Of a stretch of 64,000 nucleotides of DNA, positions 1 through 64,000 are shown one piece after another (positions within the stretch are counted from its first letter, which is position 1; every line of letters starts with the position of its first letter). This DNA is from Bolinopsis microptera (lineage: Eukaryota > Ctenophora > Tentaculata > Lobata > Bolinopsidae): positions 12,923,453 through 12,987,452 of the forward strand of contig NC_087084.1 of the NCBI RefSeq assembly GCF_026151205.1. Reading direction: 5' to 3'. Below the pieces are notes generated by a model. That model searched no databases. It was not told the DNA's origin and worked only from the letters and a program-made list of their open reading frames with translations. Made by a program: the position numbers and the translations under genes.

Positions 1-3000
1 GGCCCCCCCCCCCCCCCATTTCATCTGAATGACCGGCAAAAGTTGAGAAGAGGTCGGAACAGTGTCAAGAGCACTGTGATGTAGTGTGTGCAGCATCGAG
101 CTGCATCTCCAACACGTCCAATTACATCCCTTTTTTTGAGAGGGTGACCCTTTTTTGGGCAACATGACCCCTAAAATGGCCCCCCCCCCCCCCCATTTCA
201 TCTGAATGACCGGCAAAAGTTGAGAAGAGGTCGGAACAGTGTCAAGAGCACTGTGATGTAGTGTGTGCAGCATCGAGCTGCATCTCCAACACGTCCAATT
301 ACATCCCTTTTTTTGAGAGGGTGACCCTTTTTTGGGCAACATGACCCCTAAAATGGCCCCCCCCCCCCCCCATTTCATCTGAATGACCGGCAAAAGTTGA
401 GAAGAGGTCGGAACAGTGTCAAGAGCACTGTGATGTAGTGTGTGCAGCATCGAGCTGCATCTCCAACACGTCCAATTACATCCCTTTTTTGAGAGGGTGA
501 CCCTTTTTTGGGCAACATGACCCCTAAAATGGCCCCCCCCCCCCCCCATTTCATCTGAATGACCGGCAAAAGTTGAGAAGAGGTCGGAACAGTGTCAAGA
601 GCACTGTGATGTAGTGTGTGCAGCATCGAGCTGCATCTCCAACACGTCCAATTACATCCCTTTTTTTGAGAGGGGTGACCCTTTTTTGGGCAACATGACC
701 CCTAAAATGGCCCCCCCCCCCCCCATTTCATCTGAATGACCGGCAAAAGTTGAGAAGAGGTCGGAACAGTGTCAAGAGCACTGTGATGTAGTGTGTGCAG
801 CATCGAGCTGCATCTCCAACACGTCCAATTACATCCCTTTTTTTGAGAGGGTGACCCTTTTTTGGGGCAACATGACCCCTAAAATGGCGCCCCCCCCCCC
901 CATTTCATCTGAATGACCGGCAAAAGTTGAGAAGAGGTCGGAACAGTGTCAAGAGCACTGTGATGTAGTGTGTGCAGCATCGAGCTGCATCTCCAACACG
1001 TCCAATTACATCCCTTTTTTTGAGAGGGTGACCCTTTTTTGGGCAACATGACCCCTAAAATGGCCCCCCCCCCCCCCATTTCATCTGAATGACCGGCAAA
1101 AGTTGAGAAGAGGTCGGAACAGTGTCAAGAGCACTGTGATGTAGTGTGTGCAGCATCGAGCTGCATCTCCAACACGTCCAATTACATCCCTTTTTTTGAG
1201 AGGGTGACCCTTTTTTGGGCAACATGACCCCTAAAATGGCCCCCCCCCCCCCCATTTCATCTGAATGACCGGCAAAAGTTGAGAAGAGGTCGGAACAGTG
1301 TCAAGAGCACTGTGATGTAGTGTGTGCAGCATCGAGCTGCATCTCCAACACGTCCAATTACATCCCTTTTTTTGAGAGGGTGACCCTTTTTTGGGCAACA
1401 TGACCCCTAAAATGGCCCCCCCCCCCCCATTTCATCTGAATGACCGGCAAAAGTTGAGAAGAGGTCGGAACAGTGTCAAGAGCACTGTGATGTAGTGTGT
1501 GCAGCATCGAGCTGCATCTCCAACACGTCCAATTACATCCCTTTTTTTGAGAGGTGACCCTTTTTTGGGCAACATGACCCCTAAAATGGCCCCCCCCCCC
1601 CCCCATTTCATCTGAATGACCGGCAAAAGTTGAGAAGAGGTCGGAACAGTGTCAAGAGCACTGTGATGTAGTGTGTGCAGCATCGAGCTGCATCTCCAAC
1701 ACGTCCAATTACATCCCTTTTTTGAGAGGGTGACCCTTTTTTTGGGCAACATGACCCCTAAAATGGCCCCCCCCCCCCCCATTTCATCTGAATGACCGGC
1801 AAAAGTTGAGAAGAGGTCGGAACAGTGTCAAGAGCACTGTGATGTAGTGTGTGCAGCATCGAGCTGCATCTCCAACACGTCCAATTACATCCCTTTTTTT
1901 TGAGAGGGTGACCCTTTTTTGGGCAACATGACCCCTAAAATGGCCCCCCCCCCCCCCCATTTCATCTGAATGACCGGCAAAAGTTGAGAAGAGGTCGGAA
2001 CAGTGTCAAGAGCACTGTGATGTAGTGTGTGCAGCATCGAGCTGCATCTCCAACACGTCCAATTACATCCCTTTTTTTGAGAGGGTGACCCTTTTTTGGG
2101 CAACATGACCCCTAAAATGGCCCCCCCCCCCCCCATTTCATCTGAATGACCGGCAAAAGTTGAGAAGAGGTCGGAACAGTGTCAAGAGCACTGTGATGTA
2201 GTGTGTGCAGCATCGAGCTGCATCTCCAACACGTCCAATTACATCCCTTTTTTGAGAGGGTGACCCTTTTTTGGGCAACATGACCCCTAAAATGGCCCCC
2301 CCCCCCCCCATTTCATCTGAATGACCGGCAAAAGTTGAGAAGAGGTCGGAACAGTGTCAAGAGCACTGTGATGTAGTGTGTGCAGCATCGAGCTGCATCT
2401 CCAACACGTCCAATTACATCCCTTTTTTTGAGAGGGTGACCCTTTTTTGGGCAACATGACCCCTAAAATGGCCCCCCCCCCCCCCATTTCATCTGAATGA
2501 CCGGCAAAAGTTGAGAAGAGGTCGGAACAGTGTCAAGAGCACTGTGATGTAGTGTGTGCAGCATCGAGCTGCATCTCCAACACGTCCAATTACATCCCTT
2601 TTTTTGAGAGGGTGACCCTTTTTTGGGCAACATGACCCCTAAAATGGCCCCCCCCCCCCCCATTTCATCTGAATGACCGGCAAAAGTTGAGAAGAGGTCG
2701 GAACAGTGTCAAGAGCACTGTGATGTAGTGTGTGCAGCATCGAGCTGCATCTCCAACACGTCCAATTACATCCCTTTTTTTGAGAGGGTGACCCTTTTTT
2801 GGGCAACATGACCCCTAAAATGGCCCCCCCCCCCCCCCATTTCATCTGAATGACCGGCAAAAGTTGAGAAGAGGTCGGAACAGTGTCAAGAGCACTGTGA
2901 TGTAGTGTGTGCAGCATCGAGCTGCATCTCCAACACGTCCAATTACATCCCTTTTTTTGAGAGGGTGACCCTTTTTTGGGCAACATGACCCCTAAAATGG

Positions 3001-6000
3001 CCCCCCCCCCCCCCCATTTCATCTGAATGACCGGCAAAAGTTGAGAAGAGGTCGGAACAGTGTCAAGAGCACTGTGATGTAGTGTGTGCAGCATCGAGCT
3101 GCATCTCCAACACGTCCAATTACATCCCTTTTTTTGAGAGGGTGACCCTTTTTTGGGCAACATGACCCCTAAAATGGCCCCCCCCCCCCCCATTTCATCT
3201 GAATGACCGGCAAAAGTTGAGAAGAGGTCGGAACAGTGTCAAGAGCACTGTGATGTAGTGTGTGCAGCATCGAGCTGCATCTCCAACACGTCCAATTACA
3301 TCCCTTTTTTTGAGAGGGTGACCCTTTTTTGGGCAACATGACCCCTAAAATGGCCCCCCCCCCCCCCATTTCATCTGAATGACCGGCAAAAGTTGAGAAG
3401 AGGTCGGAACAGTGTCAAGAGCACTGTGATGTAGTGTGTGCAGCATCGAGCTGCATCTCCAACACGTCCAATTACATCCCTTTTTTTGAGAGGGTGACCC
3501 TTTTTTGGGCAACATGACCCCTAAAATGGCCCCCCCCCCCCCCCATTTCATCTGAATGACCGGCAAAAGTTGAGAAGAGGTCGGAACAGTGTCAAGAGCA
3601 CTGTGATGTAGTGTGTGCAGCATCGAGCTGCATCTCCAACACGTCCAATTACATCCCTTTTTTTGAGAGGGTGACCCTTTTTTGGGCAACATGACCCCTA
3701 AAATGGCCCCCCCCCCCCCCCATTTCATCTGAATGACCGGCAAAAGTTGAGAAGAGGTCGGAACAGTGTCAAGAGCACTGTGATGTAGTGTGTGCAGCAT
3801 CGAGCTGCATCTCCAACACGTCCAATTACATCCCTTTTTTTGAGAGGGTGACCCTTTTTTGGGCAACATGACCCCTAAAATGGCCCCCCCCCCCCCATTT
3901 CATCTGAATGACCGGCAAAAGTTGAGAAGAGGTCGGAACAGTGTCAAGAGCACTGTGATGTAGTGTGTGCAGCATCGAGCTGCATCTCCAACACGTCCAA
4001 TTACATCCCTTTTTTTGAGAGGGTGACCCTTTTTTGGGCAACATGACCCCTAAAATGGCCCCCCCCCCCCCCATTTCATCTGAATGACCGGCAAAAGTTG
4101 AGAAGAGGTCGGAACAGTGTCAAGAGCACTGTGATGTAGTGTGTGCAGCATCGAGCTGCATCTCCAACACGTCCAATTACATCCCTTTTTTTGAGAGGGT
4201 GACCCTTTTTTGGGCAACATGACCCCTAAAATGGCCCCCCCCCCCCCCATTTCATCTGAATGACCGGCAAAAGTTGAGAAGAGGTCGGAACAGTGTCAAG
4301 AGCACTGTGATGTAGTGTGTGCAGCATCGAGCTGCATCTCCAACACGTCCAATTACATCCCTTTTTTTGAGAGGGTGACCCTTTTTTGGGCAACATGACC
4401 CCTAAAATGGCCCCCCCCCCCCCCATTTCATCTGAATGACCGGCAAAAGTTGAGAAGAGGTCGGAACAGTGTCAAGAGCACTGTGATGTAGTGTGTGCAG
4501 CATCGAGCTGCATCTCCAACACGTCCAATTACATCCCTTTTTTTGAGAGGGTGACCCTTTTTTGGGCAACATGACCCCTAAAATGGCCCCCCCCCCCCCA
4601 TTTCATCTGAATGACCGGCAAAAGTTGAGAAGAGGTCGGAACAGTGTCAAGAGCACTGTGATGTAGTGTGTGCAGCATCGAGCTGCATCTCCAACACGTC
4701 CAATTACATCCCTTTTTTTGAGAGGGTGACCCTTTTTTGGGCAACATGACCCCTAAAATGGCCCCCCCCCCCCCCATTTCATCTGAATGACCGGCAAAAG
4801 TTGAGAAGAGGTCGGAACAGTGTCAAGAGCACTGTGATGTAGTGTGTGCAGCATCGAGCTGCATCTCCAACACGTCCAATTACATCCCTTTTTTTGAGAG
4901 GGTGACCCTTTTTTGGGCAACATGACCCCTAAAATGGCCCCCCCCCCCCCCCATTTCATCTGAATGACCGGCAAAAGTTGAGAAGAGGTCGGAACAGTGT
5001 CAAGAGCACTGTGATGTAGTGTGTGCAGCATCGAGCTGCATCTCCAACACGTCCAATTACATCCCTTTTTTTGAGAGGGTGACCCTTTTTTGGGCAACAT
5101 GACCCCTAAAATGGCCCCCCCCCCCCCCCATTTCATCTGAATGACCGGCAAAAGTTGAGAAGAGGTCGGAACAGTGTCAAGAGCACTGTGATGTAGTGTG
5201 TGCAGCATCGAGCTGCATCTCCAACACGTCCAATTACATCCCTTTTTTTGAGAGGGTGACCCTTTTTTGGGCAACATGACCCCTAAAATGGCCCCCCCCC
5301 CCCCCATTTCATCTGAATGACCGGCAAAAGTTGAGAAGAGGTCGGAACAGTGTCAAGAGCACTGTGATGTAGTGTGTGCAGCATCGAGCTGCATCTCCAA
5401 CACGTCCAATTACATCCCTTTTTTTGAGAGGGTGACCCTTTTTTGGGCAACATGACCCCTAAAATGGCCCCCCCCCCCCCATTTCATCTGAATGACCGGC
5501 AAAAGTTGAGAAGAGGTCGGAACAGTGTCAAGAGCACTGTGATGTAGTGTGTGCAGCATCGAGCTGCATCTCCAACACGTCCAATTACATCCCTTTTTTT
5601 GAGAGGGTGACCCTTTTTTGGGCAACATGACCCCTAAAATGGCCCCCCCCCCCCCCCATTTCATCTGAATGACCGGCAAAAGTTGAGAAGAGGTCGGAAC
5701 AGTGTCAAGAGCACTGTGATGTAGTGTGTGCAGCATCGAGCTGCATCTCCAACACGTCCAATTACATCCCTTTTTTTGAGAGGGTGACCCTTTTTTGGGC
5801 AACATGACCCCTAAAATGGCCCCCCCCCCCCCCATTTCATCTGAATGACCGGCAAAAGTTGAGAAGAGGTCGGAACAGTGTCAAGAGCACTGTGATGTAG
5901 TGTGTGCAGCATCGAGCTGCATCTCCAACACGTCCAATTACATCCCTTTTTTGAGAGGGTGACCCTTTTTTGGGCAACATGACCCCTAAAATGGCCCCCC

Positions 6001-9000
6001 CCCCCCCCATTTCATCTGAATGACCGGCAAAAGTTGAGAAGAGGTCGGAACAGTGTCAAGAGCACTGTGATGTAGTGTGTGCAGCATCGAGCTGCATCTC
6101 CAACACGTCCAATTACATCCCTTTTTTTGAGAGGGTGACCCTTTTTTTGGGCAACATGACCCCTAAAATGGCCCCCCCCCCCCCATTTCATCTGAATGAC
6201 CGGCAAAAGTTGAGAAGAGGTCGGAACAGTGTCAAGAGCACTGTGATGTAGTGTGTGCAGCATCGAGCTGCATCTCCAACACGTCCAATTACATCCCTTT
6301 TTTTGAGAGGGTGACCCTTTTTTGGGCAACATGACCCCTAAAATGGCCCCCCCCCCCCCCATTTCATCTGAATGACCGGCAAAAGTTGAGAAGAGGTCGG
6401 AACAGTGTCAAGAGCACTGTGATGTAGTGTGTGCAGCATCGAGCTGCATCTCCAACACGTCCAATTACATCCCTTTTTTTGAGAGGGTGACCCTTTTTTG
6501 GGCAACATGACCCCTAAAATGGCCCCCCCCCCCCCCATTTCATCTGAATGACCGGCAAAAGTTGAGAAGAGGTCGGAACAGTGTCAAGAGCACTGTGATG
6601 TAGTGTGTGCAGCATCGAGCTGCATCTCCAACACGTCCAATTACATCCCTTTTTTTGAGAGGGTGACCCTTTTTTGGGCAACATGACCCCTAAAATGGCC
6701 CCCCCCCCCCCATTTCATCTGAATGACCGGCAAAAGTTGAGAAGAGGTCGGAACAGTGTCAAGAGCACTGTGATGTAGTGTGTGCAGCATCGAGCTGCAT
6801 CTCCAACACGTCCAATTACATCCCTTTTTTTGAGAGGGTGACCCTTTTTTGGGCAACATGACCCCTAAAATGGCCCCCCCCCCCCCCCCATTTCATCTGA
6901 ATGACCGGCAAAAGTTGAGAAGAGGTCGGAACAGTGTCAAGAGCACTGTGATGTAGTGTGTGCAGCATCGAGCTGCATCTCCAACACGTCCAATTACATC
7001 CCTTTTTTTGAGAGGGTGACCCTTTTTTGGGCAACATGACCCCTAAAATGGCCCCCCCCCCCCCATTTCATCTGAATGACCGCAAAAGTTGAGAAGAGGT
7101 CGGAACAGTGTCAAGAGCACTGTGATGTAGTGTGTGCAGCATCGAGCTGCATCTCCAACACGTCCAATTACATCCCTTTTTTTGAGAGGGTGACCCTTTT
7201 TTGGGCAACATGACCCCTAAAATGGCCCCCCCCCCCCCATTTCATCTGAATGACCGGCAAAAGTTGAGAAGAGGTCGGAACAGTGTCAAGAGCACTGTGA
7301 TGTAGTGTGTGCAGCATCGAGCTGCATCTCCAACACGTCCAATTACATCCCTTTTTTTGAGAGGGTGACCCTTTTTTGGGCAACATGACCCCTAAAATGG
7401 CCCCCCCCCCCCCCCATTTCATCTGAATGACCGGCAAAAGTTGAGAAGAGGTCGGAACAGTGTCAAGAGCACTGTGATGTAGTGTGTGCAGCATCGAGCT
7501 GCATCTCCAACACGTCCAATTACATCCCTTTTTTTGAGAGGGTGACCCTTTTTTGGGCAACATGACCCCTAAAATGGCCCCCCCCCCCCCCCATTTCATC
7601 TGAATGACCGGCAAAAGTTGAGAAGAGGTCGGAACAGTGTCAAGAGCACTGTGATGTAGTGTGTGCAGCATCGAGCTGCATCTCCAACACGTCCAATTAC
7701 ATCCCTTTTTTTGAGAGGGTGACCCTTTTTTGGGCAACATGACCCCTAAAATGGCCCCCCCCCCCCCATTTCATCTGAATGACCGGCAAAAGTTGAGAAG
7801 AGGTCGGAACAGTGTCAAGAGCACTGTGATGTAGTGTGTGCAGCATCGAGCTGCATCTCCAACACGTCCAATTACATCCCTTTTTTTGAGAGGGTGACCC
7901 TTTTTTGGGCAACATGACCCCTAAAATGGCCCCCCCCCCCCCCCATTTCATCTGAATGACCGGCAAAAGTTGAGAAGAGGTCGGAACAGTGTCAAGAGCA
8001 CTGTGATGTAGTGTGTGCAGCATCGAGCTGCATCTCCAACACGTCCAATTACATCCCTTTTTTTGAGAGGGTGACCCTTTTTTGGGCAACATGACCCCTA
8101 AAATGGCCCCCCCCCCCCCCATTTCATCTGAATGACCGGCAAAAGTTGAGAAGAGGTCGGAACAGTGTCAAGAGCACTGTGATGTAGTGTGTGCAGCATC
8201 GAGCTGCATCTCCAACACGTCCAATTACATCCCTTTTTTTGAGAGGGTGACCCTTTTTTGGGCAACATGACCCCTAAAATGGCCCCCCCCCCCCCCATTT
8301 CATCTGAATGACCGGCAAAAGTTGAGAAGAGGTCGGAACAGTGTCAAGAGCACTGTGATGTAGTGTGTGCAGCATCGAGCTGCATCTCCAACACGTCCAA
8401 TTACATCCCTTTTTTGAGAGGGTGACCCTTTTTTGGGCAACATGACCCCTAAAATGGCCCCCCCCCCCCCATTTCATCTGAATGACCGGCAAAAGTTGAG
8501 AAGAGGTCGGAACAGTGTCAAGAGCACTGTGATGTAGTGTGTGCAGCATCGAGCTGCATCTCCAACACGTCCAATTACATCCCTTTTTTTGAGAGGGTGA
8601 CCCTTTTTTGGGCAACATGACCCCTAAAATGGCCCCCCCCCCCCCCCCCATTTCATCTGAATGACCGGCAAAAGTTGAGAAGAGGTCGGAACAGTGTCAA
8701 GAGCACTGTGATGTAGTGTGTGCAGCATCGAGCTGCATCTCCAACACGTCCAATTACATCCCTTTTTTTGAGAGGGTGACCCTTTTTTGGGCAACATGAC
8801 CCCTAAAATGGCCCCCCCCCCCCCCATTTCATCTGAATGACCGGCAAAAGTTGAGAAGAGGTCGGAACAGTGTCAAGAGCACTGTGATGTAGTGTGTGCA
8901 GCATCGAGCTGCATCTCCAACACGTCCAATTACATCCCTTTTTTGAGAGGGTGACCCTTTTTTGGGCAACATGACCCCTAAAATGGCCCCCCCCCCCCAT

Positions 9001-12000
9001 TTCATCTGAATGACCGGCAAAAGTTGAGAAGAGGTCGGAACAGTGTCAAGAGCACTGTGATGTAGTGTGTGCAGCATCGAGCTGCATCTCCAACACGTCC
9101 AATTACATCCCTTTTTTTGAGAGGGTGACCCTTTTTTGGGCAACATGACCCCTAAAATGGCCCCCCCCCCCCCCATTTCATCTGAATGACCGGCAAAAGT
9201 TGAGAAGAGGTCGGAACAGTGTCAAGAGCACTGTGATGTAGTGTGTGCAGCATCGAGCTGCATCTCCAACACGTCCAATTACATCCCTTTTTTTGAGAGG
9301 GTGACCCTTTTTTGGGCAACATGACCCCTAAAATGGCCCCCCCCCCCCCCCATTTCATCTGAATGACCGGCAAAAGTTGAGAAGAGGTCGGAACAGTGTC
9401 AAGAGCACTGTGATGTAGTGTGTGCAGCATCGAGCTGCATCTCCAACACGTCCAATTACATCCCTTTTTTGAGAGGGTGACCCTTTTTTGGGCAACATGA
9501 CCCCTAAAATGGCCCCCCCCCCCCCCCCATTTCATCTGAATGACCGGCAAAAGTTGAGAAGAGGTCGGAACAGTGTCAAGAGCACTGTGATGTAGTGTGT
9601 GCAGCATCGAGCTGCATCTCCAACACGTCCAATTACATCCCTTTTTTTGAGAGGGTGACCCTTTTTTGGGCAACATGACCCCTAAAATGGCCCCCCCCCC
9701 CCCCCCATTTCATCTGAATGACCGGCAAAAGTTGAGAAGAGGTCGGAACAGTGTCAAGAGCACTGTGATGTAGTGTGTGCAGCATCGAGCTGCATCTCCA
9801 ACACGTCCAATTACATCCCTTTTTTTGAGAGGGTGACCCTTTTTTGGGCAACATGACCCCTAAAATGGCCCCCCCCCCCCCCCCATTTCATCTGAATGAC
9901 CGGCAAAAGTTGAGAAGAGGTCGGAACAGTGTCAAGAGCACTGTGATGTAGTGTGTGCAGCATCGAGCTGCATCTCCAACACGTCCAATTACATCCCTTT
10001 TTTTGAGAGGGTGACCCTTTTTTGGGCAACATGACCCCTAAAATGGCCCCCCCCCCCCCCATTTCATCTGAATGACCGGCAAAAGTTGAGAAGAGGTCGG
10101 AACAGTGTCAAGAGCACTGTGATGTAGTGTGTGCAGCATCGAGCTGCATCTCCAACACGTCCAATTACATCCCTTTTTTTGAGAGGGTGACCCTTTTTTT
10201 GGGCAACATGACCCCTAAAATGGCCCCCCCCCCCCCCATTTCATCTGAATGACCGGCAAAAGTTGAGAAGAGGTCGGAACAGTGTCAAGAGCACTGTGAT
10301 GTAGTGTGTGCAGCATCGAGCTGCATCTCCAACACGTCCAATTACATCCCTTTTTTTGAGAGGGTGACCCTTTTTTGGGCAACATGACCCCTAAAATGGC
10401 CCCCCCCCCCCCCCATTTCATCTGAATGACCGGCAAAAGTTGAGAAGAGGTCGGAACAGTGTCAAGAGCACTGTGATGTAGTGTGTGCAGCATCGAGCTG
10501 CATCTCCAACACGTCCAATTACATCCCTTTTTTTGAGAGGGTGACCCTTTTTTGGGCAACATGACCCCTAAAATGGCCCCCCCCCCCCCATTTCATCTGA
10601 ATGACCGGCAAAAGTTGAGAAGAGGTCGGAACAGTGTCAAGAGCACTGTGATGTAGTGTGTGCAGCATCGAGCTGCATCTCCAACACGTCCAATTACATC
10701 CCTTTTTTTGAGAGGGTGACCCTTTTTTGGGCAACATGACCCCTAAAATGGCCCCCCCCCCCCCCATTTCATCTGAATGACCGGCAAAAGTTGAGAAGAG
10801 GTCGGAACAGTGTCAAGAGCACTGTGATGTAGTGTGTGCAGCATCGAGCTGCATCTCCAACACGTCCAATTACATCCCTTTTTTTGAGAGGGGTGACCCT
10901 TTTTTGGGCAACATGACCCCTAAAATGGCCCCCCCCCCCCCATTTCATCTGAATGACCGGCAAAAGTTGAGAAGAGGTCGGAACAGTGTCAAGAGCACTG
11001 TGATGTAGTGTGTGCAGCATCGAGCTGCATCTCCAACACGTCCAATTACATCCCTTTTTTTGAGAGGGTGACCCTTTTTTGGGCAACATGACCCCTAAAA
11101 TGGCCCCCCCCCCCCCCATTTCATCTGAATGACCGGCAAAAGTTGAGAAGAGGTCGGAACAGTGTCAAGAGCACTGTGATGTAGTGTGTGCAGCATCGAG
11201 CTGCATCTCCAACACGTCCAATTACATCCCTTTTTTTGAGAGGGTGACCCTTTTTTGGGCAACATGACCCCTAAAATGGCCCCCCCCCCCCCATTTCATC
11301 TGAATGACCGGCAAAAGTTGAGAAGAGGTCGGAACAGTGTCAAGAGCACTGTGATGTAGTGTGTGCAGCATCGAGCTGCATCTCCAACACGTCCAATTAC
11401 ATCCCTTTTTTTGAGAGGGTGACCCTTTTTTGGGCAACATGACCCCTAAAATGGCCCCCCCCCCCCCCATTTCATCTGAATGACCGGCAAAAGTTGAGAA
11501 GAGGTCGGAACAGTGTCAAGAGCACTGTGATGTAGTGTGTGCAGCATCGAGCTGCATCTCCAACACGTCCAATTACATCCCTTTTTTTGAGAGGGTGACC
11601 CTTTTTTGGGCAACATGACCCCTAAAATGGCCCCCCCCCCCCCATTTCATCTGAATGACCGGCAAAAGTTGAGAAGAGGTCGGAACAGTGTCAAGAGCAC
11701 TGTGATGTAGTGTGTGCAGCATCGAGCTGCATCTCCAACACGTCCAATTACATCCCTTTTTTTGAGAGGGTGACCCTTTTTTGGGCAACATGACCCCTAA
11801 AATGGCCCCCCCCCCCCCCATTTCATCTGAATGACCGGCAAAAGTTGAGAAGAGGTCGGAACAGTGTCAAGAGCACTGTGATGTAGTGTGTGCAGCATCG
11901 AGCTGCATCTCCAACACGTCCAATTACATCCCTTTTTTTGAGAGGGTGACCCTTTTTTGGGCAACATGACCCCTAAAATGGCCCCCCCCCCCCCCATTTC

Positions 12001-13537
12001 ATCTGAATGACCGGCAAAAGTTGAGAAGAGGTCGGAACAGTGTCAAGAGCACTGTGATGTAGTGTGTGCAGCATCGAGCTGCATCTCCAACACGTCCAAT
12101 TACATCCCTTTTTTTGAGAGGGTGACCCTTTTTTGGGCAACATGACCCCTAAAATGGCCCCCCCCCCCCCCATTTCATCTGAATGACCGGCAAAAGTTGA
12201 GAAGAGGTCGGAACAGTGTCAAGAGCACTGTGATGTAGTGTGTGCAGCATCGAGCTGCATCTCCAACACGTCCAATTACATCCCTTTTTTTGAGAGGGTG
12301 ACCCTTTTTTGGGCAACATGACCCCTAAAATGGCCCCCCCCCCCCCCATTTCATCTGAATGACCGGCAAAAGTTGAGAAGAGGTCGGAACAGTGTCAAGA
12401 GCACTGTGATGTAGTGTGTGCAGCATCGAGCTGCATCTCCAACACGTCCAATTACATCCCTTTTTTTGAGAGGGTGACCCTTTTTTGGGCAACATGACCC
12501 CTAAAATGGCCCCCCCCCCCCCCCCCATTTCATCTGAATGACCGGCAAAAGTTGAGAAGAGGTCGGAACAGTGTCAAGAGCACTGTGATGTAGTGTGTGC
12601 AGCATCGAGCTGCATCTCCAACACGTCCAATTACATCCCTTTTTTTGAGAGGGTGACCCTTTTTTGGGCAACATGACCCCTAAAATGGCCCCCCCCCCCC
12701 CCCATTTCATCTGAATGACCGGCAAAAGTTGAGAAGAGGTCGGAACAGTGTCAAGAGCACTGTGATGTAGTGTGTGCAGCATCGAGCTGCAATCTCCAAC
12801 ACGTCCAATTACATCCCTTTTTTTGAGAGGGTGACCCTTTTTTGGGCAACATGACCCCTAAAATGGCCCCCCCCCCCCCCATTTCATCTGAATGACCGGC
12901 AAAAGTTGAGAAGAGGTCGGAACAGTGTCAAGAGCACTGTGATGTAGTGTGTGCAGCATCGAGCTGCATCTCCAACACGTCCAATTACATCCCTTTTTTT
13001 GAGAGGGTGACCCTTTTTTGGGCAACATGACCCCTAAAATGGCCCCCCCCCCCCCCCCCCATTTCATCTGAATGACCGGCAAAAGTTGAGAAGAGGTCGG
13101 AACAGTGTCAAGAGCACTGTGATGTAGTGTGTGCAGCATCGAGCTGCATCTCCAACACGTCCAATTACATCCCTTTTTTTGAGAGGGTGACCCTTTTTTG
13201 GGCAACATGACCCCTAAAATGGCCCCCCCCCCCCCCCCATTTCATCTGAATGACCGGCAAAAGTTGAGAAGAGGTCGGAACAGTGTCAAGAGCACTGTGA
13301 TGTAGTGTGTGCAGCATCGAGCTGCATCTCCAACACGTCCAATTACATCCCTTTTTTTGAGAGGGTGACCCTTTTTTGGGCAACATGACCCCTAAAATGG
13401 CCCCCCCCCCCCCCCCCCCCCATTTCATCTGAATGACCGGCAAAAGTTGAGAAGAGGTCGGAACAGTGTCAAGAGCACTGTGATGTAGTGTGTGCAGCAT
13501 CGAGCTGCATCTCCAACACGTCCAATTACATCCCTTT
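1..13537. repeat. 176-bp tandem satellite array, about 76 monomers
   Basis: A head-to-tail array of near-identical 176-bp monomers fills the left fifth of the window and continues off its left edge. Each monomer reads: a C tract of roughly 12-22 bases, ATTTCATCTGAATGACCGGC, a central part with two short hairpins (stem ACAGTG/CACTGT and stem GCAGC/GCTGC), a T tract, GAGAGGGTGACCC, a second T tract, and GACCCCTAAAATGG. Monomers differ almost only in the lengths of the C and T tracts, so the array is strongly homogenised or young. Short open frames on the minus strand are by-products of the repeat. The sequence on both sides of the T tract is also found at the two ends of the 880-bp SL–5S units that follow. 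Confidence 0.97.
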
Positions 13538-13703
13538 AAGGTGGCTAATGGGAAAGCCATTATGGGCAACATGAGATGGTCAGGTGACCACTTTGGCGTT
13601 AAATCGTGCTATCTTGTGACCTCACGTGTCTCATTACTTGCCGCTCTGGAGGGTAGCAAGGAAATATTCTACAGATCCGAGCAAGGAAAGAGCTAGGTTG
13701 ACA

Positions 13704-13709
13704 TATAAG
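13704..13709 (+). promoter_or_regulatory. TATA-like box upstream of the SL RNA gene
   Basis: TATAAG lies 34 to 29 bases before the first base of the SL exon and is kept at the same distance in units 1-7. In the divergent last unit the sequence is ATATAACC at the corresponding place (about 28973). Its position fits a core promoter of an snRNA-type gene. A palindrome TGGTCAGGTGACCA (13577-13590) and an E-box CACGTG lie further upstream in every unit; their role is unknown. Confidence 0.5.
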
Positions 13710-13737
13710 TAGGCCTGGGACCACTCAATGGGCAGTT

Positions 13738-13859
13738 TTAATACTTTCAACACTACTATATAACAAATAATTTGAGGTAAGATTAAGTTCCAATGTGTAA
13801 CTGGTTCTCTCCGGAGACCAGACCTCACATCTTTTGGTAAGCCTTCCACAAGGAGGGCT
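13738..13859 (+). ncRNA. Spliced-leader (SL) RNA gene, unit 1
   Basis: The exon of about 39 nt begins TTAATACTTTCAACAC and ends ATAATTTGAG, followed directly by a GTAAGA splice donor at 13777. The intron-like part has a stem-loop (CTGGT, bulged T, CTC / GAGACCAG, loop TCCG, 13801-13821), an Sm-like site ATCTTTTGG (13829-13837), and a 3' hairpin AGCCTTCC-ACAA-GGAGGGCT (13840-13859, one G-U pair). This order of exon, donor, stem, Sm site and terminal hairpin is the standard SL RNA layout. Independent support comes from 32950-32988, where the exon alone, cut exactly at the donor, sits at the 5' end of a LINE. The true 5' end is uncertain by a few bases. It should donate the leader in trans-splicing in the nucleus. 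Confidence 0.85.
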
Positions 13860-14089
13860 CTTATAAACGATGCAACAATAAAGATAAACAGAGCTCCCGA
13901 TATTGTATCCCGACAGCCGTCTGCCAGCTCCGAATCATGTCGTCCTCTTAGTATGGTTTTGTGATCACAACCAAAAAGTAGCCAGCAATGTTGTTACAAT
14001 CAAAGTGCTAATCGCCAGCCATAAACCTAATATTTGCAGGAACTGAGGAATTAATTATCAAATGTAGTGGCCGTAATTTCATAACTTTC

Positions 14090-14207
14090 GGATACGGCCA
14101 TACTCGGTTGAATACACCCCATCTCGTTCGATCTGGGAAGTTAAGCAACTGCAGGCCGGGTTAGTACTTGGATGGGTGACCGCCTGGGAATTCCCGGTGC
14201 CGTATCC
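14090..14207 (+). rRNA. 5S ribosomal RNA, unit 1
   Basis: The 118-nt gene carries the invariant 5S core: GGAAGTTAAGCA followed by GGTTAGTACTTGGATGGG and TGACCGCCTGGGAA, which also form the internal Pol III promoter (A box to C box). The first nine bases GGATACGGC pair perfectly with the last nine GCCGTATCC, giving helix I. A TTTT terminator follows immediately at 14208-14211. It starts 230 bp after the end of the SL gene on the same strand. Confidence 0.96.
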
Positions 14208-14616
14208 TTTTGCAAATGATTTGTTAATTTCCTCATTTTTTGAGAGGGTGACCCTTTTTTGGGCAACATGACCCCTAAAATGGCCCCCCCCCCCCCCCCA
14301 TTTCATCTGAATGACCGGCAAAAGTTGAGAAGAGGTCGGAACAGTGTCAAGAGCACTGTGATGTAGTGTGTGCAGCATCGAGCTGCATCTCCAACACGTC
14401 CAATTACATCCCTTTTAAGGTGGCTAATGGGAAAGCCATTATGGGCAACATGAGATGGTCAGGTGACCACTTTGGCGTTAAATCGTGCTATCTTGTGACC
14501 TCACGTGTCTCATTACTTGCCGCTCTGGAGGGTAGCAAGGAAATATTCTACAGATCCGAGCAAGGAAAGAGCTAGGTTGACATATAAGTAGGCCTGGGAC
14601 CACTCAATGGGCAGTT

Positions 14617-14738
14617 TTAATACTTTCAACACTACTATATAACAAATAATTTGAGGTAAGATTAAGTTCCAATGTGTAACTGGTTCTCTCCGGAGACCAG
14701 ACCTCACATCTTTTGGTAAGCCTTCCACAAGGAGGGCT
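14617..14738 (+). ncRNA. Spliced-leader RNA gene, unit 2
   Basis: Identical to unit 1 across the exon (14617-14655), donor, middle stem, Sm-like site and terminal hairpin. The TATA-like box precedes it at the same distance. It is a full copy with no visible defect. Confidence 0.84.
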
Positions 14739-14969
14739 CTTATAAACGATGCAACAATAAAGATAAACAGAGCTCCCGATATTGTATCCCGACAGCCGTC
14801 TGCCAGCTCCGAATCATGTCGTCCTCTTAGTATGGGTTTTGTGATCACAACCAAAAAGTAGCCAGCAATGTTGTTACAATCAAAGTGCTAATCGCCAGCC
14901 ATAAACCTAATATTTGCAGGAACTGAGGAATTAATTATCAAATGTAGTGGCCGTAATTTCATAACTTTC

Positions 14970-15087
14970 GGATACGGCCATACTCGGTTGAATACACCCC
15001 ATCTCGTTCGATCTGGGAAGTTAAGCAACTGCAGGCCGGGTTAGTACTTGGATGGGTGACCGCCTGGGAATTCCCGGTGCCGTATCC
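14970..15087 (+). rRNA. 5S ribosomal RNA, unit 2
   Basis: Same 118-nt sequence as unit 1, with a perfect helix I (GGATACGGC/GCCGTATCC) and a TTTT terminator directly after it. Confidence 0.96.
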
Positions 15088-15495
15088 TTTTGCAAATGAT
15101 TTGTTAATTTCCTCATTTTTTGAGAGGGTGACCCTTTTTTGGGCAACATGACCCCTAAAATGGCCCCCCCCCCCCCCCATTTCATCTGAATGACCGGCAA
15201 AAGTTGAGAAGAGGTCGGAACAGTGTCAAGAGCACTGTGATGTAGTGTGTGCAGCATCGAGCTGCATCTCCAACACGTCCAATTACATCCCTTTTAAGGT
15301 GGCTAATGGGAAAGCCATTATGGGCAACATGAGATGGTCAGGTGACCACTTTGGCGTTAAATCGTGCTATCTTGTGACCTCACGTGTCTCATTACTTGCC
15401 GCTCTGGAGGGTAGCAAGGAAATATTCTACAGATCCGAGCAAGGAAAGAGCTAGGTTGACATATAAGTAGGCCTGGGACCACTCAATGGGCAGTT

Positions 15496-15616
15496 TTAAT
15501 ACTTTCAACACTACTATATAACAAATAATTTGAGGTAAGATTAAGTTCCAATGTGTAACTGGTTCTCTCCGGAGACCAGACCTCACATCTTTGGTAAGCC
15601 TTCCACAAGGAGGGCT
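15496..15616 (+). ncRNA. Spliced-leader RNA gene, unit 3 (shortened Sm-like site)
   Basis: The exon (15496-15534) and donor are intact, but one T is missing from the Sm-like site, which reads ATCTTTGG instead of ATCTTTTGG. Unit 3 carries a few other changes nearby, for example one fewer A in the downstream spacer. Sm binding could be weakened, so this copy may be less active; that is inference. Confidence 0.75.
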
Positions 15617-15845
15617 CTTATAAACGATGCAACAATAAAGATAAACAGAGCTCCCGATATTGTATCCCGACAGCCGTCTGCCAGCTCCGAATCACGTCGT
15701 CCTCTTAGTATGGTTTTGTGATCACAACCAAAAGTAGCCAGCAATGTTGTTACAATCAAAGTGCTAATCGCCAGCCATAAACCTAATATTTGCAGGAACT
15801 GAGGAATTAATTATCAAATGTAGTGGCCGTAATTTCATAACTTTC

Positions 15846-15963
15846 GGATACGGCCATACTCGGTTGAATACACCCCATCTCGTTCGATCTGGGAAGTTAA
15901 GCAACTGCAGGCCGGGTTAGTACTTGGATGGGTGACCGCCTGGGAATTCCCGGTGCCGTATCC
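15846..15963 (+). rRNA. 5S ribosomal RNA, unit 3
   Basis: 118 nt, identical to the other array copies, with helix I and TTTT terminator present. It is the last 5S gene before the LINE insertion at 16068. Confidence 0.95.
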
Positions 15964-16067
15964 TTTTGCAAATGATTTGTTAATTTCCTCATTTTTTGAG
16001 AGGGTGACCCTTTTTTGGGCAACATGACCCCTAAAATGGCCCCCCCCCCCCCCCCATTTCATCTGAA

Positions 16068-18548
16068 GGATACAAGGATACAACAAGGATACAAAAGTGA
16101 TAATTACTTTATTGAGTACACAATAGTTGTAATTCTGAAATAATTTAAGTTACACAATTCTAATTATTTACAAGTGTGTAGGGATAATTTAGAAATGTTA
16201 TATAATGCTAGTTTTAGAAAAATAGATAAATCGAGTTTGTATGGTTCAATCTTATTTTAAGGTCCTATAGCATTATGCACTTGCCAGTATTTGAGTGGAA
16301 ATCTGGGCTCTTATAATAGGCTGTATAATTTTCGTTCACAGAGAGAATTGAATGGATTGCTCTTGCTGTGGCAGTGAGTGTGGTAGGATCTAGAGTTTTG
16401 TTGGAGAGCAAACCGACTAGGTCAGTAATGTTTAGGGGATGGAAATTGAATTTTTCCCTAACTGAGGAGTAGAGCAAACAGTCAATCAATACGTGACTTT
16501 CGTCCTCAATAGGCTTTAGCCCTTTGCTGAAAAAGCAGTAGGTGCACCAACGTTCTTCTCTTGGTACAAGGGGGGTTTCATATCTGCCCCTTTCGATGTA
16601 GAGGTTGTGGCAGCTGATACGAAACCTTGTCAGACTTTTTCGAACATCCGGTATTTTGATAATTCGTAGGTATGCCTCTGGTTCGAAATCATGTTTAATT
16701 AAGTTATAGAATTCTAGTTTTGGCGAGGAGGCCTTGGCAGCTTTCCAGGTATTCACGAATTCTTCCCTCATGTTATGACTGATTTGGGTGGAGAGCTTAG
16801 ATTTTGAGGAAGATGAGGGGGTGAAGTTGTATTTGGTGAGAAGCTTTGAGATGTTGGTATACCAAGGAAGTCCCAACATGATTTGTTCGTAAAATGCAGC
16901 ACAGAGTAGTTCGTTTTCAGTGTTTTCAAGGCGACTATAGTAATCTATTGCAAGTTTGCAGGCTTCAAAGAATAGAGGGTGGCGCCCGCTTTCGCCCCAG
17001 CAACCTATATTTGATGCTTTTGAATGTACAGACAAAGACCACTTGATAAACTTTAGGTGGAATTTTTCATAGTGGTCTTGTGCAATGTACTTCAAGGTAT
17101 GCTGGGGGTTGGCTTTGTCATCTATTTTTGAAAGGTATCTCATGGTTTTGAGTGGGGCATAAGACTTGACAGCCATAAAGCAGGATTGGTTTTATTAAGG
17201 AGTCAAATAGAATATTAAGGGCACGGTGTGAGAGGGCATCCTTAACTATTTTGCCTTTGAGGCCATAGAGAGCACGGAGAGCCTTGGCCCTCAGCTCAGT
17301 ATTTGCTGCTGTAAACGATCCATTTCTGTGGAATATTATGCCAAGATAGCAGTATTTATCGGTGTGCTGGATGGGCTGACCTCCCAGTGCGAATGTTTCA
17401 TAGGACTGCTTTCGTTTGGGAGGGCTGAATATTACAATCTTAGTTTTCTTAATATTTACTTCAAGGCCCATGGAGTTACAGAAATCAAATAGAATGTTGA
17501 TATTGACTTGCAAGGCCTCGGGACTTAGAGCAAGAAGGACAAGATCGTCAGCCCACAGCAGATGTGATATCAGAACGTCAGCAAGAACTGGATAGTCACC
17601 AACAGATTTCAGGAGAGATGAAAAGTCATTAATGTAGATTTTAAAGAGGTCTGGTGATAGGGGGTGTCCTTGCTCCGTTCCTTTGCCAATTTCAATTTTA
17701 GGCGACAAGAGTTTGGAAATTTTTATATGGGCAATAGAGTTTTGTACATATCACTTAGGCAGTTGAAGAAGTTACCGGTTATTCCAAGGCATGTAATTTT
17801 GTGCAGAAGGAGGTCCATACATACAGTGTCAAAGGCCTTTCTTAGATCAACAAAGCATGCATAAAGACGAGCCTTTTTAGCTTTTGTGTATTTGTCAATT
17901 ACTGTCTTGAGGGTGAAAACGTGATCGTTAGTTTGGGCACCTTTCGAAAATCCAAGCTGTTCTTTTGGGTCAGGACAGTAGAGCTTTTTGAAGTGTAACA
18001 GACGTTCAAGTAAGATGCTAGAGAACAGCTTACCCATACAACTGCCAACTGCTATTGCTCTGTAATTGTCTGGGCTGAAGGGGTTGCCTGATTTATAGAT
18101 AGGAGTGATAATACTGGTATGCCATGGATAGTAGCCTGAGACCAGAGAGTGGTTGAATGTTTTGAGGATGACTTGGAAACAAAGCGGAGTTAGGCTCTGA
18201 AGCATCTCGTTTGAGATCAAGTCATTTGAGCAACTTTTACCCTTTTTGAGCTTTTTGATTGCGGAAGTAAGTTCAGAATCAGATATGGGCTTGTTTAGGA
18301 TGTCCAGATCTGGTGGTTCAGGGTAATGTCTGTGATTGTGGTGAGTGAGATCTGGTTCCTGGTCTGGTTTATTATAGAGGGAAGCAAAGAAATCATGAAA
18401 GCTAGCCAGATCGAATTTGTCTAGTAGGGGACTAGTGTCATGTTCTTGTTTTAGCCTTTTAAATTTTTTCCAGTCAAGAATATGACCCTCTTCAATAGCT
18501 TCATTTAGCTTCCTAAGAAAGGATAATTTCTTACTGTTCTGTTCTTAT
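16068..18548 (-). mobile_element. 5'-truncated non-LTR retrotransposon in the SL–5S array
   Basis: The insert splits the repeat sequence CATCTGAATGACC and is flanked by a TGAA target duplication (16064-16067 and 18549-18552). Read on the minus strand it starts abruptly inside coding sequence, so it is 5'-truncated. It ends in tandem copies of TTGTATCC (16068-16092 on the plus strand) rather than poly(A). Such short tandem 3' tails are known for several LINE clades. The clade is not certain: the reverse transcriptase is clearly different from the CR1-like elements elsewhere in the window. Confidence 0.88.
16265..18548 (-). pseudogene. Broken LINE reverse transcriptase ORF
   Basis: The reading frame is open from the truncation point at 18548 and begins with a connector region (KLNEAIEEGHILDWKKFKRL). 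The RT core follows: PDNYRAIAVGSCMGKLFSSI, the catalytic-Asp block FVDLRKAFDTV, then TEQGHPLSPDLFKIYINDF and the active-site WADD of LLWADDLVLL. A first single-base frameshift lies near 17720-17725, just after the stop following the ..DMYKTLLPI segment. A second lies near 17165-17180, after KPILLYGCQV. The remaining C-terminal part holds RFRISCHNLYIERGRYETP and a Cys/His cluster (WCTYC ... DESHVLIDC), as in the C-terminal zinc knuckle of several LINE clades. With two frameshifts it cannot make an active polymerase. No endonuclease is left. Confidence 0.88.
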
Positions 18549-18857
18549 TGAATGACCGGCAAAAGTTGAGAAGAGGTCGGAACAGTGTCAAGAGCACTGT
18601 GATGTAGTGTGTGCAGCATCGAGCTGCATCTCCAACACGTCCAATTACATCCCTTTTAAGGTGGCTAATGGGAAAGCCATTATGGGCAACATGAGATGGT
18701 CAGGTGACCACTTTGGCGTTAAATCGTGCTATCTTGTGACCTCACGTGTCTCATTACTTGCCGCTCTGGAGGGTAGCAAGGAAATATTCTACAGATCCGA
18801 GCAAGGAAAGAGCTAGGTTGACATATAAGTAGGCCTGGGACCACTCAATGGGCAGTT

Positions 18858-18979
18858 TTAATACTTTCAACACTACTATATAACAAATAATTTGAGGTAA
18901 GATTAAGTTCCAATGTGTAACTGGTTCTCTCCGGAGACCAGACCTCACATCTTTTGGTAAGCCTTCCACAAGGAGGGCT
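18858..18979 (+). ncRNA. Spliced-leader RNA gene, unit 4
   Basis: Exon 18858-18896, followed by donor GTAAG, middle stem, Sm-like site ATCTTTTGG and the 3' hairpin, all as in unit 1. Its unit resumes at 18549, directly after the LINE insertion. Confidence 0.84.
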
Positions 18980-19209
18980 CTTATAAACGATGCAACAATA
19001 AAGATAAACAGAGCTCCCGATATTGTATCCCGACAGCCGTCTGCCAGCTCCGAATCATGTCGTCCTCTTAGTATGGTTTTGTGATCACAACCAAAAAGTA
19101 GCCAGCAATGTTGTTACAATCAAAGTGCTAATCGCCAGCCATAAACCTAATATTTGCAGGAACTGAGGAATTAATTATCAAATGTAGTGGCCGTAATTTC
19201 ATAACTTTC

Positions 19210-19327
19210 GGATACGGCCATACTCGGTTGAATACACCCCATCTCGTTCGATCTGGGAAGTTAAGCAACTGCAGGCCGGGTTAGTACTTGGATGGGTGAC
19301 CGCCTGGGAATTCCCGGTGCCGTATCC
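19210..19327 (+). rRNA. 5S ribosomal RNA, unit 4
   Basis: 118 nt, same sequence as units 1-3, helix I perfect, TTTT terminator next to the 3' end. Confidence 0.96.
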
Positions 19328-19741
19328 TTTTGCAAATGATTTGTTAATTTCCTCATTTTTTGAGAGGGTGACCCTTTTTTGGGCAACATGACCCCTAAAA
19401 TGGCCCCCCCCCCCCCCCCCCCCCATTTCATCTGAATGACCGGCAAAAGTTGAGAAGTGGTCGGAACAGTGTCAAGAGCACTGTGATGTAGTGTGTGCAG
19501 CATCGAGCTGCATCTCCAACACGTCCAATTACATCCCTTTTAAGGTGGCTAATGGGAAAGCCATTATGGGCAACATGAGATGGTCAGGTGACCACTTTGG
19601 CGTTAAATCGTGCTATCTTGTGACCTCACGTGTCTCATTACTTGCCGCTCTGGAGGGTAGCAAGGAAATATTCTACAGATCCGAGCAAGGAAAGAGCTAG
19701 GTTGACATATAAGTAGGCCTGGGACCACTCAATGGGCAGTT

Positions 19742-19863
19742 TTAATACTTTCAACACTACTATATAACAAATAATTTGAGGTAAGATTAAGTTCCAATGT
19801 GTAACTGGTTCTCTCCGGAGACCAGACCTCACATCTTTTGGTAAGCCTTCCACAAGGAGGGCT
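19742..19863 (+). ncRNA. Spliced-leader RNA gene, unit 5
   Basis: Exon 19742-19780 and all downstream SL RNA elements are intact. After the gene this unit lacks a few bases around the CCGACAGCCAGCTCC stretch compared with unit 4, a difference outside the RNA. Confidence 0.84.
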
Positions 19864-20086
19864 CTTATAAACGATGCAACAATAAAGATAAACAGAGCTC
19901 CCGATATTGTATCCCGACAGCCAGCTCCGAGTCATGTCGTCCTCTTAGTATGGTTTTGTGATCACAACCAAAAAGTAGCCAGCAATGTTGTTACAATCAA
20001 AGTGCTAATCGCCAGCCATAAACCTAATATTTGCAGGAACTGAGGAATTAATTATCAAATGTAGTGGCCGTAATTTCATAACTTTC

Positions 20087-20204
20087 GGATACGGCCATAC
20101 TCGGTTGAATACACCCCATCTCGTTCGATCTGGGAAGTTAAGCAACTGCAGGCCGGGTTAGTACTTGGATGGGTGACCGCCTGGGAATTCCCGGTGCCGT
20201 ATCC
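20087..20204 (+). rRNA. 5S ribosomal RNA, unit 5
   Basis: 118 nt, same sequence and terminator as the other internal copies. The C tract that follows (from 20281) is among the longest in the array, about 24 C. Confidence 0.96.
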
Positions 20205-20621
20205 TTTTGCAAATGATTTGTTAATTTCCTCATTTTTTGAGAGGGTGACCCTTTTTTGGGCAACATGACCCCTAAAATGGCCCCCCCCCCCCCCCCCCCC
20301 CCCCATTTCATCTGAATGACCGGCAAAAGTTGAGAAGAGGTCGGAACAGTGTCAAGAGCACTGTGATGTAGTGTGTGCAGCATCGAGCTGCATCTCCAAC
20401 ACGTCCAATTACATCCCTTTTAAGGTGGCTAATGGGAAAGCCATTATGGGCAACATGAGATGGTCAGGTGACCACTTTGGCGTTAAATCGTGCTATCTTG
20501 TGACCTCACGTGTCTCATTACTTGCCGCTCTGGAGGGTAGCAAGGAAATATTCTACAGATCCGAGCAAGGAAAGAGCTAGGTTGACATATAAGTAGGCCT
20601 GGGACCACTCAATGGGCAGTT

Positions 20622-20743
20622 TTAATACTTTCAACACTACTATATAACAAATAATTTGAGGTAAGATTAAGTTCCAATGTGTAACTGGTTCTCTCCGGAG
20701 ACCAGACCTCACATCTTTTGGTAAGCCTTCCACAAGGAGGGCT
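20622..20743 (+). ncRNA. Spliced-leader RNA gene, unit 6
   Basis: Exon 20622-20660, donor, middle stem, Sm-like site and 3' hairpin identical to unit 1. Confidence 0.84.
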
Positions 20744-20973
20744 CTTATAAACGATGCAACAATAAAGATAAACAGAGCTCCCGATATTGTATCCCGACAG
20801 CCGTCTGCCAGCTCCGAATCATGTCGTCCTCTTAGTATGGTTTTGTGATCACAACCAAAAAGTAGCCAGCAATGTTGTTACAATCAAAGTGCTAATCGCC
20901 AGCCATAAACCTAATATTTGCAGGAACTGAGGAATTAATTATCAAATGTAGTGGCCGTAATTTCATAACTTTC

Positions 20974-21091
20974 GGATACGGCCATACTCGGTTGAATACA
21001 CCCCATCTCGTTCGATCTGGGAAGTTAAGCAACTGCAGGCCGGGTTAGTACTTGGATGGGTGACCGCCTGGGAATTCCCGGTGCCGTATCC
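20974..21091 (+). rRNA. 5S ribosomal RNA, unit 6
   Basis: 118 nt, same sequence as the other internal copies, with intact helix I and a TTTT terminator. Confidence 0.96.
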
Positions 21092-21505
21092 TTTTGCAAA
21101 TGATTTGTTAATTTCCTCATTTTTTGAGAGGGTGACCCTTTTTTGGGCAACATGACCCCTAAAATGGCCCCCCCCCCCCCCCCCCCCCATTTCATCTGAA
21201 TGACCGGCAAAAGTTGAGAAGAGGTCGGAACAGTGTCAAGAGCACTGTGATGTAGTGTGTGCAGCATCGAGCTGCATCTCCAACACGTCCAATTACATCC
21301 CTTTTAAGGTGGCTAATGGGAAAGCCATTATGGGCAACATGAGATGGTCAGGTGACCACTTTGGCGTTAAATCGTGCTATCTTGTGACCTCACGTGTCTC
21401 ATTACTTGCCGCTCTGGAGGGTAGCAAGGAAATATTCTACAGATCCGAGCAAGGAAAGAGCTAGGTTGACATATAAGTAGGCCTGGGACCACTCAATGGG
21501 CAGTT

Positions 21506-21627
21506 TTAATACTTTCAACACTACTATATAACAAATAATTTGAGGTAAGATTAAGTTCCAATGTGTAACTGGTTCTCTCCGGAGACCAGACCTCACATCT
21601 TTTGGTAAGCCTTCCACAAGGAGGGCT
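21506..21627 (+). ncRNA. Spliced-leader RNA gene, unit 7 (separated from its 5S by an LTR element)
   Basis: Exon 21506-21544 with all SL RNA elements intact. Its partner 5S gene now lies 6.9 kb downstream at 28491 because an LTR retrotransposon has inserted into the spacer between them. The gene itself is not damaged. Confidence 0.84.
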
Positions 21628-21824
21628 CTTATAAACGATGCAACAATAAAGATAAACAGAGCTCCCGATATTGTATCCCGACAGCCAGCTCCGAGTCATG
21701 TCGTCCTCTTAGTATGGTTTTGTGATCACAACCAAAAAGTAGCCAGCAATGTTGTTACAATCAAGGTGCTAATCGCCAGCCATAAACCTAATATTTGCAG
21801 GAACTGAGGAATTAATTATCAAGT

Positions 21825-21953
21825 TGTTATATATGGTAATTTATTATGTATTATTATGTAACTTATTTACTAATGTATATATTCCTTAGTCTCCTATGAC
21901 CATAGTTGGTACAAGAATCAGTGGGTTTCATTTGTCAGATACAGTATATAAAA
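21825..21953 (+). repeat. 5' LTR, 129 bp
   Basis: Begins TGTTATATATGG and ends CAGTATATAAAA; identical over its length to the 3' LTR. It is very short for a gypsy-type LTR. The end does not show the common CA dinucleotide unless the border is moved two bases into the flank, so the 3' limit is uncertain by a few bases. Confidence 0.9.
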
Positions 21954-21954
21954 A

Positions 21955-21972
21955 TGGCGACGAGCTATAAAC
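21955..21972 (+). promoter_or_regulatory. Putative primer-binding site
   Basis: TGGCGACGAGC starts one base after the 5' LTR, the position where a tRNA 3' end primes minus-strand synthesis. TGG matches the complement of the universal CCA end. Which tRNA is used cannot be decided here. Confidence 0.6.
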
Positions 21973-24900
21973 GGACTTACAACGGCGGATCAGATTTTGA
22001 TGAGTTTAGTGAACAATTCGAGTTATGGGTGAGCCTCAGAGAAGACTATATCGAGGAGTTACCGGTAAGAGAGAATTTTGCAAATGACGAATCGTTCAAT
22101 ACTCAAACAGGGTTGTATAATGCATGTGAACTGAAGAAACGCAAACAGTTTTTGACAGCGTTGGAGCCATCAGTCTATGCCGATATGAAAAACGTTGTGT
22201 ATCCACGTCAGTTAGTGCAAATTCCCTACACAGAACTGAAACAGTTAGTGAGAGATCATTTCTGTCCAAAGCCAACAGTGCCAACCGAACGTTTTACATT
22301 CAGTCGTATGAAGCAAGGAAACAATGAATCAGTGCAAGCTTATGTTTCAAGATTAAAATCTTGTGCGCAACGGAGTAACTTCACTGGTAATGTGTTCAAC
22401 ACAAGATGTCTTGAACAGTTTATTTCTGGATTGTTTTGCGATGATTTTCGGGACATGTTGTTAGCTGAGGACTGGGAAACGCTCACTTTTATTACTGCTG
22501 TAGAGAAAATTGTTACTAAAGAGCGTTCAAAGAGGGAGACTCAGATTGTTGGTAAGGATGCGGTGACGCCGTCTACGTCCGGTGCAGCTGGTGTGAATCG
22601 CGTTAACAAGTGGAGGAAACCAGCAGGGGACTATTCTGGCAAGCAGCAAGGTAAAGGTAAGAAGCCTGGTAAACCTAAGTCAAATATAATTTGCAACAAG
22701 TGCAAATTGCCGGGACACATATTTAAAGATTGCAAAACGAGATGTTTTAAATGCAAAAGCATGGGACACATTAAGAAGAATTGTGTAAATCATGTGCAAC
22801 AAGTTGATCATGTAGATACTGATTTTGATAACGATAGTAATATTGCAAATTGGGAACCTAATTCAATTCATATAGTTGATTCTATTAACCGAGTTGATTC
22901 TAATCCGAAACCTAGAGTTTCTGTTAAGTTAGATTTAGGTGATGTTCGTAAGTCTGTCAATGTATCTATGGAGTTTGACACAGGTTCCAGTGTTGCTTTG
23001 TGTTCGGAACGTTGGTTTGTACAGTCAAGTTTGTCTTGTGTGTTGTCTCCGCATCATCAGCTTCTTAAAGTAGCTAACGGTCAGTCCGAGGAAGCTAAGG
23101 GAAAGGCTACTGTTAATGTGACATTCAAAGGAAAGAGAATCCCTGGTTTAGACTTAGTGATTGTCAAAGGGAACTTTCCGGCTTTGTTTGGATGGAACTG
23201 GATAACAGCATTCCTGGGTAAGAGTTGGTTGAAAGAGATACTGGAAAGATTCAACGCTGAGGGTAAGAGTAGTTTGTGTCAGTATGTTGTGCGAGAGGTT
23301 GAGTCAGTTGGTCTAGACCGTGAGTCCGTGTTGCAGGATCGTGTGTCTGTTGAGTGTGGCAGTGAGGTGTCACATGGTGAGACCATGGACGAGTCAGTCA
23401 GTTTGGACCGTAAGTCTGTGTTGATGTCGCAGGAACGTGTGTCCGTAAAGTGTGACAGTGTTTTGTCGCATGGTGAGACTGAGCAGCCTGATGTGTTGTG
23501 CAGTGTGAGCGAGAAGTCTGTTGTTCGTGTTAAAGACCCTAGCGAGGATGCTAAGGGAGTCAAAGACTTTGGTAGGAATACCAAGGGAGATCAGAGACTC
23601 GATGTAAGACTCATCGAGGATAAAGAAAGAAGAACAAAGACAAAGAATCAACCTGCAGCTACAGTTCTATTCAGAACTCTGGACCAGTTGAAACAGAGTG
23701 AAGTGTTCACTAGTGGTCTGGGACTTGTAGAAGGATTCAAAGCTCAACTGAGGATCAAAGACGACGCTACACCTATATCGTTGAAAGCTCGGATGTTACC
23801 GTTTGCTATAAAAGACAAGGTGAAAGAAGAACTCCAAAGAATGGTAGAAGACGGAATCTTAAAGAGTGTGGAAAGTTCTGAATGGGCAACGCCCATTGTT
23901 GTGGTTACCACAAAGCAAAAGATAAGGATCTGTGGTGATTACAAGTCAACAGTTAACAAGTGTCTCGCAGTGAAGCAGTATCCTATTCCTTCGTTAGAGG
24001 AATGTCTTCATGCAGTCAGAGGAGGTGTTGTGTTTACCGTGGTGGATATAGCCAAAGCGTACAACAATCTCGAGCTGAGGGAAGCAGATAAGACATTGAC
24101 GACGTTAAACACACCTTTTGGACTCTACCGGTGGAATCGTTTACCTTATGGCGTATCAAGCTCGGGTGCTATTTTTCAGGAAGTAGTGGATGAAGCTCTC
24201 AAGGGAATACCGATGACTGCATGTCGGATTGATGACATCATCGTGTCTGGGAGAACAAAGCAGGAACACCTGGAAAACTTGAACCGTGTGATACAAATCT
24301 TGGAGAAGAAAGGGTTTAAATGCAACCGTGAGAAGAGCCAGTTCGAGAAAGAACAAGTTGTTTACTTGGGTCACGTTATATCGAAGGACGGTATTAGAAC
24401 TGTGCAGAGTAAGGTGAAAGACTTACAAGCATCTAAAGTTCCAACGAACACGGAGGAGCTAGTCAGTTTTCTTGGAGCAGTTAACTATTATCGACGATTT
24501 CTACCAGATCTATCAACAGTAGTTGCACCACTAGATAGATTGAGGAGCAAAGATGTGTCTTGGAAGTGGACAAAGACGGAACAGAAGTCTTTTGACAAGT
24601 TGATTGAGATGCTAGGATCAGATCGAGTTTTGACTTATTATCAGCCGGAGTTGGAGCTAAAACTCGACACAGACGCATCTAGTGTTGGATTGGGCGCAGT
24701 GCTGAGCCATGTACTACCTTCAGGGGAGGAACGTCCAATAGAGTATGCTTCTAGGACTCTATCGTCAGCAGAGCGAAATTATGCTCAAATTGATAGAGAA
24801 GCGTTAGCGATTGTATGGGGGATCAAGAAGTTCAACATATACTTGTATGGACGGAAGTTTAAGCTGATCACCGACCACAGACCGCTCACTTATATCTTTG

Positions 24901-25977
24901 GAAAGAACAGACTTCCGCAGATGGCTTCAAGTAGAGTAAACCGATGGTCATTATTCCTATCAGAATATGATTATACAATTGAGTACCGGTCAACAAAGCA
25001 ACATGCAAACTGTGATTTCTTATCCAGATTACCGTGCAGTAAATCTGTGAAAACTTCAGAAGTTCAAGATGATCTAGCTGAGATATTTGCTGTTACTCTG
25101 GAGGATGCTTACATTGACGCAGAGCTGATTGCGAGGGAAACTAGAAAAGACCTTGTTTTGAGTAAGGTATTTGGTTACATTCATGAGGGATGGCCAAGTA
25201 ACTTGAAAGCAGAGGGGGATATGCAAGCATTCTGGAACAGAAGAGATGAGTTAGCATTGGAACTTAACTGTATTACCTGGGGAACGAGAGTGGTGATACC
25301 TGCACAGTTAAGAGGTCATGTCATGAAGATCTTACACAGCACGCACATTGGAATGTGTGGTATGAAATCGATAGCTAGAAGCTATGTGTATTGGCCGAGA
25401 ATAGACGCGGATATTGAAAACACATGTAAAACATGTGATAGTTGTGGAAAGTATGGTAACTCAAAACCTAGAGTCGCTGATCATCCCTGGAATCAACCAA
25501 CCGGACCATGGCAGCGGGTTCATGTGGATTATGCAGGACCGTTCATGAACAGCATGTGGTTAGTATTGCAAGATGCTTACAGCAAATGGCCGGAAGTTAT
25601 CAGGATGAACAGTTCAACAGCTCATGCTACCGTGAAAGCGTTACATACGATATTTTCTAGAACAGGATATCCTTGTGTACTGGTTTCTGACAATGGAACA
25701 CATTTCAAGAACCAGGAAATGAGCGAGTTTACCGAGAAACACAGGATCAAACATCTGTTTATTCCAATCTACAGCCCTAAGACAAACGGGATTGTTGAAA
25801 GGTTTAACGGAACATTCAAGAAAGCGCTGAAAAAGATGCGGGAAACTAATAGGGATTTGGACGAATGTTTAGCAGAGTTTCTAATCTCCTACAGGAACTG
25901 CCCTCATACGGTGACAAATACCCCACCCGCAGTTCTAATGTACGGTAGAACATTACGTTCTAACCTGCACGCATTAA

Positions 25978-27486
25978 GGCCAGAGGGGGGGGTAAACGCT
26001 CAAAAATTTTTACAAAAATATCATTCTTTAAATAAATTCATTTTTTGATGACAAAAGTTTTGCTGCCATTCACATATTTGTAACTGCTTAACTTTTTTTG
26101 ATTAATGAGGTTAACCGATTCTTACAAAATTAGGGTTGCAACGTTGAGGTTACTAAAATTGAGGTTAAGATTTTATTTTACTCCAAGATTTTTTGTTATT
26201 TCGGTCAGCAAATGTTAACTCTGAATTCTAGGTTCATAATTGTCAGTAAAAACGCTATCTAAACGTTTATAAATGAGGTTAACCTCTTAATTTAGGTATA
26301 GCGAAAATAGATAAGACGATAGGGTTGTTATTTTTATCGTAAGATTACGACATACAAATTTCTAAATAGATGTAGTGCTGATTCACTTAATTTTATCTCG
26401 AGAAAGTGTTGAAAATGAGGTTAACCATCACACTTGGTATTTTAAGAATTATTTACATACGATTCTTACTTTTGTTATGTACCACAATATCACAGTGAGG
26501 TATCTATTTGTATTACAATGCCTCAAATATTATCACGTGACAAAGGTGATTTGGAATGACCATGTTTAAGTAGAAGAGTTCACCCGTAAATGGCTCAAAA
26601 ATGAGGTTAACCTCTCATTTGTTGAATATTGGGCCAGTCAATCACATGTTAACCTCAAAAACTTTATCGTTACACTGAGCAAATGTTTTATTACATGTAT
26701 AGCAATGTATTGATAAACCAATCCCAGTGTAATATGGTCTATAGCGAGGTTAACAATCATATTTTTACAACTATTACAAGATATCATGATCTAGTTAACC
26801 TCATTTTTAGACAAATTTTGGTTTATGATGTTGATTTTCCCAATATAAAGTATCTCAATGAAGATCTTTACACCTTAAAGCAAAAATTGTATGGAGACGC
26901 TACTAAATACGGAAAACAATGCACAATTTGAGATTTTGGCAGTGAAATGAAAACACCAAAACTCATTTTACTCGAAACGGTTTTTTTCATACCAAAATCC
27001 TTAACTTGAGAAGACTGGCCACATTCAGAAGCTGAAACTTGGCACAGGTGTTCTTTGGGGTGTTAGGCAAAAACGTTATGTTTTAGAATTTTGATTTTTG
27101 CCTTTGTTCTTGAAATATGAGGTTAACTTTACCCCAAATTCGAAATAAAATCGAATTTGGGTTAAAGTTAACCTCATATTTCAAGAACAAAGGCAAAAAT
27201 CAAAATTCTAAAACATAACGTTTTTGCCTTACACCCCAAAGAACACCTGTGCCAAGTTTCAGCTTCTGGGTGTAGCCAGTCTTCTCAAGTTAAGGTTTTT
27301 AAACTTTTTACAGTTTAAGTTAAAGGTTTACATGTAATTACAGGTAAACCTCAATATTTGGCGCGCGATATCTCAAAAACGCAAGGTCAAATTTCGGTCC
27401 GGTTTTTTTCTTCTTGTTCGTCTCCAGCAGCTCTGATCAAATATGTGAAAACTGGAAAAACGAATTTTACCCCCCCCCCTCTGGCC
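25978..27486. mobile_element. 1.5-kb non-autonomous TTAA-flanked transposon (piggyBac-type signature)
   Basis: The insert lies between two TTAA tetranucleotides (25974-25977 and 27487-27490). It has terminal inverted repeats GGCCAGAGGGGGG..GTAAA at the left end and the complement at the right end. Removing insert plus one TTAA brings the two halves of pol into phase, which proves a precise target duplication. TTAA targets are typical of the piggyBac superfamily. No transposase is seen, so it would depend on enzyme supplied elsewhere. Internally it carries at least nine GGTTAAC-type motifs in both directions (TGAGGTTAAC and its complement) and a very large hairpin. Confidence 0.88.
26999..27295. 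repeat. Near-perfect 145-bp inverted repeat (giant hairpin) inside the transposon
   Basis: The left arm (26999-27143) starts CCTTAACTTGAGAAGACTGG and the right arm (27151-27295) ends with its complement; a 7-nt loop AATAAAA separates them. The arms differ at only a few positions. A transcript would fold into a long double-stranded RNA. Confidence 0.92.
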
Positions 27487-28319
27487 TTAAAGCCATCGGA
27501 TCAACAGAAATTGAAATCTTTACACCCCGACAAGGAACAGAAACTTCTAAATGAAAAGAGGAGAGAGTTTGTGGATAATCAAGACGTCTGGATTCAAGCT
27601 ACTAACGATAAGACTTGGGAGAAAGCTAAGATATTACAGAGAGTTGGTACGTCGAATGTATACGATGTGGTATACAGAAACCGAGTGATCCAGAAACACG
27701 CTGATTCGATAAAAGAGAGAGTAAAAGATGTGTTAAGAAGATCTACAACTGTACCGGACAATGATCACCAGGTTAGAGTTGTGCCGTTTGTACCTGTTGT
27801 GGAACCTGTGTTATCTGAGATTGCTGGACCAGTAGTAAGTCCATTGGTTGTGAGTACACCTGAATCTGTGATAACAGCTGAACCAGTTTTTAGAGAACCT
27901 GATATTTTAACCGATAGTTTACCTAGTAGAAGTTCTGATATTTCGAATAGAGAGAATGTAAACAGTACACCAGTTAATGTTGATAATCGTAATGTGACAG
28001 ATGATATTATACCGTTACGTGTTAGTCTTCGATCTAAGCCGAAAGTTGATTATAAGTTACTTGCTGGTTTCAAGAAAACAGCATGATGAACTTAAGAGTT
28101 GTTTTTAAAATATTTAGTCCAGTATGATAATTGTTCACTGGCAGTGAAATAATTGTTTTTGATGATTTGGTATTTACTTTATGTTGAGCGCGGAATTATT
28201 TTCAGAATACAGACTAGCCAGTTAGTAATCTTTTGTACGTGCGCGGCTTATTTTAATATATAATTTAACACGAGGTATATAATTTAATCTTTGTTGTTTA
28301 TGTCAAGTGGTTTGAAAAT

Positions 28320-28330
28320 AGAAGGGGAGG
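28320..28330 (+). promoter_or_regulatory. Polypurine tract of the LTR element
   Basis: AGAAGGGGAGG ends immediately before the first base of the 3' LTR, the standard site for priming plus-strand synthesis. Confidence 0.8.
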
Positions 28331-28459
28331 TGTTATATATGGTAATTTATTATGTATTATTATGTAACTTATTTACTAATGTATATATTCCTTAGTCTCC
28401 TATGACCATAGTTGGTACAAGAATCAGTGGGTTTCATTTGTCAGATACAGTATATAAAA
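28331..28459 (+). repeat. 3' LTR, 129 bp
   Basis: Identical to the 5' LTR (TGTTATATATGG ... CAGTATATAAAA), followed by the CAAGT target duplication and the remainder of unit 7's spacer. Confidence 0.92.
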
Positions 28460-28490
28460 CAAGTGTAGTGGCCGTAATTTCATAACTTTC

Positions 28491-28608
28491 GGATACGGCC
28501 ATACTCGGTTGAATACACCCCATCTCGTTCGATCTGGGAAGTTAAGCAACTGCAGGCCGGGTTAGTACTTGGATGGGTGACCGCCTGGGAATTCCCGGTG
28601 CCGTATCC
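28491..28608 (+). rRNA. 5S ribosomal RNA, unit 7
   Basis: 118 nt, identical in its core to the internal copies, with helix I and TTTT terminator. It begins 31 bp after the 3' LTR, so its immediate upstream context is partly LTR-derived. The following satellite part has a C tract of only six to seven bases, far shorter than in other units. Confidence 0.95.
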
Positions 28609-29008
28609 TTTTGCAAATGATTTGTTAATTTCCTCATTTTTTGAGAGGGTGACCCTTTTTTAGGCAACGTGACCCCTAAAATGGCCCCCCCATTTCATCT
28701 GAATGGCCGGCCAAACTTGAGGAGAGGTCGGAACAGTGTCAAGAGCACTGTGATGTAGTGTGGGCAGCATCGAGCTGCATCTCCAACACGTCCAATTACA
28801 TCCCTTTTAAGGTGGCTAATGGGAAAGCCATTATGGGCAACATGAGATGGTCAGGTGACCACTTTGGCGTTAAATCATGCTATCTTGTGACCTCACGTGT
28901 CTCATTACTTGCCGCTCTGGAGGGTAGCAAGGAAATATTCTACAGATCCGAGCAAGGAAAGAGCTAGGTTGACATATAACCAGGCCTGGGACCACTCAAT
29001 GGGCAGTT

Positions 29009-29130
29009 TTAATACTTTCAACACTACTATCTAACAAATAATTTGAGGTAAGATTAAGTTCCAATGTGTAACTGGTTCTCTCCGGAGACCAGACCTAACA
29101 TCTTTTGGTAAGCCTTCCACAAGGAGGGCT
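29009..29130 (+). ncRNA. Spliced-leader RNA gene, unit 8 (variant)
   Basis: Exon 29009-29047 has one substitution (CTATCTAAC instead of CTATATAAC). The donor, middle stem, Sm-like site and terminal hairpin are kept. The upstream TATA-like sequence is changed (ATATAACC). It is the last unit of the array and differs from the others along its length, so it may be a decaying or a minor variant SL gene. Confidence 0.65.
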
Positions 29131-29350
29131 CTAATAAACGATTCAATAATAAAGATAAACAGAGTTCCCGGTGTTGTATCCCGACAGCCAGCTCCGAGTC
29201 ATGTCCTCTTAGCATGGTTTTGTGATCACAACCAAAAAGTAGCCAGCAATGTTGTTACAATCAAAGTGCTAATCGCCAGCCATAAAACTAATATTTGCAG
29301 GAACTGAGGAATTAATTATTAAATGTAGTGGCCGTAATTTCATAACTTTC

Positions 29351-29467
29351 GGATACGGCCATTCTCGGTTGAATACACCCCATCTCGTCCGATCTGAGAA
29401 GTTAAGCAACTGCAGGCCGGGTTAGTACTTGGATGGGTGACCGCCTGGGAATTCCCGGTGCGGATCC
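29351..29467 (+). pseudogene. 5S ribosomal RNA, unit 8 (divergent edge copy)
   Basis: The internal promoter region is intact, but the 3' end reads GTGCGGATCC instead of GTGCCGTATCC, which breaks helix I. Other differences are ATTCTCGG, and CTCGTCCGATCTGAGAAG where the array copies have CTCGTTCGATCTGGGAAG. The latter is closer to the general animal 5S sequence. A TTTT run follows. Confidence 0.7.
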
Positions 29468-29724
29468 TTTTGCAAATGATTTGTTAATTTCCTCATTTTT
29501 TGATGCGGCCTCAATGAAGGTGGGCGCCAAAACGTCAGAATATGGTTATTGGTTACCGAATAGTTTGATTAATACTAATAACTAGGGCCTAATATTCGGC
29601 ATTTGATAATAGAATACCGGAATTTCAAGTAAAATGTAAGTTCTTACCGCTATTATTCTTAGAATTGGAAACGTCTGAGGTCTGACAAGCTATACTCCTA
29701 TTCGCCTGGAATTATCAAACATTG

Positions 29725-29757
29725 CTACTACTACTATTAAAGAGTTAGTAGTAGTAG
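29725..29757. repeat. Trinucleotide hairpin (CTA)4 ... (TAG)4
   Basis: CTACTACTACTA and TAGTAGTAGTAG form a perfect 12-bp stem around a 9-nt loop, just before the start of LINE A. The 280 bp from 29504 to 29785 hold no other recognisable feature. Confidence 0.8.
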
Positions 29758-29785
29758 TAAACAGTTAGGTGAAAATTGAGAATTG

Positions 29786-30334
29786 AGATACTGTGTTATA
29801 TTGTGTGGGGTTAATGACCTGAAACAAACAGATGTAAAAAGCCAAAACGATATTGATATAATCTACAACCATCTAGTTTCAAAAATTGCCCAGATTCAAT
29901 CTATTAATCCGGGTGTGCATGTATATGTTTGTCCAACAATTCCTTCTAAACGTGCTGATTTAAATAGAAAGCTTATATACTTTAACAGTTTGATTCGATG
30001 TAGGCTGCTCCCGTCCAATTTTGGTGTCAGTTATGTGGATGGATTTGATGAGTTCTGTGATAGGGATGGTCTCCTTGACCGCTCTCTCTCTCGCGACCTC
30101 AACAAATACCAAAAACCGGACTTCCTTCACCTCAACTGGAGGGGACTAGCAAAGTTAGGTCAATTTATTCGTAACACTGTTCTTCTCAGGATTAACGGTG
30201 GTATCGACAAAAGGAAGAGGAGGTCCACAAGGGTAGACGATAGATCCTACAGGGATGCGACTGCTGGAAGAGAAACTGGTCCTGTTGTTCCTGCTGCTGC
30301 TAGTCAGGGTCACGTGGATGGTTACCAACCATGA
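29786..30334 (+). pseudogene. LINE A ORF1, C-terminal half (SGNH esterase part)
   Basis: The product keeps the GVNDL block, the PDFLHLN block with the Asp and His of the catalytic triad, and the basic tail (KRKRRS). It lacks the GDS serine block, the AlkB-like part and the PHD finger present in LINE B. It is about 88 percent or more alike to B by eye. Its stop codon overlaps the ORF2 start as ATGA (30331-30334), a layout seen in elements that couple the two ORFs by termination-reinitiation. Confidence 0.85.
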
Positions 30335-32949
30335 CTCCCCTCATTAAGGAGGTATGTCCTGTCTGTTCTAAGAACATAGTCATCGGCCAAACAATAGTTG
30401 AATGTTTTCACTGTGACTGCATAATGCACCATAAATGCTATCGCAAATCAAATCCAAATAGCCAATCTAATGAGTTTTACTGTACTCGTTGTATCCATTT
30501 AGACAAGGTTAAATACAACCCATTTAAACTACTCACTGACAATGACGACGACGACAACAACCTAGACGAATACACAACCAAAATCTCAAATACTTTAAAT
30601 GATTGTAACTCATACACTGCATCTGACCTTACAAATATTCTCTGCAACCAAGTAAAGAAACAATCATCTATTCTCTTTCAAAATATTGATGGAAATAAAT
30701 CAAATTTTGACAACCTTGCCATTGAAACCTGTAGGTACAAAACAAAATTCTCCGTAATAGCCCTAGCTGAAACCAACACTGGAAAAGAATTAAGCAATCT
30801 ATTTCAGCTCGACGGTTATAATAGTTACTATCAGGACACAGCACCTAACAAACAAAAGGGCACTGGAGTAGCCCTTTATGTTGACGATAAATTAAATGCT
30901 ACTGTAATTGAGAATATATCACAAGTCACAGAACATCTAGAAATACTTGTCTTATCATTAAGTAACGAAGATCAACCTGTTAATGTAGGTGTTTTGTATC
31001 GTCCACCAAGTGGCTGTATTTCCCAAGCTCTAGTTGAACTTTCTAACCTTCTTGATCACATGCCGAAGTTTAGCTATCTAGCTGGAGACTTTAATATCGA
31101 TCTTCATGATAAAGATAACAAAAATGTTCAAAAATATGAAGAAATATTATTCAGTAAAGGATTTTGTCCGTTAATATCGATTGTTACCCACGAAAAACCA
31201 GGCTGTAAAGCATCCTGCATAGACAACATTATTACTAACGATATTGAGAATGTGATTACTTCAGGCACCCTAAAAGAACGAATAACTCATCACTCACCTA
31301 TTTTTAACACATTTAACTGGAATGTTGAAGTCAACTCTGAAAAAACTTCTTTTAAACAATATTACGACTTCTGTCAATCAAATGTTAACGGCTTCCTAGT
31401 GGATCTTGAAGATGAGCTTAAAACTAAAACAATCCATAACTTTACTGAATTCCATGACACTTACAAAAACTGCGTCGAAAAATCGTTTAAACTAGAGACC
31501 CCGAAAACGTATAAGAGAACTGTTCAGGTTAACCCTTGGATAACTCCCGGTCTCATTTGCTCAATTAATAATCAGCATAAACTGTACGAAAATTGGGTTG
31601 AGATAAGAAATAGAAAATGTAAACTCGGGGAAACTGATAACAAGGGCGGCATTTGCCAGTGCCCTGAATGCTCACTAAAACGTAGTCGCTACCTTATCTA
31701 CAAAGAATACAGAAAAGTCCTAAAGAAAACACGTCAAACTGTGAAAACAGAATACTTCTCTGGTAAATTTGCTGAAAATAGCGGTGATAGTAAAAAGACC
31801 TGGGAACTAATAAATCGTATAAGAGGTAAACGGCGGCGTGAAATAAAGCCGCTGTTCACCATAGACAACGTTAAGATAACAAATAGAAGTATCATAGCAA
31901 ACGAATTCAATAAATATTTTGTATCATTAGCCTCTGACCTAAATACCGCTTACAATGATCTTGGACAAATTAACATAAACAGTATACCTAGTTTCTATGA
32001 TTATCTACCGCTTTCAAACACTTCCAGCATTTACATGCATGACTGCACAACAGACGAGGTTAGCAAAATCATATCTGAACTTAAAAATGGCAAGGCAAGT
32101 GACATACCGATTCATGTAATTAAGCAGTCCTCTAAAATAGTTACTCCTTTACTCACTGTACTGTATAACGAATGTATGAAAGATGGCATATTTCCAGATG
32201 ACCTTAAAGTTGGAAGGATTAGTCCCATTTACAAGAAAGATAACCAGGAACTCCTTGAAAACTATAGACCTGTATCAACGCTAGCTGTGTTTGGTAAAAT
32301 ATTTGAAAAGATTATATTCAATAGATTATACAGCTTCTTTCATTCACAGAACTCCTTATATGAAAACCAGTACGGATTCCGTAAAAATCACTCGACCAGT
32401 TATGCCCTAAATTACTCAGTGAACCACGTAGAATCTTGCCTCAAGAAAAAACAACACGTTCTTGGAATATTTATTGATCTTAGTAAAGCCTTTGATACAA
32501 TATCACATGAAAAGTTACTGCATAAGTTAGAAAATTATGGAATCCGTGGAAATGCAAATAACCTTATAGCAAGTTACCTGTCGAACAGATACCAGTATGT
32601 CTCAGTATTAGGTGAAGAATCCGAGAAACTTCCAGTAGTCTATGGAGTGCCGCAGGGGAGCTGTCTTGGTCCCTTACTTTTTATTATTTATATTAATGAC
32701 ATCCGTAACTCATCAATTATAGGAAAGTTTATACTATTTGCCGACGACACTAACATATTTATAGAAGACACATGTGTCAAAAGACTATACGAAAAAGGAA
32801 ATGAAGTTCTATCATTTGTGTACAAGTATATGAAACTAAACTTATTACATATTAACATTAAGAAATGTTGTTTTATTCATTTAAACCCTCACGGGCCAAA
32901 GAGGAAGTAGAAAATGACGAGAACATACTAACTTTAAATAATGTAGTTA
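30331..32949 (+). pseudogene. LINE A ORF2, N-terminal part (zinc finger, endonuclease, RT)
   Basis: The frame starts at ATG 30331 with a C4HC3-type zinc finger. The AP endonuclease follows (ALAETNTG, AGDFNIDL, CIDNIITND, THHSPIF), then RT (FIDLSKAFDT, GVPQGSCLGPLLF, FADDTNIF). A one-base deletion near 32885, relative to LINE B, shifts the frame and gives a stop at 32908-32910. Homology then continues to the break at 32949. Its remainder is at 40274-41005. Confidence 0.88.
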
Positions 32950-32988
32950 TTAATACTTTCAACACTACTATATAACAAATAATTTGAG
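32950..32988 (+). other. Integrated spliced-leader exon at the 5' end of LINE B
   Basis: All 39 bases match the SL exon of units 1-7 (13738-13776 and copies). The match stops exactly at the splice donor: the SL genes continue GTAAGA, whereas here the sequence continues TGTTCAGG. No other part of the SL–5S unit is present. This is what reverse transcription of a trans-spliced LINE mRNA would leave. Confidence 0.9.
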
Positions 32989-33037
32989 TGTTCAGGAATG
33001 GTATGTTACAACTCCCCCGAAGGGGCGTACTAAGCTA

Positions 33038-33087
33038 AGGGTCATCTACACTCTATTAGGGTCATCTACACTTTACTAGGGTCATCA
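33038..33087 (+). repeat. 20-bp repeats in the 5' UTR of LINE B
   Basis: AGGGTCATCTACACTCTATT is followed by a second copy with two changes and by a partial third (AGGGTCATCAAC). The 5' UTR also contains a short inverted pair CCGAC/GTCGG around 33133-33147. Confidence 0.85.
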
Positions 33088-33184
33088 ACTCTGAAGTCCT
33101 AATCCCCTCCAAAACAAAACACTTAACGGGAGCCGACCCCAAGTCGGATCTATTTGGTCAGTATTACTTATATTTGATTTGAGA

Positions 33185-35347
33185 ATGGCGACAAATAGGA
33201 AGAATTCAGGTACTCCTAAAACATCTAATAGCTTGTCTCGCAACATTTTAGCTGAATCTACAGTGGACAATGAAGATCAGGAAAACAGGAAACATAGGGA
33301 CAAGAAGAAATGTCCATGTCAACGCTCTTTTAACGGTAAAGTTTACCTCATTGACTGTTCTAAGTGTCATCAAGAGTGGCATGTGGACTGCCTGTCTATG
33401 AAGGGTATAACGAGGTCAGCTATCAACTCCATGGTAGAATGGCTGTGCCCATACTGCTTCGTGGCACCAGTATCAACACTGAAGAAACAGAGAGGTGAAT
33501 TTTGTTACAGCTGCAGGAACACAAGGGCTTTGCAACAGGCCAACTCAGATTTTGAAGCATCTACAGCTGTTAAGAATCTCGAAACTGTCAGTGCACTCGT
33601 GGCATCAGCAAGCTCAGCAGGCTCAGCTCTTGAAAAATTTGACTTCGAACAGTTCTCTAGGAACCTTGACACTCTCTCCCAGTTCGACGTTCACCTTCAA
33701 CACCTGCTTCTTAAAGAGAACTCCCTTAATGGGCTAAATAATGAAATAAAGCTTCAGGACAAATCATTAGAATCAATCAATACTAATATTGCCGAACTTC
33801 AGAAGGACCTGAAACTTCTGTCATCCAGACCATCTACAGAACCATCCTCACCCTCAGCTTCATCTGAGCAGTTTCTGAAGGACATCTCTGAACAGCTCAC
33901 TGTACTCTGTGCCAATGAGCACACTGCAGCTGCAGGCATAAGTGAATTGAAACAATCCTTAGACTCATTACAGCCATTGCATAATCCTGGCCCCTGCATT
34001 CCTCCCACCCCATTGCATCCAGGACCTCCTACTCAGCACCTTCGTTCTCCAGTCCCTACAGTCCCTGTGCAGCTACCCAATCATGAGCAGAAACCTGTGG
34101 AAATGTTCAAAGATGACTACATTGATCAGCAAACAGCAAATGATTTAGGAGAACTTTTTGTTAAGGACAGCAGTCACTTCAAAGTTGAGAACGACCGCTC
34201 CTGCCTAACATATGGGGAAAGGTATGATTACCCAGGTTCCAAGTCATCTGAAAAGCCACAGGCAATACCATCGGTTCTCAAGGAACTCATTGACAAAATC
34301 AATAATGAGTTCTGCCAGGGTGATCTACCTCAGATCAACAGCTGCTTAGTAAATCGGTTTGAAGGAACAGACAGCAAGCTACCTAGACACTCTGATGACG
34401 AGGCTACCATCCATCCAGAGTCTAAAATATTTACTGTCTCGCTTGGTTCTGCATGTCAGGTTTCTTTCTCTGACTCTCACACAGGCACTGATAAGCACAA
34501 GCAGCAATGTGACCCACGGTCCTTGTATGTTATGACACGTCATAGCCAAGCACTGTTCGACCATCGTATTGATGCAGGTGATATAGAAGGGCTACGTTAC
34601 AGCATCACACTTAGATCCGTGAATTCGTTGAACAGAAATGCCACATGCATCATCGGGGATTCAAACACTGGAGGCTTGAAATTTGGTACTGATCCTGCTA
34701 AGTCATTCGGCAAGTGGTTACCTGGCAAACGCATCTTCGCTCCGGTCATTGATAATATAGATCCTTATGTCACGTTGGGGTATAGAAACTGTGTAATATT
34801 GTGCGGGGTCAACGACCTCAAAAACGAAGACGTCAAGAACCAACATGACATTGAAATTATTTATAACGCATTAGCTTCAAAGATTGCACAGATACAATCT
34901 GTCAATCCGTGTATACATGTTTTTGTTTGTCCAGCAATTCCCTCTAAACGTGCTGACTTAAATAGAAAACTTATATATTTTAACAGTTTGATTCGACGTA
35001 GGCTGCTCCCGTCCAATTTTGGTGTCAGTTATGTGGATGGATTTGATGAGTTCTGTGATAGAGATGGTCTACTTGACCGCTCTCTCTCTCGCGACCTCAA
35101 CAAACACCAAAAACCAGACTTCCTTCACCTCAACTGGAGGGGACTAGCAAAGTTAGGTCAATTTATTCGTAACACTGTTCTTCTCAGGATTAACGGTGGT
35201 ATCGACAAAAGGAAGAGGAGGTCCACAAAGGTAGACAGTAGATCCTTCAGGGATGTGACTGCTGGAAGAGAAACTGGTCCTGTTGTTCCTGCTGCTGCTA
35301 GTCAGGGTCACGTGGATGGCTACCAACCACATGACTCCCCTCATTAA
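33185..35347 (+). CDS. LINE B ORF1: PHD finger + AlkB-like dioxygenase + SGNH esterase
   Basis: I chose ATG 33185; the in-frame TTG six bases upstream is not needed. The 720-aa product has four parts. (1) A C4HC3 PHD finger at residues about 43-91 (CPC, CSKC, H66, CPYC). (2) A linker with a possible coiled coil (about 180-210) and a Pro-rich stretch (about 265-300). (3) An AlkB-type 2OG-Fe(II) dioxygenase at about 305-480: NSCLVNRF, then RHSDDE with HxD ligands H402 and D404, SLG, H460 in FDHRID, and RYSITLR with R471 and R477 for 2-oxoglutarate. (4) An SGNH hydrolase at about 488-670 (GDS, S493; GVND, N543; DFLH, D645 and H648). The SGNH esterase is known in CR1-type ORF1s. The AlkB part suggests oxidative demethylation of nucleic acid, which is inference. 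It overlaps ORF2 by 17 bases. Confidence 0.88.
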   Translation: MATNRKNSGTPKTSNSLSRNILAESTVDNEDQENRKHRDKKKCPCQRSFNGKVYLIDCSKCHQEWHVDCLSMKGITRSAINSMVEWLCPYCFVAPVSTLKKQRGEFCYSCRNTRALQQANSDFEASTAVKNLETVSALVASASSAGSALEKFDFEQFSRNLDTLSQFDVHLQHLLLKENSLNGLNNEIKLQDKSLESINTNIAELQKDLKLLSSRPSTEPSSPSASSEQFLKDISEQLTVLCANEHTAAAGISELKQSLDSLQPLHNPGPCIPPTPLHPGPPTQHLRSPVPTVPVQLPNHEQKPVEMFKDDYIDQQTANDLGELFVKDSSHFKVENDRSCLTYGERYDYPGSKSSEKPQAIPSVLKELIDKINNEFCQGDLPQINSCLVNRFEGTDSKLPRHSDDEATIHPESKIFTVSLGSACQVSFSDSHTGTDKHKQQCDPRSLYVMTRHSQALFDHRIDAGDIEGLRYSITLRSVNSLNRNATCIIGDSNTGGLKFGTDPAKSFGKWLPGKRIFAPVIDNIDPYVTLGYRNCVILCGVNDLKNEDVKNQHDIEIIYNALASKIAQIQSVNPCIHVFVCPAIPSKRADLNRKLIYFNSLIRRRLLPSNFGVSYVDGFDEFCDRDGLLDRSLSRDLNKHQKPDFLHLNWRGLAKLGQFIRNTVLLRINGGIDKRKRRSTKVDSRSFRDVTAGRETGPVVPAAASQGHVDGYQPHDSPH

Positions 35348-38300
35348 GGAGGTATGTCTTGTCTGTTCTAAGAACATAGTCATCGGCCAAACAATAGTTG
35401 AATGTTTCCACTGTGACTGCATAATGCACCATAAATGCTATCGCAAATCCAATACAAATAGCCAATCTAATGAGTTTTACTGTACTCGTTGTATCCATTT
35501 AGACAAGGTTAAATACAACCCATTTAAACTACTCACTGACAATGACAACGACGACAACAACCTAGACGAATACACAACCAAAATCTCGAATACTTTAAAT
35601 AATTGTAACTCATACACTGCATCTGACCTTACCAATATTCTCTGCAACCAAGTAAAGAAACAATCATCTATTCTCTTTCAAAATATTGATGGAAATAAAT
35701 CAAATTTTGACAACCTTGCCATTGAAACCTGTAGGTACAAAACAAAATTCTCCGTAATAGGCCTAGCTGAAACCAACACTGGGAAAGAATTAAGCAACCT
35801 ATTTCAGCTCGACGGTTATAATAGTTACTATCAGGACACAGCACCTAACAAACAAAAGGGCACTGGAGTAGCCCTTTATGTTGACGATAGATTAAATGCT
35901 ACAGTAATTGAAAATATATCACAAGTCACAGAAAATCTAGAAATACTTGTCTTATCATTAAGTAACGAAGATCAACCTGTTAATGTAGGTGTTTTGTATC
36001 GTCCACCAAGTGGCTGTATTTCCCAAGCTCTAGTTGAACTTTCTAACCTTCTTGATCACATGCCGAAGTTTAGTTATCTAGCTGGAGACTTTAATATCGA
36101 TCTTCATGATAAAGATAACAAAAATGTACAAAAATATGAAGAAATATTGTTCAGTAAAGGATTTTGTCCGTTAATATCTATTGCTACTCACGAAAAACCA
36201 GGCTGTAAAGCATCTTGCATAGACAACATAATTACCAACGACATTGAGAATGTTATTACTTCAGGCACCCTAAAAGAACGAATAACTCACCACTCGCCTA
36301 TTTTTAACATATTTAACTGGAATGTTGAAGTCAACTCTGGAAAAACTTCTATTAAACAGTATTACGATTTCTGTCAATCAAATGTTAACGGCTTCCTAGT
36401 GGATCTTGAAGATGAGCTTAAAACTAAAATAATCCATAACTTTACTGAATTCCATGACACTTACAAAAACTGCATCGAAAAATCGTTTAAACTAGAAACC
36501 CCGAAAACCTCTAAGAGAACTGTTAAGGTTAACCCTTGGATAACTCCCGGTCTCATTTGCTCAATTAATAATCAGCATAAACTGTACGAAAATTGGGTTG
36601 AGATAAGAAATAGAAAATGTAAACTCGGGGAAACTGATAACAAGGGCGGGATTTGCCAGTGCCCTGAATGCTCACTAAAACGTAGTCGCTACCTTATCTA
36701 CAAAGAATACAGAAAAGTCCTAAAGAAAACACGTCAAACAGTGAAAACAGATTACTTCTCTGGTAAATTTGCAGAAAATAGCGGGAATAGTAAAAAGACC
36801 TGGGAACTAATTAATAGTATAAGAGGAAAACGGCGGCGTGAAATAAAGTCGCTGTTCACCATAGACAACGTTAAGATAACGAACAGGAGGATCATAGCAA
36901 ACGAATTCAATAAGTATTTCGTATCATTGGCCTCTGACCTAAATACTGCTTACAATGAACTTGGTCAAATGAACATAAACAATCTACCTAGTTTCTATGA
37001 CTATTTACCGCTCTCAAACACCTCCAGCATTTACATGCATGACTGCACAACAGACGAGGTTAGCAAAATCATATCTGAACTTAAGAACGGTAAGGCAAGT
37101 GATATTCCTATTCATGTTGTAAAACAGTCCTCAAAAATAGTCACTCCTCTACTTACTGTACTGTACAATGAATGTATGAAAGATGGCATATTCCCTGATG
37201 ACCTTAAGATTGGAAGGATTAGTCCAATTTACAAGAAAGATAACCAGGAACTCCTTGAAAATTATAGACCTGTGTCGACACTTGCAGTATTTGGTAAAAT
37301 ATTTGAAAAAATTATATTCAACAGATTATATAGCTTCTTTCATGCACAGAATTCCTTGTATGAAAACCAGTACGGATTCCGTAAAAATCATTCGACTAGT
37401 TATGCTTTAAATTACTCAGTTAACCACATAGAATCACGTCTCAAGAAAAAACAACACGTACTTGGAATATTTATTGATCTTAGCAAAGCTTTTGATACAA
37501 TCTCACATGAAAAGTTACTGCATAAGTTAGAAAATTATGGGATCCGTGGAAATGCAAACAACCTTATAGCAAGTTACCTGTCGAATAGATACCAGTATGT
37601 CTCAGTATTAGGTGAAGACTCTGAGAAACTGCCCGTTGTCTACGGAGTGCCCCAAGGGTCCTGTTTAGGTCCCCTGCTGTTTATCATCTACATAAATGAC
37701 ATCCGAAACTCATCAATTATAGGAACGTTTATACTATTTGCCGATGACACTAACATATTTATTGAAGAAACATGTGTCAGAAGACTGTACGAAAAGGGAA
37801 ATGAAGTTTTAGCATCTGTTTATAAGTATATGAAACTAAACTTATTACATATTAACATTAAGAAATGCTGTTTTATACACTTTAGACCGTCACGTGCCAA
37901 AGAGGAAGTAGAAAATGACGAGAACATATTAACTTTGAACAATGTTGTCATTAAAAAAGTCCAAGAAGCTAAATTTCTAGGTGTCATTATCGATGATCAA
38001 CTTAATTGGAAAACTCACACACGGTCACTTAACTCAAAACTTAAATGTGAAGTAGGTAAGTTATGCAGAATACGACACATTGTCCCTAAACAGTATTATA
38101 AGGATTTATACCATACTTTATTCGAATCACATTTGGGATTTGGAATATCTGTATGGGGTGGTATTAGCAACAACCGACTCGAACCTCTCTTTAAAACACA
38201 GAAAAAGTGTATAAGAATTCTATTTGGGGATAAAGAAGCTTACTTAGAAAAATTTAGAACTTGTGCCCGGACACGACCATTTGGTGAGCAAAGACTAGGT

Positions 38301-38684
38301 GTGGACTTTTACAAAAAAGAACACTCTAAACCCTTGTTTAAGAATCAGAAATTGTTAACTGTTCACAACCTGTATAAGTACACTTGTCTCTTAGAACTAT
38401 TCAAAATTAATAAGTTAGAGGAACCATTATCACTGTACTCATCATTTAACAGGTCACCACGACGAGAGGATTATTTCATCACATCACAACCATCCTCACA
38501 ATTCATCTACCAATCATCCTACATGTGGAACAGCTGTCGACAAACATCAAGTAAGATAAGTTTTAATACTCCGACAAACGGGTTTAAGAATACATTGAAA
38601 ATTGCTTTACAAGAATTGCAATTCAAGCATGATACACTTGATTGGTGTGAGCTTAATTTTGCCACGAATAAGCTCAAGTTTTGA
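35331..38684 (+). CDS. LINE B ORF2: zinc finger, AP endonuclease, reverse transcriptase
   Basis: ATG 35331 is chosen because it matches the ORF2 start in LINE A; the product is 1117 aa. Residues 9-54 form a C4HC3 finger (CLVC, CFHC, HH, CYR, CTRC). The AP endonuclease spans about 110-330, with E147, D253 and N255 of GDFN, D298 of CIDN, and H320/H321 at the usual SDH position. The RT spans about 580-840, with D716 in FIDLSKAFD, the GVPQGSCLGPLLF block and the active site FADD (803-806). The C-terminal 250 residues hold the conserved CR1-type region (AKFLGVIID, LYHTLFESHLGFGISVWG). It nicks target DNA and copies the LINE RNA in place. No stop or frameshift is visible. Confidence 0.94.
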   Translation: MTPLIKEVCLVCSKNIVIGQTIVECFHCDCIMHHKCYRKSNTNSQSNEFYCTRCIHLDKVKYNPFKLLTDNDNDDNNLDEYTTKISNTLNNCNSYTASDLTNILCNQVKKQSSILFQNIDGNKSNFDNLAIETCRYKTKFSVIGLAETNTGKELSNLFQLDGYNSYYQDTAPNKQKGTGVALYVDDRLNATVIENISQVTENLEILVLSLSNEDQPVNVGVLYRPPSGCISQALVELSNLLDHMPKFSYLAGDFNIDLHDKDNKNVQKYEEILFSKGFCPLISIATHEKPGCKASCIDNIITNDIENVITSGTLKERITHHSPIFNIFNWNVEVNSGKTSIKQYYDFCQSNVNGFLVDLEDELKTKIIHNFTEFHDTYKNCIEKSFKLETPKTSKRTVKVNPWITPGLICSINNQHKLYENWVEIRNRKCKLGETDNKGGICQCPECSLKRSRYLIYKEYRKVLKKTRQTVKTDYFSGKFAENSGNSKKTWELINSIRGKRRREIKSLFTIDNVKITNRRIIANEFNKYFVSLASDLNTAYNELGQMNINNLPSFYDYLPLSNTSSIYMHDCTTDEVSKIISELKNGKASDIPIHVVKQSSKIVTPLLTVLYNECMKDGIFPDDLKIGRISPIYKKDNQELLENYRPVSTLAVFGKIFEKIIFNRLYSFFHAQNSLYENQYGFRKNHSTSYALNYSVNHIESRLKKKQHVLGIFIDLSKAFDTISHEKLLHKLENYGIRGNANNLIASYLSNRYQYVSVLGEDSEKLPVVYGVPQGSCLGPLLFIIYINDIRNSSIIGTFILFADDTNIFIEETCVRRLYEKGNEVLASVYKYMKLNLLHINIKKCCFIHFRPSRAKEEVENDENILTLNNVVIKKVQEAKFLGVIIDDQLNWKTHTRSLNSKLKCEVGKLCRIRHIVPKQYYKDLYHTLFESHLGFGISVWGGISNNRLEPLFKTQKKCIRILFGDKEAYLEKFRTCARTRPFGEQRLGVDFYKKEHSKPLFKNQKLLTVHNLYKYTCLLELFKINKLEEPLSLYSSFNRSPRREDYFITSQPSSQFIYQSSYMWNSCRQTSSKISFNTPTNGFKNTLKIALQELQFKHDTLDWCELNFATNKLKF

Positions 38685-40245
38685 TTAATGTGAGTTACTA
38701 AAATAACCACTTATCTTTCCTCATACATGCAACCACTGCACTCCAACTAAACACATTATTTACCACAGTCCACACACCATACTCCACAGATGATATATTT
38801 ATATATACACACAAACACACTAGTACCGAACAATTGCACTGTAAAACATGCTCACGATACACTCAAAATTAGAAATATTCGGCTCGTATATGAAACTTAG
38901 CGACTTACACTCAGTGTACACCCAGTGTTAACCAGTATTACACACTAGTAAATTCTACGTAACGCGCGAAAACAATAATTCTGTAGCGTTTTCATTGTCA
39001 CATTTCACGTCGACGGGATTAAACGCGCGCGCGCGTAACAACTTATCTTACTGCTAACTCAGCGACTAAACACACAACGACTTTGACATTTGACAGATGA
39101 CTAAACAATTGTGAGTTATGACGGACTTAACTGTATGGGTCAACTACTGAAACTATATTGTTTACTATCTTATTCATTATACTGGACATGAGATGACGAA
39201 GTATCTTAAGCAGCACTTTATACCCCCACTTAGAACTTGATTAGTCACGAACAATAGAATCATCAAAAACCAATACAATAAAACATCTTGATCAATAAAT
39301 GCCTAGCAGCACCAGACAGCAGCCGTGTACCTTTTTCGACTCCGTGGAGTCCCTGATGGACTTTTGTTTACTTTTGTTAATAATCGGACTAACCTTTCTT
39401 TCTCGAAACATGTATCCTATTGTAATTCATTATAGTATTAAGATGTGAAGATATATAATACTAGATATTACAACGAAATAGAGGTATACCAAATTGGCCC
39501 TTGATATGAACTATAACCGTGTTGATGGTTTTAAATTTTGTATGTTGTAAGCACTTTAGTTTGTGAAGCGTTTACTCCTCCCCCTCAGCAAGACAGCTAG
39601 ATTATAGATTAATGATAATAATTGTCAAATGTCGTTATATATTATATAACAGTTATAAATGTTCAATAGTTGTAGAGCGACTTCAAGAGTAGTGGTCCAC
39701 AGGGGTCCGAAAAAGCCGTACAGGCACTTGGGTCCTTATCCTTGTCACTAATCTCAATTCTATTCGGTTTACACAAAGCATGAACATTTAGACGTACACA
39801 TTGACACGATATTTATTAGAAAGCAAAAAGTATAAAATAATACGTGCGTGCGCGGCTTGAGCCGCGCCGCATAAGAACGGATGCGTGCAGGGGCTGGAGT
39901 ACGCTTGTATGTAAATTAATGAAATGTTGCATTGTAAATATTTAGAATTGACGATATATTTTGATCTAAAAGTAAATTTTACAAAGCTGGCTTTGGATTT
40001 AGGTAAGATTATAATTTATTTTAAAAAAAACCACGGATAATTTTAAATGTATTTCTATTTGTCGTATAATCATAAACAATTTAATCATGTTTTTAAGAAT
40101 GCGCGGCTTTGGCGGCCAGTTATTGACTTATACATTAAATTAAATTTTAAATAGAAATGTGAATATATTAAAATTTAAAACTTTCAAAACGGAGGCTTAT
40201 AAATATTATTATATTATGATTGTAAAATAAAGGATAAAATTTTAA
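38685..40245 (+). other. 3' UTR of LINE B
   Basis: Noncoding and about 80-90 percent alike to the 3' UTR of LINE A (41006-42530). Kept in both copies are an alternating ACGCGCGCGCGCGT palindrome (39023-39036; 41326-41339 in A) and a GC hairpin GCGCGGCT-TG-AGCCGCGC (39850-39867; 42140-42157 in A). A stretch around GGTCCACAGGGGTCCG is kept as well. Conserved structure suggests a role in recognition by the RT. Confidence 0.8.
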
Positions 40246-40272
40246 ATTTGTTTCACTAAAATTTGTTTCACT
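40246..40272 (+). repeat. Tandem 3' tail of LINE B
   Basis: Two units of ATTTGTTTCACT with short A spacers end the element. The same tail closes LINE A at 42530-42560, and a close variant (ATTTTGTTTTACTTAAA) is at 57602-57638. Confidence 0.85.
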
Positions 40273-40273
40273 T

Positions 40274-41005
40274 AAAAGAGTTCAAGAAGCTAAATTTCTA
40301 GGCGTTATTATTGACGACCAACTTAACTGGAAATCACATACGCAGTCACTTAACTCAAAACTTAAATGCGAAGTAGGAAAGCTGTGCAGAATACGACACA
40401 TTGTCCCAAAGCAGTATTATAAGGATTTATATCATACTCTATTTGAATCACATTTAGGATTTGGAATATCTGTGTGGGGTGGTATTAGCAATAACCGACT
40501 TGAACCTATCTTTAAAACACAGAAAAAGTGTATAAGAATTCTGTTTGGGGATAGAGAAGCTTACCTAGAGAAGTTTAAAACGTGTGCCCGAACACGACCT
40601 GTTGATAAGCAAAGACTGGGGGTGGACTTTTACCAAAAAGAACACTCCAAGCCCTTGTTTAAAACCCACAGGTTGTTGACGGTCCACAATCTGTACAAGT
40701 ACACTTGTCTCTTAGAACTATTCAAAATTAATAAGTTAGAGGAACCATTATCACTGTACTCATCATTTAACAGGTCACCACGACGAGAGGATTATTTCAT
40801 TACATCACAACCATCCTCACAATTCATCTACCAATCATCCTACATGTGGAACAGCTGTCGACAAACATCAAGTAAGATAAGTCTTAATACTCCGACAAAC
40901 GGGTTTAAGAATATATTGAAAATTGCCTTACGAGAATTGCAATTCAAGCATGATACACTTGATTGGTGTGAGCTTAATTTTGCCACAAATGAGCTCAAGT
41001 TCTGA
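40274..41005 (+). pseudogene. LINE A ORF2, C-terminal part
   Basis: The frame resumes directly after LINE B with KRVQEAKFLGVIID and runs 243 codons to TGA at 41003-41005. It matches the C-terminal region of LINE B ORF2, including LYHTLFESHLGFGISVWGG and the Arg/Pro-rich RSPRREDYF. It is the displaced end of the gene that starts at 30331. Confidence 0.88.
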
Positions 41006-42560
41006 TTTATGTGAGTTACTAAAATGACCATATATCTTTTCTCATACATACAACCACTGCACTCCAACCAAAAACATTACTTACACCATACTCCACAAAT
41101 GATATATATATATATATACACAAACACACTAGTACCGAGCAATCGCACTGTAAAACATGCTCACGATACACTCAAAATTGGAAATATTCAACGGCTTGTA
41201 TATACACTTACACTCAGTGTACACCCAGTGTTAACTAGTATTACACACTGGTAAACTCTACGTAACGCGCGAAAATAATAATTCTATGGCGTTTTCATTG
41301 TCACATCTCACGTCGACGGGATTAAACGCGCGCGCGCGTAACATCTTATCTTACTGCTATCTCAACGAATAAACACACAACGACTTTGACAATTGACCGA
41401 CGACTTAACGATTGTGAGTTATGACGGACTTAACTGTATGGGTCAACTACTAAAACTGCATTGTATACTATCTTAATCATTATACTGGACATGAGATGAC
41501 GAAGTATCTTGAGCAGCACTTTATACCTCCACTTAGAACTTGATTAGTCACGAACAATAGAATCATTATAAATCAATACAATAAAACATCTTGATCAATA
41601 AATGCCTAGCAGCACCAGACAGCAGCCGTGTACCTTTTTCGACTCCACGGAGTCCCTGATGGACTTTTGTTTACTTTTGTTAATAATTTGACCGCAACCT
41701 TTCTTTCTCGAAACACAAATCCTACTGTACTTCATTACAGTATTAAGATAATATAAAGCAAATCATGTGAATATATGACTACGAAATAGATCTATAGATT
41801 TGTCCATAATATTTAATACCGTATTGATGGTTTTGAATTTTGTATATTGAATTTTAATGTGAAGCGTTTACTCTTCCCCCTCGGCAATTAATTAGAAAGT
41901 TAGATTAATGACAATAATTGCCAAATGACGTAGTAGATATAAATGTTCAATGTTGTAGAGTGATTTCAAGAGTATTGGTCCACAGGGGTCCGAAAAAGCC
42001 GTACAGGCACTTGGGTCCTTATCCTTGTCACTAGTCCCAATTGGATTCACTTTACACAAAACATGAACGTTTACAATTTAGACGTACACATTGGCACGAT
42101 ATTTATTAGAAAGCAAACAGTATAACATAATACGTGCGTGCGCGGCTTGAGCCGCGCCGCATAACAATTTATGCGTTTAGGGGCTGGAGTACGCGTGTTT
42201 ACAGATTAATGAATTGTTGCATTGTAAATATTTAAAGTTGACGATATATTATGATTTAATAGTAAATTTTTCAAAGCTGGCTTTGGACTTAGGTAAAATT
42301 ATAACTTATTTATTTAAAAGACCACGGATAGTTTTAAATTTACATAGTCGTATAACTATAATCAAGTTAATCCTGTTTTCAAGAATGCGCGGCTTTGGCG
42401 GCCAATTATTGACTTGTACATATAATTGAATTTTAAATAGAAATGTGAATGTATTAAAATTTAAAACTTTCAAAACGGAGGCTTATAAATATTATTATAT
42501 TATGATTGTAAAATAAAGGATAAAATTTTAAATTTGTTTCACTAAAAAATTTGTTTCACT
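41006..42560 (+). other. 3' UTR and tail of LINE A
   Basis: Noncoding sequence homologous to 38685-40272, with the same GC hairpin and alternating CG tract. It ends in two ATTTGTTTCACT units (42530-42560). Short open frames here are not conserved between A and B and are not genes. Confidence 0.82.
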
Positions 42561-42866
42561 GAATGAAAGCAGAACATTATTTTTGATACATTTATTTTCA
42601 TTAATTCTTTTTCTCAAATCATTTTTTGAATATTCTAAGTCCAATATTCTGAAGCAAGCAAAATTTTATTAAAAATACAATAAATTAAGTTAATTTTAAC
42701 ATACACTGTTACTATCGACAGATTCCCAACTTATATCGTGCATTTCCGTCACCTCGCCCTCTTTAACCCCGGCTATCATCCTCGCCTGAATAAACAATTC
42801 TTAATAATAACAATGAAGGGCACACAATAACTAGAACCTTCTTATTTAAATCCCTTTATATAGAGA

Positions 42867-42923
42867 CTCTAGGATATAGATTCGTTCGAGTATGTCATAC
42901 TAGAACGAATCTATATGCTAGAG
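42867..42923. repeat. 57-nt near-perfect palindrome
   Basis: The left arm CTCTAGGATATAGATTCG.. pairs with the right arm ..CGAATCTATATGCTAGAG over 28 positions with two mismatches and a single central T. It is a cruciform-forming sequence; no flanking element is identified. Confidence 0.88.
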
Positions 42924-42937
42924 GGAGTAACTAGTAG

Positions 42938-42970
42938 GGTAACTATGGTAACTATGGTAACTATGGTAAC
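42938..42970. repeat. 9-bp tandem repeat GGTAACTAT
   Basis: Three full units and six bases of a fourth, all perfect, fifteen bases after the palindrome. Confidence 0.92.
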
Positions 42971-44194
42971 CTCGTACAAGAGATCCAGTGTTTCTGTGTA
43001 GCAGCTCACCTCCCAGATTATATCATGTGATTCCCAGTCGGACATTGAGTGGGGACACTTCATGCCTTCCTCCTGCAACACAAATATTTCAAATACCTGC
43101 ACATTCCGCAAATTATATAATTTACAGGTTCCAATATTGGAAGATTTTAGATATTTGTCCCATCTGCAGGACTCTGGGATGTTTATTAAACTAGGTAGCG
43201 GTGTGGTGCATTAATAGAGTGACAGCCTACTGATTTAGAGTTGTTTTTAAGTGAGCATAATGGGTATATTTTTGGACCTAAAGGCTGCAGTATGGCAACT
43301 TTAAAATTGGTTCTTTTAATCATTTATTAAATATCAGTTTAAAAATATATGAATCTGGAATCTGTTCACACTGTGAACCAGTCCTATAAAAATTTCAAAA
43401 ACCCTCCTAAATTAAATATTAAAAACGTCTCAATAATGGAAATATTCATACAATTAAGACATTTACCAAATTATTAATATCTACCTAAGAGAAAAATACC
43501 TACCTAAGTCAATGTCTACCTGTAATACACTAAATATTAGGTTATATACATAGGTGGTGGAGTCAGCACACATTTACCAAAATTAAATTTTTTAATTGGA
43601 AGAACCTGTGGGCCGAGAAGTGAGAACACTGGATTAAATTTGTTGAAGGGGATTGTTTTCAAATGACAGCTGCATTATGTCATTATTGCTTGAGGTCCAT
43701 GCTGAATCATCATAAGCATGTTGCAGATTTAGAAGTGCTGTTTTCAGGCGACTTTTAGCAAGGCTAATCTTGTAGGAGTAGTCAAAAAGCTTAAGTTTAG
43801 GTGCAACTGTGCTTCAAATTTTGGTGGATCTTGATACAAAGTCATTAGATGGGAGTTGTGAGATGAGATTGGTTTGCTGTTGCAGTGATGTTGGGCCGGG
43901 CACCTAAGTAGTTTGAGTATTTTAAAAACTTCCATAAATGTATGATATGTATATAATAAAACAACAATTCAAGAAAACAGCAATTTTATTTAGTATCAAT
44001 TAAAGCAGATAAAAATATATTTCATATATATATATAACTAGCACGAACTTTAGATCAGATATCTTAGGGGACTTGGAGTAGCAAGAGATTGACTAGAAGG
44101 TATATACCTTTTACAAAGATACGTCGAGAAGAATCCAGGGTGATACAGGATCGGAGAGTGCAGACCATAAAGTTTACGCACCCACCTTTGCCTC

Positions 44195-44625
44195 CTATAA
44201 ATTTTTGAAAGCCAGGATGTTTTGTTGCTTGAAAAGTGGTTTACAGTGCTCTAGTTGGAAGAATGTATGGTCAAGTGCCTGTTTGTCAAACTCTCTTGTT
44301 CTTGCACATGTTAGGAACTTGTTTAGGTATGCATCTTTATCACCAAAGAGGACCCGTACGCAGTGCTTCTGAGACAGCCAGATACTTGCTGTCCTAAAGA
44401 GTGCTGCATCACCCCAAACTGAGATACAATATGTAAGTTGGGATTCAAATAGTGTGTGGTAGAGGTCTTTATGGAGTTCCTTCGATACAGTGTCCCTAAT
44501 TCTATTTAAGGTGGCAGAGGCATAGTTTAGTTTACGTTTAAGTGCTGTTATATGAGGCCCCCAGGAAAGCTGTTCGTCAATAACAACTCCAAGAAACTTT
44601 GTTGTTTTGCTTTGCTTTTTTTAAT
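44195..44625 (-). pseudogene. CR1-like LINE ORF2 fragment, C-terminal part
   Basis: The minus-strand frame is open for about 143 codons to TAG at 44195-44197. It reads TTKFLGVVIDEQLSWGPHIT, then ELHKDLYHTLFESQLTYCIS, VWGD, RVLFGDKDAYLNKFLTCART. These blocks match the C-terminal region of LINE B ORF2 (KFLGVIID, LYHTLFESHL, RILFGDKEAYLEKF). It lacks RT and endonuclease, so it is a 5'-truncated remnant. The 3' UTR should extend below 44195 toward about 43950, but no tail was found. Confidence 0.85.
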
Positions 44626-44771
44626 TGGAAAGCCATCAATAATCCAACCTTCCAATTGATAAAGTTTAAGTTGCCAAAGGTTTATAAAAATGGGTAAAAG
44701 TCTTCTGGGAGGGATGTGATGAGTGTAGACTGTAGGTGTACTGAGAGGTACCTTTACAAGATAAGATAACC

Positions 44772-44879
44772 TTAATTGACGATGTCAATTCATCGCAGCT
44801 CGGCGTGGCACAGTAGCGCATCTCGCCGATCTAGCCGATGTCGCTGTGAGAAGCCTCATTGAGTGCGCATCACGCTACA
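44772..44879. mobile_element. SINE-like short insertion, copy 1
   Basis: 108 bp between perfect 9-bp direct repeats AAGATAACC (44763-44771 and 44880-44888). It begins TTAATTGACGATGTCAAT, contains GCATCTCGCCGATCT and ends GCATCACGCTACA. A second copy with its own, different direct repeats lies at 58357-58492. No clear terminal inverted repeats and no complete Pol III boxes were recognised, so its class is open. Confidence 0.65.
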
Positions 44880-44888
44880 AAGATAACC

Positions 44889-45487
44889 GAACCTAGAATC
44901 TAGAACCAAACCAAACCTGCGCAAAAGTTTGAAACACGGTACTAATTACTTAATCAGAGACAGCTCAATGAATTGATATTAAATCGATAAGTTACCACTT
45001 TATGCACTGACATCTTTCAAAATTGGCGAGTTTGCCTGGATATGGGCATACTATTATTCAAAACCATTTATCATATGATATGGAGCAATTTAGATTTACC
45101 TAATTGTTTATATTGACATTTTGTTGGGGACTGGCCCGTGGTACCAGCCAATGTTTACTCAAAAAAAATATATATAATATCAATGGTAATAAGAAATTCA
45201 TCCCCGTGGGGCACATGCATAAATATAAAATGTAAAGGAAATCTCAAACTATTCAATTTAGATTCTACCGGTAAAGTATGCAATGAAGGTTTATAATTTA
45301 AAGTTTTATTTTCCAATGGTTAATAGGTAAAGATAAGAAAAGTAAAACAAGACTGAGCACTTCAAAATTTGTAGAATTTGTAACTTGATTTGAAATCGCG
45401 GCGATAAAAAAGAATGTCCTATGTTGGCAGTGTAATTGATGAGATATGCGACTTTTATTGAGTGATGCATAAGTGTGTGCATATAAT
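44889..45487. other. Intergenic stretch, partly 3' UTR of the minus-strand LINE
   Basis: No gene is recognised. The right part should belong to the 3' end of the LINE at 45488-48925, but neither poly(A) nor a short tandem tail could be found. Confidence 0.5.
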
Positions 45488-48400
45488 CTAAGATGTAGAG
45501 ACAAGGTTATTATCGGCATTTTGGTTTATGTTACGCTTTGATTTTCTTAGTCCTGTTATACAATATAACATGAAATTAGGCCAATCGTCTTCGATGTTTT
45601 CATTTTGCTGATCGATGAGCATAGTTTTTATACAAGTTTTGTAAATGTTCAGGTTAAATAGACTCGGCGGGGAAGTTGCTGCAACATTATATCGGTTTAT
45701 TGCTAATAATGGACCTTTAAAAAATACTGAGTTGTTGTAAGGGTGTTGACCATACTTTTCTGACCATTGTGTAGTGAGAATAGAATCCAGGTTAGTATTA
45801 AATAATGGTGCACTTTTGGGAATTGTTTTCTTGAGAGACAATGGTACTAGATTAGGAAAGTTTTTCAATTTATGCATTAAAATGAGTGCGTTCTTTACAA
45901 TGATACTGTGTACTGTCAATATTTTATGTGAATAAAAGCCAGACTTGGTACTTGCTGGGGGGATACCGTCCTTGTACCAGTAATTGACGAAACCAGGTAA
46001 TACTGCTCGAAGGCCAATTTTCTGTTTTACAAAAAGCGATTCAATATGAGACTTGGCAGCAAAACCCCATACAAGGCTGCAATAATTAAGGTGTGACTGC
46101 ACAAAACTTTGATAAATTTGAAGACGTGCTTCGAGAGGCAGATATTTTTTAAGTTTGTACATGACTCCTATGTATCTGGACATTTTCATTTTCATGGCAG
46201 AAATATGATGGGACCAGTTTAGTTTATCATCTATTATAACTCCTAAAAAACGGGCTTCTGTTTTTCTCTCAATTGTGACACCAGAAATTGCCACATCGCG
46301 ATAATTAAGATTTCTTTGTCGAGAGAAGATCATATAATTCGTTTTTTTAAGATTTAGAGCTAAACCATTATTATCTACCCATTTAACTAAAGCATCGCTA
46401 AGAGTTATTAGTTTATCGTAAACTTCATTAAGATTTTCTCCTATCAGGAAGATGTTGGCATCATCTGCGTACATAATGAAATTTGCTATATCTGATATTT
46501 GAGGTAGGTCGTTTATGTAGATTATAAAAAGTAAAGGTCCTAATATTGACCCTTGAGGCACGCCGTATAAAATTTGGTTGGTTGAAGATTTTGACGAGCC
46601 AATTGATACAAACTGTTTCCTGTTAGTGAGATATGACTTAAACCAGTTTAAGGCTTGACCCCTTATGCCGTAATGGTCCAGCTTGCGCAAGAGTATGGAA
46701 TGATCCACAAGGTCGAAAGCTTTGCTGAAGTCGATTAAAAGAAGTAAAGTTACCTGCTTTTTGGACATTGAATTAAGAATGGTGTCTTTTGCGTTGAGAA
46801 GAGCATGTTCACAAGACCTACCCGGGCGAAAACCGTATTGGTTTTCACATAGTATGCTGTATTTATCTAAAAAACTTATAACTCGGTTATGCATTAGCTT
46901 TTCAAATACTTTAGAGAAAGAAGCAAGAAGAGATATTGGCCTGTAATTTTTTATGTCAGATTTAGATCCACCTTTGTGAATTGGGACCACCTTCGCTTCT
47001 TTCAAAGCCTGTGGAAAGATCCCCTGTTCAAAAGAACTGTTGACAACGTGGGCTAGTACACTAGTAAAACTGGGACAGCTGTTAGCGATTTTTAGAGGTT
47101 CAATTTTAGTGTCTAGTGTGGCTTTATTCTTAAGCAGGTTTATGACGTCCTGAATTTCTGTGGCAGTGACTGGCTTTAAGTAAATACTACTTGGAGTGGC
47201 GTTGCGAAGTGTGCTATGGGTTCCACCAGGATCAAAAGTGGTCCTACTACTAATTTCAGACTTAATTTTAGGAGCGATGTTTGAGAAGTAATCGTTAAAT
47301 TTTTCTGCTACAGCTGCCGGAGTGCTGATTGAGCCGTCTTCGTCAGTCAGTTTAATTGAAGTAGGTTTAGATTTTTTCCTATTAAGAAGACTGTTTATCA
47401 TTTGCCACTGCTTCTTAGAATTTTCTTTGTTTTGCTCAAAAAATTTTTTGAAGTGCTTGTTTTTAGCTTTATCGATGTGTTTATTACAAAACTTCTTCAG
47501 ACGGTCATATTTACTGCGGTTACTATCAGATGGTTCCTTAACAAAATCGTAATATGACTCATTTTTACGTTCTATAGCTTCTTCGAGCCAGGGCAGCATC
47601 CATGGTTTCGGATTAACACGTTCATTTTGTCTTCGTGATTGTCTTTTTGTGGGATAGGCAGACTCGTAAATCTTATTATAAGCCGTATTTAAATTATTGA
47701 ACTGTTCGTTGGCATCATTGGTATTGTTAAAAATTTCTGACCAACTTTCATCTGTAATTAAGTCTCTGAATTTTTGATTGTTGGTGTCGTTAAATCTACG
47801 TGTTTCAGTTTGAGATACATTTTGTGAGTTAGACGCAGAGCGGTAGCTGCTGGTTGGCGTGTTATCAAGATTTATTGTAGTGACTATTGCTAAGTGATCA
47901 GACATATCTGTCGTTAAGACGTTACAGCTTATTGTATCCTCAAGATTGTTTGTGTAGATGTGGTCAATAAGCGTGGCACTATGGTCCGTTAGGCGAGTTG
48001 GGCGTGATACAATTTGAATAAAACCGTAAGAGGACGCAATATCTATAATGTTCTGACATGCTTGGTTGCTGCTGTGCTTCAGTAAATCAAGGTTGAAATC
48101 TCCATGAAGCGTCATATGTTTACGGGTGTGTCTCCCTAGGTTGTGCAGCGTATTTTTGAAAATTTCTAGAAACGCTTCAGGTCTCCTAGCGGGAGAACGG
48201 TAAACATTGCCAATTATTTTCGTTCTGTTGTATCCTTTGCACTGATGGAGCTTGATAAATTGGAATTCGCCACTAGTATTAGTTGGTTCAGGGTTTGGAG
48301 TGAAAATATCAATTTTATCATAATCGACTACACGTTTGTGTACATAAGTGGCTAGCCCCCCACCTTTTCCAGATGGGCGAATTGGATCCTGGATAAATGG

Positions 48401-48925
48401 TTCATGAAATCCATCTAAGGTAACGTCGTTTATTCCGTTCGGTAATTTCCCTAAAGTGCAATTAGTTTCGTTAAAACACAATATATCATACTTATCATAA
48501 GTCTCAATATCATCACGTAGTTGATCTATATTCTTAATAAGGGATCTTATGTTCATAGAAAATGTTTTAAGTTGAGAGCAGGTAGATTTTTTCACGTTAC
48601 GTTGTTGTTTATACTGACAACTAGTTAGGAAAGATGAAATATTGCTCCAAGTTGAATCTTGATGCTCTTCGTTGGTCATGGCGTCGCCAATAAGATTAAA
48701 TCGACTATTCTGATCGTACGGATTAAATATGTCACTATTAAGTTTACTGTAGTCGTCATAGATTTCATAGTAGGTTGCGTGAAATCCAGGAATGATACTT
48801 TCACAGCAACTCGAACAGCCTAAATTATCCTTAAAACATTTGACATGGACATTACTTTGACACCATGAGCATGTGCGAATATTTCTAATAGAGTAACACC
48901 AGCCGCTGAAAATTGGCCACAGGCC
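45488..48925 (-). CDS. CR1/Jockey-type LINE ORF2 (endonuclease + reverse transcriptase)
   Basis: One uninterrupted minus-strand frame. The first in-frame ATG is at 48679 (1063 aa), but the frame stays open upstream to about 48925. That part encodes a Cys/His cluster (CSWC, H, CF, CSSCC) like the N-terminal zinc fingers of the other ORF2s here, so the element is probably truncated at its 5' end rather than starting at 48679. From that ATG: endonuclease residues N43, E71 (NETN), D194 (HGDFNLDL), D239 (LIDHIYTN) and SDH (260-262). Then RT with FSKAFDLVD, GVPQGSILGPLLFIIYIND and the active site YADD, and the C-terminal LINE region (ARFLGVIIDDKLNW). It is intact from endonuclease to stop. The family is clearly different from LINEs A and B. 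Confidence 0.88.
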   Translation of the reverse strand, partial: GLWPIFSGWCYSIRNIRTCSWCQSNVHVKCFKDNLGCSSCCESIIPGFHATYYEIYDDYSKLNSDIFNPYDQNSRFNLIGDAMTNEEHQDSTWSNISSFLTSCQYKQQRNVKKSTCSQLKTFSMNIRSLIKNIDQLRDDIETYDKYDILCFNETNCTLGKLPNGINDVTLDGFHEPFIQDPIRPSGKGGGLATYVHKRVVDYDKIDIFTPNPEPTNTSGEFQFIKLHQCKGYNRTKIIGNVYRSPARRPEAFLEIFKNTLHNLGRHTRKHMTLHGDFNLDLLKHSSNQACQNIIDIASSYGFIQIVSRPTRLTDHSATLIDHIYTNNLEDTISCNVLTTDMSDHLAIVTTINLDNTPTSSYRSASNSQNVSQTETRRFNDTNNQKFRDLITDESWSEIFNNTNDANEQFNNLNTAYNKIYESAYPTKRQSRRQNERVNPKPWMLPWLEEAIERKNESYYDFVKEPSDSNRSKYDRLKKFCNKHIDKAKNKHFKKFFEQNKENSKKQWQMINSLLNRKKSKPTSIKLTDEDGSISTPAAVAEKFNDYFSNIAPKIKSEISSRTTFDPGGTHSTLRNATPSSIYLKPVTATEIQDVINLLKNKATLDTKIEPLKIANSCPSFTSVLAHVVNSSFEQGIFPQALKEAKVVPIHKGGSKSDIKNYRPISLLASFSKVFEKLMHNRVISFLDKYSILCENQYGFRPGRSCEHALLNAKDTILNSMSKKQVTLLLLIDFSKAFDLVDHSILLRKLDHYGIRGQALNWFKSYLTNRKQFVSIGSSKSSTNQILYGVPQGSILGPLLFIIYINDLPQISDIANFIMYADDANIFLIGENLNEVYDKLITLSDALVKWVDNNGLALNLKKTNYMIFSRQRNLNYRDVAISGVTIERKTEARFLGVIIDDKLNWSHHISAMKMKMSRYIGVMYKLKKYLPLEARLQIYQSFVQSHLNYCSLVWGFAAKSHIESLFVKQKIGLRAVLPGFVNYWYKDGIPPASTKSGFYSHKILTVHSIIVKNALILMHKLKNFPNLVPLSLKKTIPKSAPLFNTNLDSILTTQWSEKYGQHPYNNSVFFKGPLLAINRYNVAATSPPSLFNLNIYKTCIKTMLIDQQNENIEDDWPNFMLYCITGLRKSKRNINQNADNNLVSTS

Positions 48926-49080
48926 TAAATATTACATATCAATCAATTACAATTCATTACATTAACATTACCAATATTAAAAATTGTTTATATTTGAAAA
49001 TCAAAAATATAATCTAAAATACACAGCATCGCTCCTACTAAATCGCTCGCCCAAATTTTAAGAAAATTTTTGTGAAAAGG

Positions 49081-50676
49081 CCCTTAGTACTCTAGTAGCA
49101 GAGAGGAGTTGAGTGTGCACTTCGATGTACACAATTTCTGACCACACAGGGTCCTTCATTAGGTCATTCTAAACCAAAATCATCTAGGTACAAATTTGTA
49201 AATTGCCCTCAGTCGCGAATGGGGATTTTTGTATTTTGGCCCCTGAAGGTCGTAAAGGCTTCATTTTTAGCTTAAAATGACCGCAATGGGCATGTTTATA
49301 TACAACTTATGAATCAATATGTGGTCTAAATGTCATATTTTTGGAAATAATCTCAAAAAATTGATTTTTTTTAATTAACACAGAAAAAAAAATTTGTAAC
49401 TAAAAATCAACGTTTTCGTAGTTCCAAAACTTCTACCTCGTGTTATTTTGAACAATAGGCATCAAAATAAAGAACAAAATGAAGTCCTAATGTGGAAATA
49501 TCACCCCTGGAACAAATAAAAAGCCTAAAATTTGAACTTGAATTATCTAAGAAAATGTGATAAATTATGGATCATGAAACTAATATATCTTTGATCTCGT
49601 ATTGCAGATGGAATGGTCGTTCGTTTGTGGATGATGGCTGGATGTACCAGGAATTAACAGCTGATGATATCGTAATCACGCAAATGCCGAAAGCTGTTCT
49701 GTCATGAAATATCAGAAACCATTTGAAATTCGACCTGACACGTTAAGTTGAAGATTTATATGAAGACCTTTGATGTCTTTTAACCTAAAGTGGGACGGCA
49801 AACATGCATTGGTCTAAGATTGTCATGGGGGCCATTGGAAAGTGGCTAAACGCCTCAGGGATCGGAGAGGCATTTACTAACTCTGGTGTGTTTACCTTAG
49901 GAGCAGCCAAGTCAAGTGTTCTACAAGGAGGAGATTATGTTAAAGCCAAGGACGGAATGAACATCATTGCAGAAGCGAGGACTACGAACTAAAGAAGCAT
50001 CTTCTTGGCCTTGAAGACATCAAGTATGACATGAACGAAGTTTTCGAGAACTTGTATAAGTCCTCTAATGTAGATGCTTTCCAAGGTGCATGGGAGCTGG
50101 CTAAGTTGACTCTCGAGAAGCTGAAATCTGCTTTTAATGAGTTTCGAAAGTCCCACAATGCAGATTAAAACTACGAGTACATATGTTTTGGACAGTGCAA
50201 GAGCATATTTAGAAATGATTCATGATTTAAACTTTCTGATTTTATTTGTATAGCTTTGATTTATACTGTATGACATGATTTGGAGGGTTTATTTATTCGA
50301 TTTTATCTATTGTTAGAGAAATAATTTAATTTAAAATCGTCTAACAAATATTGACGAGATAATAGTAGTACCAAGTATCGTAAATAAAATTTTTTTAAAT
50401 CAATTTTTTGAGATTATCTCCAAAAATATGACCTTTAGACCACATATTGATTCATAAGTTGTATATAAACATGCCCATTGCGGTCATTTTAAGCTAAAAA
50501 TGAAGCCTTTACGACCTTCAGGGGCCAAAATATGCCCTGTAGCACTAGGACTAGCGACACAAATTGGGTACCTAGATGATTTTGGTTTAGAACGACCTAA
50601 TGAAGGACCCTGTGTGGTCAGAAATTGTGTACATCGAAGTGCACACTCAACTCCTCTCTGCTACTCTAGTATAGGG
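49081..50676. mobile_element. DNA transposon with about 300-bp terminal inverted repeats
   Basis: The left repeat (about 49081-49390) and right repeat (about 50385-50676) are inverted copies. Shared blocks are GCAGAGAGGAGTTGAGTGTG, the block GGTCCTTCATTAGGTC, GGCCCCTGAAGGTCGTAAAG and GACCGCAATGGGCATG. An unmatched segment of about 40 bp lies within the arms (49186-49230 against 50535-50568). Between them lies about 1 kb with remains of a coding region. Exact ends and target duplication are unclear; CCCT at 49081 and AGGG at 50673 are the best candidates. The superfamily is not recognised. Confidence 0.82.
49609..50168 (+). pseudogene. Broken internal gene of the long-TIR transposon, function unknown
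   Basis: Three stretches suggest one decayed or intron-containing gene. The first (49609-49707) follows a TTGCAG acceptor-like site and reads WNGRSFVDDGWMYQELTADD. The second (49804-49992) reads MHWSKIVMGAIGKWLNASGI .. LQGGDYVKAKDGMNIIAEA. The third (to TAA at 50166-50168) reads EDYELKKHLLGLEDIKYDMN .. WELAKLTLEKLKSAFNEFRK. The third is in a different frame from the second, with the shift near 49972. I see no DDE triad and do not recognise the family. The charged, helical C-terminus resembles a coiled coil. Confidence 0.5.
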
Positions 50677-50770
50677 TGTGAAATTGATCTGAATCGGTGT
50701 ATTTTTGGACGCTGATTTCGAATCACCCCCTATGACGTAGGGTAAAAATGCTTCCACGGAGAGTTATGGG

Positions 50771-50850
50771 TTACTGGGCCGCACTCAGCCTGTCATTCCG
50801 CCAAATCTTTATTCGGTTAATGAACATAATAGCCTGGGGTCCTCAGGTAA
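50771..50850. mobile_element. 80-bp mini-element, copy A, with 8-bp target duplication
   Basis: Begins TTACTGGGCCGCACTCAGCC and ends GGGGTCCTCAGGTAA. The flanks are GTTATGGG on both sides (50763-50770 and 50851-50858). Copies B and C have the same ends and length but different 8-bp flanks. Only the outermost TTAC/GTAA are inverted perfectly. An 8-bp duplication is typical of hAT-type transposases. Confidence 0.85.
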
Positions 50851-50920
50851 GTTATGGGCAAAAAACCGTTTTGGTCACGTGACAGGCTAGTAAAACATGG
50901 ATTCGATTGTTTAGGGCTCG

Positions 50921-50996
50921 GGTTAGGGTTAGGGTTGTGGTAAGTGTTATGGTTAGCTTCGGGGTTATGGTTAGGGTTACGGTTGGGATTAGGGTT
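50921..50996 (+). repeat. Degenerate telomere-like repeats
   Basis: Several TTAGGG units and one-base variants (TTATGG, TTACGG, TTGGGA) lie in a row, in the same strand sense, between the mini-element and the next LINE. They look like an old interstitial block. Confidence 0.6.
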
Positions 50997-51237
50997 TTTT
51001 ACGGTTGCAAAATTGTAAAAACCAAAGTCACGTGAAATTTTTGAGCGAGCGAATTAGTAAGAGCCACATAGCATAGATCCCAGTCTCAAAAATTTAGAAT
51101 AAGGCTTTTGACTTGGACTAACTTCCTTTTCAGAAAAAGATAAAACAGATGTTTTTCTCAGAAAAGGAAATAAGAGATGAAAAGGAAATAAGTCACATTC
51201 TTCTCGGAAAAGGAATTATATATCAAGTATATTTCTC

Positions 51238-52893
51238 AGCGATTGTACACCAGAAGAAATAGAGAAAATCATTAGCGAACTCAAGAATAGAAAAGCTAGT
51301 GACATCCCTATTCACGTCATCAAACGAACGTCTAAGATTATAAGCCCACTCCTGTCAGTATTATTTAATGAACACATGAGAAATGGAACTTTTCCAGACC
51401 GACTGAAAATTGGTAAAATTAGCCCTATATACAAAAAAGACGGTACAGAATATCTCGAAAACTATAGGCCAGTATCTACCCTAGCTGTGTTCGGAAAGTT
51501 ATTTGAGAAAGTAATCTACTCCCGTTTGTACAGTTTTCTTGTGTCGCAGAACGTTTTGTTTGAGAACCAGTTTGGTTTTAGGAAGAGTCACTCAACTAAC
51601 CACGCCCTTAATTACTCAGTTGACTATGTAAACTCCCATATAAAGGAAAAGCAACATGTATTAGGTATCTTTATCGACTTATCAAAGGCATTTGACACTA
51701 TCAGTCACGATAAACTTCTCTTAAAACTTGACAAATATGGTATAAGAGGTAACGCAAACGAGCTTATTGGAAGTTACCTATCTAACAGACAGCAGTACGT
51801 TTCAGTTTTAGGTGAGGAATCTGATAAACTCCCTGTTATTTGTGGAGTACCACAAGGTAGTGTTTTAGGACCGCTACTGTTTATAATTTACATAAACGAT
51901 ATCTATAACTCATCAGACCTAGGAAAATTTATACTTTTCGCTGATGACACCAATATATTTGTAGTCGACAAATCTGTCCAGAATCTCTACCAAAAAGCTA
52001 ATACTATAATGAATTCTGTTTACAATTATATGAAATGCAATCTTCTCCACATTAACATCAAGAAATGCTGTTACATTCACTTTACACCAGGAAAGAAGGA
52101 TGTAACTAGTAGTAGTAGTAATAGTAATGATCTTATTTTAACATTGAATAACACAGTCATTAAACGTGTTGATGAAACTAAATTCCTCGGCGTTATTATA
52201 GATAAAAACCTTAACTGGAAACCTCATACTGCATATCTTAGTTCTAAATTAAAGTGTGAAGTCGGTAAACTCTGCCGTATGAGAAGATTTATACCTAAAG
52301 AGCTGTATAATGACCTCTACCACACCCTCTTCGAATCTCATCTAGGATATGGGATCTCAGTGTGGGGAGGCATATCAAACAATAGGCTTGAACCAATATT
52401 TAAAATTCAAAAAAAGTGCACTCGTATTCTATTTGGTGATCAAGAGGCATACAGTAATAAGTTCAAAACATGTGCTAGAACCCGCCCAATTGGATCCCAA
52501 AAACTTGGAGCTGACTTCTATAAACGAGAATCAAGTAAACCCCTTCTCAGCAGAAACAAAATACTCTGCGTGCATAATTTGTATAAGTACCACTGTCTAC
52601 TTGAAATGTTTAAAATAATCAAACTTCACACTCCAATATCGATGTACAATTTATTTTAAAAGTCACCCCGACGTGATAACTACTTTATTAACCCCGCTGC
52701 AACCAATTTGTTTGTATATAAAACCTCGAATATGTGGAATAAATTCCTTAAACCTTCTAGTAAGATTGACTTCTCGTCCCCAATTGCACTTGTTAAAGGT
52801 CGCATTAAAACTATGCTACTCAATGCTCAAAAAGCTGGAAACACTGATGAATGGTCAGAACTCAACTTTGATGGAAATGACATGTGCCTATAA
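51238..52893 (+). pseudogene. CR1-like LINE 'C' ORF2, 5'-truncated with an in-frame stop
   Basis: Homology to LINE A/B ORF2 starts at 51238 (SDCTPEEIEKIISELKN) without endonuclease or zinc finger. The RT is complete in its core: FIDLSKAFDT, GVPQGSVLGPLLFIIYIND, and FADD in ILFADDTNIF. TAA at 52657-52659 stops the frame where LINE B has Asn in SSFNRSPRREDYF. The same frame then continues to the normal end at 52893 (ELNFDGNDMCL). The stop is therefore a point mutation near the C-terminus. It is a sister family of A/B, roughly two thirds alike by eye. Confidence 0.9.
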
Positions 52894-54118
52894 TAAGAAC
52901 ACACAAACTAGTCCATATAGATTTCATACTACACACACAAAATAACACACACAATACACACCACAGTCAAACATAGAAACTATATATTCATGCATATAAC
53001 ACAGAACACTGATCAGCTCATCCGCTTTACACTAGTGTCTGGACTTGTCTGGAGTGTACGTCTGGAACGTGGGACGGACTCACAAATATATTGTGTAAAC
53101 GTAGCGCGCGAAACTTAAATACTGTATAACTCTATCATTTCATTACCCGGCGTGATTTACCGCGCCAGAATAATGAAATGATGCCGCGCTATATCCGTGA
53201 ACCTACAGTCGTCACTTATATCTTATATTTTATATTTTGTATCTCTTACTACGTAACGCGAAATTAAGTTGTATCACACTCCCGGTTTTGGACCCCAATG
53301 TTAACCTTGCAGCAACTGTGTCAGCCCAATATACTCTAGAAGTATGATCACACTTATTTTAATGAACAAAAGACCCATAATTAATATAATCAGATACTCG
53401 TCAACAGCAGCAGTTTCCGTCCGTGTGATGTGTTGTCCTTCTCCTTTCTGTGTCCCCGTCGTTTTGTTTTGTGAAATGTATTGTAGTAGTGTTTTAATAT
53501 TTAAATCGAACGCAACTCAATAGTTAATAATAACAAACACAAATACAAATACTATTTTAAATAATTGATTAATATCGATTTATACGAACCAAACATTAAT
53601 TATTCTTTAATAACCTTTTATATACAATATATGTGTTAAACGATCCAGGGCATATCTAAAATTCGATAATGAACTTCATATATTATTAGTGCCGCGTGCT
53701 GATAAATATTCTGGGAATCAATCCACCCAATCGTGGCGATAACATATTTTTGTGCTTGGCCGGTTTTAGGTTTGAGTTTGTGCTCCAAAAGTGGTAAATC
53801 GGGTGCTAGTAAAGCTCTTGCAGGCAACTGGCTCCTTTTGCCAACTGCTTTTGGTTTAAGCGCTGACTCACATTTGGAACTGGCACTGGTATAATTGTAA
53901 TATCCTACGAAGTCAGCATGCTATATTATTTTGCAAAACTCGTTTAATATCTTGACAATATTTAAAGTTTATGGTTTTAGGTTTAGGCGCGGCGCACCGC
54001 TTATATGTTATAGCTCATTTCAGCGAACTGTTGCTACACACTGTATAACATGTGGGTCAAGCGCGGTGCCGCGCCTAAGCAGCAAAAGAGTTATTTATTT
54101 TAAAATTTATTTTTGTAT
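52894..54118 (+). other. Probable 3' UTR of LINE C, left part
   Basis: Noncoding, with a GC-rich inverted repeat near its right end and scattered similarity of layout to the 3' UTRs of A and B. It stops at the RTE-type insertion; the matching tail seems to lie at 57370-57638. Small open frames are not supported. Confidence 0.5.
53983..54078. repeat. GC-rich inverted repeat, about 96 bp
   Basis: TTAGGCGCGGCGCACCGC (53983-54000) is matched in inverse by GCGCGGTGCCGCGCCTAA (54061-54078) with a small offset. It could be a tiny inverted-repeat element, or the counterpart of the GC hairpin seen in the 3' UTRs of LINEs A and B. Confidence 0.6.
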
Positions 54119-54127
54119 CTCAAAAAA

Positions 54128-57100
54128 GTTTATGGTTGGTGGATGGTGTGTGACTGTAACGGGTCCGCATGACTGTAAAAGTCAGTACGTTTAACGCCTC
54201 GAGGAAGATCGCAGGATTCCTAGTCTACGCTACTCTTTTCATCATGGCTACGACACTCAATTTTGGGACATGGAATGTTTGCGGTCTATCGACCACATAC
54301 AGGCAACACTTCGTTGCAGAGGACATCGACAGATATAACTTAGACATTTTAGCACTTCAGGAGACCAAGACACGTGAATACTTGGAAACAACACTCCCTG
54401 GACATCATCGATTGTTTTTGTTTGATCAGAGACACGATAGACACGGTGGACTTGGGTTTATTGTTAACAAGCGTTTTTTGGAATGTATAGTATCTCATCA
54501 TCAGATCAGTGACAGAGTTGTTTATATGGACTTTAAATTAAGTGCTAAAAGGGTGGATCAACCACCTTGTCATATCAGAATTGTTAATTGTTACAGCCCT
54601 ACGAATCCCAAGTCAGTTCAGAATCCCCGATTAGCAACTCAATTTTACGATGAGCTACTCGAGGCTATCAGTGTACCTGCTAGATTTGAAGTATGGATGT
54701 TAGGCGACTTTAATGCCAAACTTGGCAAAAGAAGCCCTGTTGATGTAGAAAATGGTTTACATGTGAATATTGGTAGACATGGTGTTGGGAGGAGGAATGA
54801 AAACGGTGAAAGGTTGCTACACTTTCTCACTGCTAATGGCCTGTTTGCTGCCAACACTTCATTCTCCCATAGCAGCAGACAGATTACCACACGGACTGGT
54901 TGGATTCGGGATCGAGCAACCAGGAAAAGTAAACCTTATTTCCAACAGATTGACTTCATACTCTGCAAGTCCAGAAGCAAGGCACTGCTAACTGATGCCA
55001 GGTCATATGCAGGTACAAAGCACCGCAGTGACCACAAACTTGTTGTTGCCAAGGCAGATTTTTCGCAGCGCTTCATTTTGTACAGGGAGATCAGAGCATT
55101 TCAGAAGACTTATAACACAACAACCTTGATTGGAAGCAAACAGGCTCAACAACAATATCAGCAAGAACTTCGTCAGAAACTTTAGCAAACTGTATCAGAT
55201 CCTGACTTTACCTCCAACAACACGAAACAGCAATTTGATATACTTTTTGGTGAATTTAAAGAAGCTGCTGTTTCCACTGTGGGTTTTCGCGAGCCACAGC
55301 GAAAGAGGAATCATTCCTCTGACAGTCAAGTTGTTAGCATGTCTGAAGAAAGGAAACAACTTTTACAACAACTGAACAACAACGAATACAGAGACAGGAC
55401 AGCTCTCAGAGCTAAAATCAACAGGCTCTCAAACGACATTACTAAACGGTTGAAAACATTGAGAGTTGAGTTAGCAAACAGCCTAGCTAACTCTATAGCC
55501 ACCATAGACGAAGGACGGAGAATGTTTGAAGCTGCTCGTCAACTATCAGGCAAACAGAAAACGGGTGCAGGCTCTGTGTCTGTTTTCAACAATGACAACC
55601 AACTGGTAGATAATGAACGAGACAAGGCTGAAATCATTCGCCAGTACTTCGAAGAACACTACACTGGACCTGACAGTGAACCACCACTAGAACCGTTCAC
55701 AGGTAACCCTAGGCCCCTTCAAAACCCCATTACAGCGTTTGAAGTTGAGCTTGCGGCCAAGAAACTCAAGAACGGTAAAGCTGTTGGACCAGATGGGATC
55801 CCAAACGAATTTCTCAAACACTCTCCTGAAATCTTTTTTTCCACATTTGCACAACTTACTAATCGATCCTTTGAGCTCCATGAACATGTACCTTCTTTCA
55901 CAGAGGGATACCTTACTCCGCTCCAAAAACCTGGAAAGCCACTAGGCCCCCCTAAGAATTTGCGCCCACTTTGCCTACTAAACGGTACTAGAAAGATATT
56001 GTCCATGATAGTCTTGAAGCGCATCCAAAGGCAAGTATCTCAATACACTGGTCCTTGGCAGAATGCCTATAAACCTGGCCATAGTTGTGCAAATATCGTT
56101 TGGACCCAGCGAATACTAGTGTCAGTTGTCAAAGAAAAACGCTGGTCTCTTCATAAGATGGGCATTGACATGTCCTCTGCTTTTGATACCATAAAGAGGT
56201 CGGTATTACTTGACATTTTAGCTGATGCTGGTTGTAGTGAGGACGACATTCGACTGGTAAGGTATTTGCTCGCAAATACTAAACTGAAGATCAAAGTGAA
56301 CTCAACAATATCGGGAGAGTTAATTGTCACGATTGGAGCTTTTCAAGGCGACAGTTTGTCTGGAAACTTGTTCACTCTATATCTGGCAGCAGCACTTTAC
56401 CACCTGCGTGCTGTTATGTCCTATCTAAGACCTAACCCTCCCATAGCTGAGAATCTGCTACCCCTCGAGTGGGAGTATGCAGATGATGCTGATTTTACTG
56501 ATGAGGATAAAAGCAACTTGGAGTCTTTGTTGCCAATATGTAAAGAGATATTGGAAGAGTGGAATCTTTTTGTCAATGAGTCAAAAACCGAGTTCACCCA
56601 CTTCTATCTGGCCGGCAAGAACGAGGTTGATGACAAAGGAGAGCCACTCAGAGGTAGAGAACCTTGGAGGTCATCTATCTCTCTAGGCTCTAAGTTGTGT
56701 AGCATCGAAGATGTCAAGAGACGATGTATACTTGCTAACATTGCTTTTCAGAACTACAAAAAAGTCTGGGAACAAGGTAGACGTATACCCTTGAAGATTC
56801 GACTCAAGATATATGAAGCACAAGTTGTTTCAATACTGATGTATAATTGCAACAGTTGGGCAACATCTAAACAACTCCTTCAAAAACTTGATGTCTGCCA
56901 CAGGAATCATCTCCGTACGATCATCGGCATGACCTACCCTAATGTCATACGAAATGTGACTCTATACAAACGCTGCGAAGTTGTTCCACTAAGTGAGCGT
57001 GTTGCTCGTGCACGGTGGAGAATGCTCGGTCACATCCTCCGCAGTGATAATAACTCACCTGCCCAGCTTGCCTTACATTTTGCTGTAGAGAGTCAGAGTT

Positions 57101-57360
57101 TGATGAGAGGTAGAGTCGGACGACACCAGTCAAACTTGTTAAAAACTATTTTGAACGATTTAAGTGACAGAAACTTTAGACTTGTAAATACAAACGATTT
57201 ATACCATTTAAGACTTTTTGCAACAGATAGAAAAGCATGGAGAGAGTTAAGCATGATTTAGTTTATTCTGTGTTATTTTTCTCTTGGTGACTTATCAGGT
57301 CATCAAGATGTTCTTTATGTTCTATTTTTGATTTGAATAAAGTTATATAATAATAATAAT
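54128..57360 (+). mobile_element. Full-length RTE-type LINE with 9-bp target duplication
   Basis: Flanked by CTCAAAAAA on both sides (54119-54127 and 57361-57369). It has a 116-nt leader, one long frame with endonuclease and RT, a short 3' UTR of about 90 nt and a (TAA)n tail (57348-57360). Short 3' UTR and trinucleotide tail are typical of the RTE clade. Confidence 0.88.
54244..57261 (+). pseudogene. RTE-type endonuclease–reverse transcriptase, one in-frame TAG
   Basis: I chose ATG 54244 (MATTLNFGTWNVCGL) because it directly precedes the endonuclease; an ATG at 54169 is also in frame. Endonuclease blocks: FGTWN, LQETKT, LGDFNAKLG, QIDFILCK and RSDHKLV. The frame is stopped by TAG at 55183-55185, then stays open in the same phase to 57261, so a single nonsense codon separates two otherwise intact halves. 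The RT half has AVGPDGIPNEF, DMSSAFDT, GAFQGDSLSGNLFTLYL and the active site YADD (LEWEYADDADF). The C-terminus has SILMYNCNSWATSK and RWRMLGHILR, as in RTE elements. Without readthrough no full protein is made. Confidence 0.9.
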
Positions 57361-57369
57361 CTCAAAAAA

Positions 57370-57638
57370 TGATGTAAAGTTTTTAATATGACGTAGAATT
57401 AAAGCTATTTCGGTACAGCCCAAGTGCTAAGCATGCTCGTTAGAAAAACTATGAACAATGAACATAACATGCTAGCTTTCTTTATTTTTGTAAGTCGCGT
57501 CGGCTGACATCTTGAGTTGTACTGGATGTAACAAGTTTATTATCGGATGTCTACTTATATTTATTATGATATCATTATTCATTGTAATGGCAATAAAATT
57601 TAAATTTTGTTTTACTTAAAAAATTTTGTTTTACTTAA
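57370..57638 (+). other. Probable 3' end of LINE C with tandem tail
   Basis: Noncoding sequence ending in two units of AATTTTGTTTTACTTAAA (57602-57638), a close variant of the tail of LINEs A and B. Together with 52894-54118 it gives a 3' UTR of about 1.4-1.5 kb, close to the 1.56 kb of A and B, if the RTE element is subtracted. Confidence 0.6.
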
Positions 57639-58171
57639 AGTCCATTCAGTATACAAAATTAACTCAATTATTTGGCATAAAATGGTTATTTCTAATCATA
57701 TGGATCGAAGGCAGAACGTTATATTTTTTTTGACTAATTGAAATTTGACTTATTATTGATAAATCAACGTGTTTACTTTTGATCTTACAAAAAAAGCGGA
57801 GAAAAAACAAAAAACGCAAAAGGAGCAACACAGGAGGAGTAAACTGCAAAGAAACTGCCTCAAACTGCCACAAACTGCTACAAACTGCTATTATACTTAC
57901 TGCTACAAACTGCCACTAACTGCCACCAACTGCCACCAACTGCTTATACTAACTGCTGCAATCGCGCCCACGCATTCGCGCGCCGTTTGTAGCAGTTTGT
58001 AGCAGTTGCGCGCGTGTCTTTACTGCGCAACGCACCCCGCGCGCAACTGCTACAGACTGCTACAAACTACTACTAACTGCCATTAACTGCCACTAACTGC
58101 CACTAACTGCCACGACGTGTTACAATAGAAAAGTATTTTGATTAAAAAGCAGAGCGCGCTACTTCGAAAAA
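57639..58171. repeat. Minisatellite of about 10 bp (AACTGCCAC-type) with an inverted centre
   Basis: From 57840 to 58112 the sequence is built of units such as AAACTGCTAC and TAACTGCCAC. In the middle it turns around. The arms GTTTGTAGCAG...GCGCGCG (57985-58014) and the complement (58038-58067) match 29 of 30 positions around a 23-nt GC-rich centre. Before 57840 nothing is recognised. Confidence 0.85.
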
Positions 58172-58193
58172 TTTTACTTGGGGACCCCAGGCT
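58172..58193 (-). repeat. Partial inverted copy of the 80-bp mini-element
   Basis: TTTACTTGGGGACCCCAGGCT resembles the complement of the right end of the mini-element (AGCCTGGGGTCCTCAGGTAA). Only about 21 bp are kept, just left of copy B. Confidence 0.6.
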
Positions 58194-58204
58194 CTTATAT
58201 TAAT

Positions 58205-58283
58205 TTACTGGGCCGCGCTCAGCCTGTCATTCCGCCTAATCTCTATTCGTTTAACAACATTAAAGCCTGGGGTCCTCAGGTAA
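58205..58283. mobile_element. 79-bp mini-element, copy B, with 8-bp target duplication
   Basis: Begins TTACTGGGCCGCGCTCAGCC and ends GGGGTCCTCAGGTAA; flanked by ATATTAAT on both sides (58197-58204 and 58284-58291). The centre differs from copy A at several bases. Confidence 0.87.
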
Positions 58284-58356
58284 ATATTAATATATAATGA
58301 ATTATACATGTGTATTATATATTCATATGCTGTACGTTTATGAGATACCGCGCTAC

Positions 58357-58492
58357 TTGATTCACGATGTCAATCCTTCGCATCTCGCCGATCTGCATAC
58401 CACATACGTGGTTGCGAGAACAGAGAAGCATTATTTGATGCGCTAGAAGCATTATTTGATGCGCGCGCGACCCAGTAGTGCATCGCGCTACA
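58357..58492. mobile_element. SINE-like short insertion, copy 2
   Basis: 136 bp between perfect 10-bp direct repeats ACCGCGCTAC (58347-58356 and 58493-58502). It begins TTGATTCACGATGTCAAT, contains GCATCTCGCCGATCT and ends GCATCGCGCTACA, as in copy 1. An internal AGCATTATTTGATGCGC segment is doubled, which makes it longer than copy 1. Confidence 0.68.
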
Positions 58493-58708
58493 ACCGCGCT
58501 ACGTATTCATTATCCTTGCAGTTTAACCCTTAACGGCCGGTGATACTCGTAAAATATCTGTTCCATATATTGTTAGGACCGTCGACGAGTCCAACTCGGC
58601 GCGCGTCCTGGTAGGTTGTAAACCTACAATTCAACCCGGGTACCAGACGTTGCTGTCACGTGACTCCCAGCTGCGTTTTGATTGGACGTCAGATGAATTT
58701 AAGTTCCT

Positions 58709-58787
58709 TTACTGGGCCGCGCTCAGCCTGTCATTCCGCCAAATCTTTATATGTTAATGAACATAATAGCCTGGGGTCCTCAGGTAA
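58709..58787. mobile_element. 79-bp mini-element, copy C, with 8-bp target duplication and an empty site
   Basis: Begins TTACTGGGCCGCGCTCAGCC and ends GGGGTCCTCAGGTAA; flanked by AAGTTCCT on both sides (58701-58708 and 58788-58795). The duplicated sequence at 61029-61115 has the same flank with a single AAGTTCCT (61101-61108) and no insert, which is the empty target site. Confidence 0.92.
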
Positions 58788-58805
58788 AAGTTCCTCTATA
58801 ACTAA

Positions 58806-59113
58806 TCTCTACTATAATTCAGAAAATTCTTTCTGTATGTCTGTATGTACGACCGCACACGTGCAAATCAGACGAGAAATAGGAAGTGGCGTAGTTACCA
58901 TGGTAACGAGGATTGTTACACGCACGTGCACGTGCAATGATTGTTTTAACGTCAATTTGATCGGTTTTGTTGATATAACGTTGTGTTTATAGTGCGAGCA
59001 ACATTTTAATCGGCTGTATTTTCGGTTTGTTTAGGATATTTTTTGACGCGATTTAACATTATTACTAACAAAAAATACTATTAGCTTCCTCCCTGTGACC
59101 ACGGGTTTTCTAG
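58806..59113 (+). mobile_element. Non-autonomous Helitron-like unit 1
   Basis: Begins TCTCTACTATAATTC after an A. It ends with a short hairpin (CCCTGTG/CACGGG) and TTTTCTAG before a T. TC at the start, hairpin plus CTRR at the end and an A/T target fit Helitrons. Inside are CACGTG motifs and the palindrome GTTACCATGGTAAC. There is no coding capacity. Confidence 0.78.
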
Positions 59114-59424
59114 TCTCTACTATAATCCAAAGAATTATTTCTGCTGTCTGTATGCTGTATGTACGACCGCCCACGTGCAAATTAGATGAAAAATAGGAAT
59201 TTGCATAGTAACCGTAGTAACTGGGGTTGTTACACGCACGTGCACGTGCAAAGATTTGTGATTGACATTTTGATCGGTTTTGTCGATATTACGTTGTGTT
59301 TAGTGCGAGCAACATTTTAATCGGCTGTATCTTCGGTTGTGTAGGATATTTTTTGACGCGATTGAAACTTATTACTAACAAAAAATACTATTAGCTTCCT
59401 CCCTGTGAGCTGTATACAGGGCTG
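59114..59424 (+). mobile_element. Non-autonomous Helitron-like unit 2 (altered 3' end)
   Basis: Starts TCTCTACTATAATCC directly after the CTAG of unit 1, head to tail. Its end has a different hairpin (CCCTGT/ACAGGG) and no CTAG, so the right border is uncertain. Confidence 0.7.
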
Positions 59425-61028
59425 TGAAAAATTTGAGGTATTTTAAATTCTAAAACTTTGATGCACATAACCCTGTGTTTTAATAGATGTAAAAGATAAA
59501 TATATCACTTAGAAATAATCCCAGGAAATAGCACAAGTGTCCTTACAGCAGATCAAATTAAATATGATTGTCTGTCTGGAATGTTATGAGATATTATTGT
59601 GCATTAGAAGAAGTCGGTGAATCCGTTGTGCTGCTGTCCGGTAATTTCATTCCTACTGTCGAGGGGCGGCCCGAGATCTCTGATCAACATTCCCTCCCGA
59701 AGGTAGGTGTCGAGTGTGTCCCGACCTGTTTGGAGTATCTCAGGTGTCCATTTTTGAGGAGGGTGCTGATATCCACTCGGCCACGTTGAGGATCCGTGGG
59801 ATGGGCTGAGAGCGTGTGTCCCCGGAAGCAGTTCGTTCGTTGACCAGTCTCGCACTTGCTTCGTGGGCTCTCATTTTCTTCGGAACTATCTTCCTAGAGC
59901 AGCCTACGAACGTGGGTTTATCTTGTGCGGGGCACATGTTGCATGTCAATTGATATTTGATATACATACTACATAGTGCGTGGTTCGGCTTGGCATACCA
60001 GCAGCGCAGAAGAGTCAGTCGTATTTGTCACACGATTCGTTGGGTGGAGGGTTGATCATGGATTTGATGGGTCAGCCCGACGTCACTACCAGTCTTGCGT
60101 CAATTCCACTTCTATTCACTATTGAGCGCCGTTCTAATTAGTCTAGTGTGGGCTTCACTTATGTACGGCACCTTCAGGATGTATTTGGGGTTGGTCCTGG
60201 ATTGAGTGGTGATTCAATAACTTCAATAATTGAGAAAGAGAGACACAATGGGAGCGGTCCACTTTACCCATGATTATGGGTTTTGGTCAAATTTAAGAAA
60301 TGCTTTCAAAAATGCTTTCAAATGTGCGTGTTAACCGTCGCAGCTATTCAGAAGTTATTCAGCTTTGTGCTCCTGTCTAATTCCTTCCGAGTCGGTCAAC
60401 ACCCCATCAATTTTGACTAAGTGTCTGGAAACTTTAGAATCGAAAGTTGCTACTTTTGCATTCTCGATGGGACTAAATCAAATAAGTCAGAATTTGTAGG
60501 TTCACGAGGTATGTAATGTGTAATGCCTCATGAGGTTTATCAATAAATTATTCATAGATTCATATCGATCGTGTACACTATAATCTGATCAGTCCTAGCA
60601 GCACAACAGTGGAGTGCTATTCATATAGTACAGCTCGCCTGTATAATTATAAAGGGTAAACACGGAATGCAAATGTCAAGTTTGTGATTAATGAAGTAAC
60701 TACACTGCTACTTATATGATAAATGCTACTAATAAAGATGGACATGTATAACAATGCTTACGGAATATGAATGGTCCACAAAATAGTAATCATACACAAT
60801 ACAGGAACTGGAAGAAGCTTGAAAGCTTCTTGAAAAATATAAATGATGCGATAGTTTGTTAGTAAGAAATGCTATCAAAAATACGTGTTAACCGCGTCGC
60901 AGCTATTCAGGAGTTATTCAGTTTCATTTTAATAAAGCGATGGTAGAAATGACATATTTTAACGAAGTACGCAAAACACTCTTGAGAAATACGTATTCGT
61001 ATGCCGTACGTATTCAACATCCTTGCAG
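59425..61028. other. Stretch without recognisable genes
   Basis: No coding family is recognised. A segment of about 65 bp is present twice (60302-60371 and 60869-60930, both with GTTAACCG..GTCGCAGCTATTCAG). Several short open frames overlap on both strands without supporting features. Confidence 0.6.
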
Positions 61029-61107
61029 TTCAACCCGGGTACCGGACGTTGCTGTCACGTGACCTCCCAGCTGCGTTTTGATTGGACGTCAGATGAATTT
61101 AAGTTCC
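61029..61107. repeat. Duplicate of 58630-58708
   Basis: TTCAACCCGGGTACC.. to ..GATGAATTTAAGTTCC repeats the segment left of mini-element C with few changes, and a Helitron-like unit follows in both places. The pair is a segmental duplication that predates insertion of copy C. Confidence 0.85.
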
Positions 61108-61115
61108 TCTACTAA

Positions 61116-61398
61116 TCTCTACTATAATTCAAAGAATTATTTTTGTAGGATGTACGACCGCCCACGTGCAAATTAGACGAGAAATAGGAATTTGCATAGT
61201 AACCATGGTAACGAGGGTTATTACACGCACGTGCACGTGCAATGATTGTTTTAACGCCATTTTGATCGGTTTTGTTGATATTACGCTGTGTTGAGTACGA
61301 ACAATATTTTAATTGGCTGTATCTCCGGTTTTGTAGGATATTTTTTGACGCGATTTGAACTTACTTACAAAAAATCCCTGTGACCACGGGTTTTCTAG
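61116..61398 (+). mobile_element. Non-autonomous Helitron-like unit 3
   Basis: TCTCTACTATAATTC at the start, hairpin with ACCACGGG and TTTTCTAG at the end. Slightly shorter than unit 1 (283 bp), mainly by loss near the 3' end. Confidence 0.78.
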
Positions 61399-61710
61399 TC
61401 TCTACTATAATTCAGAGAATTATTTCTGATGTAGAATGTCTGTACGACCGCCCACGTGCAAATTAGACGAGAAATAGGAATTTAGGTAACAACCAAAACA
61501 TTCCATAGCAACGGTGTTTTAATGCACACATGCACGTGCAAAGATTGTTTAAACGTCATTTTGACGGTTTTGTGGTAATTACGTTGTGTTTAAAGTGTTT
61601 TATATTTAAATCGGCTGTATCTCCGGTTGGGATGGATATTTTTTGATGCGATTAAAACTTTCTTTCAAAGAATACTACTAGCTTCGTCCCTGTTACCACG
61701 GGCTTTCTAG
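61399..61710 (+). mobile_element. Non-autonomous Helitron-like unit 4
   Basis: Follows unit 3 without a gap: TCTCTACTATAATTC .. CCCTGTTACCACGGG, CTTTCTAG. The internal part is more diverged, with AACAACCAAAACATTCC in place of the palindrome. Confidence 0.77.
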
Positions 61711-62020
61711 TCTCTACTATAATTCAAAGAATTATTTCTGTATGATGTCTGTACGACCGCCCACGTGCAAATTAGGTGAAAAATAACCATGGTGACGGTA
61801 TTCAAAAGCGCACGTGCAAAGATTTGCGAGCGACATTTTGATCGGTTTTGTGGTAATCACGTTGTGTTCAGTGCGAGCTACATTTTAATCGACTGTATCT
61901 TCGGTTGTGACGGATATTTGTTGATGCTATAAAAACTGACTACCAAAGAATACTGTTAGCTTCCTCACTGTGATCACGGGCTTCCTATATATTATAATTC
62001 AAAGAATTATTTCTGCTGTA
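61711..62020 (+). mobile_element. Helitron-like unit 5 and the start of a sixth
   Basis: Unit 5 starts TCTCTACTATAATTC directly after unit 4 and ends at about 61988 with TGATCACGGG and a mutated CTAT in place of CTAG. A sixth unit begins there (ATATTATAATTCAAAG) and breaks off after some 35 bp, just before the (CCACA)n array. Confidence 0.72.
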
Positions 62021-62106
62021 TGAGGTATTGTATATATACGTTAGAATAGCAATAACTTAAGCAGCAATAATAATTAATAAAATGTGCAGGTACGTGAGAG
62101 TGTACT

Positions 62107-62440
62107 CCACACCACACCACACCACACCACACCACACCACACCACACCACACCACACCACACCACACCACACCACACCACACCACACCACACCACACCAC
62201 ACCACACCACACCACACCACACCACACCACACCACACCACACCACACCACACCACACCACACCACACCACACCACACCACACCACACCACACCACACCAC
62301 ACCACACCACACCACACCACACCACACCACACCACACCACACCACACCACACCACACCACACCACACCACACCACACCACACCACACCACACCACACCAC
62401 ACCACACCACACCACACCACACCACACCACACCACACCAC
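62107..62440. repeat. Perfect (CCACA)n microsatellite, about 67 copies
   Basis: 334 bp of uninterrupted pentamer. Because five is not a multiple of three, every frame reads through on both strands, which creates long but meaningless open frames. The sequence after it (GTTGGTGTGATGTGGTG) is an inverted, imperfect echo. Confidence 0.98.
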
Positions 62441-62469
62441 AGTTGGTGTGATGTGGTGTTTTTATCCAT

Positions 62470-63221
62470 CTAATAGTACATAAATAATATATACAGGGTG
62501 TTTAAAAAATCTTGCAAGGATGTTCTTTTTTGGATAACTTTTAATCCCTTTTATTAATATTTGTCTGAACTTCATTCTGTAAAACTTTATTGGTAGTTCT
62601 AAGGTTTAATGGTGACTTCTCAAGTTTTTACGTTACCATGACCACCATAGCAACCGCAATCAGTCCTCTAGCAACCGAGGTAAATTTAGGTAATTTTTTC
62701 TCTTATCGACCAAATGGTAGACCAATATTATCTACAAATGATATTGTATTATACTAATGATCATACAGCTTTTCTGAAGAGGCATATTCAACTCTGTTCT
62801 AAAGTCCACCCTAAAGTCTACCATAAAATCTAACCTTAAATCTACCATAAAATCTACCATAAAATCTACCCTAAAGTCTAACCTCAGTGGTTCGGCTTCT
62901 TAGCTGAACTGCCCATAATTTGAAATGTAACGTGCTATAAGTAATTCGAATTTTGAATTATACAAAGAATAACAGATTCTACTTGAAATTTATTGAAGCG
63001 AAAAAGCAATATTACATCTTGAAATGAAAAACTATTATTATTAAACGATTGCAATAAAAAGCTCAGTGAACAACAAAAAGCAGAAAAAAATTATAACTAT
63101 GGAACATATAACAAATGTTCAAGTTCGGGGCGCTTAAGTTCGGGGTCGGGGACCGGGGTCGAAGTTGAACATCAGAGTTACGAAAGTTTGGCATCTGTTG
63201 TTCAGTATCCTGGTATTATTG
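62470..63221. other. Intergenic stretch left of the GPCR-like gene
   Basis: Contains a 12-13-bp tandem repeat of AAATCTACCATA type (62801-62885, seven diverged units) and an ACAGGGTGTTT motif near 62493. No gene is recognised. Confidence 0.6.
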
Positions 63222-64000
63222 TCATCTCTGTAACCTAACCTTTCTACACGTGTATCGATTCTGAATTGGCAGTGCAACTCTAACAATGGTTTGCAGAAAC
63301 ATCTGTATGGAGAGAATCTTCAGTGCACTGGTAGGAAGTTTATAAATACCTCCCAAGATTAAGGTAGTGCTAATTTCGCAATCAGACGTCGCTCCATTAA
63401 GTAAGGAACCGAACATTAGTGCACCCTTATCCTGGATTCTATTCCAGAAAAGGTAGCAAATTATTCCCAAGTCAAAGCTTATCTCCACCAAACTCGTTAG
63501 AAGACACTGCTTGAGATTTCTTTTCTGGTTGCTGCCCACGTCTTGTGTAGAGTTGTGGTAGTAGCCCACTATGTAGATGATGCAGAGTATTGCTGACCCA
63601 GCATAGCCCAGAAGGAGCAGTGTTGTTTCTATCACGGACATAATGTTGATGTGCCATCCGAAGTCATCACAGCGCCCACCCCAAACTGCTTCAAACTGCC
63701 AAATTGTTAAGGGTACATAAATCATAACCAGCTGAACGAAAACAGCAAAACCTAAGATTTTTTCCATCCTTTTTTTGTGTTCCCTGAAAACGAATGGCTT
63801 GTATAGTATGAAGCATTGAAATGAGTAAACTGTTTCTTGATAAAACTTCAGGAAAGTGATCGTTGTCTGGTGCAAACGACCTGAAAAGCTGTAAAAAGCA
63901 AGAAAAAGATCATAAAAACTAGACACAACACCTCTTACTATTAGATTTGCAGCGATTTCCTCGCTCAGAATAAACATTCCCATTATCATGTTCATGACAG
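63222..64000 (-). CDS. C-terminal part of a multi-pass membrane protein, probably a GPCR
   Basis: The minus-strand frame runs from the right edge of the window to a stop at 63222-63224 (at least 257 codons); its start lies outside. Hydrophobic segments fit transmembrane helices. One ends in FILYKPF before a basic loop (REHKKRMEK). Others are ILGFAVFVQLVMIYVPLTIW, TTLLLLGYAGSAILCIIYIV and CLLTSLVEISFDLGIICYLF. The last one includes STTLILGGIYKLPTSALKI. This order (a TM3-like end with a Tyr-Lys motif in the DRY position, then four helices and a short basic tail) resembles a divergent rhodopsin-type or chemoreceptor-type GPCR. No NPxxY motif is seen, so another membrane family is possible. It appears to be the only host protein gene in the window. 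Confidence 0.5.
   Translation of the reverse strand, partial: VMNMIMGMFILSEEIAANLIVRGVVSSFYDLFLAFYSFSGRLHQTTITFLKFYQETVYSFQCFILYKPFVFREHKKRMEKILGFAVFVQLVMIYVPLTIWQFEAVWGGRCDDFGWHINIMSVIETTLLLLGYAGSAILCIIYIVGYYHNSTQDVGSNQKRNLKQCLLTSLVEISFDLGIICYLFWNRIQDKGALMFGSLLNGATSDCEISTTLILGGIYKLPTSALKILSIQMFLQTIVRVALPIQNRYTCRKVRLQR

Follow-up and report, generated by a model that had tools for sequence, protein, structure and literature searches.

LINE B, a retrotransposon of the ctenophore Bolinopsis microptera, and several further retroelement families carry a spliced leader (SL) exon at the 5′ ends of their genomic copies. It is very probable that nearly every cycle of these elements includes trans-splicing of their RNA, which is then reverse-transcribed as far as its end or close to it and integrated. 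The LINE B copy described here lies within a stretch of 64,000 nucleotides of contig NC_087084.1 (positions 12,923,453 to 12,987,452, hereafter the window). The genome searched comprised 264.65 Mb in 232 contigs.

The spliced leader and LINE B in the window

The 36-nt SL1 core (ATAC...TTTGAG) is present without mismatches in seven SL-5S repeat units of the window, at 13741, 14620, 15499, 18861, 19745, 20625 and 21509. The complete SL1 exon is about 43 nt long (AGTTTTAATAC...TTTGAG). It occupies 13734..13776 on the forward strand in the first unit, and the other exons, on the same strand, end at 14655, 15534, 18896, 19780, 20660 and 21544. Six 5S rRNA genes were found in the array with Rfam, one at 14090..14208 (forward strand) and the others at 14970, 15846, 19210, 20087 and 20974. 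At up to three mismatches, the SL1 core did not occur in 100 shuffles. A further unit has one mismatch in the core at 29012; it represents an SL RNA gene in decay (exon 29005..29047, forward strand) in which GTAAG follows. This stretch does not mark the 5′ end of the neighboring element LINE A. Directly 3′ of the SL-5S array, at 21906-26048, there is a Gypsy-like ORF with zinc knuckles and protease-, RT- and integrase-like motifs recognized by eye.

Genome-wide, 1150 copies of the SL1 core were found, 70 of them followed by GTAAG; reversed controls gave none. The copies with GTAAG are located on contigs C3, C5 and C13 in 68 cases, mostly in arrays. SL2 genes form an array on C1 with a spacing of about 434 bp, and C5 contains 20 copies of SL3 followed by GTAAG, most of them at a spacing of 428 bp. 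The SL1, SL2 and SL3 genes read have the intron start GTAAGATTAAGTTC in common, and all three types show the exon followed by a GT donor and multicopy arrays, the features used to recognize SL RNA genes. The predicted SL1 fold contains two hairpins near AUCUUUUGG (z = −2.5; the Sm-like site was chosen by eye). The SL3 fold has similar hairpins (z = −2.0), and the shorter SL2 piece folds no better than shuffles (z = +0.5). In each of the SLs, AG occurs only as the opening and the closing dinucleotide.

Another exact match to the 36-nt core starts at 32953, at the beginning of LINE B. A preliminary description of this DNA had noted that LINE B opens with the SL exon and that the identity stops at the GT donor of the SL genes, and both statements hold. 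Positions 32950-32988 are the same, base for base, as 13738-13776, the exon end in an SL-5S repeat. The same exon is followed by GTAAGATTAAG in the SL1 genes and by TGTTCAGG in LINE B. In the genome, LINE B thus begins with the exon, which stops exactly at the donor boundary, as in an SL-tagged retrocopy. The TTA at 32950-32952 fits the SL1 exon and the LINE A target alike, and the certain part of the relic, established by identity to the SL gene exon, is 32953..32988 (forward strand). The copy in the window lacks the first few bases of the exon.

LINE B is encoded on the forward strand. Its 5′UTR extends over 32989..33184, with 32989 being the first base 3′ of the trans-splice joint. ORF1 (33185..35347) encodes an AlkB-like 2OG-Fe(II) oxygenase (Pfam, 1e-14), and GDSL-like (3e-6) and PHD (1e-3) matches are both under the curated cutoffs. 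ORF2 (35316..38684) encodes a reverse transcriptase (RVT_1, 5e-37) and an APE-type endonuclease, the match to the latter (Exo_endo_phos, 4e-4) being below the cutoff. The combination of these two ORF2 domains, the endonuclease at its sub-cutoff score, is that of a CR1-like LINE, and the family may be a CR1-like LINE with a PHD/esterase ORF1. Among the 120 matches listed for the RT part of ORF2, Mnemiopsis leidyi is the sole named organism, with a best identity of 76%, and unnamed matches reach 97%. The 3′UTR (38685..40272, right boundary approximate) contains the short repeats AAATTTGTTTCACT at 40244 and 40259. One or two units of this motif were found in the window copy and in four of the five sister 3′ regions inspected; it was not found in that of L110.

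LINE B (32953 to ~40272) is nested in LINE A and interrupts its reading frame. The left part of LINE A occupies 29783..32952 on the forward strand (left limit provisional), with an ORF at 30331-32910. The right part, also on the forward strand, covers 40273..42560, the end being approximated from a 3′ motif at 42530/42547. The segment 29783-30334 resembles by eye the end of LINE B ORF1, and LINE A, a relative of LINE B, is apparently truncated at its 5′ end. One more LINE ORF2 with endonuclease and RT, diverged from LINE B, is found on the reverse strand at 45488-48679.

Leaders and joints in LINE B and other families

LINE B copies were searched for with the first 190 bases of the 5′UTR, leaving out the SL itself and skipping very common words. 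This gave 21 loci, and all 21 candidates were scored. The fraction of LINE B 5′ ends that begin with an SL exon, a figure called for in the preliminary description, is 20 of 21 loci; L051 is truncated and carries no SL. The leaders are SL1 in 17 copies, SL2 in two and SL3 in one, at four joints. SL1 is joined to TGTTC in 11 copies (L001-L008, L039, L040 and L044, the last cut inside the SL), to GAATGG in three (L041-L043), to GGTCATCTAC in two (L048, L049) and to GGTCATCAAC in one (L050). SL2 is joined to TGTTC in L046 and in L045, where it differs from SL2 by two changes, and SL3 is joined to GAATGG in L047. An SL is present in all 17 copies whose UTR extends into its first 8 bases. The same description had named an ancestral 39-bp piece unrelated to SL RNA as the finding that would speak against its reading; this is contradicted by the three SL types, each with its own gene array.

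The three internal joints, at UTR positions 8, 72 and 92, are each directly 3′ of an AG, as expected of splice acceptors; the 190-nt stretch contains 10 AGs. In the coordinates of the window, these acceptors of sister copies precede 32996 (TGTTCAG/GAATGG), 33060 (CTATTAG/GGTCATC) and 33080 (TTTACTAG/GGTCATC). The 5′-most joint has no SL-free copy for comparison. Repeats of about 20 nt (GGGTCATCTACAC...) ending in TAG are present at 33030-33090 of the 5′UTR, and two such AGs are acceptors in sister copies; the array may represent a set of backup acceptors. Short stretches (about 3-7 bp, by eye) common to both flanks were seen in five copies; they are confounded by the SL’s own GTTTTA and were not taken as target-site duplications.

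Two other families were collected using exact patterns that start at CAGG outside the SL, hence with no selection for an SL; altered copies, or copies joined further in, would be missed. Rows in which GTAAGATTA follows the leader were removed as SL genes before family clustering, and rows with GTAAGATT were removed likewise when the 5′ ends of F2 and of SL1 retrocopies were read. All 14 pattern matches of F2 (TTTCAGGAAGCAATG...) carry an SL at one joint: five SL1, seven SL2 and two SL3, the SL3 copies (L099, L102) with small changes. For one F2 copy (L124), an RT frame in the same direction is located about 2.3-4.8 kb downstream, with about 0.8 kb between unread. All 19 pattern matches of F3 (TTCAGGGATGG...) also carry an SL (12 SL1, assigned by position, and seven found by position and then read as SL2). 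The adjoining RT-like frame of F3 matches RVT_1 below the Pfam cutoff, and a comparison of the F3-type RT with solved structures gave no matches. The share of SL1 differs among the families (17/20 in LINE B, 5/14 in F2, 12/19 in F3; chi-square p = 0.013). LINE B and F2 differ in SL1 versus other leaders (17:3 against 5:9; Fisher p = 0.005).

The family of L059 carries SL3 and has an AlkB-type ORF1, with an endonuclease-RT frame in the same direction downstream (L125). In addition to LINE B ORF1, the AlkB-like 2OG-Fe(II) oxygenase was found in the first frames of two more SL-tagged families, at L059 (1e-18) and L086 (2e-7). Among the entries listed in a search of the open-licence PMC literature, none concerned an AlkB encoded by a LINE; in retroelements, AlkB is described in orchid Gypsy elements (PMC9289625). 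A Pfam search of 18 SL-adjoining frames gave PHD in eight (six below the cutoff), AlkB in two, a transposase in one, a zinc knuckle in one and no family in five. The frame of L076 matched CDK5RAP3 with a score above the cutoff (5e-6); this match spans a coiled-coil-like segment and may be a chance one, and no host-gene retrocopy was demonstrated among the 18 frames. At L012 (reverse strand, SL1 followed by CTAAGTTC...), a DDE_1 transposase frame is preceded by an SL1 relic; this locus is possibly a reverse-transcribed mRNA of a DNA transposon.

A repeat family, G000, starts with SL1 followed by CCTGAAGATG and has 165 exact matches (e.g., L023, L037 and C1:3731150-3731269). Many of the places listed are head-to-head pairs in which the 5′ ends of the SLs point towards each other, frequently no more than 100 bp apart. 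By eye, the termini resemble Penelope-type ones; no ribozyme was detected with Rfam. Hammerhead ribozymes were considered for CCTGAAGATGG and similar repeats and rejected, with no Rfam matches in 11 loci, two of which are SL gene loci.

Probable renewal of the leader

The 5′ end of the SL RNA was read from 52 SL1 retrocopies with a perfect core, a non-random sample of mixed families that includes two copies with a common flank, L016 and L017. Upstream of ATAC, the match to the SL gene broke off after 5-7 nt in 34 of the 52 and comprised at least 5 nt in 39. It had stopped by the 7th nucleotide in 47; in the remaining five it was longer, at roughly the chance level. These ends place the 5′ end of the SL RNA at about AGTTTTA and show that reverse transcription often gets that far. 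The course proposed in the preliminary description, namely trans-splicing of a LINE transcript, reverse transcription to its very end and integration, is strongly supported by the sequences, with the qualification that the end would have been reached or nearly reached, a few bases being missing in the window copy.

The cycle could proceed as follows. The transcript would begin upstream of the joint, and SL1, SL2 or SL3 RNA would be joined by trans-splicing to an AG acceptor, in most cases the one right at the element’s 5′ end. Reverse transcription of the mRNA would run to the SL 5′ end, or to a few bases short of it, and insertion would follow, so that every new copy would begin with a freshly drawn SL exon. 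In a transcript running through an inserted copy, the terminal AG of the relic SL would lie exactly at the joint and could be reused as the acceptor. Splicing there would swap the old SL for a new one with no trace and no stacking. Such a swap fits the absence of SL-free 5′ ends (0/50) and the scarcity of exact SL1-SL1 pairs within 30 nt. A single pair was found genome-wide, apparently a CCTGAAG family copy that is nested or rearranged, and tandem SL relics like those of dinoflagellates were thus not seen in this exact search. We put at about even the chances that the AG of a relic SL accepts the next SL, so that the 5′ terminus is replaced and damage there repaired every round, which would make SL trans-splicing an obligate, self-renewing step of LINE replication. 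Against such a cycle stand the lack of an evident outron in a copy inserted at random, the SLs common to some close copies (L097 and L098 in F2; L003, L004, L006 and L008 in LINE B) and the unequal SL usage of LINE B and F2.

The leaders could alternatively come from hidden masters with an outron and a true acceptor, the SL-bearing insertions being dead ends that are never re-spliced. An outron with an acceptor is the textbook route, the reuse of the relic AG is itself deduced, and such masters could have been missed by the assembly or by the exact F2 and F3 patterns. Against this, none of the 50 ends scored (17 of LINE B, 14 of F2, 19 of F3) is free of an SL; moreover, each of two LINE B subfamilies would need its own unseen master. 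We consider this explanation rather unlikely.

Were the SL exon captured once and then passed by descent as a fixed part of the 5′UTR, the leader type should follow the element trees. In F2, 14 copies were compared over 1480 bp downstream (the long-branch L103 was kept; two of 11 inner branches are starred), and the tree requires six changes of SL type versus 6.1 in shuffles, a number as low being reached in 131 of 200. The LINE B tree (17 copies, 1180 bp, L048-L051 left out; stars on three of the 14 inner branches and an unsettled bootstrap) requires six changes of SL plus acceptor versus 5.8 in shuffles, all 200 of which gave a number as low. Both trees are small and their resolution is poor, so the missing clustering of labels is weak evidence by itself, and the near-identical pairs carry the weight. 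In F2, L094 (SL1) and L095 (SL2) differ at one of 1473 bases, and L093 (SL1) and L100 (SL2) are sisters at 99/95. The sole other F2 pair within six differences, L097 and L098, differs at four of 1479 bases and has SL2 in both. In LINE B, L042 (SL1) and L047 (SL3), both joined at GAATGG, differ at one of 1180 bases; L047 differs at two of 1180 from L003, which has SL1 at TGTTC. L041 and L045, sisters at 100/98, differ in both SL and acceptor, and L003, L004, L006 and L008, all with SL1 at TGTTC, cluster together.

Unlike SLs in near-identical copies, with no fit to the trees, indicate that SL type is not simply inherited with the element body. A single capture would agree with SL1 at TGTTC in 11 of the 20 LINE B joints and with the identity of seven LINE B loci across 101 bases, and the predominance of SL1 in LINE B (17/20) leaves room for partial inheritance of an SL1 start in that family. 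Against it stand the three SL types and four joints within LINE B, the pairs one base apart in more than 1.1 kb with different SLs in LINE B and likewise in F2, the two SL types of F3 and the same SLs in unrelated families. SL2 and SL3 at the same joints in sister copies refute a single capture, which is therefore highly improbable as a general explanation. The near-universal SLs and the different SL types in near-identical copies instead favor the suggestion of the preliminary description that trans-splicing may be a regular part of the life cycle.

In other LINEs, jumps of the template to small RNAs are known, but a switch of the reverse transcriptase from LINE RNA to free SL RNA during insertion is scarcely credible here. 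Jumping should scatter the joints, but each of the three internal ones of LINE B comes directly after AG, and in the element-based searches 53 of 53 SL joints coincide with the end of the SL exon and include no intron.

Relation to known systems and meaning

The SLACS and CZAR elements of trypanosomatids are non-LTR elements that insert into SL RNA genes as targets. LINE B resembles them as a non-LTR element physically linked to an SL; here, in contrast, the SL is the element’s own 5′ terminus and the sites are scattered. In flatworms, 597 candidate SL loci that lay close to mobile elements and were discarded contained only partial leader sequence, and SL-like loci were noted beside LTR and LINE elements (PMC12582326). 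One sentence on the filtering step in that paper suggests such integration, whereas joints, SL switching, several acceptors and near-universality are described here. In dinoflagellates, SL-tagged mRNAs are reverse-transcribed and integrated, with DinoSL relics marking the 5′ end (PMC6050394, PMC12014239). According to the literature cited there, about 20-26% of full-length transcripts have multiple DinoSLs, and the same review states that few retrogenes hold several (PMC6050394). The DinoSL relics described in these sources belong to host genes, whereas the families read here encode RT, with one SL1-SL1 pair within 30 nt.

In Hydra, the SL was found at the 5′ end of 30.9% and 29.7% of transposable element Iso-Seq reads in two strains (PMC12220107). 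This is RNA evidence, and the relevant part of that study does not mention an SL in the genome at the 5′ ends of elements; in Bolinopsis, the association was read from genome sequence. For Hydra, the authors of SLFinder noted that numerous SL loci were probably false and suspected transposable elements (PMC7346339). In the ctenophore Hormiphora californensis, 718 genomic leader sequences were counted and the leader was present on 56% of Iso-Seq reads; it is clearly homologous to the SL exon described here (PMC8527503). The passages on the leader in that paper discuss first exons in common and mapping to SL loci, and draw no link to retroelements. A 36-nt leader has been reported for the chaetognath Spadella (PMC2481426). 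Exchange of SLs among LINE copies that are nearly identical was not found described in the open-licence PMC literature surveyed, and recurrent exchange, as it appears from these genomic copies, would be what is new beyond the flatworm suggestion.

The findings link SL trans-splicing to non-LTR retrotransposition in an animal. The genomic copies constitute a fossil record of trans-splicing, in which the SL used and the acceptor can be read without RNA. Retrocopies of this kind would account for the excess of leader sequences over SL RNA genes (1150 exact SL1 cores versus 70 with GTAAG), and this surplus bears on SL gene annotation elsewhere. For the LINE, trans-splicing is a possible route to restore its 5′ end and to gain an SL cap each cycle.
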